Below, piece after piece: positions 1-64,000 of a DNA stretch of 64,000 bases. Source of the DNA: Chrysaora quinquecirrha. Taxonomy: Eukaryota; Cnidaria; Scyphozoa; Semaeostomeae; Pelagiidae. The stretch is taken from assembly GCA_014526335.1 (NCBI GenBank), contig JACTAT010000218.1:186001-250000 (forward strand), given 5' to 3'. The notes below the pieces were generated by a model. The model worked only from the letters and a program-made list of their open reading frames with translations, made no database searches and had not been told where the DNA came from. The stretch's first letter is position 1. Every line of letters begins with the position of its first letter. The position numbers and the translations under genes are program-made.

Positions 1-334
1 ATATCTTCTGCCTTCTAGAGCCTTCTGTTCTTCTTTTATGAATGAAATGAACAAAATTAACACTGAAATATGCTCAAAAATTGAGAGTCAAAAATAAACT
101 TATCCTTCCAGCCAGTCAAAGCCAACAGGGAATCCGGCGAGAAAAACAATAACTGAGTTGCAACAAAATCCAATGATCTTCTCTTGTCCAAATTCTAAAC
201 CCACACTGGCCACCAATATTACACTCCTGGAGTTTGCTAAGTCGTAGGTTAGGATGTAGAATGAGGACGAGACAATGTAAACAACTTTGTTTGCATTCAC
301 AAGACTTCAAGAACAAATCCTAAACTTAGAATAA
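1..334. other. No gene recognised
   Basis: AT-rich sequence at the window edge. Only short overlapping open frames without recognisable motifs occur, so I see nothing to annotate. It abuts the C-terminal side of the capsid-gene remnant to its right. Confidence 0.5.
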
Positions 335-1472
335 TTAACTACAAGCAATATAAGAACGTCCAAAAGTCCAATCTTCAAAATCCAACAACCAACAGATCGA
401 CTTAACGCTTTGCTCACGTTTTCTTGTAAAAGGCCTGGGCCCCAAGGGTCTGGGCCCTACATAGGCATCAAAGTAATCATCATAATCATAATTCAAACTT
501 AGTGGTGGGATAACTTCTTGATTTTCAACAGTTACTTCAATAGCAGAAACTGAAGCATGTTCAAACTCAAACAGATTTTCTTCATCGGCTCCATTGAATG
601 ATGAATTATCAACCAGCGCAAAAAACAGTCTGTTTGGAATCTTTCCGTTGAACACATTATCTTGAACCCAGCTAGTTGTTGCGGTATTGATCAAATAGCT
701 TGTCATGTGAGGTTGACGGACTGGGTAAATTGCATTAGTTTTCATAAGCATTCTTTCAATTCCTTTCAATACATCATCTTAAATATGTATGTGACGAAGC
801 ACCAGTTTCACTTCGGAAATGTACAGACCTGAGGTGTTTCCAGTTTTCCTTATCAAACAAAACAAAACACATCACTGTTTGGACTCAATCGCCATTGAAG
901 ACGAACACCAGGCAGCAAGTATGTGCTTTGATTGCAAATGTTAACATGAGGTTTTGTCAACACTTTAACTTTTTCACTATCATCAAATGGTGCAGATCTC
1001 GCATTTAAACCCAGATTTTTTTATGATGATGTGGTTGTTGGAAAGCCAACATTTTCTTTACCAATCGTATCACAGACCCAGTTTGTCATTTCAAATAGTT
1101 TTTAGCTCTGGTTTCATCAAACATTAGAATTGTTTCCAAGTAAGATTGATAGGCATACAGTCCATTTGCTTCTCTGATGGGAGTGTCATTCAAAACCAAC
1201 TCTATCTGCTTACACATGGATTGACCAATATTATTTATTACTCCAGCGAATTCTGTGGTGGTTTTTCCAATATCACTTCCACCAACTCTTTGAATGGCCA
1301 GAGTCCAGACGAAATAAGAATGATTCAAGTCAATCATATGATCAGGCTGAGCAGGAATGTCAAACACAACAGTTTGTTTTAAGGCATTGAGAGCAGCAGT
1401 TTGCGGAAAATATTCAACATCTTTAAAATACTTGACATCGTTTTTAATTACTGGTGAGCAGAATAAATTCAA
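335..1472 (-). pseudogene. Polinton/adintovirus-like major capsid protein remnant
   Basis: Two minus-strand open blocks (1472-1086 and 769-335) read as consecutive parts of one double-jelly-roll major capsid protein. The first block has the family's N-terminal hallmarks: a run of the type INNIGQS, then a short LNDTPI stretch and the YAYQSYLETIL motif. The second contains YPVRQPHMTSYLIN and an IPNRLFFALVD segment that I associate with the middle of the same protein. The 769-1086 gap lacks one open frame, so the gene is broken by frameshift or deletion. It lies downstream of a basic core-protein remnant and a penton-like remnant in the same orientation, the capsid-module order expected for Polinton (Maverick)/adintovirus elements. 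Family assignment is from remembered motifs; decay is seen directly. Confidence 0.75.
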
Positions 1473-1509
1473 ACTTTCACTAGGACATTCAGCATATTCG
1501 GCTTTATAC

Positions 1510-1990
1510 TCATTGTTGCAATTTCTTCTTCAACAGTTTCTTCAACAAAGTTTTTCTCAAATCAGGTTGCTTAGCTCTTCTTTTCTTCAACGACTGCTTA
1601 GGTATGAATATCCCTCTCATGGTGCTTTCTTTTATAGATCTTTTAGGATCAACTCTTGATTTCTTACCAGCAGACGATTTCTTACCAGCAGACAATTTCT
1701 TACCAGCAGTCGATTTCTTACCAGCAGATGATTTCTTGACAGATTTCTTCAATTTCTTCAGTAGCCTTCCTTTTAATTCCTCTTATAGAAGATTTGGCAG
1801 TATCTTTTGCAACTTCTCCAACATTCTCACCAGCTTATATCCGATCGACTGCCTTCTCTCCTTCTTCTTCTAAAACAGGTTTCAAAATTTTCTCGGCAGC
1901 TTTTACACCTTGCTTCTTTAAAGTTTGCATTGCAGCTTTAACAGCTCTTTTAAAAATAGATCACACTTTCCTAAAAATACTACCTACTCG
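1510..1990 (-). pseudogene. Basic core (adenovirus pX/mu-like) protein of Polinton-like element
   Basis: The 3' part (1752-1510) encodes a very lysine-rich tail with five near-identical AGKKS-type repeats followed by an RRAKQPDLRK segment, typical of a DNA-condensing virion core protein. Upstream sequence in the same strand encodes a helical basic stretch with a VKAAMQTLKKQGVKAAEKIL segment and an AGENVGEVAKD segment. These resemble the small adenovirus pX-like proteins of adintoviruses and Polintons. At least two in-frame stops interrupt it, so it is not functional. It lies between the penton-like and major-capsid remnants, which supports the call. The virion role is known for relatives only. 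Confidence 0.55.
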
Positions 1991-1999
1991 TCTTGCTGG

Positions 2000-2450
2000 T
2001 AGGTGTAAAAATACAGAGTTGATTTGTAAATTGGGAAATCATACATTTTTCCTTCTAATGTGTAGCAAGAATATTGTCTTTGTTTTGAAGAATTGTACCT
2101 CTTTTCCCATCTTGATGTAGACTTTTATAGTAAATTCGTTGATATCGTTGTACAACAATGGATAATAGAACAAATTTTCAATTCCATAAAATTTATAACG
2201 TGTTTGTTAATTTCCACGGAATGAAACGTAGCAGCAGTGTGCTAATTTTTCCAACTACTCGATAGTCTAACAGCGAGGAATATATAAACATATTCTTCCC
2301 TTCTGCATTGACTTGGAAATGTTCATCACCCACCACATGAGTCGTTCTTTCAATTGTGTTGAATACATAATCTGTTAATGGTTTGTCTAGACAAGTTCCA
2401 GTAAATGGGCATTGTGTCCATCTCACTTCTCTGTAACAAACATTATTCAT
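2000..2450 (-). pseudogene. Penton-like minor capsid protein remnant, C-terminal part
   Basis: The open block 2450-2193 contains the segment NMFIYSSLLDYRVVGKIST. This matches the FVYCDIV-x-VVGDT-type motif near the C-terminus of a protein that regularly precedes the pX-like gene in Polinton-like elements of aquatic invertebrates. Reading continues with a frame change to about 2000, where a VQFFKTK-type strand resembles the family's terminal beta-strand. The N-terminal half is missing; the PIF/Harbinger element begins a few hundred bases to the right. I infer a single-jelly-roll penton role from gene order and remembered motifs; alignment would be needed to be firm. Confidence 0.5.
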
Positions 2451-2897
2451 GTTATTATTATATTCTTTTGTAGCTTAAACGAAACCAAACAATTTACACA
2501 AATCTTAACCCAATGCAACTCTTTTAACATACTTTGGAAAGGTTATCTTGATTTTTTAATCTACAATTGAAAACTTTGGCAGGCCTTTGTAAGGCAAACC
2601 TAAGGGGCGATGCACACGAGCACTGAAATTTTCTTAAAACAGCAGGCAACATTCCTCTAAATTCTAAATTCCTCAGTTTCCGTCTTACTTTTTTGCTGTA
2701 CTTTTTTTCAACAGCTGTCAATAAATGTAATCCATGTTGACTGTTTCGCTAACAAGTGTTGGTTTGATGTGTTCCATTTTTGCTCTGCATTTTCTGATAA
2801 GTTGTGAAGCAACCTCTAAAACGATCATATCCATTTTATTGTTCTTTGTTACTTTTATTCATTCGGTTATTTGTAAATCAAAACAAGAAAGTACAGA

Positions 2898-3893
2898 ATG
2901 GCTGGCTTCAGACAATTTGTGAACAAATACTGCTTGAAAATGAAGAGTCTGCTTCACAGAATACAGAATACTATGAAGATTCGCAGGATCTTCATTTGCT
3001 TGAGTCAGAATCATGGTAGAACAAGCACTCCATTACCAAATATTTATGCACCTCCACCACCTCGTTTTCCTGCAACACATGTCTTTCAAACCTCTTTTAT
3101 CAGGACAATCACGAGACCAACACCAACACAGAGAGAAAATTCTTTTCAGCTGTCGTTTCTTGAGCGCCAATACACTGCTGGCCAGATTATTCAACCTCAG
3201 TTACAAGAAAACCGGTTCCAGGCAGCAGCTGTGACAAAAAACTCACAAAAAGGGAGGAATACATGGAGTAAGGAGCAGACAGACGCACTTGTTAATGCAT
3301 GGAAGGAGGCATTTGTGGAACTTGAAAGTCACAAGAATCCAACTGCGTGGAAAAGAATTCTGCAAAGGGTAAACTCAAAAGTGATGGAAAAACACTTGAA
3401 CAGATAAAGATAAAGCTGAGTAATCTAAAAGATAGGTACAAAGAGGCGAAGGAGAAAAATAAGAGAAGCGGAGAAGCAAGAAACACTTCAAAATATTACG
3501 AACATTTTGACGAAGTTCTGGGAACAAGAAGTTTAGTCGAGCTTGGGGAAGTGCAGGAGACAATACCGACTTTAGAGGGAAAAGAAGGAGAACATGGGGG
3601 TGATAGTGTTGGACCGGCTGAAGAAACAAGAAACAACAAAGAAGAGCTTGCCCAGCCAAGAAGAACAAAGAAAAGAAAACCTTCAAAGGCTACTGCAGAA
3701 AATCAGCTTGTAGACTGCTTAACAAAGATGCAACAACAACAGCAAAAACAATGAATAAATTTTGGAAGGAATGAAGGAGATAGAGGAAAGCAGCTGTAGA
3801 CACACCAGTGAAACACTTTTGAAAGTTGCTCAAATTTTGGGAAACAACAAAAGAAAGAGGGATGAGGAACTTGATGATGAAAGTGAAGAATGA
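2898..3893 (+). pseudogene. Myb/SANT-like DNA-binding protein of a PIF/Harbinger element
   Basis: A first block (2898-3407) ends with TWSKEQTDALVNAWKEAF, the start of a trihelix or Myb/SANT-like domain. A second block in another frame (from about 3360) continues it with KIKLSNLKDRYKEAKEKN and the SGEARNTSKYYEHFDEVLG segment typical of Harbinger accessory proteins. A third frame ends with an ETLLKVAQILGNNKRKR tail at 3893. The gene is therefore broken by at least two frameshifts. In PIF/Harbinger transposons this protein partners the transposase for nuclear import and terminal binding. Here it points toward the minus-strand transposase at 5218-6560, the usual convergent two-gene layout. Confidence 0.75.
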
Positions 3894-5217
3894 TAAATCT
3901 ATTAAAGTCTATGTTGCTTAGAAAACCATTATACCCGTTCTTGTTCTTGTTCGGTTGTCTCAGTCTTTGGTATATTTTTACTATTTGCAACAAAGGTTGT
4001 AGATTTAATTTTTTCATTGAAATGTTCATAATGAGTTGAGGATTATTATTTTTATTTCTACTATTAATATTGTAATATAACTATAATGTTCGTGATGATG
4101 TTGATGACGTTCATGATGACTATGATGATTATGATTTTTCATTCCCCCAACTAACAACAACTTCGAGATTTTCGCTAACCAACTGTATACCAGTTTTGTT
4201 AAATCAGCGTGGTGAGGGGCTGTTCACTCTAGGCGTATGAGTTTTCCAGTTTTTAACAGAAACAAAATTATTTCCAATAGATTTTAGTTAGAGCCATGGG
4301 TTTTAGAGCAAGGATGTACAAGATTTTAAAGGAGTGGATCGCCCTCAAATCAGCGCACCAACCGGCGCACCCAAAGTTGAAAAGCTCACATGACTTAAAC
4401 ACAAGGTTGCAAGTTCCTGTGAGACGAGCAATGCATGGCCATGGGACATCAGAATCTGACTGTTTCTTATCGTGTACTGTGTTCTCTCAGCTACCTACTT
4501 TTTTTAGGGATATTAGCCCTGCCACATGTTATCATTTTCCTTCCTTTAATCCACAAATGTTTCTTATTTTAGTTTTTTATTGTTAACAAATTTCCTTCAT
4601 ACAAAATTAGACCCTAGATGAGAACGAACGGTACAGGAAATAGAAAGACAAATAATGTAACAAAACAGCACAGCAAACTTATTATGGATACGCTAATTTC
4701 TTTAAACCAGTAGGGCGTTTTCACCGTACAATACCTTAACAATATAACAGAACATACTGTGTTCCTTTTCATAAAAATGTGGTCATGATCATAATCAACT
4801 TACAACAGCACAGCACAGTGATAGTAATAATGATCATATCAATGAATTCAATTACACTACACTCATTTTTTTGTAAAACACCTGTAATTAGAAACTATTT
4901 TCTACTTGAACAAAATTGTTCTTATGGATAACAACGGTATATATGGGTCAATATGGGTATATATTTGGGTATATAATAAAGGCTCTTTAACTTTAATTTA
5001 GAGACCTAAGTCTCCCACAAAAAGATGAGTGTGTTTGTGTAACATTACAAAGCGCGGTCAACAATAACAAAACTAATCTAGAGTAAAGAATAATGTTCTA
5101 AGGTGAAGTCTGGGCCAAGCTATAGTTGCTCTCTTCATTCTTTATATACCTAAGAAGAAGGTTCCTGATTTCTTCTCCCGATCCACATGTATTTCTGGTA
5201 CGATTTTCCACTGGATC
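3894..5217. other. Spacer between the two Harbinger genes
   Basis: No coding sequence recognised. It contains a short GATGATGTTGATGACG-like low-complexity run near 4090-4135 and an ATATGGGTATATATTTGGGT repeat near 4940-4980. A 96-codon open frame at 4296-4586 shows no motif and is probably chance. Confidence 0.45.
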
Positions 5218-6560
5218 TTAATGGTAAGGGTCAATTACTTCTTCAACAGACTCCTTACGTTGCTGGCAAATGTTAAGTAAAACACAACATGCCATAACTA
5301 CATCTGCAGCATAAGACGGCTCCAGGCTCAGTTTTCCAAGCAGAATCCTCCATCGTCCTTTTAAAACCCCAAATGCTCTCTCTATGGATACCCTGGCTTG
5401 TGATAGAGCCAAATTGAAAACTCGATGGTCTTGAGTCATTTCTGCACAGTAACTAAAAGGCCTTATCAACCAATCGGTAAGTGGGTAGGCCGCATCACCA
5501 ACAAGGAAAGGTTTCAAACGTTTGGTTGCATTCAGCTGGAAAACTGGCGCTTGCATGATCTCTCCATCATTAGCTGCGTGATAAATCCAAGGATAACCTT
5601 CAGATATACTGAGGAACCTCAACTTTCCATCGCAGATACCTTGACAGCAAATACTATAACGCTGCCTTCAATCAAAAAGTCAACAGTGCTATTTTCTGGG
5701 GCTATGATTTCAATGTGAGTCCCATCAATTGCCCCAAAAACATTGGGAAGAGGAGACAAGTTTTCGAAAGACTTGATTGAATTTAAACATTGTTCTTGTG
5801 ACTGAGGCCAGATTACAAAGTTATTTCTAATAGAAACCAAAGCACCAATAAAATCCTTAGTGATTTACCCAACAATGGAAGGAGATATCCCAAAAGTCTG
5901 ACCAACCGATCTGTATGACTCACCATTTGCGAGCCACCAAATCGCAACAACAACCCTTTTTGGTACAGGAATAGTTTCTCTCATACTAGACTGCTCCTTC
6001 ACCATGAAAGTATCAACAAGACTGCAAATATAATCAAAAGTATCTCAGCTCATCCTATAATGCACCAGCCAATAATTTGGATCAAGATCTTTGCTTAAGT
6101 TTAAATCAGCGTTTTAATATACATCGAGCTCGTTGTACTATCTGTGAAACACCCAAGCCCCTCTACTTGGATATGCATTTTCAAAAAACCGAATCGCCAC
6201 TTGCTGCATCTCAAGACTTCTGATTGCCATAAATGTTGACACAAAGGACATAATTCTCTGCAAAGTACACTGTCGATTTTGTTCCATCAAATAAACACAG
6301 ATAAGCAAAAACATGAAGAATTCTTCGTCATTTTGATTTGTTTTCATGTAATCGTGAACAGTAATGAGAGAATGAATGAAAAAATCTAGCTTGGTTAGTG
6401 TCTGATGCAAGGCGGTTGATAATCTTGTAGTGACAGATGACATGAAAAAAAAAACAATGGACTTGTGAAAATCAAGGACCTTAGAGAGCTCCTCAATTTT
6501 ATTAGTCAGCACTTTTCCTCCATTTCCTCCACCAACAGAGTTGCTTTCCAATAGATAACA
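5218..6560 (-). pseudogene. PIF/Harbinger transposase (DDE_Tnp_4 type)
   Basis: Minus-strand reading from about 6560 to 5218. The N-terminal part ends with an AYPSRGAWVFHR segment equivalent to the RRRWWVRP-like start of Harbinger transposases. It is followed by a helix-turn-helix (WWLANGESYRSVGQTFGISP). Next come the catalytic blocks: GAIDGTHIEI (first Asp), GDAAYPL (second Asp) and RVSIERAFGVLKGRWRIL with the catalytic Glu. In-frame stops lie at the start of the core (about 6040-6145 and near 5867), and a frame change falls near 5620, so it is dead. Motif order and spacing are those of the family. The Myb/SANT partner is 1.3 kb downstream in convergent orientation. Confidence 0.9.
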
Positions 6561-6567
6561 TTCTTTA

Positions 6568-6812
6568 TTTATAGATTTATGTTCATTTAGATGAACATCA
6601 TCCTTTATTCTGCTCAAACAGTTGATCTTTCCTCTGGTTAACGGATGGCCTTCTGCCTTCTTCTTTTATACAATCACATACATAGCCTGATGAGGTTGTA
6701 TGCTATCAGAAGTCTTGTATTCAAATTATTTCAACATTGAGCCATTTGGTAAAGTGTGATTCATTTGATCTTCCAAGCTGAGGAAATGAGCCAAAGGTCT
6801 TGCAAATTTTAT
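6568..6812 (-). repeat. Dispersed repeat copy shared with 41412-41690
   Basis: About 245 bp that aligns along its length with 41412-41690 in the same orientation, starting at the shared TTTATAGAT on the left. In the other copy the minus strand reads as an open frame containing SDSIPPHQSMNLIVYMKK; here the same frame has several stops. The other copy sits beside penton-like sequence, so this is probably a piece of a Polinton-like element cut off from 2450 by the Harbinger element. Confidence 0.5.
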
Positions 6813-8384
6813 GAGAAGTGAATGAAAACACAAGTCAGCATATGGCTAGGCCCGAGCTAGGCCTAAATTGTAATCACCATACACTTTGAACCTGTACATT
6901 TTGTTCACATTCGATTGTATCTTTTTACTTAAATTTGGTAAAGAAAGCTTTATCAAGACGAAAGGAGCATTTAAACAAACTATCTATGACTTTGGGCGGC
7001 CACCGACCTGTCTAGAGAAGTTCCGTGAAAAGAGGTTCCGCAATTTTGATTTTCACCTTATGGCAAAATCAATAACGCGGAATTCGATCTCGCGGAACTT
7101 CCCTAATTTGAAGTCAAATAGAGTTGTCTTCACAAAGACTTGTTTTATGATTACTGTTCATCATCCCTTGTCTAACATCGCCTGCAAGTACACACAATGA
7201 AAACACAAGTCATTCTAATTTCGGCGTTCCGCGTTATTGACCTGGCCCTTCTTTCAATACCCTTCCAAATAAATTCGCTCTCTTATAAAGCTTCATTCTT
7301 AAAGCCCTTATGCAAATACTCTATTCAAATTCCTACTAACTCAATAACTGATAGCAAAGACATTGGAACTTTTTCGCTATCAAAAGGAAATTTATCAAAT
7401 ATTTTATTTTGTCCTTATCTGTTGGCTTAAAATTTGCAAATACACTAGGCCATTTTTATGTCCGAAGGACATATTAAGAGGGTGTCGTGGAACGCATGTA
7501 CGCATAGATAGGTAGGCATATAGACGCTTTTTCGCGTAACAAAAGATAAACCACAAATGATAGGAATTAAACTTTGAAATCGCCGTTAAGTGTTGTTGTT
7601 AGTGGGCATAATTAGCGAAATGCAATTGCTTGCCAAAAACATCAATTAATATCAACTGTTATTGTAGCGCAGTGGAATAATGCGCTTGTTTCTTATGCTA
7701 AGGGTTGCGAGGTCGATACAGGAAACTAAAAATTTGACACCAAGATTTTCTCGCAAAAAAGCCGGCTCGGTCGGTCTTCAAAAAAAAGTTTGACTACAAT
7801 ATTGCAAAATGTTGCTCAAATCTAGTTTGATTTTATTTTTTATTTTAAATATCTTCATACAATTTTTGATTGGGTTGTTATTCTCAGAGGTTTCTAGAAG
7901 TCCTATTACATGTAAGATACTTTCGTGTGAAAAGAAGAGGAGATTGTGGCGCAGTAGAAATTGTTGCCAAGTTAGACAGAAGAAATTTTTTCAAAACAGT
8001 TTGCGGCTTCAAAAATCATCTGAAAATAAATGGTTCAAAGTTGGCAATCAATTCTTCAAAGTGCTATTAATTATCGAATATAGTCATCTGCATAGTATGC
8101 GAATTCTTATGATAGCTTTTGGAGATTCTAGAATTAAATTCATCATTTGTAGCGAAGATTACAGGTTTCGTGCACTGAAGGGAGTTATTTGTTACACAGT
8201 TTAACCTATGAGCTCAAATTTATTAGTTATCGTTATCGTTATATTATATTATACGTTACTACAGGTTTTCTATTTTCGATTCAAAGTTTTGGGATTCTTC
8301 CAGGAAATATTCATCTGATCACATTGTCAACAATCGCATCATCATCGTAATGGATCATTATCATCATCACCATCATCATCACAA
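6813..8384. other. Non-coding stretch with one tRNA-like segment
   Basis: Short open frames without motifs. Near 7015-7105 a GGTTCCGCAATTTT / GCGGAATTCGATCTCGCGGAA pair forms an imperfect inverted repeat, perhaps a MITE trace. The only other notable feature is the tRNA-like segment at 7655-7730. Confidence 0.4.
7655..7730 (+). other. tRNA-like/SINE-head candidate
   Basis: The sequence has a box-A-like TAGCGCAGTGG and, about 45 bases later, a box-B-like GAGGTCGATACAGG. These are the internal Pol III promoter elements of tRNA genes. A clean cloverleaf is not obvious and the downstream sequence is AT-rich, so a degenerate tRNA-derived SINE is more likely than a working tRNA gene. Confidence 0.35.
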
Positions 8385-8399
8385 TCACCAATCATTGTC

Positions 8400-8549
8400 T
8401 TCAACATGATGAAGACGGTGATCATCATTTTCGTCTTCAACGTGATCATCATCATCGTTGTCGTCGTCGTCGAGCATCATAATCATCATCATGATCGTCT
8501 CTAGCATGATCATTATGGTCATTATCATCCTCTTCAAAGTCATCATCAC

Positions 8550-8597
<48 letters not shown>

Positions 8598-8705
8598 TAT
8601 CATCATCATCACCAACATAATCATCATTCTCATCATCGTTGTCTTCTTCTTCGTCATCTTCGTCATTATTAACATTATCTTCATCATTATTATCATAATC
8701 ATCAG
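8400..8705. repeat. ATC/ATG trinucleotide microsatellite
   Basis: Roughly 300 bp of (ATC)n with TCG/ATT variants. The methionine- and isoleucine-rich open frames across it are by-products of the repeat. Confidence 0.95.
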
Positions 8706-8732
8706 CGTCCTTCGGACATTGCTACAGCGTTG

Positions 8733-9128
8733 CTATTTTTTACTATTTTCTTCAAAATATTTCTTCATTGCAGAGTGAAGTTCTCTCGAACGTTCTCCAC
8801 CTCCTTCTAATTGCTGACATAAAGTCTTCATTTGATTACTTTCTCTCTGATTATCAAAAATTACTTGATAATCAGCATTAGTAGCAATGTCACGAGCTAA
8901 ACGACCTTGCGGAAATGGTGATTGCCATAATACACAAGCAGAAATCGATTTATGATGAGAAGCTTTTGTAAACAACGCAGCTACTTCTTTATTATCCTTT
9001 ATCTCGCTCATTAAATCGTCCATGATAACAATACAATTCACAGCTTTATTAAGTTTATCTCTATTACTAAACTCCTTAATATGTAAATGAGTTGCCCCAT
9101 TGTTGTGGCCCATTGTTCGATTGTGCAC
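8733..9128 (-). pseudogene. FtsK/HerA-type packaging ATPase fragment (Polinton-like)
   Basis: Minus-strand block of up to 131 codons. It contains CIVIMDDLMSEI, a Walker B motif followed by the DDLM signature of A32-like genome-packaging ATPases. Next come LFTKASHHKSISACVLWQS and the ATNADYQVIFDNQRESNQM segment, matching the family's second half. The Walker A half is absent upstream, so this is a C-terminal fragment. Polintons and adintoviruses encode this ATPase together with the capsid genes whose remnants lie at 0.3-2.5 kb in the same orientation. The stretch may therefore be part of one older element split by the Harbinger element. Confidence 0.75.
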
Positions 9129-10268
9129 GAAAGGCTCCAGTCCTGGGGCACCTGGAAATGCGATTCCTTTTTTGATCGACGCCCTTTCTGCCCGGGCAGT
9201 GCATGCGCTAATTTTCTAAATCTTTTGAGAAGCGAACGATAGTTAAAATATCGATTTTCTCTCGGCCTAAAAAGTTTCCTGTTTAATGGCGGCCATCTAT
9301 TATGTTCCTTTCACTACACGTACATTGAATCTTTTGCGTGCAGCTCTCAGGGGTTTATTCAATGAATTGTGGCCTTAAAGCGTGGATTCCATACAAAATC
9401 TTAACTGTCGTAAGACTATGGTAAGACTATCGCACACTCGAGAGAATTTCTTTTTGTACGATTATCGGACGACCATGAATACAAATGTTGACATTTTGGT
9501 CGTAGCAGAGCCTTCACGATTACATTACTACGATTTAGTTGTGATGCAGTCTTTCTTACAAGATATTTTGAGATATCAAAATGAAACACGCTTTCCAGAC
9601 AATGGATACCTTTCCCAACGGTATATTTATTGGCAGCGTGCGATTGTGTCTTATCTCTCAACTTCACGCTCAAATACAATACTACATTACTGTTGTGAAC
9701 AAAAAAGGTTTTTCCCACTCCAGCGATGTAAGAGCTCTTTTATATCAACAAATGTCCCAAGACGAAATTAGAATTTTAAGAGTTAAGAATGAAGTTTCAA
9801 AGAACACGAGAGTTTCTGGTGATTTTTCAAAGATTTTCTGCCACTTAATAGATGATTCCAGGTGAATTGGACATTTCTGGGTGGTTTTGGGTGCTTTTCG
9901 TCAAGTTATGGTTCGTTTTGAGTGCTTTTGGCTGGTTTTGTGCGATTTTTGGTTGTTTCGCGTTTTTGGTAAGTACCTTTTCACGTTTTCAGGGGTCAAA
10001 GGACGTTACTCAAAGGACACTAGGAGACTGTTATTCATTTGGAATTTTACTTATATTCTTTTCGTTTTCAAGAAGAGTTGTTGCTTTGATTGTTTCCATA
10101 AATCGCCACGTTATACTTTGTGTTTTACTGTTTGAATGCATATGAAACACTACTAAGAGGCCATAAATTTTTCGGGTTTCAAGTTGAATGTTCCTTTGAA
10201 AATTCAGAACACAAACACACAAAATGAACATCGTTCCCATATAGTGAGATATTTATTGCTCATGAAGT
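9129..10268. other. No gene recognised
   Basis: Open frames here (9382-9771 and others) show no motif. A T/G-rich run with repeated TGGTTTTGGGTGCTTTT-like words lies near 9875-9965. Confidence 0.4.
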
Positions 10269-10278
10269 ACATTTAAAC

Positions 10279-11007
10279 GCAGTGTCTATTTGACCGGCAG
10301 CCGGTCAGGCCTAAGTAAAAACTAAATGACCGGCAGTCTATTTTACGCATGCGCAAGAAATTGCGGCCAAAACTCGAGAAGACTTGGCTTGGTTTTGTTT
10401 TCTAGAACCTTTTTGGTTGCCGACTTCTGAAAATTTCGATCTCTGAAAATGGCCTAGGTGGACGGCACTTAGAAATTTATCACGCGAGAGCCTATTCAAC
10501 GGGTCCGTTGGACTTCTACTTATTGTTCCCCGATTAAGATAGAACCAATCCAAATGTATTTTCCAAGACAAAACGATGATTTTAAGAAGCTATGAATTTT
10601 CTGAAACCTTTAGTTGCGGATTTCTGGAAATTTTCGATTCCTGAAAATGGCCTAGATAGTCAGACTATACACTTGCGTGGCTGCTCGCGTGCAAAATTTT
10701 TCCAAGTGTTGTCTGGCTAGGCCACTGCCCACCTATTCCCGTCTAGAAATTTCCTAATTAGAATCCAAAAAAGGCTAGGAATTTTCACTTCTTAATCACC
10801 AGAAGTCATCAAAGAAATTTCAGAAATAAACTTCATCAATCAAGTTGGATAAAGAAACTCAAGAGATCACAGCAAAGTCCCGCCATTCACAGATTTTTTC
10901 CGGCACCAGCCACAAAATGTGTATCTACATTCGCGCATGCATAATAAGACTGCCGGTCATTTAGTTTTCATTTAGGCTTGACCGGCTGCCGGTCAAATAG
11001 TCACTGC
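10279..11007. mobile_element. MITE with 77-bp TIRs, probable Mutator-like
   Basis: The ends are inverted repeats of about 77 bp (10279-10356 and about 10930-11007), beginning GCAGTG and containing the inner palindrome TTGACCGGCAGCCGGTCA. They are nearly identical after complementing. The flanks are ACATTTAAAC on the left and ACATTTAAAA on the right: a 10-bp target duplication with one mismatch, or 9 bp plus one base. The 729-bp interior has no coding capacity. A 9-10-bp duplication with long TIRs fits Mutator-like elements. Class assignment is inference; TIRs and duplication are seen directly. Confidence 0.85.
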
Positions 11008-11280
11008 ACATTTAAAATTAAAGTCTGCGATGAGATACGGATAGGATTTTCGAATTTACGCAGCAGTAATACTATACTAGTTTTACGTCTTAAGTTGACA
11101 CAAAAGTGTTTGGAATATTCTCAGTAGATCTTTTATATCTATTCCTTTTATGAATTCAATATTGCCTTCACCATATTTAGATTTCAACTTTTGAAAAAAC
11201 TCTGGTTGCTAAACTCCATAAAACCATAATATTTTTTTAATAATTTTCCCTTTTTATCTGAAGTAACTTTCTTCCAATTT

Positions 11281-11694
11281 TCAAGTAATTTTTCGACCCA
11301 AAAACTTGCCAGTTACCAAAAGTCTAAATGGATATTGTATTATAGTATCTACTACTTGCGGCTTATGATCATAAATTGATTTCACTTTTGATCTATATTG
11401 ATCATATAAAACACTGCCAATATGATTCAAAGATGTTAAGATATCTTGTCTGGATTTTTCTTCTCTAGTCAATCCTATTGCTCTGCCTTCACCATATAAT
11501 TTTTTTAATTCATCATCGTCGTCGTATTTCGCCCACTTATATTCTCCTCTTTCATTTCGATAATCATCATCATCATCAGCATCTACTTTTTCAATTTCAT
11601 TTTCAGAATTTTCCGATTTAGATTCAGGCAAATAAACATCAAATTTTAGCTTTCTCTTCATTGTTTTAACAAATACAACAACTATTAAAAACAC
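11281..11694 (-). CDS. Small acidic protein, unknown
   Basis: An open frame of up to 137 codons; a likely ATG begins the MKRKLKFDVYL segment. Residues about 30-60 are strongly acidic with a run of five Asp. The C-terminal part (SLNHIGSVLYDQYRSK to the end) is mixed and possibly helical. No known family is recognised. It follows the spliced gene at 11779-12515 in the same strand with an AT-rich gap of less than 100 bp, so the two may be neighbours in one compact cluster or exons of one gene. Confidence 0.4.
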   Translation of the reverse strand: MFLIVVVFVKTMKRKLKFDVYLPESKSENSENEIEKVDADDDDDYRNERGEYKWAKYDDDDELKKLYGEGRAIGLTREEKSRQDILTSLNHIGSVLYDQYRSKVKSIYDHKPQVVDTIIQYPFRLLVTGKFLGRKIT

Positions 11695-11778
11695 ATATAT
11701 ACAAATATATATATAAAAGTTATGAAAAATAAGAAAAATAATAAAATTAACTATTTTCTGCTAACACTACCCAACAAT

Positions 11779-12515
11779 TTATTTTTGAAAGCTGTTTTCT
11801 TGATTTTTCTGCCCTGTTTTATTACTTTTTTTTTCTCTGCCCTCTTGCTCCTCCCCTAATAATCTCCTTCTTTCCTTCCAGCGAATAAATTTGTTGAAAT
11901 CTTCTATTTCGCGTTTTCTTTTTCTTGCTTTTTCCTTTGTTCGCCTCTCAATTTCTATTTCATCTACTTCTTCTTCGCTTTCCTCGCAACTCTCTTTTCC
12001 TTGATCACAATCCAAACTAACACCTTCTTCTACCACTTCCACCTCACTCTCTTCAGCTTCATTCTCTACGTCTTGTTCAACTATTCTGCCTATTCTGGTC
12101 TTGGGCAAAGTCAAAGTCAGCCTTTGCTCATTCTTTTCCATCAAATTGTCTACGACATTCTCGATGTGCGACAGATCAGGGGTTTTTGTAGAATCCAGCA
12201 GAGCAGAAGTCAAATCAGCCAAAGGCTTCTTCAGCTCATTTCTGTTTTCCTCTATTATCTCCCTCATGTTGCTAATAGAAGCTTCCATGAATTCTAAAAA
12301 ATAAAAACTTACATTCAAACTAAACATCACATTAACGACTCAAGTACTTTGAAAAAAATATGCAGATAAATATTAGTATTTAAATAAAAATACATACGAT
12401 CTCCTATTCTTATAATCTCTCCATTAAATTCAAATTTATCATAACATCCACCCTGTTTTAATGCATGTATATTTGCAATTTCACTTTTAAATTTTTGCTT
12501 TATTGTCAAATCCAT
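11779..12515 (-). CDS. Two-exon coiled-coil acidic/basic protein, unknown
   Basis: Exon 1 runs 12515-12398 from an ATG (MDLTIKQKFKSEIANIHALK). It ends at a GTATG donor. A TTTTTTAG acceptor opens exon 2 at 12293, which runs to the stop at 11779. The joined frame is exact (118 + 515 nt, 210 aa). Exon 2 begins with a helical region, then a long acidic stretch with SEEEVDEIEIERRTKEKARK and a highly charged KRKREIEDFNKFIRWKERRR region, probably coiled coil. Family unknown. The intron is about 100 bp and very AT-rich, like the others in this cluster. Nuclear localisation is plausible from the basic runs but is inference. Confidence 0.5.
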
Positions 12516-12524
12516 TAAAAGAAT

Positions 12525-13262
12525 TCACCTTCGGGCGCCTCTTCTGCTGAAATTATCTCAAAGCCATTTTGTATATTATTATCTATAAAACCAAAAAAAG
12601 CTCGTAAAAATAAAATTTTCCATTATTTTAAACATATAATAATTCCTACATACAATTTTCTAATACTGACCATGATTATGCACAGCACTTTCACTTCCTC
12701 CTTTTGAACGGCGTCTTGACTTTCTTGATTACGGTCAACTTCACTTTCTTGGACTATCACCTCTTCTTCTTCATCAATAACAACTATAAAAGAAAGAAAA
12801 CATATAAATAAAAGAAAATCAATAATTTCCTTAACAACTATAATAAACTTTTATTCTTTAAATTACATTTTACCTTCTATGTCTCCAACTGACTCTCCTT
12901 CTTTCTTTTTTTGCAGCTGTTTTGAGCGTAGATCGAAATGAGTATGCTTTTTTAGCAAATTTTGTATTTTTCCATTATTCACATAAATACCAATCATGTC
13001 GTTTCTTGAATCACTGCAAACCCAATTTAACCTCATCATCAGCAATTTCTTTAATTCTCGCTCCAGATCCTATAACAAATAAATTTTTTTAGTTATAATA
13101 ATACTAATGTTAAATTTTTTATATTATATTATCTGTATGATATTATCTTTATTTGCTACATTGCAAGACACTAAAATCCTTGGTGATTCCGCCATCCTCA
13201 CTAATTTATTATAAGAGGATTCTTCTTCCTTGACGATGTCTTGCAAAAGAAGTTCCTTTTCC
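12525..13262 (-). CDS. Candidate multi-exon small gene, unknown
   Basis: A chain of short open segments separated by AT-rich gaps with splice-like ends. The first (13262-13150) starts with an ATG and MEKELLLQDIVKEEE. The second begins after a TTGTTATAG acceptor near 13069 and runs to about 12870 (DLERELKKLL ... KKEGESVGDIEG). The third, after TTTTATAG near 12785, is acidic (VVIDEEEVIVQESEVD). The fourth, near 12583-12530, contains NGFEIISAEEAPEGE. Exon edges come from GT/AG words only and phase is not verified for every junction. No family recognised. It diverges from the plus-strand gene starting at 13522. Confidence 0.35.
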
Positions 13263-13399
13263 ATATCTTATAGAAAAATGATTATGAAACTAAAATTAAA
13301 ATTAATTATATATTCCAATATGATTGATTGACAGCTGTCAACTTTAAGAATTAAATGATATAATTCAAAATAACTTGTCTTATATGTTTCATTGATAAC

Positions 13400-13470
13400 T
13401 GTCATATTTTAGCTCGAATTATATATATGCATTATAAAAAGCAGCCCAATAATCTAGAAACCTCATAACA
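13400..13470. promoter_or_regulatory. Candidate promoter with TATA box between divergent genes
   Basis: ATTATATATATGC followed by TATAAAAAG (13433-13441) lies about 85 bp upstream of the plus-strand ATG at 13522 and about 170 bp upstream of the minus-strand ATG near 13262. The arrangement suggests a shared intergenic promoter. This is a sequence-only inference. Confidence 0.4.
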
Positions 13471-13521
13471 ATTTTGAGCAGGGAAAAAAGCAGAAACAAA
13501 TCATTCTCAACGTGTTTCAAA

Positions 13522-14530
13522 ATGGATAAAGATTTTGATTGCGATGTTATGATACAGAACTCTGTGACTTCAATGTTCATCAGAGATAAAATTCAAGACT
13601 TGGGCAAAAAGGCCATTCTTTCTTGCTCGTACATTCAACTTGACGATGGTCATCAATGTTGTAGAAGGGTAAATATCAATTTTGATAAATTATTTATTTA
13701 TTTTTCACTTTCCGAGTTTAACAAAATATAGCGAATAATCAAACACGAACTTAACGGGGCCTTCATGAGCAGCATTATCTGTCTCCCAAGGGTCTTCTGT
13801 GTTCAAGAGTTTCTCATACATAGAAAAGTCTTCAGCCACCTGTTCTGAAACTCACCAAAAATGGCTGTTGTAACGAACGGCCTACTCTTCTCGCGCTGTA
13901 TGAGAGTTCGACACAGCCTCTCATGACATTGGCCAGAGCATTTGTCAATAGCCTTTTGAGTCTGAGAGGGGTGGTGTTGATTAAACAGATATATATGTCA
14001 AACAACTCTATATGGAAAAAATAATAAACTTTTTTCATTCTTTTGTTATATAGTTCACTCTGAGAATACCCAATAGACAGGAAGAAACAGTCTACGACTG
14101 TCACTTTATCCCTTGCAAGGAACAATGGGATTTAAGCCCTGATGAAAAAATCAAATTTGACAAATGCAGTAGACAAATTCATGGCCTATCGTATGAACCA
14201 TGCGAAAACAACACAGATGGATATTGCGGTGACCACTTGCAGCTGATAAAGTTTCTTTGTGAAAAAGAAAACGTAAACCAAGTCTATTATTTTTCAAGAA
14301 GAAAATAATATACATTTGAAAGAAAAGCATTGGATGCAATTAGAATACCGTCGGCAAATATCAGCCCAATTTTGAAAGCCTTTAATATTGATCGTCTTTG
14401 GTGCAGAAGCAGCTGTACAGAAATGTTTTTGGAATTCCTTTTTTATTGGCAGGGAAACGCTTTATTCCCGCCATACAAATATCAAAGGCCAATAAGGTCT
14501 GATTTATGGCAACTTTTTTACGATGTATGA
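13522..14530 (+). pseudogene. Two-exon Cys-rich gene of unknown family, one in-frame stop
   Basis: Exon 1 (13522-13668) starts at MDKDFDCDVMIQNS and ends with CSYIQLDDGHQCCRR before a GGTAAAT donor. Exon 2 starts at 14054 after a TTTTGTTATATAG acceptor, in phase. It continues with YDCHFIPCKEQWDLSPDE, then a CSRQIHGLSYEPCENN segment and a region containing RLWCRSSCTEMFLEFLFYWQ, ending at 14530. One TAA at 14306-14308 interrupts the frame, so the gene is recently inactivated or the stop is bypassed. Repeated Cys/His positions suggest a metal-binding or nuclease-like fold, but I do not recognise the family. The intron is about 385 bp. A TATA box lies upstream. Confidence 0.5.
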
Positions 14531-14732
14531 ACAAAAAAGTTTAATTGAACTTCTTAAATTTGGACACTTAGTCTATCTATTACTTTGTAGTTTAGTTTCG
14601 TAGTTTATTCTTTTATAAGAAAAATTATATCTTTAATATATTCCTTTTTCATATCTTTTTGACTAATATCTAATTTATTTCGAACTCCATAAATTCATAA
14701 AATTGAAATACTGAAATGGGAGTGACAGAGTC

Positions 14733-15023
14733 AGAATATGCTAGTTTCAAAAGACGAGTACTAGACAAGCTGGTACGACTGCGAGTGACACGTTTTTTCA
14801 AATTTCTAACTTCGTCAGGAATTGCGGTACCCCAGTTTTCCCAGCAGAAAAAGCGCAGCATTAGAATTACTAGAATCGCCAGCTCAACCACTTTTCACAA
14901 AGACAAATTAGAATATGCTAGTTTCACCAGACGTACTAGACAAGCTAGACAGACTGGGAGTGACACATTTTTTCAACTTTCTAGCTTCTTCAGGAATCAC
15001 AGTATCACCAGATTTCCCAGTAA
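14733..15023 (+). repeat. Two-copy tandem duplication
   Basis: Segment 14733-14845 and segment 14909-15023 share the framework GAATATGCTAGTTTCA, ACTAGACAAGCT, GAGTGACAC, TTTTTTCAA and CAGGAAT in order, with about 80 percent apparent similarity. Two diverged direct copies of about 113 bp are separated by about 60 bp. Confidence 0.7.
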
Positions 15024-16141
15024 TTTGAAAATGGAAAAATAGAGTAGCATAGATAAAATAAAAAGTCGAACATAAACATAAAAAAATAAAAGGTAAAAGT
15101 ACTAATACTATTTAAGTAACTAAAAACATTAACAATCGAAATAGAAAGGCTTCTCTTGCTACATTTTGTGAAAAACACAGAGGAAAGCCCTCAAACGTTT
15201 TTACATTTTAAAACTTTTTAATTATTCGAGAAAAACTTGGAATTTGCTCGAATCAACGGCGCTAGCAAAAGACTTAGAAAAAATTATTTGACCAAAAACT
15301 CAGAATTTGCTCCATTGAACGTCCCTACCCTATGCCGAGAAAAAACTTTGAAAAAATTATTCGAACAAAAATCTGGAATTTGCTCATGACCCTATATCTA
15401 CTACTTGCAATTTTAATCTAGCCTCATTAACATATCAGTACGAGGTTTTTGCGGAATATTGATGTTACATCAGATTGTGTAAAAAGTATCTTGTAAAGAT
15501 AACGAAAATCTATGTAAAAGTATTGAAGCCTAAAGAGTCTGGGTGAAGAGACGAAACTAGTCGCATTGTAAATAAAGAATAATAATTGTGTTACATCTTA
15601 ACAAGTGATCTTATCAATCTATTTGCAACGTTTGATGAATTTGCTGCATAAACTGTAGCTCACGGCGCCCCCATAATTTCATAAACAACTTGTACACATG
15701 ATGAGGGAGATCCTCTCCCTGATGAAATATATAAAAAGGAAGAATAACTTGAAATAAATAAACAAAGTAGGTTACTATTTAACTTTAAAAACGAAATGAA
15801 TTGTGGCATAAGGGATTTTATATAAAAAATTTCGTGTTTTCTCATGGAGAAAGTTTTTCAAATTTTTCGTAAGCCACTTGCATCTGCTAAGCTGAATTGC
15901 AAATGAAGTTAGAAAGGCTCTGGTTCTGCTGACGATAAGTTTAGCCAAGTGAACGTGTTTTCTTTGCTCGCTATGTACATTTGAATTGAAATATTTTGCT
16001 AGTTTTGGCTGGGGAATCGCTTGAGTGACGCGGTTGTTGTATCAGATTAAGATTGTTTAAATTTTTGCTCTTTGAGTAAGTTTGTCCTCTTATAGTATCT
16101 TATTTTATCATAGCATCCAATACGCATGAGATAAAGAAAAA
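15024..16141. other. No gene; short degenerate repeats
   Basis: Between 15222 and 15385 three diverged units share GAGAAAAACTT/GGAATTTGCTC-type words. Near 15530-15580 a GTGAAGAGACGAAACTAG...GTAAATAAAG segment resembles the 3' end of a non-LTR or Penelope-like element, but no coding part is attached. Confidence 0.4.
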
Positions 16142-16556
16142 ATGAATTCAATTGAAGAAGTCAAGAAATTTTATAAATTTCCACGATCAAAACCTACAAA
16201 ACCTACTTGGGAAGCTGTTAACTGTGAGTTTTAAAGAGGGGCTGTATGAGAGAAGGGCGCTATGTCATTAAAACAAATAACAAATAGTGATTCCCTGTTT
16301 GGATCTTTTGGCTTAGCAAAATTCTGTATGGTAAGCTGTTTTGCAAAACACATAATATTTCATAGATTGATTGTCAAGAGGTTAATCAAACCTTTGTTAA
16401 AATTGGCATCCGCGTTGAAGACATGGAATCAGGGTCCAATCAGACATAAACAGAATATCAGTTCAGGGTCCAAAGATAATGTCCTTTATTCAAGATATAT
16501 TCCCAATTTTTTGTAAAAAGTGGAAATTATTTATCTTAAAAGGTTCCTCACTACAG

Positions 16557-16760
16557 AAGTTAAATAACAAACTCAAAATGCTGGAACAGGAAAATCAAGA
16601 GTCCAAAGTGGCTCTTTCAGTCATAGAAGATGAGCTACGAAAGCTTGAAAAAGAGAATGAAGAGCAGCAATCAAAATTAGCAGGGATGGCTGACAATCTA
16701 GGAGAAACAGATTTTGAAATCAACAAAGCTATAATGAAATTCGTGGGCTATCTCCTATGA
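16557..16760 (+). CDS. Coiled-coil exon, unknown
   Basis: After a CTCACTACAG acceptor-like sequence an open frame encodes LNNKLKMLEQENQESK and KLEKENEEQQSKLAG, a heptad-like coiled coil of about 45 residues. It then reads toward 16760. A short upstream ATG frame at 16142-16223 (MNSIEEVKKFYKFPRSKPTK) ends at a GTGAGT donor, but joining it directly gives a stop, so the exon link is unresolved. Identity unknown; it may be part of a TE accessory gene. Confidence 0.3.
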   Translation, partial: KLNNKLKMLEQENQESKVALSVIEDELRKLEKENEEQQSKLAGMADNLGETDFEINKAIMKFVGYLL

Positions 16761-16787
16761 AATGGATTCCGTGAATTTCATGGGGCT

Positions 16788-16832
16788 GTCCCTCTTTGAC
16801 TTACATGATATGTTAGTCAAAGGGGGACACAA
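16788..16832. repeat. Perfectly foldable palindrome
   Basis: GTCCCTCTTTGACT, a 12-base spacer including CATGATATG, then AGTCAAAGGGGGAC form a 14-bp stem with one mismatch. It could be the paired tips of a degenerate foldback or MITE. Confidence 0.5.
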
Positions 16833-17895
16833 CTAACAAGAAATGACATGAATATTACTCTTAGAATTAGTACATCATATGATACTAAATAAATATTTGA
16901 GCAAATCGCATTTCCATCTTAAAGGGCTACTATCACCATATTCGAACATTAACCCGAGTTAATGTAGCTTAACGCCGAGGTGAACTAAAGCATAACCCCC
17001 GTCACCTTCTTAACCTTACCACCCCCTCCTCTTCACTACAGCATTATTTCCGTTTACTTCTCGTTGAACTCAGACGTATTCATTGTGCTCTCGTACTTCG
17101 TGAATTCTATTTTATCAATTGTTTATCATTTCACCGCTGATTTCTTCTACTAAAAATGGATAGTGGTACTTGGCACAACAGCAGATTAACAAGAGATTGA
17201 AAACTCACTCTAAGAGATTTTCAAAGGATGACAAAAAACGCCCTCAAGTCTACGTACATGCTCACACTATGGCCTGTCAATCATTGGCAAGAAGGAAACT
17301 CTAGCTTTGCGCCTACACGGATTCCTTCACCGCCCTACCCCTTTCGATTCGGAAAACTCAACCAAAGATGATGCTCCTTTGGAAAATTCTACCACCAACA
17401 ACTTGCCTGAATCTGCCGCTTATTCTACACAAGCCAATTTGCCATTCTCAATCCAAATGCTGCGTGGCATCATCTGTGAAGAGCTGAATACAACTCGCAC
17501 TCAGTCACAACAGCCTACTTTTACAACTCAAGCCCTCCCTCTCTCCAGCTTCGCTCATCGTCTCAACTTCAACTGAGCCTGTATCTCAACAACAAGCACC
17601 ACCTCGCACCACCCAAAGTTCATCAACTACATTACTGCCGCCAACATCTAAGCAAAGCACCAACGAGCCCTCTCACAGTCCACCAGGTGACATTAATTCT
17701 TTGTCATCATTAATGCAAACAACTCAGTGTAGTCTTCCTCCGCTATCCGCAAAAATCACGAAAGCGTTACAAAATAAAGATTATTTTGATTTAAATTTCT
17801 TGTTACCTACTTCTCTATGACTATGCATCTAGTTCTGGTTATTAACTTCAAATCCAACCCATGCTACCCAGGATGAATCTTTCACCCTCACTGCG

Positions 17896-18441
17896 ATGCG
17901 TAATCAACCTACGAAAATCTCCAATTTCAATTCCTGGCTGGAAGCCTGGAAAATTTTCATAAGAGGCATGGTGCATTTCCATCCACAGCTTGCCGGTGAA
18001 ATGCTTGTCTATGAAGACTCAAGTTGCACATTGCAGTGTTCCTACCTTCCTCATTCGTGGTTACGCTATGACACCGCATTTCGAATGAACACTGTGCTCA
18101 GTAAATCACTCTCATGGGCCCGATTTGATGATTACACCTTCAACAAATTTATTCATTGCTCCTCTGCTTCCACAACCCAACAACCAACTTGCTATATTTG
18201 CTCCAAACACGGTCACTTCGCATCTGCCTGCCCCAATCAAGGACTTCAACATAATTTTTGTCCCTCACGCCGATTTAATGAATACTGCAGATACTTCAAC
18301 AATAACAACCGCTGCTATTTGCCCAATTGTAACAACCCCCATCTCTGCAACATCTGTGATACCAACCACCCTGGATCCACTTGCTCTAGCACTTCAACAA
18401 GAGTTCAACCCCCTGTCAGCAGAAATAACAACACCTGTTAA
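17896..18441 (+). pseudogene. DIRS gag-like protein with zinc knuckle
   Basis: The open block has WLEAWKIFIRGMVHFHP and SWLRYDTAFRMN segments, typical of the DIRS gag core. A CCHC knuckle follows, CYICSKHGHFASAC (C-x2-C-x4-H-x4-C), and then a Cys/His cluster CYLPNCNNPHLCNICDTNHP. Upstream proline- and glutamine-rich sequence at 17307-17700 is probably the gag N-terminus in shifted frames, so the gene as a whole is broken. It would package element RNA in a functional copy. Confidence 0.7.
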
Positions 18442-19489
18442 TATCATTCAACTACAAACAGAACTTCAAAACTACCCAGATCAGAAATTTGCTAATCAAT
18501 GAATTCAATACTTTAAAACGGGTTTTGATATTGGCTATTCAGGTCCCGAATTTGCAAACAACTCAAACAATTTAAAGTCTGCTGATCTTTATTCTAAGCA
18601 AATATCTGATAATATTATCTCTGAATTGAAAGATAAACGTATAGCTGGCCCCTTTCGCACTTCTCCTTTACCAAACTTTAGAATCTCACCCATTGGCGCC
18701 ATAAAAAAGAAAAACTCGACAAAATTTAGGACAATTATGGACCTCTCATCTCCTAATGGTTTCTCAATTAATGATTTTATCGGTGACGAAGAATCTTCAG
18801 TCAATCTCAATAACTTTGATCAAGCAGTAAATATCATATTCAAATTCGGAAAAGGTGCTCTTATGGCAAAACTAGACATTAAGGCCGCCTTTCGTATTTG
18901 CCCAGTTAAGCCGTCTAATTGGCATTACCTTGGTTTTCAATTTCTTAATATGTTCTTTGTTGACTTATGCCTTCCTTTTGGCCTCCGGTCGTCTGTAAAT
19001 AGATTTACCCAGCTATCAAACACTCTATTGTGAATTATGAAAAACAATTACTTGATTCAATTCAGTACCCATTACTTGGATGATTTTTTCATAGCTGGTC
19101 GCCCTAATTCTGACGCATGCTACTCGGATCTTCAACAGACAGTCGCTCTGTTGAAAAAGCTTGGAGTCCCCTTAGTTCTTGACAAAACAGAAAGACCAAC
19201 AACGTGCATCACCTACTTAGGTATTTTGATTGATTCCTCACTAATGCAGCTGCGCCTGCCCCAAGACAAATTCGATTCCCTACTTGCGCTCTTAAAAGAA
19301 TGGGTTAATAAGAAAAAGTGCACAAAACGCGATTTACTCTCTTTAATTTTGTAAACTGGCTTTTGCCTCAAAAGTAATCCCCTCAGGTCGCATGTTCCTC
19401 CGCAAACTGATTGAGTTATCAACTTCCGTTAGCAAACTTAATCATCATATTTCTGGCATACCGGAAAAGTGGGACCCGGGACGCATAGG

Positions 19490-19805
19490 TGGGACCCGGG
19501 ACCCGGGACCCTAAGGTGGGACCTTAAGGTGGGACCCTAAGGTGGGACCTTAAGGTGGGACCATAAGGTGGGACCCTAAGGTGGGACCCTAAGGTGGGAC
19601 CCTAAGGTGGGACCCTAAGGTGGGACCCTAAGGTGGGACCCTAAGGTGGGACCTTAAGGTGGGACCCTAAGGTGGGACCCAAAGGTGGGACCCTAAGGTG
19701 GGACCTTAAGGTGGGACCTTAAGGTGGGACCCTAAGGTGGGACCTTAAGGTGGGACCCTAAGGTGGGACCTTAAGGTGGGACCCTAAGGTGGGACCCTAA
19801 GGTGA
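19490..19805. repeat. 13-bp minisatellite, left TIR arm
   Basis: Over twenty near-identical units of AAGGTGGGACCCT or AAGGTGGGACCTT. They form the left-hand half of a large inverted repeat with the array at 23700-24005. Confidence 0.97.
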
Positions 19806-20622
19806 GTTGGGTTAGCTAAGGGACTGGGTCCGAGTTTGAAGGTGCGTTTTTCAAGGTTTCGGGTTACGGCAGGGGGGGGGGGTTTCGCTAGTATCGCTAG
19901 TATCGCTAGTATCCCTGCACGCAACGGGAAATTTTTTTAAAGTTCCCAAAGATACAAAATGCTGGCAAATAATATGGGAGAAAGAATATGTGATACAAGA
20001 AAGAAGATATGGATGTTGAAGTAAGTGGACAATTTACTTATATGTTAAAAGATGTATTATAATATTTATGTTTGCCTGTTTTATAAAAGCTATCTTCCGA
20101 AAATATAACTTTAACTTGCCATAAAGAAGCTTTTGTTGGAGATTGGGATAGGCCATTTTGGGCCTAACTTTATGAAAACGTCACTTTTGACGCTTGTTTA
20201 TCTTAAAAGTTTAATATGTAGTTGGGATTTTAACTTGCATCTAATAGTTGGAGACCTGAAGTACCTTACTTTGTCAAAAAGTCCTATAGGTCACGACTTT
20301 AAGAGGTTGTATTTTCCAGTTAGCTGTGACATCCAGTGTGGAATGGATGTGTATCCACTCTGACTTGTCACCCTGTCATAATCTTCTTTTTAGAAGGTTG
20401 ACAGTATCCGGTGGATGTAGATGTAGATGCAGTTTCATTCTGTGCATTCTTCGTGATTGATTTGGTTTGTAAACTGGGTGAAGTTTTGGCTCAGCTTAGT
20501 GCTAAGTATGGCAAATTAGACCAAGGTCTCAAACTGTATGTAGCGAAGCACTATGATCCTCACTTCATATGCAGATAGAATGTACATATTTAAGTGCATC
20601 TAAAAATATTATCTTTCAACAG

Positions 20623-23097
20623 ACTCATGAATCACCAAAATCAAGACAAATCAAGAAAAGAACTAATATTGAGAGTCCCGTAGCAAGCCACAGAAGGGGA
20701 TTTACACAAAGTCCATCTCAAAAGGTATGCATATAATTAATTGCATATCTCCGTTTTAAAGTTAGTGTGAATTCGTATTAAGCATCTCATTCTTTAACTA
20801 TTTACAGTAGTTATTTGAAGAACATCAAAATTCAAAGGTGAAAAACCATTACTTATTTTTCATAGAAATATATTTCATAGTTCTATTGATATATTTGAAA
20901 CCGCGAGTCCAGTAAGTTTTAAAGTTAAACATTTTTGTTTCAGGTTGCAAGTTCCTGAGTTTTAATATCAAGAAGAACACTGTATGGGTCACCAGTTCAA
21001 TTGAGTCCAAAAAAGTGACCAGTCATTAGAAAATGGCACAAAAAATGAGAATAAAGCCTTGGTGGAATTCATAGAGCTTCACAGTGATTTCAACCCAAGT
21101 GCAACAAAGCATGGCTCATGGCCTAGTACACACCGAGTGTATTATTGGAAACAGGCTGCAGCATACATATCTGATAAAAATGCAGACTATAATTTAAGAG
21201 TGTGTATGTATTGGTTATCTTTTTTTAAGCCAACAATGTTTTAATTGATATTCTGATGTTGCTTTGTTTTAACATTATGATTTTTAATGTAATGAACCTT
21301 TTCTCTCATAGGGAGTGGAGTTCGCCAAAGGAGTATCAACAGTTTGAAACAGAGATTCAGTGATGTAGAGAAAGCAGAAAAACATTTCCATCTGAACTTG
21401 AAAGCTCAACATCTGTGGCAACAGAGGCTAAGTCAAGTTGTGAAGTTGATTTTCTTGATGGGCTTAATCATGAACAGTTGAAAGCCGTTGCTAATCGTTC
21501 ATTTGCCAAATTAAATGCTCAAGAGAGAAGAAAAATAGCTTTTGAAAGTCTTCACCTTGAAATACCTGGCAGTGAAGTCACAGAATTTATAGTTGATCTA
21601 TTTGAAAACGTTCTTCCAAAGACAGATCAGTTTAAACTTTTGGAAGAACTGGTAAATGTTGCAAAGAAGTCATTCAAAATTAAGGGGAATATTTGTGGAT
21701 TTGCAGAGCTGTCAATGCAAGCAATGGAAAGGCTAAACAGTGAGAACAAACCAAACTTGGTTTGCCTATGGAGTCAGATCTTGACAAAAAAGACACAGAT
21801 TCCTGGAAAAGAATATATAATCTCATGTGATAGAATGCCCTTTGGACTTTTGCAGTTTGTCATTGAATTCTATACATGCAGCAACATCATGCAGGTGAGT
21901 ATTATTTTCATTGTTTTCTGTATACAAAATAATGACTGCTCGCAGTTTGAGCACTGTGGTGACTCCACAATGCAATCCAAAAATGTGTAACTGTACATCC
22001 TGTTCCTCAGTTCAGGAGTTGCAGTGAAGCCATTGCGGTGATAACCGGGAGGGCACATTGTATTTCATATACATATAGAATGTAATATAATAACACTTAA
22101 TTCAATTAAGCACTGAGGGAGGGATCATCAAAAATTTGACTTCAAGGGGTGGGATTATTCAAGAGTTGGGCTTGATAAAAATTGAGCCCTCCAGAGAGGA
22201 GAGTGGTTTTTTTGAGAGGGGTTAATCAAGTTATTCAATACTTGCATTTTGTGAACATTTCTACTTATTTGTCAAGACTAATCACTGCTTTGTTGAAAAA
22301 AAACAGGTTGAGTGACTGCAAAATTTGTGGGGACTGAATGCCCTCGCAATCATAAGCTGAGTGAATTATACTGCAGTGAGATCCTCACACTTTATGCTTG
22401 CGAGTTTGAATATAGTAATGTAATTGATTTAGACTTGTCCAATCTCACCATTTTAGACAAGAGAGTCACCTGATAGTGATTATAGCCAGTGGTTGGATAC
22501 AATGGAAGCTGAACTTGGTGGGAGGTTTTTCAAGTTGTTTCGAGGACCCATGTGGAGCGGACCTGCTCTGGAAAACCACAAAAATCCAAAATGGGTAAGT
22601 GAACAGTTTGATTTTGGAATACTTAAATTGTTGCATCTTTATATGATAAAGATGTATACAAGAAATCCAGGGGGCCTGTTGGCACCTTGACATACAGGGA
22701 GGTAGGGCCGATATTTTTGGGTCAACCATTTGCCCAAAGTGATATTTTTGGTACACACATTTCCCAATATGATCAACCAAATATACCTACATGAAACTAT
22801 TTTATCATCTTTTTCTAGGCTAGAACAAATGTACCTTGCTCTGGTATCCATACTCATCTCAAAAAGACAGCCACACCTTAATTCAAAGCAGAAACCGGCA
22901 TGCAGAATGCAGCTTTGGATACTTTAAAACAAGCAGACCCAAACGGGCGATTTTGGCTGAAACTGGATGCTTGTGATCTTAATGATGGTTTATTTGAGGC
23001 AGTTAGCACGGAATGGAATGGTGATTGCGACTTAGGGGATGGTGCTCTGCAAAAGCTGCGTGCTGTAATCTACCACAAGAGGCTCCTAACACAATAA
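20623..23097 (+). pseudogene. Multi-exon gene of unknown family inside the 9-bp-TSD element
   Basis: Segments with splice-like edges: 20623-20724 (after TTTCAACAG, before GTATGC), about 21010-21199 (ALVEFIELHSDF, WPSTHRVYYWKQAAAYI), 21312-21893 (before GTGAGT), about 22456-22593 (EAELGGRFFKLFRGPMW, before GTAAGTG) and about 22819-23097 (FWLKLDACDLNDGLFEAV, WNGDCDLGDGALQKLR). The second exon resembles a Myb-like DNA-binding module. The last matches a WNGDVDLGDG-type block that I have seen in uncharacterised cnidarian proteins. A frameshift near 21370 in exon 3 and a stop in the last exon suggest decay. It is either captured host sequence or an element gene of unknown role. Confidence 0.5.
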
Positions 23098-23699
23098 TGA
23101 AGATTAAAAAAGAAGTTTCGTTAGTTGACTTTAAAAGCTGTCTGAAGAATGTAATTGATGTTTTGCAAAATCAGGACAAAGATTTCTCGTCTTCTCCTTC
23201 TGTGTTTGCTGAACAATATCTTCTGCGTTCGTTGCCATTTTTCCTCGGTTTGTTTCCTTGCCTCGTGTAGGCCTAAGGTGTCTCGCCACAAATATCCAAA
23301 AATACAGGCCTAGGTACTAAGTAAAATGGTTTAGTACACTCCCTCTGTGATCTTAAGGGTCGCCAGGAATTCACAAGCAAATCCCATTTAATAGATATAA
23401 CTGGAATTGCTTTTCCAAAATCCTAAATTCTCCGTCCTTTTCCAGAATTCTGACTCTCACGATCCTCTCCCAAGGCTGCATTCCATGTACTTAGGCCCGA
23501 AGATCTTCAACGAGAGAGGATTTTTTTCTGCGTATCGGCATGACAATTGTAAAATAACAATAGAAACCTTGAGAGTGTCCAAAAATAACAATTGCTATTG
23601 TTCTCTGACTGAAATTTCCAGAATGTTGGCGTAACCCTTAACCACTTAACCTTGAAAAACGCACCTCCAAACTCGGACCCAGTCCCTTAACTAACCCAA

Positions 23700-24005
23700 C
23701 TCACCTGAGGATCCCAGCTTAAGGTCCCACCTTAAGTCCCACCTTAGGGTCCCACCTTAAGGTCCCACCTTAGGGTCCCACCTTTGGGTCCCACCTAAAG
23801 GTCCCACCTTAGGGTCCCACCTTAGGGTCCCACCTTAAGGTCCCACCTTAGGGTCCCACCTTAGGGTCCCACCTTAAGGTCCCACCTTAGGGTCCCACCT
23901 TAGGGTCCCACCTTAGGGTCCCACCTCATGGTCCCACCTTAAGGTCCCACCTTAGGGTCCCACCTTAAGGTCCCACCTTAGGGTCCCAGGTCCCACCTAT
24001 GCGTC
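23700..24005. repeat. 13-bp minisatellite, right TIR arm
   Basis: The complement of the left array: over twenty units of AGGGTCCCACCTT with variants, ending in the same GGGTCCCACTTTTCC tip. Confidence 0.97.
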
Positions 24006-24274
24006 CCGGGTCCCACTTTTCCGGTATGCCCATATTTCTTTAAATACCAAGGCCAGGAAAGATATCAAATCGTGGCTTGAATTCCTCCCACAATGGAATG
24101 GCAAACATCAAATTTTAAATTCGCATCTGCCTGAATGCACGAGAAAGGCAATGTGAGATTAAGATATAACTTTTTTGTTTGCATATAGAAATGATGAAAA
24201 TTCTATTGTTGGAGTCTTAAATTATTAGAGCATTTGTTTGCTGTGATGACATACCTACAGTACGTTCCTGGAAA

Positions 24275-27130
24275 TGTGAATGCTATCATTTTAGGGGCAA
24301 AGTGATTAACCACCGAATGATATGCCTCCAAGCAACTTGTTTGAGAGATTGTTGATGCCTTTTTAATGACTCCAGGTGATGCCTTATCTATGACTCCAGG
24401 TTTCTCGAATATTTCAGAGAGTTTCTGAAAAGCAGCTGTGTCTGAAAAGTTGAAGATATAATTCTTGAATTTGTAATCATTTTTTCAACCACTGCTTTTT
24501 AAGCTGATATGAGATCGTATATTATGTTGCATTGTATAAGTTCTATTTAATTTTTTTCAGGAAATCAGTACAAAGATTAAAGTACCTTTCTGCAGCCATT
24601 TCCTTGCTTGTATATTTGGAGCATGCGCACACTTGTTAAACAATGGGTTTGTGAAATTCTGATGTATATTCTGAACATGGAATAAGAAGGAACAAAACTT
24701 GGCCCAGATAACTTCACAATTTCCACTTGGTGTTGAAACTGCACTCCAGTGAAGATGTCAAAAGCATGGCTTTATCCAAATCTCTATTGCCTCGCAGCCT
24801 TTTAACTTTGATGATTTCAGAAGGAGTTTATGAATTTCTGAAGAACAAAAATAAGTTGAAGTTGCAAATACCCTTCAACAGAAGTCAAGGAGCAAGTATT
24901 TTCAGAATCTCAGTTGTACTTACTTTTCTTCAGATGCCAGAGATCAAAGTAGTGTGTTATGGAAGTTGCATTTGATTTCATGTGCTTCACAATAGATGTG
25001 TGTCTATCTGATACAAACGTCTTTATGTCAATGTTGTCAGCGAGAAGGAAATCTAAACAGTTTTGGAATCCTTGAAACTCCATTGCGCTACTGCTGGATA
25101 CTTGATTGTGTTGAAGAGAATAGAAATCTTTTACTAACAGCTTGACAGGATGTGCAATGTACACAACACAAGGAAACTGGTATCAAACAAAACTTACTTG
25201 TACAAGTGAGAAGTGAACAAGCTGTGGAGTATCATTACAATAAATAGTATATGCACCAAATTTCGCACTGTGGTCCATACTATCAAAGCGTGCATCCCCA
25301 GAAACTGTTACATCTGATCTGATTTTCAGCTGATTGATAAAGGATAATTGATATGATTCCCAATGCATTTTGATAGCCGGAAATAGAAATTCCTTAAAAA
25401 GAAATTTGTCGCACTGTTCACATGTTCAAATGAGGCTTAATATACTTCACTTAAGAATTAAAAGGAATACAAATTAAGCACCTACCCTTTGATGTCTATC
25501 AAATGTGGCAAATGATATTGTTGCTACGTTGATGTGGTCAAAAGCTCTGATGAATTTTAAAGGTGACCCACCAGTTGATATAATGGAAAAAGAGAGCAGC
25601 AAATTCCCAGCAGGTATCTTGGTGCCACGAACATAAGGTTGACTTCTCCATGACTCTGTCTGCTTGCACTGAATTGCTATACAAGTTGACTGTATCAGAA
25701 TCATGCTTCCAATGGTCCAAGCTTTTGTTAAAGGGTTGTCTGCTTTGCACTTGTGACAAAATGAAAATAAGGGCAGAAGTTCTGATACGAAAACAATAAA
25801 CTTCTTCTCTGATTTCATGTCGTGTTCTTGGAAGTTGCTGCAAATGAAAACATCAGCTATTTACAACACTGGAGTGTTTACAAATTTAACAATCTTAATG
25901 GTAAGTACTTAGATACTACTAAAGATATAAATTTCATACTCACATTTCATTTATTTGTTTTGCACAATCATAATCATTATCAACATTTCCTTCTTCCAAA
26001 TCCACATCCATATCATCACAAAAAAATTCATTATCGTTATTATTATCATCATCGTCAAAATCATCTTCATATATATTTATATCACCTTCGTTATTTACAG
26101 GTTGATTGATTACATCAGGATTATCAATTTTATCCTTGCAAAACAGTGCTTTGAGACAGAATTTTTATGGCTTTAAATGAAGCATGACAATATATAGAAT
26201 TCGAATACAAGAGTTACCCAAAACAAGCATAAAGTGAACTATGTAAAAAAATGAACATGTTACCTTTAAGCTGCTCGATATATTTTTCCATTTCGCTGCT
26301 TTTGAATTTCATTGCATGCTGTTGGTTCCTTATTCTTCTCATTCTTGTATACAGGTGCTTGCAGTTGGAGCAGGATAGTTTTTTGGATGGACTTGAATCT
26401 TTCAATAGAAAAGTAATAACTCTCAGTTTTTAACTCTTTCCTCAATGTTTGTGATATGAATTATACTCTCTTATTTTTGTTAATGTATGATATATTAATG
26501 TATATTTTAATAAAATATGTGCGTTCTACTTACAAACAATTGGAGGTATTTCAAACTCATGGGTATACTCTGGTTCAGACTCTCTCTTGTCATTTGAACT
26601 ACTACTACTTTGTTTATTTGAAGTTTGATTCTATGCAGTCGATTTTATCACATTTCTAATTGTCTACAAAGAAATAAGAATTTTCCCTTCATTGCAGGTT
26701 CATATTTTACAAATATTCTTGAATTATAAGTAATGTAATTTAAGAAATTATGTTTTTCTCTTTGTGAGACTTCTTGTTGACTACCGGCCTTTTCTCTCAA
26801 TGAATCGGGGAAATGAATACTGGGCACAGCTACAGTACCAATTTCATCCCTCAACAAAACAGGTTTCGATTTTCTTTCAAATCCCGGTAGTAGTAACTTT
26901 GGCTGCTCAAAATCTGAGGGTATAAAGTGTTCAGAGCAGATAACTGAGTGTGCTGTGGCAGTCCACTTTGCTCTCTTGGCCTGGACAAAGTTTACCCACA
27001 ATCGCCGTCTCTGCTTCGCAATAGGCCTTTCGTCACCAAAATAGGGGGTGTTATGTAAAGAAATACCTCTAGAGGTGTTTGCAGGGCTATTTGTATTACA
27101 ACAGTTTGCCACAACACAACAATCGGGCAT
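24275..27130 (-). CDS. Kolobok transposase (THAP plus DDE), about nine exons
   Basis: ATG at 27130 opens a THAP zinc finger: MPDCCVVANCC, then RLWVNFVQAKRAKWT, VICSEHFIPSDF and a LLPGF motif. Further minus-strand exons lie at about 26633-26533 and 26405-26279 (KLSCSNCKHLYTRMRRIRNQ). Others are at about 26095-25948 (acidic, GTGAGT donor) and 25838-25490 (FIVFVSELLPLFSFCHKC, AGNLLLSFSIISTGGSPLKF, TFDRHQR). Catalytic exons follow: about 25430-25190 (VSGDARFDSMDHSAKFG) and 25170-24925 (FVSDRHTSIVKHM, YFDLWHLKK). The C-terminal exons are about 24868-24570 (KGCEAIEIWIKP, KCAHAPNIQARKWL) and 24445-24275 (TISQTSCLEAYHSVVNHFAPK). Donors and acceptors fit GT/AG. Few clear stops are seen, but I could not verify every junction, so it may be intact or nearly so. 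Confidence 0.8.
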
Positions 27131-27903
27131 TTTCTTAGCTATCAAAATTTTCCTTGTGAAATCTATCAAAGGCCAGGGAACAATTTTGTTTTGTTCTTGC
27201 TTCTACGTCATGGGGCCTCAGTCCATACCTTTTCTGAAGAATGTGACATTTCCTAAATTTCGGTGGAATTTCACATTTTTTATCCTGTGAAAAAAGGTGT
27301 TAATGAAGCTATTTGCAATTTTTAAAGTTATAGTACGTGTTATAGAACACAAAAAACCAATATAGTGACAGTAGCCCTTTAAAACTTTGACAGATAAGAA
27401 TTTGATATTGTGTGCATGGTTTTTGGCCGGCATCTGGTCTCATCTGCTCACTGAACGCTAGATTATAATGCAGAGCGTCAGGTGTTTTTAAAGATAATGC
27501 AATATGATGGCAATAGTATTGTTGGAAAAATTTGTAACATTTGGTAAAAATACTAATTATTTTCAAGCAAATTCAGGCTCTAGTTTCTATTTTAAAGCTA
27601 TATGCTAGAAACACTACGAATTAATTAAAAATGTATTGCACTGTTGAAATAAGATTTAAACATAGCTCCCAAAGAGTAATTCCAAGATAAAGAGAAGCAC
27701 AGTAATAAGTTATTGTTAAACTGCATTGAAAAGTCAACGACAAGCAATGTAAAATAAAATTGTAAAACATCGAAACAAAAAAAAAACAGGATCAGGTAAC
27801 AATTACTGAATGATTGCAAACAATAGTATTTTGTCTACAAAGTTCTTTAGTTTTATCTTTCTGTGAAAAATGAATGGAAATAAGCATATTTATAAATTGC
27901 AAT

Positions 27904-28640
27904 TGCAACATGCTTTCACTTTGAAAATGGCTGAGGTGCAGTTCAGTCATGAACAACAGAAGCTCTTCAACTAAGTCTCGCTGGGAAGAGTTCTTTCACT
28001 GGAAATGCTGGTATGGGAAAGTCTACAGTACTGAAAGGAACCATTCATTTACTGCACAACAAATTGGGTGACCAGGGATAAGCTGTAACTGCATCTACTG
28101 GAACCACTGCAAATTTTCTAATTGGATGTACCTTACATTCTTGGGCTGGAGTAGGACTCGGTAGTCAGCAAATTGCAATGCAACAGAAATATGGAAGAAA
28201 GTAAGCTGTATAATCATTGCCAAAATTTCTATGAATGATAGCGACCTTTTTGACAGTCTTGAATACATAGCAAGATGCATGCGAGATGATCGAAAGCCAT
28301 TTGGTGGTATTCAGTAATTTCCGGGGACTTCCAGCAGCTACCCAGAGTGGTGAATAGGGATATTGTCACTGCTGATAAGTACTGCTTTCATGCAAATTCA
28401 TGGAAAACCTTTGTACACCCATTCATTTGTGCCTAAAAAATGTTTGGCGTCAAAACAACCTGATACCTATTCTTGCTGGAAGAGGTTAGAAAAGGTGGTA
28501 AAATTAGTGCAAAGGCGGAAATAATCTTAGAATTGTTGGTTAAGAATGATTGTGACATCCCTGACCACTTGAATTTTACATGGCTGTACCCAAAAAGATT
28601 GATGTGTTAGAAGGGAACCCTGCATTTTTGGATAGCATAC
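27904..28640 (+). pseudogene. PIF1-like helicase remnant
   Basis: Plus-strand fragments in shifting frames give FSHEQQKLF, the Walker A GNAGMGKST, a VTASTGTTANFL block (motif Ia), TLHSWAGVGLG and the Walker B region SGDFQQLPRV, in the PIF1 order. Many stops and frame changes show it is dead. PIF1-type helicases occur as host genes and in several cnidarian TEs; no Helitron Rep motif or hairpin end was found nearby, so its origin is open. Confidence 0.7.
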
Positions 28641-29929
28641 CGGGCAAAAAGTTAATGCATCAAAGTTTTTGCTGTTTCTGTTTTTACCCCCTGCCCATTG
28701 TTTTCCCCCTCATTTATTTTTCCCCCTATTGTTCTCTTCAGCATGGGTTTTTATTTTCTTGGATTTTCTGTTTTTACACATCCCTGCCCCCACACCTTTT
28801 AGCTTATATTTAGTATATTATAAAAAGTATATATTTATATGTCAATAAAATGATGTAAAATGGTATATATATATAGTATATATTAGAAATAGTATATAGT
28901 TATTTATATACTATTTCTAATAGTATATATTTATATTTATATTTGTATATGTATATGTTATATATTTGCAATAGTATATATTTATATTTCAATAAAATTA
29001 TGTGAAATTCTGCATTGTAATAATGAAATATTAATAAAGAGCAAGGTAGGGAAAAACAGAGATACAATGCATTTCATCAAATTTTCAACTACTTTAAATT
29101 TCAAAAAAATTTGTTGATAAACTTGGTCAGTGGTTATGGTTTAAAAAAGGTATTTATACACAAAATCATAGGGTTATTTATTCTCCTGGCAAGGAGTGAT
29201 GTATGTGGGTTCTTAATTTCTAAAGGAAACCATGTCCTAATCAACCAAATGTAGAATAGAAATGTTAAGTTCTTGAATAAATAAGCAGTGATTTTCTGGT
29301 GGTAAGCCAGTAAGGGGAGCATGCTAGGCCACATTTATCACTTTCAGTAGTACTGTATATCAACTCTTCTGCCATATAAACAGTTTTATTATATGATTGG
29401 ATGAATGTATGTAGTTTTAATCAATAAACTTTCTCAGCAACATCTTTCCTGCATGATTTACAAACACTTTTCCATTATGATTTTGTGATGAATAGTCTTA
29501 TATCTGTTCTCTGTCTGATACAAATTACAGGAAAGCAGGAATAAGCTGTAAATTTAGGCCATGAGAAAAACCCGTTTAGGCCATGTATGTTTGTTGGCGT
29601 AAATCAATCAAGAACAGTTGCTAAATAGTATCGATGTAGCCAAAGCTGCCTCATATGTTTACCATTATATGTTGTACCTTTTCCTTAACTTCTGGTTAAG
29701 TTTGTAAGCTGACTTGTACAGTATTTACAACTGACTTTGCTTAGCTCCACCATCCTTTCTTTTGCTTGTGTACAAATCTTATAGCTACTTCATGTAATAG
29801 CACTGAATTGATTCACTTCAATCTTACGTTTGCAGTGTCCCCTAGTGTCTGCTTATGTACTAAAAATCCAAAAACCCAAAAATCCTATGGAGTTTTCTCA
29901 AAAATAGTGTTTTCTTTATTTTTCAGTTT
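28641..29929. other. Non-coding, includes TATA-rich repeat
   Basis: 28810-29000 is (AT)-rich with repeated AGTATATATTTATAT words, including an inverted pair AGTATATATTAGAAATAGTA / TATACTATTTCTAATAGTAT. No genes recognised in the rest. Confidence 0.5.
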
Positions 29930-31580
29930 GATAATCCACAGATTTATATCTTGGTTGTGATTCTACTGCATCGTAGCACTTCGTTGGTTCCCTTTACCAG
30001 GGAGGTCTGTAGAAAGTACTTTATATACCTATATCTGCTGTGTCTATATGCTTACTCTCTAAAAAGTGTTTTGTTTAAAAAATTGTATGTATTGCTTTTT
30101 CCTAATTGTTATCTTCTTCGTTATTTAGGTTTCGCTATCGGTGTTATCCATGGTATTTATTTATAGTCACTCGTTTGCTATAGACGGAAGGTAGGTGGAA
30201 AATCTTGATAATTGTGCAGTATATTTATTCTCTCTCAAAAGAGTTATCTTTTATAAGAGTGTTTGTAAAGCTCTATCCTGAAAAGTGTCATTTTTTGTCA
30301 TTTAGGTTTGCATTCCGTGTTATTCAACCTGTTATTATAGTCACATTTTTTGTTCATTCTCGCTGGAAGGTACGTTGAAAATACTTCAGAACTACTATAT
30401 TCTCTCAAATACTCCTACAGCCTCTCAAAAGAGTTATCTTTGGAGACTATTTGATTTTTGAAGGGTATAGACTAATAAGTTTCTTTTTTACTATTTAGGT
30501 TCGCATTTCCCAGTTGTAAATAGTTTCCATAATTTTCTTTGTTTGATTGGATTTCTTGGCTCATTATCACCACAAGGTATGTAGAATAGTGCAGGTATGT
30601 ATAGCATAGTGCAGGTACATGCACGTATGTATAGCATAGTGCAGGTACATCTTATTCTCTCCATTTGTTTTTGCTGTGTGAAAGAAGGATTCTTTGTTTC
30701 TGTTTTCAAAATCTTCCATAAAAATCCGAGTTCGTAAAGCTTTAGCCTTACAAGTGTCTTTTCGATTTTTAGGTTCGATTTCCGTGTTATTCACAGTAAT
30801 GTTAGTCTGTAGGGACGTTTTTGGTTTATTATAGCAGGAAGGTAGGTGGAAAGTATTATTTATATTTGTTTTGCTCCCTGATATTCATACTGTCAGATAA
30901 CAGTTTTCTATTCCACAGCTTTAGTTAGCAAAGCTTAAGCCTGAAATTTTCTGTTCTTTTATTCAGGTTCGCATCTCTGTGTTGTTAATCATTGTTTAAC
31001 TCAAGTTTCTTTGGCCCATTATCACTGGAAGGTATGTATAGTATAGAAAATATTCCTCTTACTCTCTCCATTATTTCCGCTGTTTGAAAGGAGTTTTCTT
31101 TTGTAATAATGCATGTCTTTCTTATTTTTTTTGGTTTGTATTTCCGGGTTGCACTTATTGCCTCCATTCTTTTTGCTTTGTGAAAGGAGGTTTCTTTCCA
31201 AAAGTGCCATTTTGCAAAAATATATCCTTAATACTGTCTTTCTTGTTATTTAGGTTCACATTTCCGGCTTGTATATAGTTGTATGCCTCCAGGGTGTTGT
31301 TAGAGTTTCACCTGTCTTATAAGGTATGTGTTTTTAATAGATGTCTACCTTAATCTCTCTAATGTATCACATCTCAATATTTACGGTATTCTTTGAAACA
31401 TTTTCCAGTGCTCCAAAGGTTATCTTAATTCCTTTGGAAGGCTGTACTATCGTTAATAATACCTTTTTCTTTTTTCAGCCCCTGTTTATCGTATTATCCG
31501 TATTCACTGTATTGATCGTATTCACCATATTCGTCATATTCATTGGCTTTTTTGGTTCTAACAGTTTAAAGGTAATTATA
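29930..31580 (+). repeat. Diverged tandem array with exon-like units
   Basis: Units start at about 30129, 30306, 30499, 30773, 30967, 31133 and 31254. Each begins after a pyrimidine-rich TTATTTAG or ATTCAG, continues with GTTYGCATTTCCGTGTTATT-like sequence of 62-79 nt, and ends with GGAAGGTAGGTGG or AAGGTATGTA. The rest of the unit carries CTCTCTCAAAAGAGTTATC-like and TAAAGCTCTATCCTGAAAAG-like words. Spacing is about 120-275 bp, with one unit enlarged by a CATAGTGCAGGTACAT duplication. Each unit thus resembles a short exon with an acceptor and a donor. No conserved reading frame runs across the exon-like parts. Confidence 0.65.
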
Positions 31581-32059
31581 TTATCTGAACATTTAACAGT
31601 TGTTGTTCCATTAATGCACTCTTGTTCTCTCATAACGTTCTGCTGTGTTTAGTTTAGAGAGAGCATGTTTTTTTCTTGCATTGAATTGTTGTTTGGTTTA
31701 TCAGCCTTGGTTTTAGATTTCTTACCCTTCCTTTTTTTGAGATTAAGAGTTAAATAAATTTAGCATCATATAATATGGGTCAATAATGTTTGCATCAATG
31801 TCTTAACAATTAATGCAGTTTTGAAAAGCACGGTCGTCATATTTAGAATGTAATTTTGATTGTTTATGTATGGCATTCATGTTCAAGGCTATAAAATCCT
31901 TTAGTTTTGTTTTTTATTATTAAGGAGTGATATGAGCCCTGCCTTCAACATATATACAACATGTAATGGTGGGTGGGGGGGGGGCGGAATTTTGTGCACA
32001 GAAATATGGATAGGTTTGAACTATTGTTTTCCCATATTCCACCCGATTTCTCGAGATAT

Positions 32060-34558
32060 ACTCCCTTTTCACAGATATATAATGGCATCACCAAGGCAAG
32101 TCACATTCTGTACCACCAAGGATGTAAGAAGCCATTGCTTGTAAGAAAGCATATCAGAAGGTTGGCAGAAAAGAGAGTCTTCATGTTCTGTCTCTGGTGA
32201 AGGTTGTTGAGATGGCAAAAAAAGTTGATTTCTGAGTTTCCTGGCACTGATACCAGTGACATGAAAGCTGTTCTTGGCAGATTCAAGCTGCAACGCTACC
32301 ATTATCGTGGCTAGAAATTCAAATGGTTGCTGGAGAATGATGCTGCATATGCTTCATACCTGATACGTGGTGCTGCTGAGCCGTTACCAGACAAAAGCGA
32401 AGAAGCCCATTGGAGGAACAACGTGGAGTATCTCTCTAAGTATGCGAAGATGTTCCCACTGTTTGTCAAAATGCACAATGAGCTGGTAGAACAGAAAGCT
32501 TCTGAAGTCAAGACAGTGTCAAGTGGGGATCCTGGCGAAGCAAAGGTTGGTTTTGGGAAATTCCATGACATGACATATTTTCAGCTTGCCTCTTCACATT
32601 CGGTACATCAACGGATTTTTGCTTCAGAAGAAGAACATTCAGAAAGGATCGTCAATGGATCGCCTTCTGGAGTATATCATTGGGTATTGTGCAAAAGGTC
32701 AAACCAGGAGAGCAAAGCCCAGAACGAAAGCCTTTTGTACAGCTGGTTTCTCTACCACTGGTATCATCATCTGTTACATCATCTACAGAAAGAAGTCCTC
32801 TTGCATCAACACCTGTGACATCTGCCACACCTGTTGCACCTGTTTCTGGAGCTGCCGAATTTCTTGCACCTATAGACACCAGGAGGAAGAAGTGGAATTG
32901 CAGCACTGCCCAAGCAGATTGGATGGAATCTGAAATGAAGGAATTGGGGCTCTTTCCTGGCACCATGAACTACAACCAGCCAAGCTACTGGGAAGGAAAG
33001 TCTTTGCTGAGGATACCTCCTGGTCTGCTTTACCACAGCCTGACCCATTCTACCTTCGCGGCGCCTGAATCTGTTTGTAAGCCGCTGTGTCCCTCACTCC
33101 CTTGCATCAATAAGGACTGTCATGTTCATGCTAAACCAAGAGGTCTTGGCAAGCCTTGTCTTGTTGTTGCAGAAGCCGGGCAGTGCAACATTTTTTCAAC
33201 GGAGCTGATGTGTGACACATGTATGAACCGACCATGTTGAGCTGATTCACCAAAATATATGCCTCTCCTGCCGGACTGCATTTGAAACATGTTTCCTGCC
33301 TTGATATTGGTCTTGTGGACAGAATTCGTCGCAGTGGAAGAAGTCCTGCAGATGTAGCTGCACGCTCCCAGCATCGAATTCGGAGACTTTTTTTACACCA
33401 ATGGGTATTGTGGGGTCACAGTTTCACCAGAGTTTATCACGAACTGCCCTGTGAGTGATTATGAAGAGCAGAAACCCAACCTGTACAGCCTGCTGAAGGG
33501 TTCCTTTGGTTCACACATTCGGTCTGACCACACAAGATCCTTGGCTCAGAAAGTCGAATTTCACAGTGGCACAATGTGGAGCTGCACTGTCATAAGTTCT
33601 GAGTTCTGGGAAGTTGTCAGTTGGGTCATGGTTGATGCAGAATCCGAAAAAGCATTGGAGTCCTGCTACACTGGCTTTGGGAGGAGATATACGCTCGCAC
33701 ATGTGGAGAAGCGGAAACTCAGGTGGGTTGCCAAATGTTGCTGTGTTTACCTGCCACTTTCTTCACCATCGCCGACTACAAGAGATCTTCTTTGGGATGA
33801 TCTGGACAGAGCAAAGGACAGCATTCCAGATCGACATCAGTTTCTTGTCAGAGTGTGTGTCAGCAGCATTTGAGCGGTTACGGAACTTCTGGATGCCTTT
33901 CACGGCATTCATTGACTTGGCCGCTGTTGTTCATCTGAAGCTCATTCAGCATACCCACGGTTTGTGGCGCTGCTATCAAATGCATTCTTTTTAGTTGATG
34001 AAAGTAATCTGCAAGCACTTTGTTCAGCTCAACGCAGTTTGGGTTGGAATGCAGAACCAAGAAAGGAAGAGATGCGACATCATTGCAGGATGCAGATTCC
34101 TTCGCCATACTTACTGGAGAAATGTCATGTTAGCGTTTCGCGATGTTAAGGACAACCATGATTTACCTATTTTCACCAATCAAATGCTGCCTGAGTGGAC
34201 ATTACAGTGCATTCATATTCAGAGGGGCTGTTTATCGGATCCATTGGAGGCTGGTGGTGTTGTGTATCGCTTCACTGGTTATTTGCATCTTGGTCATGGC
34301 AAGACTGATGCTCTCCTGTTGGCAGAGTTTGCATCCACATCAAGCAGACTTGGTCACCAGCTCTCAAGTCAGCTCAAGCCTCTTTCAAGCTCAGTCCATG
34401 TTTGGTTCAGCCAGGGGGAATATGAAGTGCTCTGCACAACATCGCAAGCTGAAGATGGCTCTGATTTTCAACCCCCTTTTAATTGCCAAGGTGAATTTGT
34501 TGTCACAGCTGGAGTATGGCTCACCCAAGTACCTCGACTTTATACTGAATGAAGAGTA
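32060..34558 (+). pseudogene. Large TE-type ORF (possibly DUF6729-containing family), frameshifted
   Basis: Plus-strand blocks in successive frames form one degenerate protein. 32327-32600 is N-terminal. 32850-33238 has STAQADWMESEMKELGLFPG, YNQPSYWEGKSLLRIPPGL and a Cys-rich SLPCINKDCHVHAKPRGLGK to CDTCMNRPC region. 33540-33760 has VISSEFWEVVSWVMVDAESE and RYTLAHVEKRKLRWVAK. 33955-34558 has VDESNLQALCSAQRSLGW, LQCIHIQRGCLSDPLEAGGV and VSSSLFQAQSMFGSARG. The same block order occurs, from memory, in repetitive proteins of fish and cnidarians with a DDE-like core, where a VDRDCC-type motif is expected; here it reads VAKCCC. At least four frame changes show decay. The family name is uncertain. 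Confidence 0.55.
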
Positions 34559-34799
34559 AAACTTCCCTGGCCTAAGTTGAACCGTCCATGTTTAAATGCT
34601 GCAAAAACTTGAGAAGATTTGTGCAAATGTTCAAAACTTGAACTAAAAATTGATTGCAATTCAAAAAGGTTATCAAGAATACTCCTCTTGAATAGACCGT
34701 TGCATTCTCATGCCTCATTTTCATATTTATCTAACTTGCGATTATCTAACATTTTACTTGCGATTTTTTTTTAACATGAAAATGCGAACAGACTGGAAC
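34559..34799. other. Spacer, no gene
   Basis: Short AT-rich stretch between two TE remnants; nothing recognised. Confidence 0.4.
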
Positions 34800-35417
34800 G
34801 GACCCAAAAAAGCAAAAATAGTACTTGAAATACAGTGAGACCACTTTGAGACAAGCCTTGTCAGAAATTCAAAATGGTTCTTCCATCAATTAAGCAAGAA
34901 AAAAATATGAAATACCATTCGAAACTCTAAGAAGAATGCATCAGAATGACAGCACTCTACCATCTTATGGCAACAATAATGTGTTGACAGAAGGAGAAGC
35001 TGCACTTGTAAAGGAGTAAAGGAGGGTGGTAGAAGAGGTTTTTTGGAAAGACTGCAGACAATGTTTCGGAAGCCGTTAATATGGTTCTCAATAAAGCTGG
35101 CAGAAAAGGTAAAGTCTTAAATTGCAACCTTCTTCGTAGAACTTGGTGGTTCAGGTTTTATGGTGACACCCAGAATTGAACATGATGAAACCTGAGGTGA
35201 TTGAGATATCTAAAGCAACAGCTTGTTCCAAAGAAAGAATTTACAGCTGGTTCGATGCGTTTGAGACTTTTTTGCATGAGAATAACAATGTATCACCTCA
35301 GCAAGTGTTCATTTGTGATGAGTCCCCGCTTAAGTCAATCTACAGTAAGAAAGCTTGTGTTGAGAAAGCGATGAAAGGGCATTTCACCTTGTTAGCTGTT
35401 CAAAGACATCAATAACA
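34800..35417 (+). pseudogene. Pogo/Tigger-type (Tc1-mariner) transposase fragment
   Basis: Degenerate reading with several stops. NMVLNKAGRKGK and LLRRTWWFRFYGD correspond to the CENP-B-like helix-turn-helix end. ATACSKERIYSWFDAFETFL and QQVFICDESPLK carry the first catalytic Asp of the DDE domain. The rest of the catalytic domain is missing; sequence changes at about 35410 to a minus-strand penton-like fragment. Confidence 0.7.
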
Positions 35418-35939
35418 ATGATGCAATGCACATCGGCTAGTGGTTCCCCATGCATGGTTCCCGTAAATTGCGTGGTTCCCCATGCAATTTACTTTCCTGG
35501 CAAAAATCTGAACCCCAGATATTGTCTTGGTTTCCCTAAAAACTACTATGTTGGTTTTCAGACAGTGGATGGATGGAGAGGTATCATTTCTACGAATCAT
35601 TTTGTAAAGCAAATTCCACGAATCACTCCATGCCTTTGTATATTCATTAGATATTGCTATTCTCGCACCTAAATCATCAAAGCTAACCTTGTCTGTACCC
35701 AATTGGAAAAATTCCGCCATTCTCCATACTTCATATTTCCCATATTCATATTTTGCAGGATCAAATTCAAATCTATCCCTCAGTTCGTAGACCATTTCCA
35801 CCAATGCCACCTCCCATTTTCCATGTAAATGTAATTGTTCTACAGGTTTTCTTGTTGAATTAGAATCGCTGGCGCACGTAAGATGAAATTCATTAATCAT
35901 CTTTAATGAATGATAAGTCAATCTGACAATTTTCTTCAA
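35409..35939 (-). pseudogene. Penton-like protein fragment of Polinton-type element
   Basis: A 176-codon open frame starting with INEFHLTCASDSNSTRK, then a VEQLHLHGKWEVALVEMVYE segment. The last is the GEWEVGLxEIxYP signature of the N-terminal half of the penton-like protein seen also at 41.9-42.1 kb. Following residues contain KVSFDDLGARIAISNEYTKA. It ends in unrelated sequence with a duplicated GTGGTTCCCCATGCA word, so it is truncated. Function is inferred from family. Confidence 0.5.
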
Positions 35940-36599
35940 ATTTACCTGCTATATCTTCCGACATTTCCTAGTTGATGATTTTGATGTCGAATGATTTAAT
36001 GTCAGATCTTGTTAATCTATAGTCCTGCAAATTTGTGAAAGTAATGTGGGTTTTATGGTAAAAGCATGAAAATTGGCACAGGTATAGTACTTTTCATGTC
36101 TTACAAAGTAAGATATGGACCCATGCAAAAAAAATCAAAATAGCATCGAAATTCAAGATGGCGGCCAAAGGTCGAAAAATGCCAATAAATTGACCAATGC
36201 TTATGTTTTTCGTGATAATAGCATGAAAATCGGTTAAAAAAGTACTCTCCGCTTGAGTTTTTCAAGCTTACCAAATCTAAACATAGACCTACTCTAAAAA
36301 ATTCAAGATTTTGAACATTTTAAATCAGCCTCGTTTGTGATTTAAAAGCAGGTGCTTGGCTCAGCAAAGGCCTAAGTGTGTACTCTGTACAACGGTTGCA
36401 AAGATTTTTTCTGCTGCTAAAAACTATGATGAGCAAATTAAAGATTTTGACACAACAGAATGAAATAGAAGAATCTCCCCTTCCTCTGTACTTTGGTCTT
36501 CTGCTACAAGCCAAGACAAGAACATAGGGGCCCTATGGGCATGTTCGAAGAATGACTGGTTGAATATAGCTATTTCGGTCAAATGATGAAAGATGTTTA
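35940..36599. other. Non-coding, MITE-like segment
   Basis: 36050-36300 carries paired words (AGCATGAAAATTGGCACAGG and AGCATGAAAATCGGTTAAAA) and the phrase AATTCAAGATGGCGGCCAAA common in invertebrate MITEs. No gene. Confidence 0.35.
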
Positions 36600-37080
36600 T
36601 CAGTATGCACAACGATGGCGATAATGATTATTATCATAATGGTGGAGGTTATGATGATGATGTTGATGACCACAATGATTATGATGCTGGTTGGTAGGGG
36701 TGATTGTGGTGGTAGGGTGGATGTGGTGGTGGTGGTAGAGGTGGTTGTGGTGCTGAAGGTAGGGGTGCTTGTGGTGGTTGTGATGGTGATGATTGTAGGG
36801 GGGTTGTGGTGGTGGTGATAAGGGTGTGGTGGTTGTGATAGGGGTGATCGTGGTGATGGTTGTAGTGGTGGTTGTGATTATGGGGGGTGGTGGTGGTGAT
36901 AGGGGTAGTGGTGCTGATGGTTGTAAGGGTGATTGGTGATTTTGGTGGTGGTGCTGTTCCTTTAGATCTTCCCGCAGCCACACCATCAATGATGGTGATG
37001 GTAACCATGATGATGATGATGATGATGATGATGGTGATTATCATTGTTATTTTTTTTATTATGACGATTATCATGGTGAG
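36600..37080. repeat. GGT/GAT-rich microsatellite
   Basis: Runs of GATGATGATG and GGTGGTGGTGATAGGGGT. His-, Pro- and Thr-rich open frames across it are repeat artefacts. Confidence 0.9.
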
Positions 37081-37457
37081 GATGATAATAATCAAGATTT
37101 GTTTTGAAAACTGTTTTGAAATTGCCGCTCTTTGCCAAGACTCTTTGATCAATATTGAGAATGCGTGAAATGTCATTTACCAACCAAGATGGCAATTTGG
37201 CAGTTCCTTAAGGTAAACAAGCATGAGTCATAAAGAATAAAGCTTGTGTGAGAAGAACAATTGTCACATGACCCCAAATTGACAAAAGTGCTTGCAGGCC
37301 GCCATTGTGAACAACTAATCGCAAATTGCGCATAAATGGCTGAGACAATGGCCCTAATGGCATGCTTGAGATGCTTATACCATTGTTACACGTTTTCCAT
37401 TGTTCAAGCATTGGTTAGTTAGTTAGTGACACGCCACCCCACACCACACCAGACAAG
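37081..37457. other. No gene recognised
   Basis: Mixed sequence between a microsatellite and a gypsy fragment; no motif seen. Confidence 0.4.
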
Positions 37458-37625
37458 AAGAAAGTACAGGCTATTTTAGATATGCCACCTCCTTAATATA
37501 AGACAGATTTACAACGTATTCTTGGAACTATAAATTATCTAGCAAGGTTTATTCCCAATTTGTCTACATTGACTGAACCTCTCAGAAAACTTCTGAACAA
37601 GGATATTATTTTGGATTTGAGGAAA
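37458..37625 (+). pseudogene. Ty3/gypsy reverse-transcriptase fragment
   Basis: About 55 codons reading KVQAILDMPPP, one stop, then TDLQRILGTINYLARFIPNL and STLTEPLRKLLNKD. This is the conserved junction between RT thumb and RNase H of Ty3/gypsy pol. Nothing else of the element is seen on either side. Confidence 0.85.
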
Positions 37626-37962
37626 ATATTCATCATGATATGAACATGCCTTCTTGTTCTTGTCTATACATTCACTAATAATGCAATAACGTGCAAGCAA
37701 TCATACTACATTTCCAACTTGTATCAACTTTTAATGGATTCACTAAATTTACATGTCTATCATTTCAAGTTACATTCATATTAATGATCTTATTTAACTG
37801 TCAGCAATTTTTCTTTAATCTATTGTTTTCCTGAATATAACGAAGTCAATTTAAAAGGGTTTCCATCATCATCTACCAATTTTATCAAATTTGTTGACAC
37901 TGCAACCTCTCCAGTTGCGTATAAATTATATTCTTTGGAGCAAATATCTAACATATGTATCT
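37626..37962. other. No gene recognised
   Basis: AT-rich; no motif or repeat recognised. Confidence 0.4.
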
Positions 37963-38209
37963 ACAATGCCTGCCAAAAGTCCTTGGAACACCCCCTAATT
38001 TCACAAGAATATGACTCCTCTTTCTTTTCTTAATGGGAAAAACTGAAAATCAGCCCCCTCCCCCCAAAAACAATGTCGTTCGCATTGCGGGTTGTTGTGG
38101 GATATTCCAAACCACAGGAAATCAACATTGTTTGAGGGGGAAGGGGTTTCCAATGCTGCCAGTGGAGTGAAAATAGTCTAAGTGTTCCAAGACTTTCGGC
38201 AGGCATTGT
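37963..38209. mobile_element. Short MITE, copy 1
   Basis: It begins ACAATGCCTGCCAAAAGTCC and ends with the complementary CTTTCGGCAGGCATTGT, giving TIRs of about 28 bp. A CCCCCTCCCCC-rich interior and an inner GGGGGAAGGGG are also partly inverted. It is the same family as 41051-41328. A target duplication is not clear. Confidence 0.85.
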
Positions 38210-39079
38210 CTGAAATTTATATCTTAAACGGAAAGATAGAAAGCTGGGAGTAGCTCCCAACCTAGGGTAATCGATGGTGCTGATTTCGTTGGTAGCAACG
38301 AAAACTGGTTTGTTTTACCCTAGAGGCGGTATTAAGGGGGCAGCCCCTTTATATGGGAATTTGTACTGTTGTTGCTAATATATTCATAATAAATACAGTT
38401 ATACATCATTTCTATATTAATGTGATGTCGCAAAACCACGCGATAAAATAAGTAATGAGTTCCCTACACCTTAATGGTCAGGGATAAGGCACCACTGCTT
38501 CAGATCGAGGCTATGGAAAGATAGCAGACAGGACTGCCTGTCTTCGGCACGCAAAACGAGCACGCTCAACAAGCTCGAATTGGTCAGAAAATTGCCCTTC
38601 TAAACACAATGGGTCTGTCAACGTTTCAAAATATAGGTATGGTGGGTTGCAGTATATGTGCAAAAAATTTTATTAATAAACATACTGGTTCGTCCATAAT
38701 TGGGCGACGCTTAACGCTCAACATAATTTGCAAATAGAAAATCTGATCTCTAGTACTCTTTCTATTTGTAAAACTGACGTACGTGAGTATTTCCTCTGCA
38801 AGGTGAAGGAGATTGAAGACATGTGTCTCTGCTGATAAATGAAAGTATTTGGAGACTTTCTGTGATTTCAGGCAGAGAAAATTCATTAACAGTAAGGAAC
38901 AAAAGCCGAAAAATGTTTGTTTATCGTTACTGTCGAGCGAGTCATGGAGTCATGATTAGTGAACCTTGATGAAGCATGCCTTGCGGAGCATCACCACTAC
39001 TAAGGCAATGTACGTGCAGAGAGGCCATGTCTTAGGAGTAAATAGAATAAGGAGAGGAAGAAACATTTCAGAAAACAAA
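38210..39079. other. No gene; one GC-richer conserved-looking block
   Basis: 38455-38610 (TAATGGTCAGGGATAAGGCA ... CGAGCACGCTCAACAAGCTC) is less AT-rich than its surroundings but matches no RNA family I recognise. A TTTTACCCTAGAGGCGGTAT block lies near 38310. Confidence 0.3.
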
Positions 39080-40402
39080 CAAAACACACGCATGTCATTG
39101 TAGAAGCATTGTGGCGAAGCAATGACCACAGGAGGGTACTGTTTTTTGGCTGTGGATGTCGAACTGATATTTGAACATGAAAATACGTCAACGAACACTC
39201 ATCATTTCTGTTTCACGCTCGTAGATCATGGAACTTCTAACATATGAGATTAGAGCTTTTCCTGTGGCAAATACTGGTGTGTCTTTGCTGAATTGAATGT
39301 CTTGGCTGTATGTTGTTGTTGGTGCAGCGAAGTGGACAACATGGCCTTGTAACAGCAGGAGCATATCACTCCATGGCAAAATGACTGGAGACCATCTAAA
39401 GTCATTCAGAAAAATGACTTCCTTATCTTCTGCACCTAGCCAGGCGTACAAACAAGTTGCTGGAGACAAAAACGTATTGTAAACAACCCTTAGAGGGTCA
39501 GGAATGAACGTTTTTCCACAGTTCGCAGGACCAGTAATATATATATTACGGCCCTTGCCGCGACCCATGACAAGCAACTTTATTATGGCATCAGCAAAGA
39601 CTGCCTTATCGATGGAATTGTTGTCTAAGATGTCTAAGGCACATGCCAGCCATTCACCCTTGCAGATACATGGATTGCTTATTTGCTGTTGCAGTATTTC
39701 AAGCCTTGACATGTTAGACCGCTGGATTTTTTCACTGGCTGTCTCGACTTCCCATACTGTGTCCAAGAACTCCTTCACTTTCTTTTCGCTCCTGTTCAAG
39801 ACACACTCATACAGACCATGATCACCACTCTTTAATGTTGACTTAGCTAGAGCAAGAAGACCAACGCGTGCATGAATTTTCTTGGAGACGATAATACTCG
39901 CAACTTCGGTGTTTGACAGACGTTTCAACTTCTTCAACTTTTTGGTGCCCTTTTTGGCCCTACCTCTTGCAGCGTTAACTCTTGTGGCATTGGCAGCTCT
40001 TGGCTCTCTTACTACCTCAGGATGGTTGGGACTTTTGAGAACTTGGTCGCCTTCCTTCATGACGTAATTGTACGCAGAGAAATAACCAGCATGATCGGAA
40101 AAGTGGACAACGATATTATAATTCTCTGTTATATGATCGTTCACTTTAGCCCAACGCTTTGCCTTGTCCAGAAGAATGGCGATGTGGAAACGATAACTGC
40201 CGTTCTTATGCTGCTCCTTACAACATGCCGATTGAATAACTGTTGACTTTGTAGCAGACTGGAATGATTATGCAATAGCGGATGCAAACGTTTCTTTATC
40301 AAACAACTCTTAATCGGCATGACTGTATGTTATCAAATAGGCTTGTTTAACACTATTACTTGCTAAGCTTACTAAATCTTTGTTTTCATCGCAACTGGCC
40401 AT
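39080..40402 (-). pseudogene. Rep-like replication initiator with SF3 helicase, endogenised
   Basis: From ATG at 40402 one frame runs to 39188 with two stops near its start. Then comes a shifted tail containing KQYPPVVIASPQCFYND. The N-terminal domain holds a YRFHIAILLDKAKRW segment at the position of a HUH motif, with the first His replaced by Arg, and a SDHAGYFSAYNYVMKE block. The helicase has Walker A GPANCGKT (about residue 290 of the frame), Walker B EVIFLNDFRW and a PVFATGKA sensor block, as in SF3 helicases of parvovirus-like or CRESS-like Rep proteins. It belongs to a Rep-like family repeated in cnidarian genomes (from memory). Stops and the altered HUH site argue it is inactive. Confidence 0.7.
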
Positions 40403-41050
40403 ATTGTTAATATTAGAACTCAATTGCACTTTCTAACTCCACCTACTGTTGTTTTTAATTGAAAATTCGAATTTCCACCGTTAACCCGCCCCTAGCACTG
40501 CCTCAATTCCAATATTTCACACAGCCTCGATTTCAAGAGCATGGGCGTGGCTTTCATAATAACAAATAATAACTGCTCTGCTGCTTCTCCTTCACAGAAT
40601 AGCAGTTGTGATGCATGATTTTAGATATTGCAACACCTTAACTATCAGTCTATCAGATGTGTAATCATTTTGACAAGTATCAGCAGTAAGTCTTGATGCA
40701 CTGAATAGAATCTAGCTGCTACATGCGTATAACTGATGTCCCCGTTCTCCACTATCTATATGTGCTGTTTTATTGTTTGGAAGACTACAAATCTGTTTAC
40801 TGAACATATTGGAAGTGCTCTACCTCTAAAATGTTCTGCACGGTCTTTTTTGCACCTGAATAAGCAGGATAAAGGAAAACAGACAATTCAACCAATGAAA
40901 AGGCCCCAAATTACATCATACACTTAATATGGAATAAACCGTAAAAGATACAATGTTAAAAATATCAGAAATGAGATCAGTACCATCAAAAACCCCTGGA
41001 TACCAATCAGTATGACATCTGTACCTCGTTGTTTTCGATATAAAAATCAG
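40403..41050. other. No gene recognised
   Basis: Short frames only; no repeat or motif noticed beyond the MITE starting at 41051. Confidence 0.4.
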
Positions 41051-41328
41051 ACAATGCCTGCCAAAAGTCCTTGGAACACCCCCCTAATTTAACCAGAATA
41101 TGACTCCTCTTTCTTTTCTTGATGGGAAAAACTGAAAATCAGCCCCCTCCCCCCAAAAACAATGTTGTTCGTATTTTGTACACTCTGAGCTTTCAAAAGA
41201 TGCATAGCGGGTTGTTGTGGGATCTTCCAAACTGCAGGAAATCAACATTGTTTGAGGGGGGAGGGGTTTCAATGCTGCCAGTGGAGTGAAAATAGCCTAA
41301 GTGTTCCAAGACTTTTGGCAGGCATTGT
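41051..41328. mobile_element. Short MITE, copy 2
   Basis: It has the same 28-bp TIR tips as 37963-38209 and about 90 percent similarity along the body, plus a 31-bp interior segment (TATTTTGTACACTCTGAGCT...) that copy 1 lacks. Orientation is the same. Confidence 0.85.
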
Positions 41329-41411
41329 AGATCTGTATCGTAAAATGTCAATTTTCTCAAAACTTGCCTTTTCTCAATACCACCAAGATTTCCAATGGAT
41401 TGCATTCTATA

Positions 41412-42130
41412 TTTATAGATGTATGTTCATTTTAATGAACACCATCCTTTATTCTACTTAGACAGCTGATCTTTAGGGGTGATGGTTGTAGACAGCTGTT
41501 AGCGGATTACCACCTGCCTTCTTCATATATACAATCAGATTCATGGATTGATGAGGTGGTATGCTATCAGACGTCTTGTATTCAAAGTATTTAATGAAGC
41601 TACCATTTGGTAGAGTGTGATTCATTTGATCAACAAGATGAGAAAATGTGCCAACCCTCGTTGAAATTTAATGAGAAAAGCACTAGTAAATTTCAACAGT
41701 TTCCTTTATATGTTCAATATCCTAATGATTTCAAACCATCTTCCATTTCAAATTGTATCTTTCTGCCAATCAATGATACTGATAACATGTTGCTCAATTC
41801 ATAACCCGATTGCGGAAAGTTTAGTAACTTGTCGTTAAATAGTCTTTTAAATTCATAATTTATTGGAGTATTATCAGATTTTTCGATTCTTTCTTTATGA
41901 AGGTATGTTTTTTCATTGAAAAAATTTTTAAAGCCCAATTTAGTAAGTATCCTTTTTCATCTGTTGTCGTAACATACTCATTCGCAATCTATAACCAATA
42001 TTGATCTCAGTAATAATTTTTCTCCTCTATCCAGTAAAAGCATTTGCAACAATGCAATTTCCCATTTTCTTTTGTTGTTTAATTAAAATACATGAGGCAA
42101 ATCGACTGTGAAATCTACCAGCTTCTCTCT
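41412..42130 (-). pseudogene. Penton-like gene remnant with dispersed repeat
   Basis: Reading minus strand from 42130: a FTTDREKLVDFTVDLPHVF segment, stop, then NKRKWEIALLQMLL, equivalent to the GKWEVALVEM signature at 35.4-35.9 kb. It continues with NYEFKRLFNDKLLNFPQSG and MLSVSLIGRKIQFEMEDG (41938-41714), then after a frame change SDSIPPHQSMNLIVYMKK (about 41655-41475). The last 280 bp are repeated at 6568-6812. Several stops occur. Polinton-type origin is inferred from the shared signature. Confidence 0.5.
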
Positions 42131-42283
42131 GTCAGTGGTGAATCTTGAAGGAAGCAACAAATTAAATAGAAGGAGGACTGGTTAGGAATCCTATTGTTCT
42201 CCATTAAGAATGTTATTGTTAGGGAAATTTATTGTCACGTGACATTGAACCTGCATCAATCATCAGGCCTAAGTACAGTTTCA

Positions 42284-42715
42284 TATGGCGCGCCAAAGCG
42301 GCCAAAAATATAAAATTTTGTGATGCCAACTTTCATATTTTTGTCGATCGATCTATCATTTTTGTCGATCGATCTTTCATTTTTGTCAATCGATCTTTCA
42401 TTTTTGTCGATCGATCTTTCGTTTTTGTCGACATCAATCACAAATTTGTGTAACACAAAAAAATCAATAACAAACTTATGTGACACAACAAGTTCAATCA
42501 TAAATGTTTTTGACACAAAATTCTATCAAAAATTTGTGTGACACAAAAAATTCAATCGGAAGTTTGTGTGACACAAAAAATTCAATCGAAAGTTTGTGTG
42601 ACACAAAAAAATCAATCAAATTCGTGTGACACAAAAATCATATCGCAAGTAAAGAGCTGTCATGGCAACTGCGTCACGGGGGCTGGTCACGTAAACGGAA
42701 GCTGCGGGAATGACC
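42284..42715 (+). repeat. Left TIR with two minisatellites
   Basis: About 42334-42430 has four to five 21-bp units of ATTTTTGTCGATCGATCTTTC, each with the palindrome TCGATCGA. About 42440-42640 has about seven 30-bp units with TTTGTGTGACACAAAAAATT, each itself a small palindrome. The arm ends at GCTGCGGGAATGACC. Confidence 0.95.
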
Positions 42716-43211
42716 CTAAAATGGCGCGCCAAACAGGCAAATTGACATTGCGGCCTAAATTTTGCTGTATTTTCTTTTGTCATGGAGGACGGTTCCGACA
42801 ATGTTGCTACGCTATTTAGTGTATACACTTCCGAACAGCAATAGATTAAAATATGTCATAACCTAAACGTTACAAAACAAACAAATAATTTTTCTTGCCT
42901 GCTGCCACGATCACACAACAGTGACGCCAAGTAGCAAGTACTAACAACGCATGGGGGCAAAAATAGTCTCAAAATTGCAGTAACAAAGCAATTGCAAAAA
43001 TTGACAGCTAGTTTGTGATCTTGTTTAGAAAATAAGAATACCACCAGAAATTTTCCTTCAATTTGATACTTGTAAGTCCCTTTTGCCTTGGTGAAAGTTT
43101 AAAAGAACATAGCTTTCATTTTTCATTTCATGGGCAGCTAGCTTGGCGAAACTGTAATACACGTGGAGTAATCTTCAACTTCATGTTCGGACATGACATA
43201 ACCAATTAAGC

Positions 43212-43387
43212 TCGTAAAATTCGTAAATTATTTTCAAATCTTTGTTTTAAAATGCATGGAACATAACAAAAACCCCAAACGGAGAGAACAAAACAATGTC
43301 GTAAAATTCGTAAATTATTGTCAGATCTTTGTTTTGAAATGCATGAAACATAACAAAAACCCGAAACGGAGAGAACAAAACAATGTA
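43212..43387 (+). repeat. 88-bp direct duplication near HECT 3' end
   Basis: CGTAAAATTCGTAAATTATT begins at 43212 and again at 43300. The two 88-bp units differ at only a few bases. They lie just downstream of the HECT stop codon, in the possible 3' untranslated region. Confidence 0.95.
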
Positions 43388-43415
43388 TCATAAGCTGCTG
43401 CGTTATTAGACTTGG

Positions 43416-46400
43416 TTAGACTTGGCCAAAACCTGGTGACTCAACTATGTCTTCTATAATGTTGTTGCTGAAACTGTCACTTGTATACCTGTTAGTGACG
43501 GGGAAGGTAAGTCTCAATGAACATGTACTCACTTGTACACGACGACCAAATGAATCACAGTCATGCATAAAATCAATTGTTCCCCTGCCCATGCTAAGAG
43601 GTGGAATAAATCTTGAACCGGTGGCAAAGAATAGAACATCTTCCAGTTGAATAAGTAATCTTTTGTTGCTCTGAGATTCATCAACTCTGAAATCTAGTTT
43701 ATTTATTTCTGTCACTAGCCCCCTTTCTGCTTCATCCAAGAAGTTGCACCAATTAAAAATTATATCGGATTCTTTGCTCCTTTTTGCACTGCCTTCTTCG
43801 GAAAATTTACTCTGAAATAAATTCCTCAGCATGCTTGCTGTCAAATGGCCAGCTTTATAAACAAACTCTGATTCAGCATCATCTTTGTAGCGCTTCAGCA
43901 TGTCTAGCACACCATTTGAGGCTAGACCATCTTCAAAAGATTGCTGCTCGCGTAGTTGGCGGACTACTGTCCAATGCCAACTTACTTTCTCAATGAAAAC
44001 TTCTCTGTCTTGCAGAAGAATTTTCACCTTGTTGTAGCCGGCTTCAAATCGTTCTTCGATACCTTCTACTAACGTATCCAATTGATCTTGTGTTTCACAA
44101 GCTGCTACCTGCTCCAATTTCACCTTCAACTCGTAGTCTGGAACATATTCAGAACCACTGATCTTCTCTCTTGAAAGCAAATGCCGTATGAGTGGCAAAC
44201 AGAAACAGTGGGGTCCAGACAAACCATGCAACAGTGCTAAAGCTGTGACTTTTCCGAATATTTCAAAAAAGCCGGAATCCATCTTATGCACATCATGGAG
44301 AAAGGCATAATTTTTCTCCTGCCCACACATAAGCTTTTGAGCTGCACTTTCAAAGAACAATGTAAACATCTCTCTGAGTGGACCACCAATGTCAGAAGCC
44401 GGCTCTCCCACGAATTCTACTGTAATTGGTTTCAGATCACCATCCTTGAAGAATATCATCATTTTTTTCACCACATCCGAAAAGAGATTCGCCCTGCGCA
44501 CCAAGAATTTGATCGGCTGTAGAGACTCCACAAACTTCTTTGACTTTGAACTGATTTCATCAGAGAGAGAGTCGAAATTCTGCTTCGTTATCAATGGCAA
44601 GGATGCTGAACGATCAGCTACATCTTTACCAGAGCAATTACTTGCATGAACTTCTATCATATCTAGAGCAAACTCTTCTGAGCAAATTGGGCAGGATCTT
44701 TTCTGTGGCGAAGATGTGGACTCTCTTCCTGTATTTTCAGCTGCAGTTGAGTATTGCAGCACGGATTCGATCAATTCACTATCGGAAATGTCGTCTAGAA
44801 TATCCACTGGAGAGTCAGCAGCTGAATTTGACTCATCTTTTGTTATGAAGTCGTTATCAAATGCTTTTGGGTTTGATAACAGGCCCAACATCTCTTCTGT
44901 GGCTCGGATGAATAAAGGTTTGTCTCTGAGGCCACAAATATGCTTGATTACTTCTCCGCTGATTTCCCCATTATTCACAACTCTTACTATTTTCTTCTCG
45001 ACTGCTCGTACGAAATGAAACTTTACTAGCCTTGTGCAATGGGAAAATTTTTCAGAAAGTTCCTTTTCTATACCCATAATGATTTCGCTTTCGGTTGCTG
45101 TGCTTCTTAATCTGAAGCCTGAAATTACGAACCCTTCCTCATACAAAATTTCCCTGCACAGACCTTCAGGTACATAACCGATTCGAGGTGATGGTAGCAA
45201 AACAGCATCCTTGATCCATGTTTTTGCTGCAGCTTTTTTGCTTGCAGTGGATGGCAGTTTTGAAGCAGAAGATTGTGGTCTTTTTCGGTTGACTCCAGGT
45301 CGTTTTCTTGTAAGGGAGTTCTGTGGTGGTACACTGTATGAGTGTCTATTTGTCGCTGCTCCTATAATAAAAATATTGACAAAAATGAAAATTTCGATCC
45401 ACGGTTTTAAAACGTTGAATTCAACGAAAATCCAAATACTGATGAAATTCTCCCGTTATAGAAAATCAAGGGCCTTACACAAAGAAGAAATGAAATAAAA
45501 TAAGAGACATTTCCTGGGATGCTTGGTAAGGATGGTTTCGGTAACAAAAGTTTTTTAACAGTGCAGCGAACAAAGGTAAACAGGAAAATTATCACGTGAA
45601 ATTAAAAGCTGTTATGCATCAACTGCGAGTCTAAGTTTCTTATAATACAGAACGACCTCAACCCAAACCAACTAAAAGCATGGGCTTTAGGAAACTGGAA
45701 CTCGGAATAAGAAGTCGCTTCTCTTTTAATTTTCTTTATTTTATTTATATGTCTCATTATTCTGCTGCGAAGGCGCCATTGTAATCTGGCATGTGGCTGA
45801 TTGACATGAGATTAAGCCATTATATCACTCAAACAGTAAACTGAAACCTCTTCAGTGCATAAATATTATAAACAAAACCACAGACCTAATGTTTTTATTT
45901 CTGTCCTTGTAATACGAACCCCAGTATGTCTGGAGAATTTACCCTAGGATTGCCTGGGGATTTCTCCAGCACGAGAAGAAAACGCGACGCTGGAAAAACA
46001 ATAGAATCTATTGTTCGCAGCTCTCTTGTGCCTAACCCATCTAGAACTGAAGGAGTTTCAACTTATAATTTGAGTGACATAATGGCTCGATCTAGTGTCA
46101 ATCAGCCACAGGTTGGACTAAAATCGCGCCTTCGTAGCAGAATAGGGATTAAAAAGGAATTAAAAGGGAAACAACTAGTTATTCGGAGCTCGACGTTTCC
46201 TACAGCCCATGCTTAAAGGCATGAAAAACTTTTGCACTCCATACCCCCCATGAGTTTCGCCTTAATTTGATGGTGGAGTCTAAACAACATTGAATTGTTA
46301 GTCCCCCCGGGGCACCTGTTAGTTTTCTTAAAATTGTGGTCTTGTAATAAATAAATAGATAAATCAATAGGCACTGATTTTTTTAGGCGCCCTGAAGTAC

Positions 46401-46703
46401 AGTACAAGGCTTCTTATAAACCAACGGTTTCTTATAAAAAAAACGTGTAATAGATAAGCACTTACCAGGAGAGAAAGATTGCCTTTCTTGTGTGCCGCCA
46501 CCACGTGGATGACCTCCAACACCAACAGTAGGGAACGAGTGAGCAATGTACTCGGGGATGGTTGTCTGCTGCTGCTGTATTTGGCCTGTTGTGGATCGCC
46601 TCGCGTTGAGCGAACTCAGACGACCGGTTGTTTCAATGAGCTGCCTAACCACCTCGTCTTCTTCTTGTGTCTCGAGTGCCTGACTATATCTTTGTGCTGC
46701 CAT
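43416..46703 (-). CDS. HECT-domain E3 ubiquitin ligase (G2E3-like), transposon cargo
   Basis: Exon 1 46703-46466 (ATG, MAAQRYSQALETQEEDEVVR), GTAAGT donor; an ATTATAG acceptor starts exon 2 at 45361, running to the stop at 43416. The join is in frame, giving 727 aa. The N-terminus is Ser/Lys/Arg-rich. A zinc-binding CPICSEEFALDMIEVHASNC (C2HC, UBZ-like) lies near residue 300. The HECT domain starts near 385 with VEFVGEPASDIGGPLREMF. The C-lobe contains LFFATGSRFIPP and the catalytic-Cys motif VSTCSLRLTFP near 690, then the ESPGFG end. All expected HECT landmarks are present, so it may be catalytically competent: it would take ubiquitin from an E2 onto Cys and pass it to substrates. Substrate unknown. 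The 1.1-kb intron carries an opposite-strand ORF. The start lies 90 bp inside the right TIR's inner edge, so the TIR may supply the promoter. Confidence 0.88.
45926..46216 (+). CDS. 96-aa basic ORF in the HECT intron, unknown
   Basis: It opens with ATG, MSGEFTLGLPGDFSSTRRKR, and contains KSRLRSRIGIKKELKGK, giving a basic, probably disordered protein. It lies on the strand opposite to the HECT gene within its only intron. No family recognised; it could be a remnant of another element gene or chance. Confidence 0.3.
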   Translation: MSGEFTLGLPGDFSSTRRKRDAGKTIESIVRSSLVPNPSRTEGVSTYNLSDIMARSSVNQPQVGLKSRLRSRIGIKKELKGKQLVIRSSTFPTAHA

Positions 46704-46793
46704 GATGTTCAATGATCACCGAGATGGCGATATTCAAGATTTGCCCAAAAGGTCTGTTGACTGCTGTGCTGAGCATTGAGCAGATTGATTACT

Positions 46794-47225
46794 GGTCATT
46801 CCCGCAGCTTCCGTTTACGTGACCAGCCCCAGTGACGCAGTTGCCATGACAGCTCTTTACTTGCGATATGATTTTTGTGTCACACGAATTTGATTGATTT
46901 TTTTGTGTCACACAAACTTTCGATTGAATTTTTTGTGTCACACAAACTTCCGATTGAATTTTTTGTGTCACACAAATTTTTGATAGATTTTTGTGTCAAA
47001 CACATTTATGATTGAACTTGTTGTGTCACATAAGTTTGTTATTGATTTTTTTGTGTTACACAAATTTGTGATTGATGTCGACAAAAACGAAAGATCGATC
47101 AACAAAAATGAAAGATCAATTGACAAAAATGAAAGATCGATCGACAAAAATGAAAGATCGATCGACAAAAATATGAAAGTTGGCATCACAAAATTTTATA
47201 TTTTTGGCCGCTTTGGCGCACCATA
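46794..47225 (-). repeat. Right TIR with two minisatellites
   Basis: Inverted copy of 42284-42715: GGTCATTCCCGCAGC tip at the inner edge, then the 30-bp units, then the 21-bp TCGATCGA units, then TTTGGCGCACCATA at the outer edge. Confidence 0.95.
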
Positions 47226-47237
47226 GTTTCACGTCTA

Positions 47238-49800
47238 ATGGCAGCACTAATGGAAGCATTATGCCAGGATAGAATTGCAGATTCCTCGGATGCCTTAATA
47301 ACCGTTGTTCACGAGATAGCAAATTATCGTTTTTTTAAAAGACCAAACTCTAGGAGCAGTGATGGAGAGGAAATAAGAAAGAACAAGGAAGCTGCGAGAG
47401 CGAAGTGGATAAAAATTGTGTGCAGGACAAGAGTAAAAGATGTAGATCTGGATCGTCAGTTTTGTCCAAATTCTTTCACTTACGTGAAATTCATTTTGAT
47501 CCAGACGATGTTGATGTCTTCCCAACACGGAAGGTCTTTCAAACTGGAAGCATCCCAAGGAAAAATCTGCCAAAGAAGTCACTTGAGATGGAGGGTGTAC
47601 AAGAGAGGGGAATTGTGGAACGAATACAGTTTGAATCTACTACTACTCAGTCGAAGACAGTTTATGAGTCCTTACAAGCAGTGAAAAAGAGCCTAGGGAG
47701 AATGAAGCTACAGCCATGGCGTGCAGAGACAAATGAAGATTTTATAAACTTGATTCTTGATGACACAGAGCTATCTTTACCAAACTTCTTGATCACAATC
47801 CGCAATGAAAATCAGCTGAGTGCAGCATGTTTTTATTTTGGCTGGAGGATACTACCAGTTGATAACTTAGATTTACAGAATAACTCCTTAAGACAAATTT
47901 TCTAATTTTTGTCACAGTGTGATATTTGTTGCGGCTTAGGTAGTTATATTTCTACTTCATTCAAGGAACAATTTTGCATGCTGTTCCAAAAAAGCCAATC
48001 ATAAATACTTGCTGTGACCCATTTTCAGTGTCTAGATTATTGAGAAGTAAAGGTTGCTCAACAATTTTGTTCCCAAATGTTGTGGATAGCAGCAGTTGTA
48101 ATAATAAACAAACATCACAAATGCAAAAGTTGTAATAATAACAGCATAATAATAGCAGCAGTTGTAATAATAAACAAACATCACAAATGCAAAAGCAGTC
48201 GGTCTCAAAAGTGGTTCCTGCAAAGGACAAAGCCCCATTATCTGCATGTAGCCAACAGAAACTTATTGTTACTGTCAAGGCAAGTAGACTGAAATGTAGA
48301 GAAGTGGAGAATGAGCTGTTTAAGATCAAACGGGAAATAAAATGTCATGGAATAGAAGATGATAATGACCTTCATGGAGATTTAAGATCAATTGTGGGGA
48401 ATTCAGATTTAAATACCAGCCCTCTGATGAAGTTGGTCTGGGAGGAGCAACAAAAGCTCAGTTCAATATCTCCAAAGGGGGACGCTATCATCCCCAGTTC
48501 ATTGGATTCTGTCTATCATTGCAAGCCGAGAGGTCTAGTGCATACGATGAAGTATCTGAAGTCCTTATTTTGCCAAGTCAGAGATGCCTACGAAACTATA
48601 AGCATACTTTCAAAGCTAGACCTGGTATAGTAAAGGAAAATATCAGAAAGCTTGCTTCCCTCACCAATAATTACCAACAAGGCCAACAATATGTTGGTAT
48701 TTTATTTGTGGAGATGAAAATTCACAGCAATCTAGTTTTGGATAAAGTATCTGGGCAGCTTATCGAATTTGTTGACCTGGGAGATCCAGTAATTGACTAT
48801 GTCTCATTTGATGGTGAAAATGAGATTGCACAATATGCTCTGGTTTTTATGTTAAGAGTTTTATGCACAAATTTAAGGCTGTTTTCAGCTACCATTTAAC
48901 AGATTCTGCTTGTTCAACTGTTTTCCAATTGTGGCCATTATTCTGGCAAGCTGTCTTTTGCCTTAAACATGTACTTAATTTAAAAGTTCTTTTTGTAGTC
49001 TGTGAGGGAGCATCACAAAACCGAAAATTTTTGAAACTCTATAAAAATCTTCAAGGAACCAGCAGTAGTGAAGAAAAAGTGAATTTTGTTATTTCACTGT
49101 CAATCTAGCTGCTACAAATCACGAAACATTTTTTTGGTCTGATATTCCACATCTCATGAAAACTACAAGGAATTTTCTAAAAAGTGCACAAGACTTATGT
49201 GGAATGAAGGAGAATTCATCATTTGGAGCCATATTGCAAAAGCTATATCCTGTGATCAACAAAATCAGCTTCATCATCTTCACAAAGTAGGCCCCGATCA
49301 TATACGTGTCACGCCATATGGAAAGATGAGAGTTTCTTTTGCTATTCAAGTGTGAAGTAAGAGTATGTCATTGGTATTGAGGCATTATTTCCAAGACAAC
49401 GAGGGAGAAGAAACTGCCAAGCTGTATTTATTAGTAAATGATCTATTGGACATGTGCATTGTTCAACACTAACAGCACATATACATGAGAGAAATGAAAA
49501 CATAAAGCCCTACACCTCTGTTGATGACAAAAGATTAATGTGGATGAAAGATGTATTTCTTGCTTACTTGAAAAAATGGAAAGATCATGTGGAGAGTCGA
49601 TTTGGAAACTATTCTAAGGAATAAAGATAAAAAATGTTTATGTCTCAGCAGACTTATGAGGGCTACAACATCACCATCAATTTAACAATGGATATTATAA
49701 AATATATCCTAGAGAATGGATTAAAGCTTTTAAGGCTTTTAATCTTGTCCAACTAACGCCTATTTCGCTTCTGCAATGTGTTAATGGTGCACGTTTTATG
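47238..49800 (+). pseudogene. P-element/THAP9-like transposase remnant
   Basis: Plus-strand segments in shifting frames follow P-element transposase order. Near 47400-47560 there is a degraded FFHLREIHFDPDDVDVFP region (probable THAP end), then NFLITIRNENQLSAACFYFG. 48420-48900 has SPLMKLVWEEQQKLSSISPK, AYDEVSEVLILPSQRCLR, VGILFVEMKIHSNLVLDKVS and LIEFVDLGDP. Next are EGASQNRKFLKLYKNL (about 49010), SDIPHLMKTTRN (about 49140) and KPYTSVDDKRLMWMKD (about 49510). The diagnostic SQQTYEGYNITINLTMD (about 49645) closes it. The many frame changes and stops show it is dead. The HECT element inserted only 7 bp upstream of its first ATG. Confidence 0.85.
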
Positions 49801-50496
49801 ATAACAGAATTGGCATCTTGTAGGAGTTTCGGTCTTCTACTATTAGTTACTGATACTAGGGCTTGGTAGATTCTTTGCTGACTCAAGCTCTGTGACAGTA
49901 GTATTCTCCTCATCCAATAATTTATCGCCGACATTGACTTCATCTTCGCCAGGCTGGATATCCAATGGACCTGCTTCACTATCTTCTTTTTCATGAGGCT
50001 TTTTGATTGCTTCCTTTGGACCAGTTAATTTTTTCATCAGCTTCAAATAGAATGTTTTCAATTAGAAATAGTAACAACTATAGGAAAGATACAATACACT
50101 GAGCCTCTGCAGGTACGTGTATTGCACATATAGCAGTCTCACTCGCCCTTTGGTAAAATTTTTTCATGTTACAAAATTTCCTAGCAGTCTATGGGAGTGG
50201 GACGGGGTATAAACATTCACACTGGGAAGTTTTCCCTTGTCGGAGAGAAGATTGACTCAATTTTCTGTATAGAAATCACTTTCAGCGAGTCATTTTGATT
50301 ATCGCTATTTTTGGAGAGTGGAATGGCTGCAAATATTCAAAGTTAGCACTTTTGGTAAATGTTTTGCATTAATGTCTTATTGAATACCGGCTGTTCTAAA
50401 ATAACAATAGATGAAAGAAGAACTCACCATCCTTTTGTCACAACCACTCGGCTCCACTGTTTGTTTTGGGTTGTAAACAGAGGGCACGACATCCCG
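49801..50496. other. Region with possible THAP-gene exon, minus strand
   Basis: 50061-49843 (minus) encodes a charged segment with KEAIKKPHEKEDSEAG and no domain. It may be a downstream exon of the THAP remnant at 50497-50790. Otherwise nothing recognised. Confidence 0.3.
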
Positions 50497-50790
50497 TCAT
50501 AAGAATCGTTTTGTGTTTTCTGCTTTAAATCCAGGAAGAGAGGAGACTGCTCTTGTAAAATCATCATCTACGAAATGTTCTGAACACAAGACTGGACCAG
50601 CAGTATTCTTAGATTCGTCGAAATCAACGCGATGTAGTTTTACAAACTTTCCCCTTTTTTTTGGATTTCTGTATTCTTTGGGAAATGATGTAAAGTTACC
50701 TAAGGCATAGAACTTTGGTTTTTGCAACTTTCTAAGTTTGGTAAGCCAGCACAACAAATTTTTCCTCCGTAGCTGAAATTTTTAGCCATG
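50497..50790 (-). pseudogene. THAP zinc-finger remnant
   Basis: From ATG near 50790: GGKICCAGLPNLESCKNQS, a stop, then after frame change VTLHHFPKNTEIQK, KFVKLHRVDFDES and VLCSEHFVDDDF, matching the C2CH THAP order including the C-SEHF motif and final F. The stop and frameshift inactivate it. It is oriented opposite to the adjacent P-element and so may be from another element. Confidence 0.65.
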
Positions 50791-51599
50791 ATTTGGCAAA
50801 ACTCTTGGTGAGTGTTAGTATTTTATAATAAATTTAATAAATTGTACAAAAGTTAAAAGAAGGTCTTGCTTACTACAAGCAAAGCAAGTCTTCTTATTAT
50901 GCGAACTTCAGAGGCAGAAGCCAAGATCATTAGTGAAACAAATGGAGGAAAAGTGACTTAAAAATGTCTCCACCCATAACATCTATATTTTCTTTCCCTA
51001 TTTTAAGAATATTATTCACACAAATATTTGTGCCCAAGTTACGAAGCTTCCTTTTGGTCATTACAAAACTTCCTTTTGGTCATCACAATCATTGCTTCAG
51101 ACAAGTGAGAAAAAAATCTGCAAAAATCTGTTTTATTTTATTCAAGCATATCTGAAGAGAAAATGCTAAAAATTTAATACATTTCTACATCCTAGAAGAA
51201 AAAATGGAAATTGCTCACTTCTATAAGGAGTATGAACTGAAGAAGGAACTGGACACAAACACTTTACGTCACAGAGGTCTGAATCGCAGCGGTCTGACTG
51301 CGTTCCGTTGGGGGACACTTTTTGATTAGAGTGGGTGTAATAAAACCCCAATTTCCCAAGAAATTACTTCACAGACGAAAAACCAAGCTACACCATCGTC
51401 ATCAGCAAGGTTTGTTTCATAGAATTTGTGAATAAAAATTTTTGCATCATAAACCTGCAAAAAGCTGCAAACAACAGTCTAGTCTTGGTAAATCGTACAT
51501 TTCCATTGAAATTCAAAGAAACGATTGCTGAAGCATGTCAGAAAGGGATGCTGGATGTATCAAATCAGGAACAGCTAAACGAATTTAAAAAACAATAAA
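50791..51599. other. Spacer with one exon-like segment
   Basis: 51421-51597 (plus) follows a GTTTGTTTCATAG acceptor-like word and encodes INLQKAANNSLVLVNRTFP and KETIAEACQKGMLDVSNQEQ to a stop, like a last exon of an unknown gene. Nothing else recognised. Confidence 0.3.
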
Positions 51600-52487
51600 A
51601 ACAAAGCATTTAAATTACACTTTCGCCATTTTCAAAAAAGAGTCCGATTCTAATGTTTTCCTCCAAAAACTCAACGCCTTGCATCCGTCTCTAAAATTTA
51701 CTTTCAAAAAGGAGCAAAACAACTCTCTTTGCCGTTTCTCGAAGTCTTTGTTGAAAACACTGCTACTGGATTTCTCACCAGTATATATAGGAAACCAACC
51801 TTTAGCGGCCTCTATACACGGTGGGATTCCTTTAGTCCAAAACAGAGGAAAATTAACCTCATCAACACGCTACTTCATCGGGCACTTATGATTTGCTCTA
51901 AATCTCGGCTTGATTCGGAATTGGATAAAATACGGTCTTTTCTCATTGAAAACGGTTACCCTGAGGACGTCATTTCGGATTTTTTTCGCAAGAAGATTGC
52001 CAGTTTTTCGGCTGATAAAAAGTATGGTCCGCAAAAGTGCCCTGTTTACCTAAAAATGCCTTGGATAGGAAACGTCTCATTGCGATTCGAAAGTCAAATT
52101 AAAAAGGCCATTACTAAGTGCTTCGCTGCTGCCAACCCTCGGTTAGTTTTTGGCACTCGGAAAGTTCGACCATCCATTCAAAAGGATTGCGTACCTACCA
52201 CACACAAAAGTTTAGTCATTTATGAATTCTCGTGCCAGTGTGATGCCAGGTACGTAGGTCGTACATCCCAGAGATTATGTGATAGGATAAAGCAGCATGT
52301 CCCTACTAACATTCAACTGCATAGTTTTCGGCAAAGAGAGCAACCACACCGTTGGTCTAAACAACAACCTAGTCTTGAACATGATTCTGCCATAGGACAA
52401 CATCTTCTTGATAACCCGATTTGTGCGGAAAATTACAGCAAGGATTTTTCAGAATCATTGGCAAAGCAAGATCTTTGTTTCACTTAG
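51600..52487 (+). pseudogene. Penelope-like element: RT tail and GIY-YIG endonuclease
   Basis: In two frames from about 51600: SLPFLEVFVENTATGFLTS, IYRKPTFSGLYTRWDSF, KRKINL-like PKQRKINLINTLLHRALMIC and DKIRSFLIENGYPEDVI, the conserved end of Penelope RT. These are followed by a basic linker (FGTRKVRPSIQKDCVPTTHK). The nuclease follows, YEFSCQCDARYVGRTSQRL and DRIKQHVP, carrying the GIY-YIG-type motif, Arg and the family H(V)P. The ORF ends at 52487. The RT palm upstream is absent and a frame change lies near 51730, so this is a 5'-truncated copy. The GIY-YIG domain nicks target DNA in working elements. Confidence 0.9.
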
Positions 52488-52740
52488 GGGTTTTGGAATC
52501 TGTCTACATCAAAACCAAAAGGCCGGTTCTGTGTAGACAGAAAGAATTCCTTTTCTCACTTGGACTCTTCAAATAATTCATTGGTCTTCCCGCTGTATCC
52601 GACCAGCTGATTGGTGTTTAAAACACAATGCCAATTCAGCTTCTCGTTCTTTCTGATTGGTGCATTTTGAGCCGCATCTGGGTATAAATTTTTCTTTATC
52701 TAAAAATTCAAAATGTAAATAATCCCTTATAAAATTGTAA

Positions 52741-54118
52741 TATTACCTCAGCTAAACAACATCATCAAAGGTAGTAATTTTCAAGCCAACTGGGGGAGTT
52801 GCAAAGGATACGACTTGAAATTCATTTCCAACAATCTCAATTTATCACCAAAGGTATTATTTATGAGTATTATTAATGAGCATAAATCTTTGTTTAACAC
52901 AATCCCAAATGCTGAAATTGCAACGAAATGAAAAACCTAGCAAAATTCATTTCAATAATTTATTCAGGCTCAAGAGCATCTTATGAAATGCATAGCTGAG
53001 TATGCACCAAAATTGCTAGTTGGAGAGGTATGTGGATACAAAAACAACTTTGATCTTTTTTAGGTGATAAATATTATATAATGTATATTACAAGGAAAAT
53101 ATTTTAAGAAATAAATTCTTCAATTGCAGATGTCAAAAAGAAATTTCATTGCAATGCCCACGCTGTTTCTTGAAAGGTTATTAAAACAGCATATTATGAA
53201 TATGCAATTTGGACCAGGATTCCATAAGAAATATTCAATCATTCCAACAGGACTTTCAGGTAAGATAAGTATTGGTTGCACTGCATAAGTATTTCAATGC
53301 ATCTGTAATTTGATTGAGGTTTCAAATGATTTTTAACCAAATTTCTTTATTTCACTCCACACCAGGAAAATGACATGTATTTGATGACACCAGTTGTGCA
53401 GTATAACAGTGCTTCAAGGAAGCGAAACTGGGCAATTGTTGTAAGTAACAGATGTCAATTAAAGCATATCAAATTAATGGAAACTACTAATTGAGAGGGG
53501 CTTTGAGATTTCACGGGTCCCAAGTTTTGCCAATTTTGCCCTTGGGTTTTCGGGTTTTTCCAAAAAATTATGCAGGTTTCCAGGTCAAGTATATTTAACT
53601 TGCAATGGGTTTTGCCATTTTTCTAGCTAGGTTTTCGGGTATTGTAGTATAAATGTGCGGGTTCTCGGATGTTAAACCTCACAAAGGATACCAATGTGTA
53701 AAATTCTTAGAAAAGTTGTTGAAATAAAGGTCATTTGGGTTTTCGTGTTTGTCCCAATTTTTTCCTGGGTTTTCGGATTTTGATACCCCCAAAGCTCCCC
53801 TCCTGATTAAATACATATATTTTTCTCTCTGAAATTATTTTGAAGCAACATTTCTTTAGGTTGGAATCATACAACAGCAAACAAAGAAAAACATGCTAAT
53901 GTTATTGAACCCTCTTGGAGATGATACTTGAGATTTAATCAATAAAGTGAAGTAAGTAGATTAATGTCAAATATTCTTATTATGAAATTCAATCTGAATT
54001 ACTATTTAATTCAAAATTAAAATTAAAAGTATTTCAGGTATTACTATTCAAGGATAACAAATATAAAGAAATGGAGAATTATGACCAATAATACCTTTGC
54101 AACATTGAAAAATAAGGT
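52741..54118 (+). CDS. Cryptic multi-exon gene, possibly Ulp1-like protease
   Basis: Short segments between strong splice words: about 52741-52854, about 52968-53028 (AQEHLMKCIAEYAPKLL, before GTATGTGG), 53130-53260 (MSKRNFIAMPTLFLERLLKQ, before GTAAGAT), 53366-53441 (ENDMYLMTPVVQYNSASRKR, NWAIV, before GTAAGTAA), about 53860-53951 (VGIIQQQTKKNMLMLLNPLG) and about 54039-54114 (YYYSRITNIKKWRIMTNN, before GTAACA). The MTPV...NWAIVVGI...LLNPLG pattern resembles the central fold of C48/Ulp1 SUMO-protease-like proteins found in many TEs (HW position reads NW). One TGA lies in the fifth exon. The family call is tentative; the exon chain is better supported than the function. Confidence 0.4.
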
Positions 54119-54665
54119 AACATTATATTTATGTTTTTAGTATGCCCTTCAGATTATAACAAACAAATTTATTTAAAACCAGGTATGTGCTGCTCTTATC
54201 TAGAAGAGAATCAACAAGGTTAAAGAAGGCACAGCACGGTTGCCCTAATTGATACTATTATTAAACTAGTATTGTCGTCTGATAATAGACAATAAACTGA
54301 CTGGCTCTATTGTGTAGTGCAGAGAATCATTGTCATGACTAACTTGCTTTCAAATTTAAAGTGATTGAATAAGGCATTTTTGCACTGCCTTAGCCTTGTT
54401 GTTCCCCTTCCAAAGGATAAATGTTTAAGCATTATAATCATGTGTTAATTTGATTGCAAATTGTTTCAAATATTACACTAAAATATTTATCAGATTAACC
54501 TTGAGAAAGGAAGGCTTTGGATTCTTAACATAATTTTGGATCAAGTTCATTGGATGGAGAGGAGTATATTGATGATGATAATGATTTAACACAATTTTCA
54601 GAAGAGAATAAACTGTATTAGTCTGTATGTTCTTTATTCTAATTTAGGTTGAAGTTTTTCATATT
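54119..54665. other. No gene recognised
   Basis: May hold further exons of the preceding gene (54480-54620 reads as an acidic stretch), but no confident call. Confidence 0.35.
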
Positions 54666-56157
54666 TAATGGGACCATTTAGGCCCTAGCCTAAATGTACG
54701 CTAACGCCCAGGTCTAGTTTCCAGTCTTCTTGAGTAAAGGGCTGAAAGTCTTCCTCTTTCTCGGCAAGGAACTGCCACTTGGTCAAGCTTTCCAGATCAA
54801 TAGAAGATTCGTAATTTATAAACAGTGAGACGACCTGAATCGACCTGAAACAAGCTGAAACCATCGGAAACGACCTGAAACCACCTGAAACGAGCCGTCA
54901 AATTTACAATCGAGGCTGAAACGACCTGAGAGGACCTGCTATCTTAGCAAGAAAGTGTTAAGGTCAAGGGATTTGTATTGTTCTTTACGCATTGTCGCAT
55001 TCTTTTCTTATCACAATAGGAACACGTGTCAGTATCAAAGCGGCCATCCTTTCATCAGACACCTAATTTTCTGTGAAAGACAGTCTATCGAATCCATAAG
55101 GGGTCATTGGACATGAGGGGTTATGATGATGGGCGGTTTTCCGGGTTTTTTCGACACTTCGAGAGCGATTTTACCAAGGGGCAATTCACTCCTCAGAAAG
55201 GTGTGTGAAATTTTTATGAAAACAAAAGGATCTCCAAGAGATTTTTGTGAAAACAAAAGGTTTTCTAGCAAAGGTGTACGAAGTTTTCGAAGAATGAATC
55301 ACCCCTCGGGTTTAACAGTTATACCTTCAAAAAGTGCAGTTTTTCAATTTGTGATTTTGGTGTGGTTTTAAAGAGTTTTAACATGTAGGTCTAGGCTTCA
55401 ACTATTTTGGGTAAAAAATTGTTTTTGCGGTTTTCAAACCTCTCCCCCCCCCCTATGGCTCCATAATGGAGTTTCGGAACCAACATGTTGATCTAAAGAA
55501 CTTGGGTTAAACACAAAATGCCAAATAAAAACAAAAAGAAAAGGCAAAAAAATTCAGAACCCTGGCAAAAAAAAGGTACGCTTATACCGAGGGGCAATTA
55601 TTCACTCCTTGAAAATCTCGTACACCTTTACTGGAAGTCCTATTGCTTTCTTGGAATTCCCTGGAAATTCCTTTTGTTTTAATGAAAATCTCGTACGCCT
55701 TTTTGCAGAGTGAAATGCCCCTCGGCTTATACAGTAAATGGGAATTTGTGGGAGAACGGCAACAACAAAATATCTTTATTGAAAATAGACTCCTCCTTTT
55801 GATCAGGAAATCATATCAAGTCAATCAATCAATTTTCAACAGATTAAGAACAATACCTTCCCAGAGGGATGGCCGCTTTGTTACTGACACATGTTTCTAT
55901 TGTGATAAGAAAAGAATGTGACAATGCGTAAAGAACAATACAAATCGCTTCGCCTTAACACTTTGTTGCTAAGATAGCAGGTCGTCGCAGGTCGTTTCAG
56001 CCTCGATTCCAAATTTGACGGCTCGTTTCAGGTCGTTTCAGGTCGTTTCAGATGGTTTCAGCTCGTTTCAGGTCGTTTCAGTTCGTCTCACTGTTTATAT
56101 AAATTACGTAGAAGATTTGGTATTAATGTGCCATGTTGGCTTAATATTCAAAATTTG
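54666..56157 (+). repeat. Dispersed repeat, copy 1, split by an insertion
   Basis: Left part 54666-54809 starts TAATGGGACCATTTAGGCCC; right part 56118-56157 continues GGTATTAATGTGCCATG. Together they align with 58671-58855. The 1.3-kb transposon at 54810-56108 separates the halves. Confidence 0.85.
54810..56108. mobile_element. 1.3-kb transposon with minisatellite TIRs and 9-bp TSD
   Basis: The ends CGTAATTTATA...AACAGTGAGACGA are inverted on both sides, and TAGAAGATT flanks both (54801-54809, 56109-56117). The TIRs are about 240 bp and contain tandem 10-bp units of CCTGAAACGA. An unoccupied copy of the target at 58671-58855 carries the 9-mer once. The interior lacks coding capacity and contains a second inverted repeat (about 55165-55740, tips near CCGAGGGGCAATT). 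A 9-bp duplication suggests a Mutator-like class, like the larger element at 19455-24030, but the sequences are different. Confidence 0.92.
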
Positions 56158-58670
56158 TAAACATGAAGAGAAGCAGAAAGTCGATTGGAAACACAGATTT
56201 CACTCAAGATAGATGATATAAGTAGTGTTTAAAAGTGTTGTCTTCTCTTTCGAAGACAAGAACTCTAGTTCCTTCCCGGCGGCCTATTGAAATTGTCAAA
56301 AACAAGAAAATGCCTTAGTCACTCGACTCAAAGATTTCGATGGCAGAAGCATCAACGCGATAGACAGTCTATGTACGAAATCGTCTTCAAAACTTTAGCA
56401 GCAGCCATCATCAGTCTTCTATGTTGAATGTTAACAGGACATCTTTTTTTATACCTGTTGGCTAAGTCAACAACAGGCCTATGATTGGGCTGTTCCTCGG
56501 GTGGTTTGTCAAAGTCCCTCCTGCCTCTGTTCCCAAAGCAGTAAGATCTGTATCGTCCAATTTCATTACTTGAGAATTTACATTTTGACCAGTTCCAAAA
56601 ATAGATACTGCAATACGATAGTAGTTAGTTAGGTTATGTTAGGTTCATCTTGTGTAAGTCCACTTCTCCAAATTCTACTAGGGCTAATGGCTAGCATCCC
56701 TACCCCTTGAACAAATTAGACAAAATTCTGTAGGGGCAGCATAAACATCTTACCAAATAAGGGTAAAACTTTAAAGTATGCACCAAAGAGCACAAATTTT
56801 CTAACAACATTAAAAAACAATGGCCCCCCATCATATTCAGAACGATAGCCTTAAGTTTGTGATGTGAACAAAGTACTGTCTGGTTACAAAAGGGAAAGAG
56901 CAATTTGCGAGCAGAATTTCTTCAATATTACAGAATGATCACTGAATATCCTACTTGGATTTTGTAAAATGCAGTTACAGTGGTTTGCAAGCCTTGTTGT
57001 TCAAGAGCTCAAAAATCATATCGTCAGGTTTCAAAGACCATTCTGTGGATAGTTTGTTACACTTTACACTGTGAACTAAATTGCTAAGTTACAGACTATC
57101 TTTCTTGCCCAGCTCCTTGTGTCATCTCCAACAGACAGAATCTACCCTAACATTCTAGCACCATGCATCGAATTCTAGTTTCAATACTTCAAATATTGAA
57201 ACACCAGCATTCTTATGTGGTCCCAATATGCAGATGTAGGTTAGAAGAAGGTTTGTTTTTTTGTTGTACAGCCAGAAAGAGCTTAGCATGAAAACAATAT
57301 CAATGTCTGGAAAATGAGCTATACCATCTGCTTATCTGTGTCGTTTAAAAGAAAGCAACATAGAAAATTTCAATAATTACACAAGATATTGATTGACAAG
57401 TTTTTTCTACCACCTTTATGCACTAGTTTGGTGTAAGGACTTATTTCAACCATACTAATTCAAGTTCCTTTCCAACAAAATACTCATTAAAATATTTACG
57501 TGTTTTGTTCATTGACAGTACAAGAATTAAATAAATTTATCCAGGCTTCTATCACAACATCTAAAACAAGAAACAATTTTTTCTCCCTGAGAACCTGATT
57601 AAGCATTTAATAGCAGACAGTCTATGAAAACAATGAATTAAGACTGCATCATGTGATGGCTCTGATTTTGCTCATCATCAGTATTCCAAGTGAAAACAAA
57701 CATACTGGAAAAGCTAAACTGGTAACACAATAGGAGAAAGATTTCAATTTGAAGTGGCTTGCAGAAAGCAAATATAATTTCCTTTCCATGGCTTGGCCAA
57801 TCACTATGAAGCATGAACAGATCATAGGGGAATATATGCACTCCCTGGCAGACTCTGCAAATAGGTGTAGTATGACACTGTCAATGATCAGTTTTGTTGA
57901 TCCTCACATAAAAGGAATATAAAAGAGAGCAGAACCCATTTTCTTTTTTTGTATGGAGGGACCACAACTTCAAGATCACCTCTTCTCTTACATTATGCCA
58001 GCTGACTCAGTTTGTGAAGTTATCCTACATATTAAATAAGTGAGTTCTTTTATTTGCCTTGCATTCCTCCTTTATCCTGGGGAATCGAAGGCCTAATGAA
58101 TCGAGGCCTAAGGCCACGCAGCTTCCAATAGTATCATTAGGAATTGGATAGGACCTCCTCGACTCAAGGACTCAATGGGTTTTCTCCTTTTAAGCCATAA
58201 TATTCATCTTACCAGTTTTTCCCAAGTGATCAACCAGCATGTCTACCCACACATTGCATATCTGTCTTGGTGCATCTGGTCTGCATCAACAAATGTTGAC
58301 CCCTTTAGTTGCGTTGGGTCCTTTTATTTTTGTACAGGCACACAGTAGTGTCTGACGAGTAAAAGAAAAATGTCAGGTAGCCCATCCAGCTACCTGTCCC
58401 CTGAAGGTGGCCTCACCCGTTGGGATTGGCTGTGTCATAGGCTTTGGCTGGGTCAGGAAGGTTGGCTATTTGGGCGAAATTTGGCGGGTTGGCCACCAGT
58501 GTTTGTGGCATGATGTAAGTTGAGATTTGAGATTGTTCCTCAGTGAGTGTTACAGAATTGATTGGCCAAATACGATCCCAAATACTGCCAACCTTTGTGT
58601 ATTATTGTGTCTCCTCTGTGTCCTTATTGTGTTTACTCTATGCCAGAGACGGCCAGACGTTAATGGGACC
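56118..58670. other. Long stretch without recognisable genes
   Basis: Minus-strand 56530-56345 reads CFGNRGRRDFDKPPEEQPNH, VVDLANRYKKRCPVNIQHRR and LMMAAAKVLKTISYIDCL without stop, possibly an exon of unknown protein. The rest (56.6-58.6 kb) shows only short frames. Confidence 0.35.
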
Positions 58671-58855
58671 ATTTAGGCCCTATCCAAATGTACGTTAACA
58701 CCCAGGTCTAGTTTCCAGTCTTCTCCAGTAACGGGCTGAAGGTCTTCCTCTCTCTCGGCAAGGAACTGCCACTCGGTTAAGGTTTCCAGATAAATAGAAG
58801 AATTGGTATTAATGTGTCATGCTGGCTTAGTATTCCAAATTACCCACCCTCCCTC
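58671..58855 (+). repeat. Dispersed repeat, copy 2 (empty site)
   Basis: TAATGGGACCATTTAGGCCC through TAGAAGAAT (58795-58803) to GGTATTAATGTGTCATG. It is about 90 percent similar to the joined halves of copy 1 and lacks the inserted transposon. Confidence 0.88.
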
Positions 58856-59099
58856 CCTCTTTAATAGGCAAGCAGTCCAGCCCTAGTTACCTCAATGAGG
58901 GTCACCCCTTTTCACCTGCCATTGTCAAAAATATGTTAAATAGCACAGTATAAGAGGGCAAACCCAGACAATACTATAACCTCGGCCATTAAAAATCCAG
59001 AAGGCAGGACACATAACTATCACTACCTGCTTCTCTTGATTGATGATTAATATGTCTCCAGTATTTATTCTAGGAACGTGAGGGAAGAAAAATTTGTTC

Positions 59100-59830
59100 A
59101 ACTGAAAAGTGTTGAAAAGAAATATGATGGAATGAAATGATGTGAAACAAAATGTCTTGAAATTATTGAAAGGTGATAACACAGGATTTATTGAAATGCA
59201 AAGAAAACGAACGGAAAAGCGGAGGAATAAACTGTGCATTGAAATGAGATCAAAACAGGAGAAATGAAACGTTGTTCAATTCAATGAATTGAACAGTACT
59301 AGGTTGAATGGAAGCAAAGCAAAAGTAATTGTGATGAAATTAAATGTGTTGAAATGCAATGTACTGCAGTGAGATGAAGTGATTTGTGATGTGATGAAAT
59401 GAAATATGTAATAAAAAAATGACACAAAACGAGAGCTAATCACGTGACATGAAATGAAATGTCATGGAATGAAACATGTTGAAATATATTGCGATTGCAT
59501 GTAATGTGGTGAAAAAAATGTGATGAAATGAAATGTGAAGAAATGAAACGTAATGGAATGAAATGTGATATCATCATCATCATCATCATGACATTATCAT
59601 CATCATTATCAAAACGAAAGGTGAGGGCATGAGTTGCGATGAAATGAAATGTGTTGAAATGAATTGTGATGGCATGAGAGGTGTTGAAACGAAATGTGAT
59701 GAAATACAATGTGTTGAAACAGCATGTGATGAAATAAAATCTAATTACATGACATGAAATGTTATAGAATGAATTGTGTCAAATGAAACATGTTGAAATG
59801 AAACGTGATGAAATGTAATCCAAGGTGTTG
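59100..59830. repeat. Degenerate GAAATGTGATGAAAT low-complexity region
   Basis: Irregular repetition of GAAATG, TGATGAAAT and GTTGAAATG words, with a short ATC microsatellite at 59570-59590. Open frames across it are artefacts. Confidence 0.85.
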
Positions 59831-59879
59831 AAGATACGATGCCACATACAAAGTGGAGATCGTTGCAAAGGTGAGAGTG

Positions 59880-60186
59880 CTGCAAATTCAAAACGATGCA
59901 CAGTTGAAATTGCTGCCAAAGTTAAGAATAATGCGAAAGTTGAGAATGATGCAAAGTTGAGAATGATGCAAAAGTTGAGAATGATGAAAAGTTGAGAATG
60001 ACGCAAAGTTGAGAATGAAGCAAAGTTGCAAATGCTGCGAAAGTCGAGAATGATGCGAAAGTTGAGAATGATGCAAAGTTGAGAATGATGCAAAGTTGCA
60101 AAGCTGCGAAAGCTGAGAATGATGCGAAAGTTGAGAATGATGTGAAAGTTGCAAATGCTGTGCAAGTTGAGAATGAGGCAAAGTTG
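59880..60186. repeat. Minisatellite GCAAAGTTGAGAATGAT
   Basis: About eighteen units of 15-18 bp built on GCAAAGTTGAGAATGAT. The array resumes at 63964 after the transposon, so it was the insertion target. Confidence 0.9.
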
Positions 60187-60214
60187 TACGGTGGCCCACA
60201 AGTGCCACGGCAGT

Positions 60215-60440
60215 AAAAAAAGACTCACCGCATTAACAAAAGAGTCACAGCGTTAACAAAAGACTCACAGCGTTAGCAAAACACTCACGACATCAACAAA
60301 AGACTCATGGCGTTAACAAAAGACTCACAGTGTTAGCAAAACACTCACGGCATTAACAAAAGACTCACGGCATTAGCAAAAGACTCACAGCAAAGCAAAA
60401 CACTCAAGGCTTTAACAAGACTCACGGTAATAACAAAAGC
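60215..60440. repeat. Left TIR minisatellite
   Basis: About eleven units of AACAAAAGACTCACGGCGTT with variants (GCATTAGCAAAACACTCAC). Confidence 0.95.
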
Positions 60441-60449
60441 CAACTTGGC

Positions 60450-61189
60450 CACAACAAATTGAAGCCATGGGGCTTCCCTATTCACGGAGGAATTGATGGA
60501 TTTAGCAGAAGGATGCTTTGGTTAAACATCACCCATTCGAATAATTCTCCTGATAACATTGCCTCTATGTACTTAACAGCCGTCAAAGAAATGGGAGGCT
60601 GCCCTGTAGAAATGATAACCGACCTGGGTACTGAAAATGGCATTGCAGCGGCAAGTAAATGCTTTTTCCGTGCGAATAACGATGCCCATCGATATGTTCC
60701 ATCCCCCGAAACAAAAGGATAGAGGGATGGTGGTCATACTTCTCTAATAAACTATACAATTTGGTGAAAAAATTTTTCTCGGATTTGGAACATAGAAAGG
60801 TAATTGACGTATCATTGGAACTGCACAAAGAGTGTTTGTGGTACTGCTTCCATTCAGTAATCCAGTTTGACTTAGATAAGTTTAAAGAACACTGGAACAC
60901 GCAAACAATACGGAAATCATGGTACAGTAATGTTGCTGGTAAGCCGGACTCACTATATTTTCTTCCAGAACGCTATAGAGGCGAAGAAAATCTACTGCAT
61001 GATGTCCCAGGAAGGAAACAAAATTACATAGCCGAAAATATAGTTGTGGAGCAGAAATTGAATGAATATCAAGAATACTTTGAATACATATCAATTCAAC
61101 AAAATTTTGCAAGCACTTGGCAAGAAGCACTCTCCCTTTACAGTGTAATAATAAAAGTTGCAGATTTAGGTTTCAATCCATATAATTAA
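60450..61189 (+). pseudogene. DDE integrase-type transposase, decayed
   Basis: The reading starts without ATG directly after the minisatellite, so the N-terminal HTH region is missing. Catalytic blocks: KPWGFPIHGGIDGFSRRMLW (first Asp), MITDLGTENG (second Asp) and, after a one-base frameshift near 60713, RIEGWWSYFS with the catalytic Glu. Then ELHKECLWYCFHSVIQFDLD, WNTQTIRKSWYSNVAGKPDS and LYFLPERYRG follow, ending at 61189. This rve-like family is known from many animal repeats and I associate it with IS3EU-like DNA transposons (from memory, uncertain). It is the only transposase candidate in the HECT-carrying elements. Confidence 0.8.
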
Positions 61190-61323
61190 GGAATGGCATA
61201 ACAAAACAGTAACAAAACAAACTTGTCAATTTATTGATTAAAAGTATCTCAATTTAACTGAAGACGGTAAAAGAAAATTTGCAATAATATCTCTACTTTC
61301 TTGACAAAAATGAATGTAGGAGA

Positions 61324-63636
61324 TCAAATAATCCTGAAACCTTGTTCGCTTGTCATGTCTTCCGTAAAGCTTGTAATAAAGTGTTCTGGTGATTCGCTAT
61401 ATCGGAAAGAAGCTGGAATGGTTATCTCAAAACTGCAAGTATGAACAACTACCGATCTATATTTTCCATCGTGATCAAATTAAGTACGTCCTTGATTTCT
61501 CATCCCTGCTGTGATGAATTTGGAACCAGTCTAAAATCTTGATACCTCTTCAACTATGATTTGAGCAATGACTTCATTTTCTTTGCCATCTTCATCCAGA
61601 ACTATTCTTGGCATTGACATAGCTCCATCTATTTCCAGTTGTAAATGACGTCTTCCTCTATGTCGTGTCTTTCTTTTGAAACATGATCTTCATCAGAAAC
61701 TGTTGTGTATTTTATTTCCCTGAACAAGGACATTATATCACTGGCTTTTTGAGACTTTGGTAACAAGAATTCTTCTTTACACTCTCCATAATGGTTTTCT
61801 AGTATTTGACAAAGTCCCAGTATTCCAAGGCCCTTCCGTACCTCTGCAATTTCCTCATAGCAGACTGAAACACAGAGGTGCTGAGCAATATCACGTACAA
61901 AGTCAGCTCTCTCTTCAAACTTAACTTTCATGCGGGTAACACCAAAGTTGAATCTGTTAGGAAATAATTCCATATTCCTCTGAAAATCTTCTTCGCTCTT
62001 ACTTTCCATAATACTTTTCAGTTTTTCCTGGACATCATTGTCAGGAATTTCATCTAAAGAAGCAGGTACTACAGTGCTGTTCAAAAGATTTGCCAATAAA
62101 CAAGGCATGAAATATCTGGGGCCAGAACAGCTTTGCAGCAGTGCAGCAGCTATCAATTGTCCAAACAAATGATATTCCCCTCTTCTCACCTTTTCAATGT
62201 CATGTAGCAAAGTAAAGGTTGTCCCATTTCCTGTGCACATGACACATTTTTTGGCCTCATCAAATATTACAGAGAAAAACTCTCTCAGGGGATCTCCACC
62301 ATCTGCAGCTTCTTCCCTAATAAAGCTCACAACAATACGTTTCACACAATTTCCAAAAAGACGTCCCAATTTTTGACAAGTATCTTGCCAAATTTTTCTC
62401 CTCCTCACAGATAATAATACAAAATCTTCTTCATTATCCTCCAAAGCAGCCCTGAGTGTAGCTAACTTGCTCTTGTATGACATTTCACTTGTATGAGTTA
62501 CTTGTGGCACTTGCTTTTTTGAAACCGTTAGTGCACATGTATCTTCAATGCCACTTCCAGAATTAACTACATGTTGAATGGTTGATGTATTTGGCAATTC
62601 CGTCTCTGTTGCAATTCCATAATATATGTCAGAGTTAAAGAATGAATCTATATCCAAAGATTCTTTATCTGCATCACATGGCAAAGTAGGTGTTTCATCC
62701 AATTTCACAGATTTACTCACTGGCTCACAGTATTCTTCACCTGTGTATTGTGATGCAATGTGGTCATCTAGGGTACATAGGTAAAATGTGATTCTTTTGA
62801 AATCAGTTCCAATATCTTCACGATATTTAGATAGGTTAAAAAACTCTGCAGTCCCTGGCATAAACTGAGCAGATTTCCCATCTGCATATGTAAGGACATA
62901 TTCCTTATCATCATAATAACAATCACTGTGGTAGTTTTTCCACTTTGCTTCTGCTTGTTGCTTTATGACCATATATGTATCATCTGTTTTCACTCGCAGT
63001 GCCAAACGCTTTCCTCGCCTGGATTTACATTTTTCATCCTTTGCAGACCATTCAATCAAACCAATATTGATAACAACTGCAGATGGTTCTGACTTTTTCT
63101 TGTCATTTGACTTTGTTACACGTTTCCTCCACTCTGTGCCCTTGTTTGCTCTGTAAGTTTCAAATGAGCATACCGGTGTTGATAGCTTGAATGGGTTTGC
63201 TGTTGCTGCAGCACTTGATTGAGGTGTTGATATTAAAGGTCCTCCAATTCCTGCACAGGATGTTGATGGGGAAGTTCCAGTTGATGAGGAATTTCCAACT
63301 ATCACTAAAATAAAAAATGGAAAAATTTGCAAACAAAAAAATAATATCTTCTCCACCCAGTAATCATTCAGTACCAAGTACCAGTCACAGTTTGCACAGA
63401 ATAGAAATTAATATTTTTGTGAAGTTTTTTGTCACAGGAACACATGTTCACTTTCAAAAATTTTAACACTAGCACCAGTTTCGATTCCATTCCATACTAT
63501 TTCACATTATTTCATACTTTTTTGACTTTCAAAATTTATTTCTTAAACAGTAAAACTAAAAATACTTACCCTTTCCGCATTTGCTGCAAAATTTGCTTTC
63601 TTCAGTGCAAATTGCACCGCAATGGCTGCAGAACAT
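61324..63636 (-). pseudogene. HECT-domain E3 ligase with N-terminal zinc ribbon, decayed C-lobe
   Basis: Exon 1 63636-63570 encodes MFCSHCGAICTEESKFCSKC (two CxxC pairs, zinc ribbon). A GTAAGT donor and TTTTATTTTAG acceptor join it in phase to exon 2 from 63304. The long open part to 61629 contains TEWRKRVTKSNDKKK, a KWKNYHSDCYYDDKEYVLTY block and the HECT N-lobe (AADGGDPLREFFSVIFDEA, FTLLHDIEKVRRGEYHLFGQ, SCSGPRYFMPC). After the stop the C-lobe is still recognisable in another frame with two stops: FTAG-like TGSKFITAGMRNQG and the catalytic VVHTCSFEITIP, ending near 61324. One frameshift and two stops make it inactive. Domain content differs from the 42-47 kb ligase, so it is a distinct lineage, not a copy. 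Confidence 0.85.
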
Positions 63637-63714
63637 CTTGTGAAGAAAAATGGTTGAGAATAGGTAGGCCTGCCAGACCAGGACCACGGAGCACGAGACT
63701 ATTTATGTTCTAAT

Positions 63715-63945
63715 GTTGTTGCAGTTGTTTTTGCTTTCGCCGGAAGTCTTTTGTTAATGCCGTGAGTGTTTTGTTGATGCCGTGAGTCTTTTGCTAATGC
63801 TGCAAGTCTTTTGTTAATGTTGTGAGTCTTTTGCTTTTGCCGTGAGTGTTTTGCTTTTGCCGTGAGTGTTTTGTTAACGCCGTGAGTCTTTTGTTAATGT
63901 CGTGAGTCTTTTCTTAACTCAGTGAGTCTTTTGTTAATCCCGTGG
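63715..63945. repeat. Right TIR minisatellite
   Basis: About eleven units of TGCCGTGAGTCTTTTGTTAA, the complement of the left array. The HECT exon 1 start (63636) lies 80 bp inside it. Confidence 0.95.
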
Positions 63946-64000
63946 CACCTGTGGGCCACCGTACGAAAGTTGAGAATGATTGAAAGTGAAGAATGCTGCA

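Follow-up and report, generated by a model that had tools for sequence, protein, structure and literature searches.

Within the 64,000-nt stretch of Chrysaora quinquecirrha DNA analyzed here (the window), positions 42284-47225 hold a 4,942-bp element with the ends TATGG..CCATA and 432-bp terminal inverted repeats (TIRs) that differ by 7 mismatches (98% identity). An earlier sequence-only reading had described the TIR pair, the TAT termini, GTTTCA on both sides, and an open two-exon gene for a HECT ubiquitin ligase, all of which we re-found at this location (Table 1). The target site duplication (TSD) is perfect (6/6) and, given this and the TIR identity, the copy is probably young. The left TIR is built with internal tandem units of 21 bp and about 30 bp.

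The HECT frame is full length and lies, from its start codon through the intron to its stop codon, entirely within the TIRs; the intron contains an inverted repeat (45758-45856/46046-46144, 80%). Since the structure of the whole protein was modeled poorly (pLDDT 42.9), the HECT domain was modeled alone, and it takes the bilobal HECT fold. The Pfam HECT score of the window protein (18.2) is below the gathering score of 23.9, as is that of homologue P0004 (18.5), whereas the second element described below (27.2) and homologue P0006 (59.9) exceed it. The UBZ-like finger upstream matches RAD18, RAP80, and WRNIP1 weakly.

A second, older HECT element lies elsewhere in the window. Its TIRs are about 82% alike across 207 nt, and no flush TSD was seen (1/6 bases match). 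The frame at 61629-63302 of its HECT gene is open, and a C-lobe piece (61327-61638, by homologue P0130) lies in another frame. Homologue P0128 has the same N-terminal start as the probable exon 1 and matches Pfam Zn_Ribbon_1.

Table 1. Features of the two HECT-bearing elements, in window positions.
Feature	Position	Strand	Remark
TSD GTTTCA, left copy	42278..42283	.	
Left TIR, 432 bp	42284..42715	+	TATGG at start
Transposase gene remnant	42782..42821	+	start codon and first 13 codons MEDGSDNVATLFS; homology to L009 transposase start MEDGSDNVAMLFS
Internal deletion junction	42822..42824	+	three filler bases
HECT exon 2	43416..45361	-	including stop codon
HECT domain	43419..44582	-	residues 340-727; structure model, pLDDT 87.4
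Catalytic cysteine codon	43521..43523	-	Cys693 in VSTCSLRLTFP; aligned with E6AP TC motif
C2HC/UBZ-like zinc finger	44634..44693	-	residues 303-322; weak match
HECT intron	45362..46465	-	GT..AG
HECT exon 1	46466..46703	-	start codon at 46703
Right TIR	46794..47225	-	CCATA at end
TSD GTTTCA, right copy	47226..47231	.	
Second, older HECT element	60187..63963	.	3,777 bp; TACGG..CCGTA
Decayed rva_4 (PF24764) transposase	60447..61186	+	second element; two frames, without 5' part
HECT gene body	61327..63302	-	second element
Probable exon 1	63570..63636	-	second element; zinc-ribbon motif MFCSHCG..FCSKCG

The missing transposase and the relatives of the element

The sequence-only reading had proposed searching for other copies of the TIRs and asking whether each encloses a HECT gene. 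In the host genome (328 Mb), the pair is complete at two places, the window and C246, and the latter encloses transposase frames and only exon 1 of HECT. This sister element, L009, shares the TIRs of the window element and has TA..TA ends and its own perfect 6-bp TSD; in place of HECT exon 2, it holds 3.9 kb of other sequence. Its transposase frames are broken and have K as the third catalytic residue, while their first 13 codons persist in the window copy. Collinearity between the two ends at 42821, beyond which 1,850 bp of L009 (8110-6261), containing the remainder of the transposase gene, is missing from the window copy. From this common 13-codon stub, detected solely through the L009 comparison, the window copy is read as a non-autonomous, internal-deletion derivative of a two-gene IS3EU-type DNA transposon, a reading to which we give a probability of roughly 0.9. 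Lacking a transposase, it would therefore move only with one supplied in trans.

The ligase had been called the only clear gene, with nothing else inside resembling a transposase. For the window copy, the first statement stands, whereas most relatives carry a transposase beside the HECT gene. As to the second, a profile built from 94 transposases, those among the 120 listed that reach 340 aa, gave at most 0.2 bits in 42716-43420 and in the intron, and the C386-type transposase had no match to the window element at E 0.01, but the 13-codon stub is a transposase trace nonetheless. A transposon carrying HECT alone is ruled out by the L009 transposase frames, the deletion, and the genome-wide linkage of the two genes (52/74 loci; see below).

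Other copies are in varied states of preservation. A single TIR (88%) occurs on C386, together with HECT and a transposase that matches rva_4 (E 3.9e-71) with catalytic D, D, and E; in the stretch read there, no left TIR is present and the transposase lacks its N-terminal portion. Four weaker, partial TIR matches (71-80%) occur in the genome, and the sequence around them gave no HECT or transposase match. Further, L048 has both frames open and one end altered, L049 has one stop within the transposase frame, and in L051 each gene is split into several pieces; in L049 and L051, the TSD is 6/6 and the ends are of the IS3EU type. Two elements were followed from one TIR to the other, with both genes in between and a perfect 6-bp TSD. 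No TSD was seen for L053, and two of the six linked stretches (L050 and L052) showed no inverted repeat of at least 40 nt. Among the fetched copies, none was shown to combine two undamaged genes with two undamaged ends. The complete form would run from a TIR through an inward transposase gene (integrase-core rva_4, DDE) and, tail-to-tail with it, an inward HECT gene to the second TIR, within a 6-bp TSD. The homologues bearing organism names are from corals (Dendronephthya, Paramuricea, and Oculina).

Linkage of ligase and transposase, and family placement

Across the genome, a transposase was found within 6 kb of 52 of the 74 HECT loci (70%), tail-to-tail in 52/52, with these counts covering the scored loci (61/207, 104/682, 125/531, and 65/297 candidates in the respective searches), which were found by similarity, favoring conserved copies. 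No transposase was found within 6 kb of the other 22 HECT loci, and no HECT was found for 162/215 transposase loci, so the two genes are not established as obligate partners. One locus counted as unlinked, L028, shows a transposase match in its flank. The divergences of the two genes are correlated (Mantel r 0.74-0.84; 0.84 with 24 loci), and the same lineages of both are paired in 22/24 loci, related copies being non-independent. In the two exceptions, L044 and L049, HECT scores are close between queries.

Polinton/Maverick elements also have 6-bp TSDs, with AG..CT ends, and are ruled out by the TATGG..CCATA ends of the window element. IS3EU elements are described as having TA..TA ends, usually a 6-bp TSD, and an integrase-like DDE transposase (PMC10045372). 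By their ends, TSD, and transposase type (Pfam rva_4 match), the elements herein match the IS3EU superfamily, although their TIRs are long and composed of short tandem units. Fungal, TET-carrying IS3EU elements are described with TAYGG..CCRTA ends, a 6-bp TSD, and an alpha-kinase gene that reportedly lies opposite the transposase (PMC12730594). They thus share with ours the ends, the TSD, and a transposase and a second enzyme gene in opposite orientations, whereas in ours that second gene encodes a HECT ligase, the host is an animal, and no TET/JBP was seen. The word HECT is absent from the main text of both papers, and the literature listings covered here, which exclude Repbase reports and most subscription journals, yielded no paper describing HECT genes within IS3EU elements.

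A possible role for the ligase

Judging from the elements compared here, an animal IS3EU lineage is best understood as having HECT as its resident second gene. We infer that the ligase would be active, be produced from the element, and raise the element's success. The suggestion of the sequence-only reading that it is a transposon component that may help the element thus survives, shorn of the HECT-only and captured-host-gene versions. Specifically, the ligase may ubiquitinate host silencing, chromatin, or DNA-repair/target-site factors, such that the element is tolerated, with the zinc finger or other N-terminal regions aiding this step. This is our preferred option, possible but short of an even chance. 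The weak RAD18/RAP80/WRNIP1 matches of the finger are consistent with it, although the match is weak and a zinc ribbon replaces the finger in the second lineage. Precedents exist. Transposon-borne TET/JBP, also in fungal IS3EU, is proposed to undo silencing (PMC12730594). Plant MULEs of the VANC/KIU type retain a ubiquitin-like-pathway enzyme domain, although theirs is of the Ulp1 type in non-TIR elements (PMC13317346). Helitrons encode domains acting on ubiquitin, VTD (shown active) and OTU (activity putative), although these remove ubiquitin and form part of the RepHel protein of a rolling-circle element (PMC9741609).

Alternatively, and only slightly less likely in our judgment, the ligase would act not on host defense but on its own transposase or transpososome, leading to turnover, disassembly, or copy-number control. 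The tight pairing with the transposase, the co-divergence, and the pairing of the same lineages fit such a partner relation. The open HECT frame that persists in the window copy without a transposase sits less easily with it, but is neither predicted nor excluded by either model.

It is improbable that HECT is instead a host gene that transposons captured, in one event or several, and carry as passive, Pack-type cargo without benefit to themselves. Capture of a host gene, which the sequence-only reading had entertained, is contradicted by the transposase next to HECT in most relatives and lost in the window copy. Recent copies look near neutral, since dN/dS spans 0.13-1.23 in the 12 close pairs that carry changes and, between the window copy and C386, 0.59 over the whole frame (28 changes only) and 0.75 in exon 2; these values, not clearly below 1, are what passive cargo would give, as are the kept ends and TSD of L009 without HECT exon 2 and the many transposase loci without HECT. 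Between lineages, however, synonymous change is saturated and nonsynonymous change limited, and the sequences show amino-acid constraint. The catalytic cysteine is kept in 23/23 fetched loci reaching the C-terminus (36 fetched, L018-L053, minus 8 repeats of other places and 5 whose match stopped earlier: L026, L028, L031, L037, and L045). The full-length frame inside the TIRs, the uniformly convergent order, and the co-divergence with the transposase also argue against passive cargo. Chance neighborhood in repeat-rich regions, where HECT genes and transposons would both accumulate, is highly improbable: shift controls (1-13/148) do reveal some clustering at 15 and 30 kb (12 and 13/148, 8-9%), but fall to 0.7-2% at 60-500 kb, against a linkage of 70%, in one orientation, with perfect TSDs surrounding both genes in elements.

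Returning to HECT as a resident transposon gene, its mostly tail-to-tail position with an IS3EU-type transposase suggests that ubiquitin chemistry is part of the life cycle of some animal transposons. More tentatively, and at slightly less than even odds, HECT would be a core gene that an animal-wide IS3EU clade inherited from its ancestor and retained by vertical descent, the elements would be two-component machines with ubiquitination of host defense factors or the transpososome forming part of transposition, and many cnidarian HECT (G2E3-like) models would be transposon genes. The finding as a whole would place E3 ligation among the few host-facing activities that transposons retain (TET/JBP, SET, Ulp1, and deubiquitinases), and it warns that mobile copies inflate HECT gene counts in such genomes. 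With dozens of paired transposase and ligase genes in one genome, the need of a transposon for ubiquitin chemistry becomes directly testable. Scans of viral and prokaryotic contigs returned no relatives. A HECT fold is likewise found in the parasitic genomes of giant viruses (Fadolivirus, Pithovirus, Hokovirus, and Tupanvirus), a likeness that is structural only (8 matches, E 4e-9 to 3e-4).

Genome-wide linkage of HECT and transposase genes

Two HECT queries (at least 69 and at least 75 matches) merged into at least 74 loci in the host genome, and two transposase queries (at least 107 and at least 129 matches) into at least 215, these counts being lower bounds because each search scored its best candidates only. 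Among the matches listed, a transposase lay within 6 kb of 52 of the 74 HECT loci and within 3 kb of 51 (median gap, 651 bp), and every linked pair was convergent (52/52; none divergent or co-directional). When HECT positions were shifted by 60-500 kb, 1-3 of 148 were linked (0.7-2%); shifts of 15 and 30 kb gave 12/148 and 13/148. Conversely, HECT was present at 53 of the 215 transposase loci among the matches listed; therefore, many relatives either lack HECT or carry one that the queries missed.

The pairing also follows lineage. It was consistent at 22 of 24 two-gene loci, with H1-type HECT beside T2-type transposase at 16 and P0130-type beside P0010-type at six (two exceptions; Fisher P 0.0002, related copies not being independent). 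Pairwise HECT and transposase distances were correlated across the 24 loci (Mantel r 0.84, computed on the 268 usable pairs out of 276) and across the 15 families to which they collapse (r 0.74; 0/5000 permutations in each test). Same-lineage pairing and correlated distances argue that the ligase has long been a travelling partner of its transposase.

Between element lineages (56-64% amino acid identity), synonymous sites were saturated and nonsynonymous differences occupied 19-29% of sites (8/21 pairs), showing constraint on the HECT protein. In the dN/dS comparison proposed in the sequence-only reading, recent copies gave ratios of 0.13-1.23 (12 pairs with changes; one more pair identical), as expected from drift of copies after insertion and by themselves no demonstration of selection. 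For the window and C386 copies, the ratio over the entire frame was 0.59 (28 changes). Every distinct fetched locus with a match extending to the C-terminus kept the TC motif (23/23); this sample was picked by similarity and is hence biased towards conserved copies.

The window element and its relatives

The window corresponds to C211:186001-250000 in the 328-Mb host assembly, where the 432-bp TIR matched one further complete pair, that of the sister element L009. Contig C386 gave a lone TIR (88%). Four partial matches were weaker still (71-80%), and no HECT or transposase was found in the stretches searched around them. L009, bounded by its own perfect TSD, holds transposase frames and HECT exon 1 tail-to-tail, with 3.9 kb of other sequence in place of exon 2 and the greater part of the intron; of two frames there that were compared with Pfam, one matched nothing and the other gave a weak hit under the cut-off. 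The L009 transposase frame begins MEDGSDNVAMLFS; the window copy has MEDGSDNVATLFS at the counterpart position and then meets a deletion junction, where 1,850 bp of L009 are absent. The window copy is thus an internal-deletion derivative that lost the transposase and kept HECT, and L009 is the reverse case. HECT had been described as the only clear gene; a C386-type transposase query gave no hit in the window element at E 0.01, and the first 13 transposase codons survive there.

In the C386 copy, the HECT frame is open over 727 codons (98.7% nucleotide identity to the window copy; intron, 97.1%), and a 320-aa frame covers the transposase's catalytic half and carries the motifs CIDGFS, VRSDQG, and NQRIERLW (rva_4, E 3.9e-71). 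Neither the left TIR nor the N-terminal transposase part was found whole in the stretch read. The HECT intron of the window element contains an inverted repeat (arms of ~99 nt, 80% alike), possibly a small nested element.

Six linked pairs were inspected in sequence. Two, L051 (TIR of 353 nt, arms 100% alike) and L049 (one stop in the transposase frame), hold both genes inside matching ends and perfect TSDs. In L048, neither frame is interrupted and inverted repeats are present, although one end is altered; L053 has inverted repeats without a matching TSD; in L050 and L052, no inverted repeats of at least 40 nt were found. Elements in L011 and L014, with TATGGCGCGCCAAACC ends and no matching TSD, gave no match to HECT or to either transposase query; they are probably non-autonomous elements related to L051. 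Short tandem units (~20-30 bp) that may be repeated transposase-binding sites occur in TIRs with TATGGCGCGCC ends and in those with TACGGTGGCCC ends.

Coordinates of elements and features (positions without a prefix refer to the window)
Feature	Position	Length	TSD
Window element	42284-47225		GTTTCA
Inverted repeat in HECT intron	45758-46144		
Element 2	60187-63963		
Element 2 HECT frame	61629-63407		
TIRs with short tandem units	42284-42715; 60187-60415; 63735-63963; also L048, L053		
L009	C246:4546139-4554047	7,909 bp	GAATAG
L009 replacement	L009:1807-5666	3.9 kb	
L051	C292	6,260 bp	CTATTT
L049	C387	4,900 bp	ATTTCT
L011 element	L011:1778-4880		
L014 element	L014:3490-7692 (alternative end pairing, 3490-4842)		
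Right flank of window element	47363-48899		
P-element-like remnants	48369-48899		
Third long-TIR element	19446-24039		CATATTTCT
Frame in third element	21364-21990	208 aa	
Open frame	39188-40267	359 aa	
Inverted repeat	54817-56099	233 nt (each arm)	

Element 2, classification, and the possible role of the ligase

Element 2, the second HECT element in the window, gave the first sign of a transposase accompanying HECT. Bounded by inverted repeats of 20-bp units, it encodes a HECT protein (Pfam HECT, 27.2 bits; 28% identity to the window-element HECT across the domain) with the C-lobe in a separate frame and, tail-to-tail on the opposite strand, a decayed integrase-core transposase (PF24764, rva_4) that is frameshifted and lacks its 5' part. 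No flush TSD was seen at its ends (1/6), and it is an older copy. Close homologues of its transposase and HECT protein are EukProt gene10306 (75%) and the consecutively numbered gene10307 (82%), and the homologues P0019 and P0133 each lie on a 1,550,588-bp contig; their labels imply that the members of each pair are neighbours.

IS3EU usually has a 6-bp TSD and TA..TA ends (PMC10045372), and fungal TET-carrying IS3EU has TAYGG..CCRTA ends (PMC12730594). The HECT elements fit IS3EU in their ends, TSD, and type of transposase. The fungal TET-carrying members also have a second enzyme gene oriented against the transposase, which is an alpha-kinase there and HECT here (PMC12730594). The superfamily is known, and the ligase is read as a resident second gene in it. 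Among the papers covered by literature searches, none was found to describe HECT in IS3EU; Repbase may contain such an entry.

Most likely, the ligase gene is an accessory gene resident in the element and predicted to raise its success. Host silencing or repair factors are slightly preferred as its would-be target, ahead of control of its own transposase, because silencing or the stability of proteins has been proposed as the point of action of enzymes kept in other transposons (PMC12730594, PMC13317346, PMC9741609).

Flanking sequence and other elements in the window

The right flank of the window element contains P-element-like transposase remnants (Pfam: TNP-like RNase H, Tnp_P_element), and the HECT element therefore inserted beside or into another transposon. 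A third long-TIR element has GGCATACC..GGTATGCC ends, a perfect 9-bp duplication, and TIRs built of GGGACCCTAAGGT-like 13-bp repeats; its frame matched no Pfam family. A separate open frame includes a stretch that resembles a P-loop by eye and matches parvovirus NS1 very weakly (Pfam, E 0.12). Finally, an inverted repeat (93%, arms separated by 817 nt) is likely another small element.
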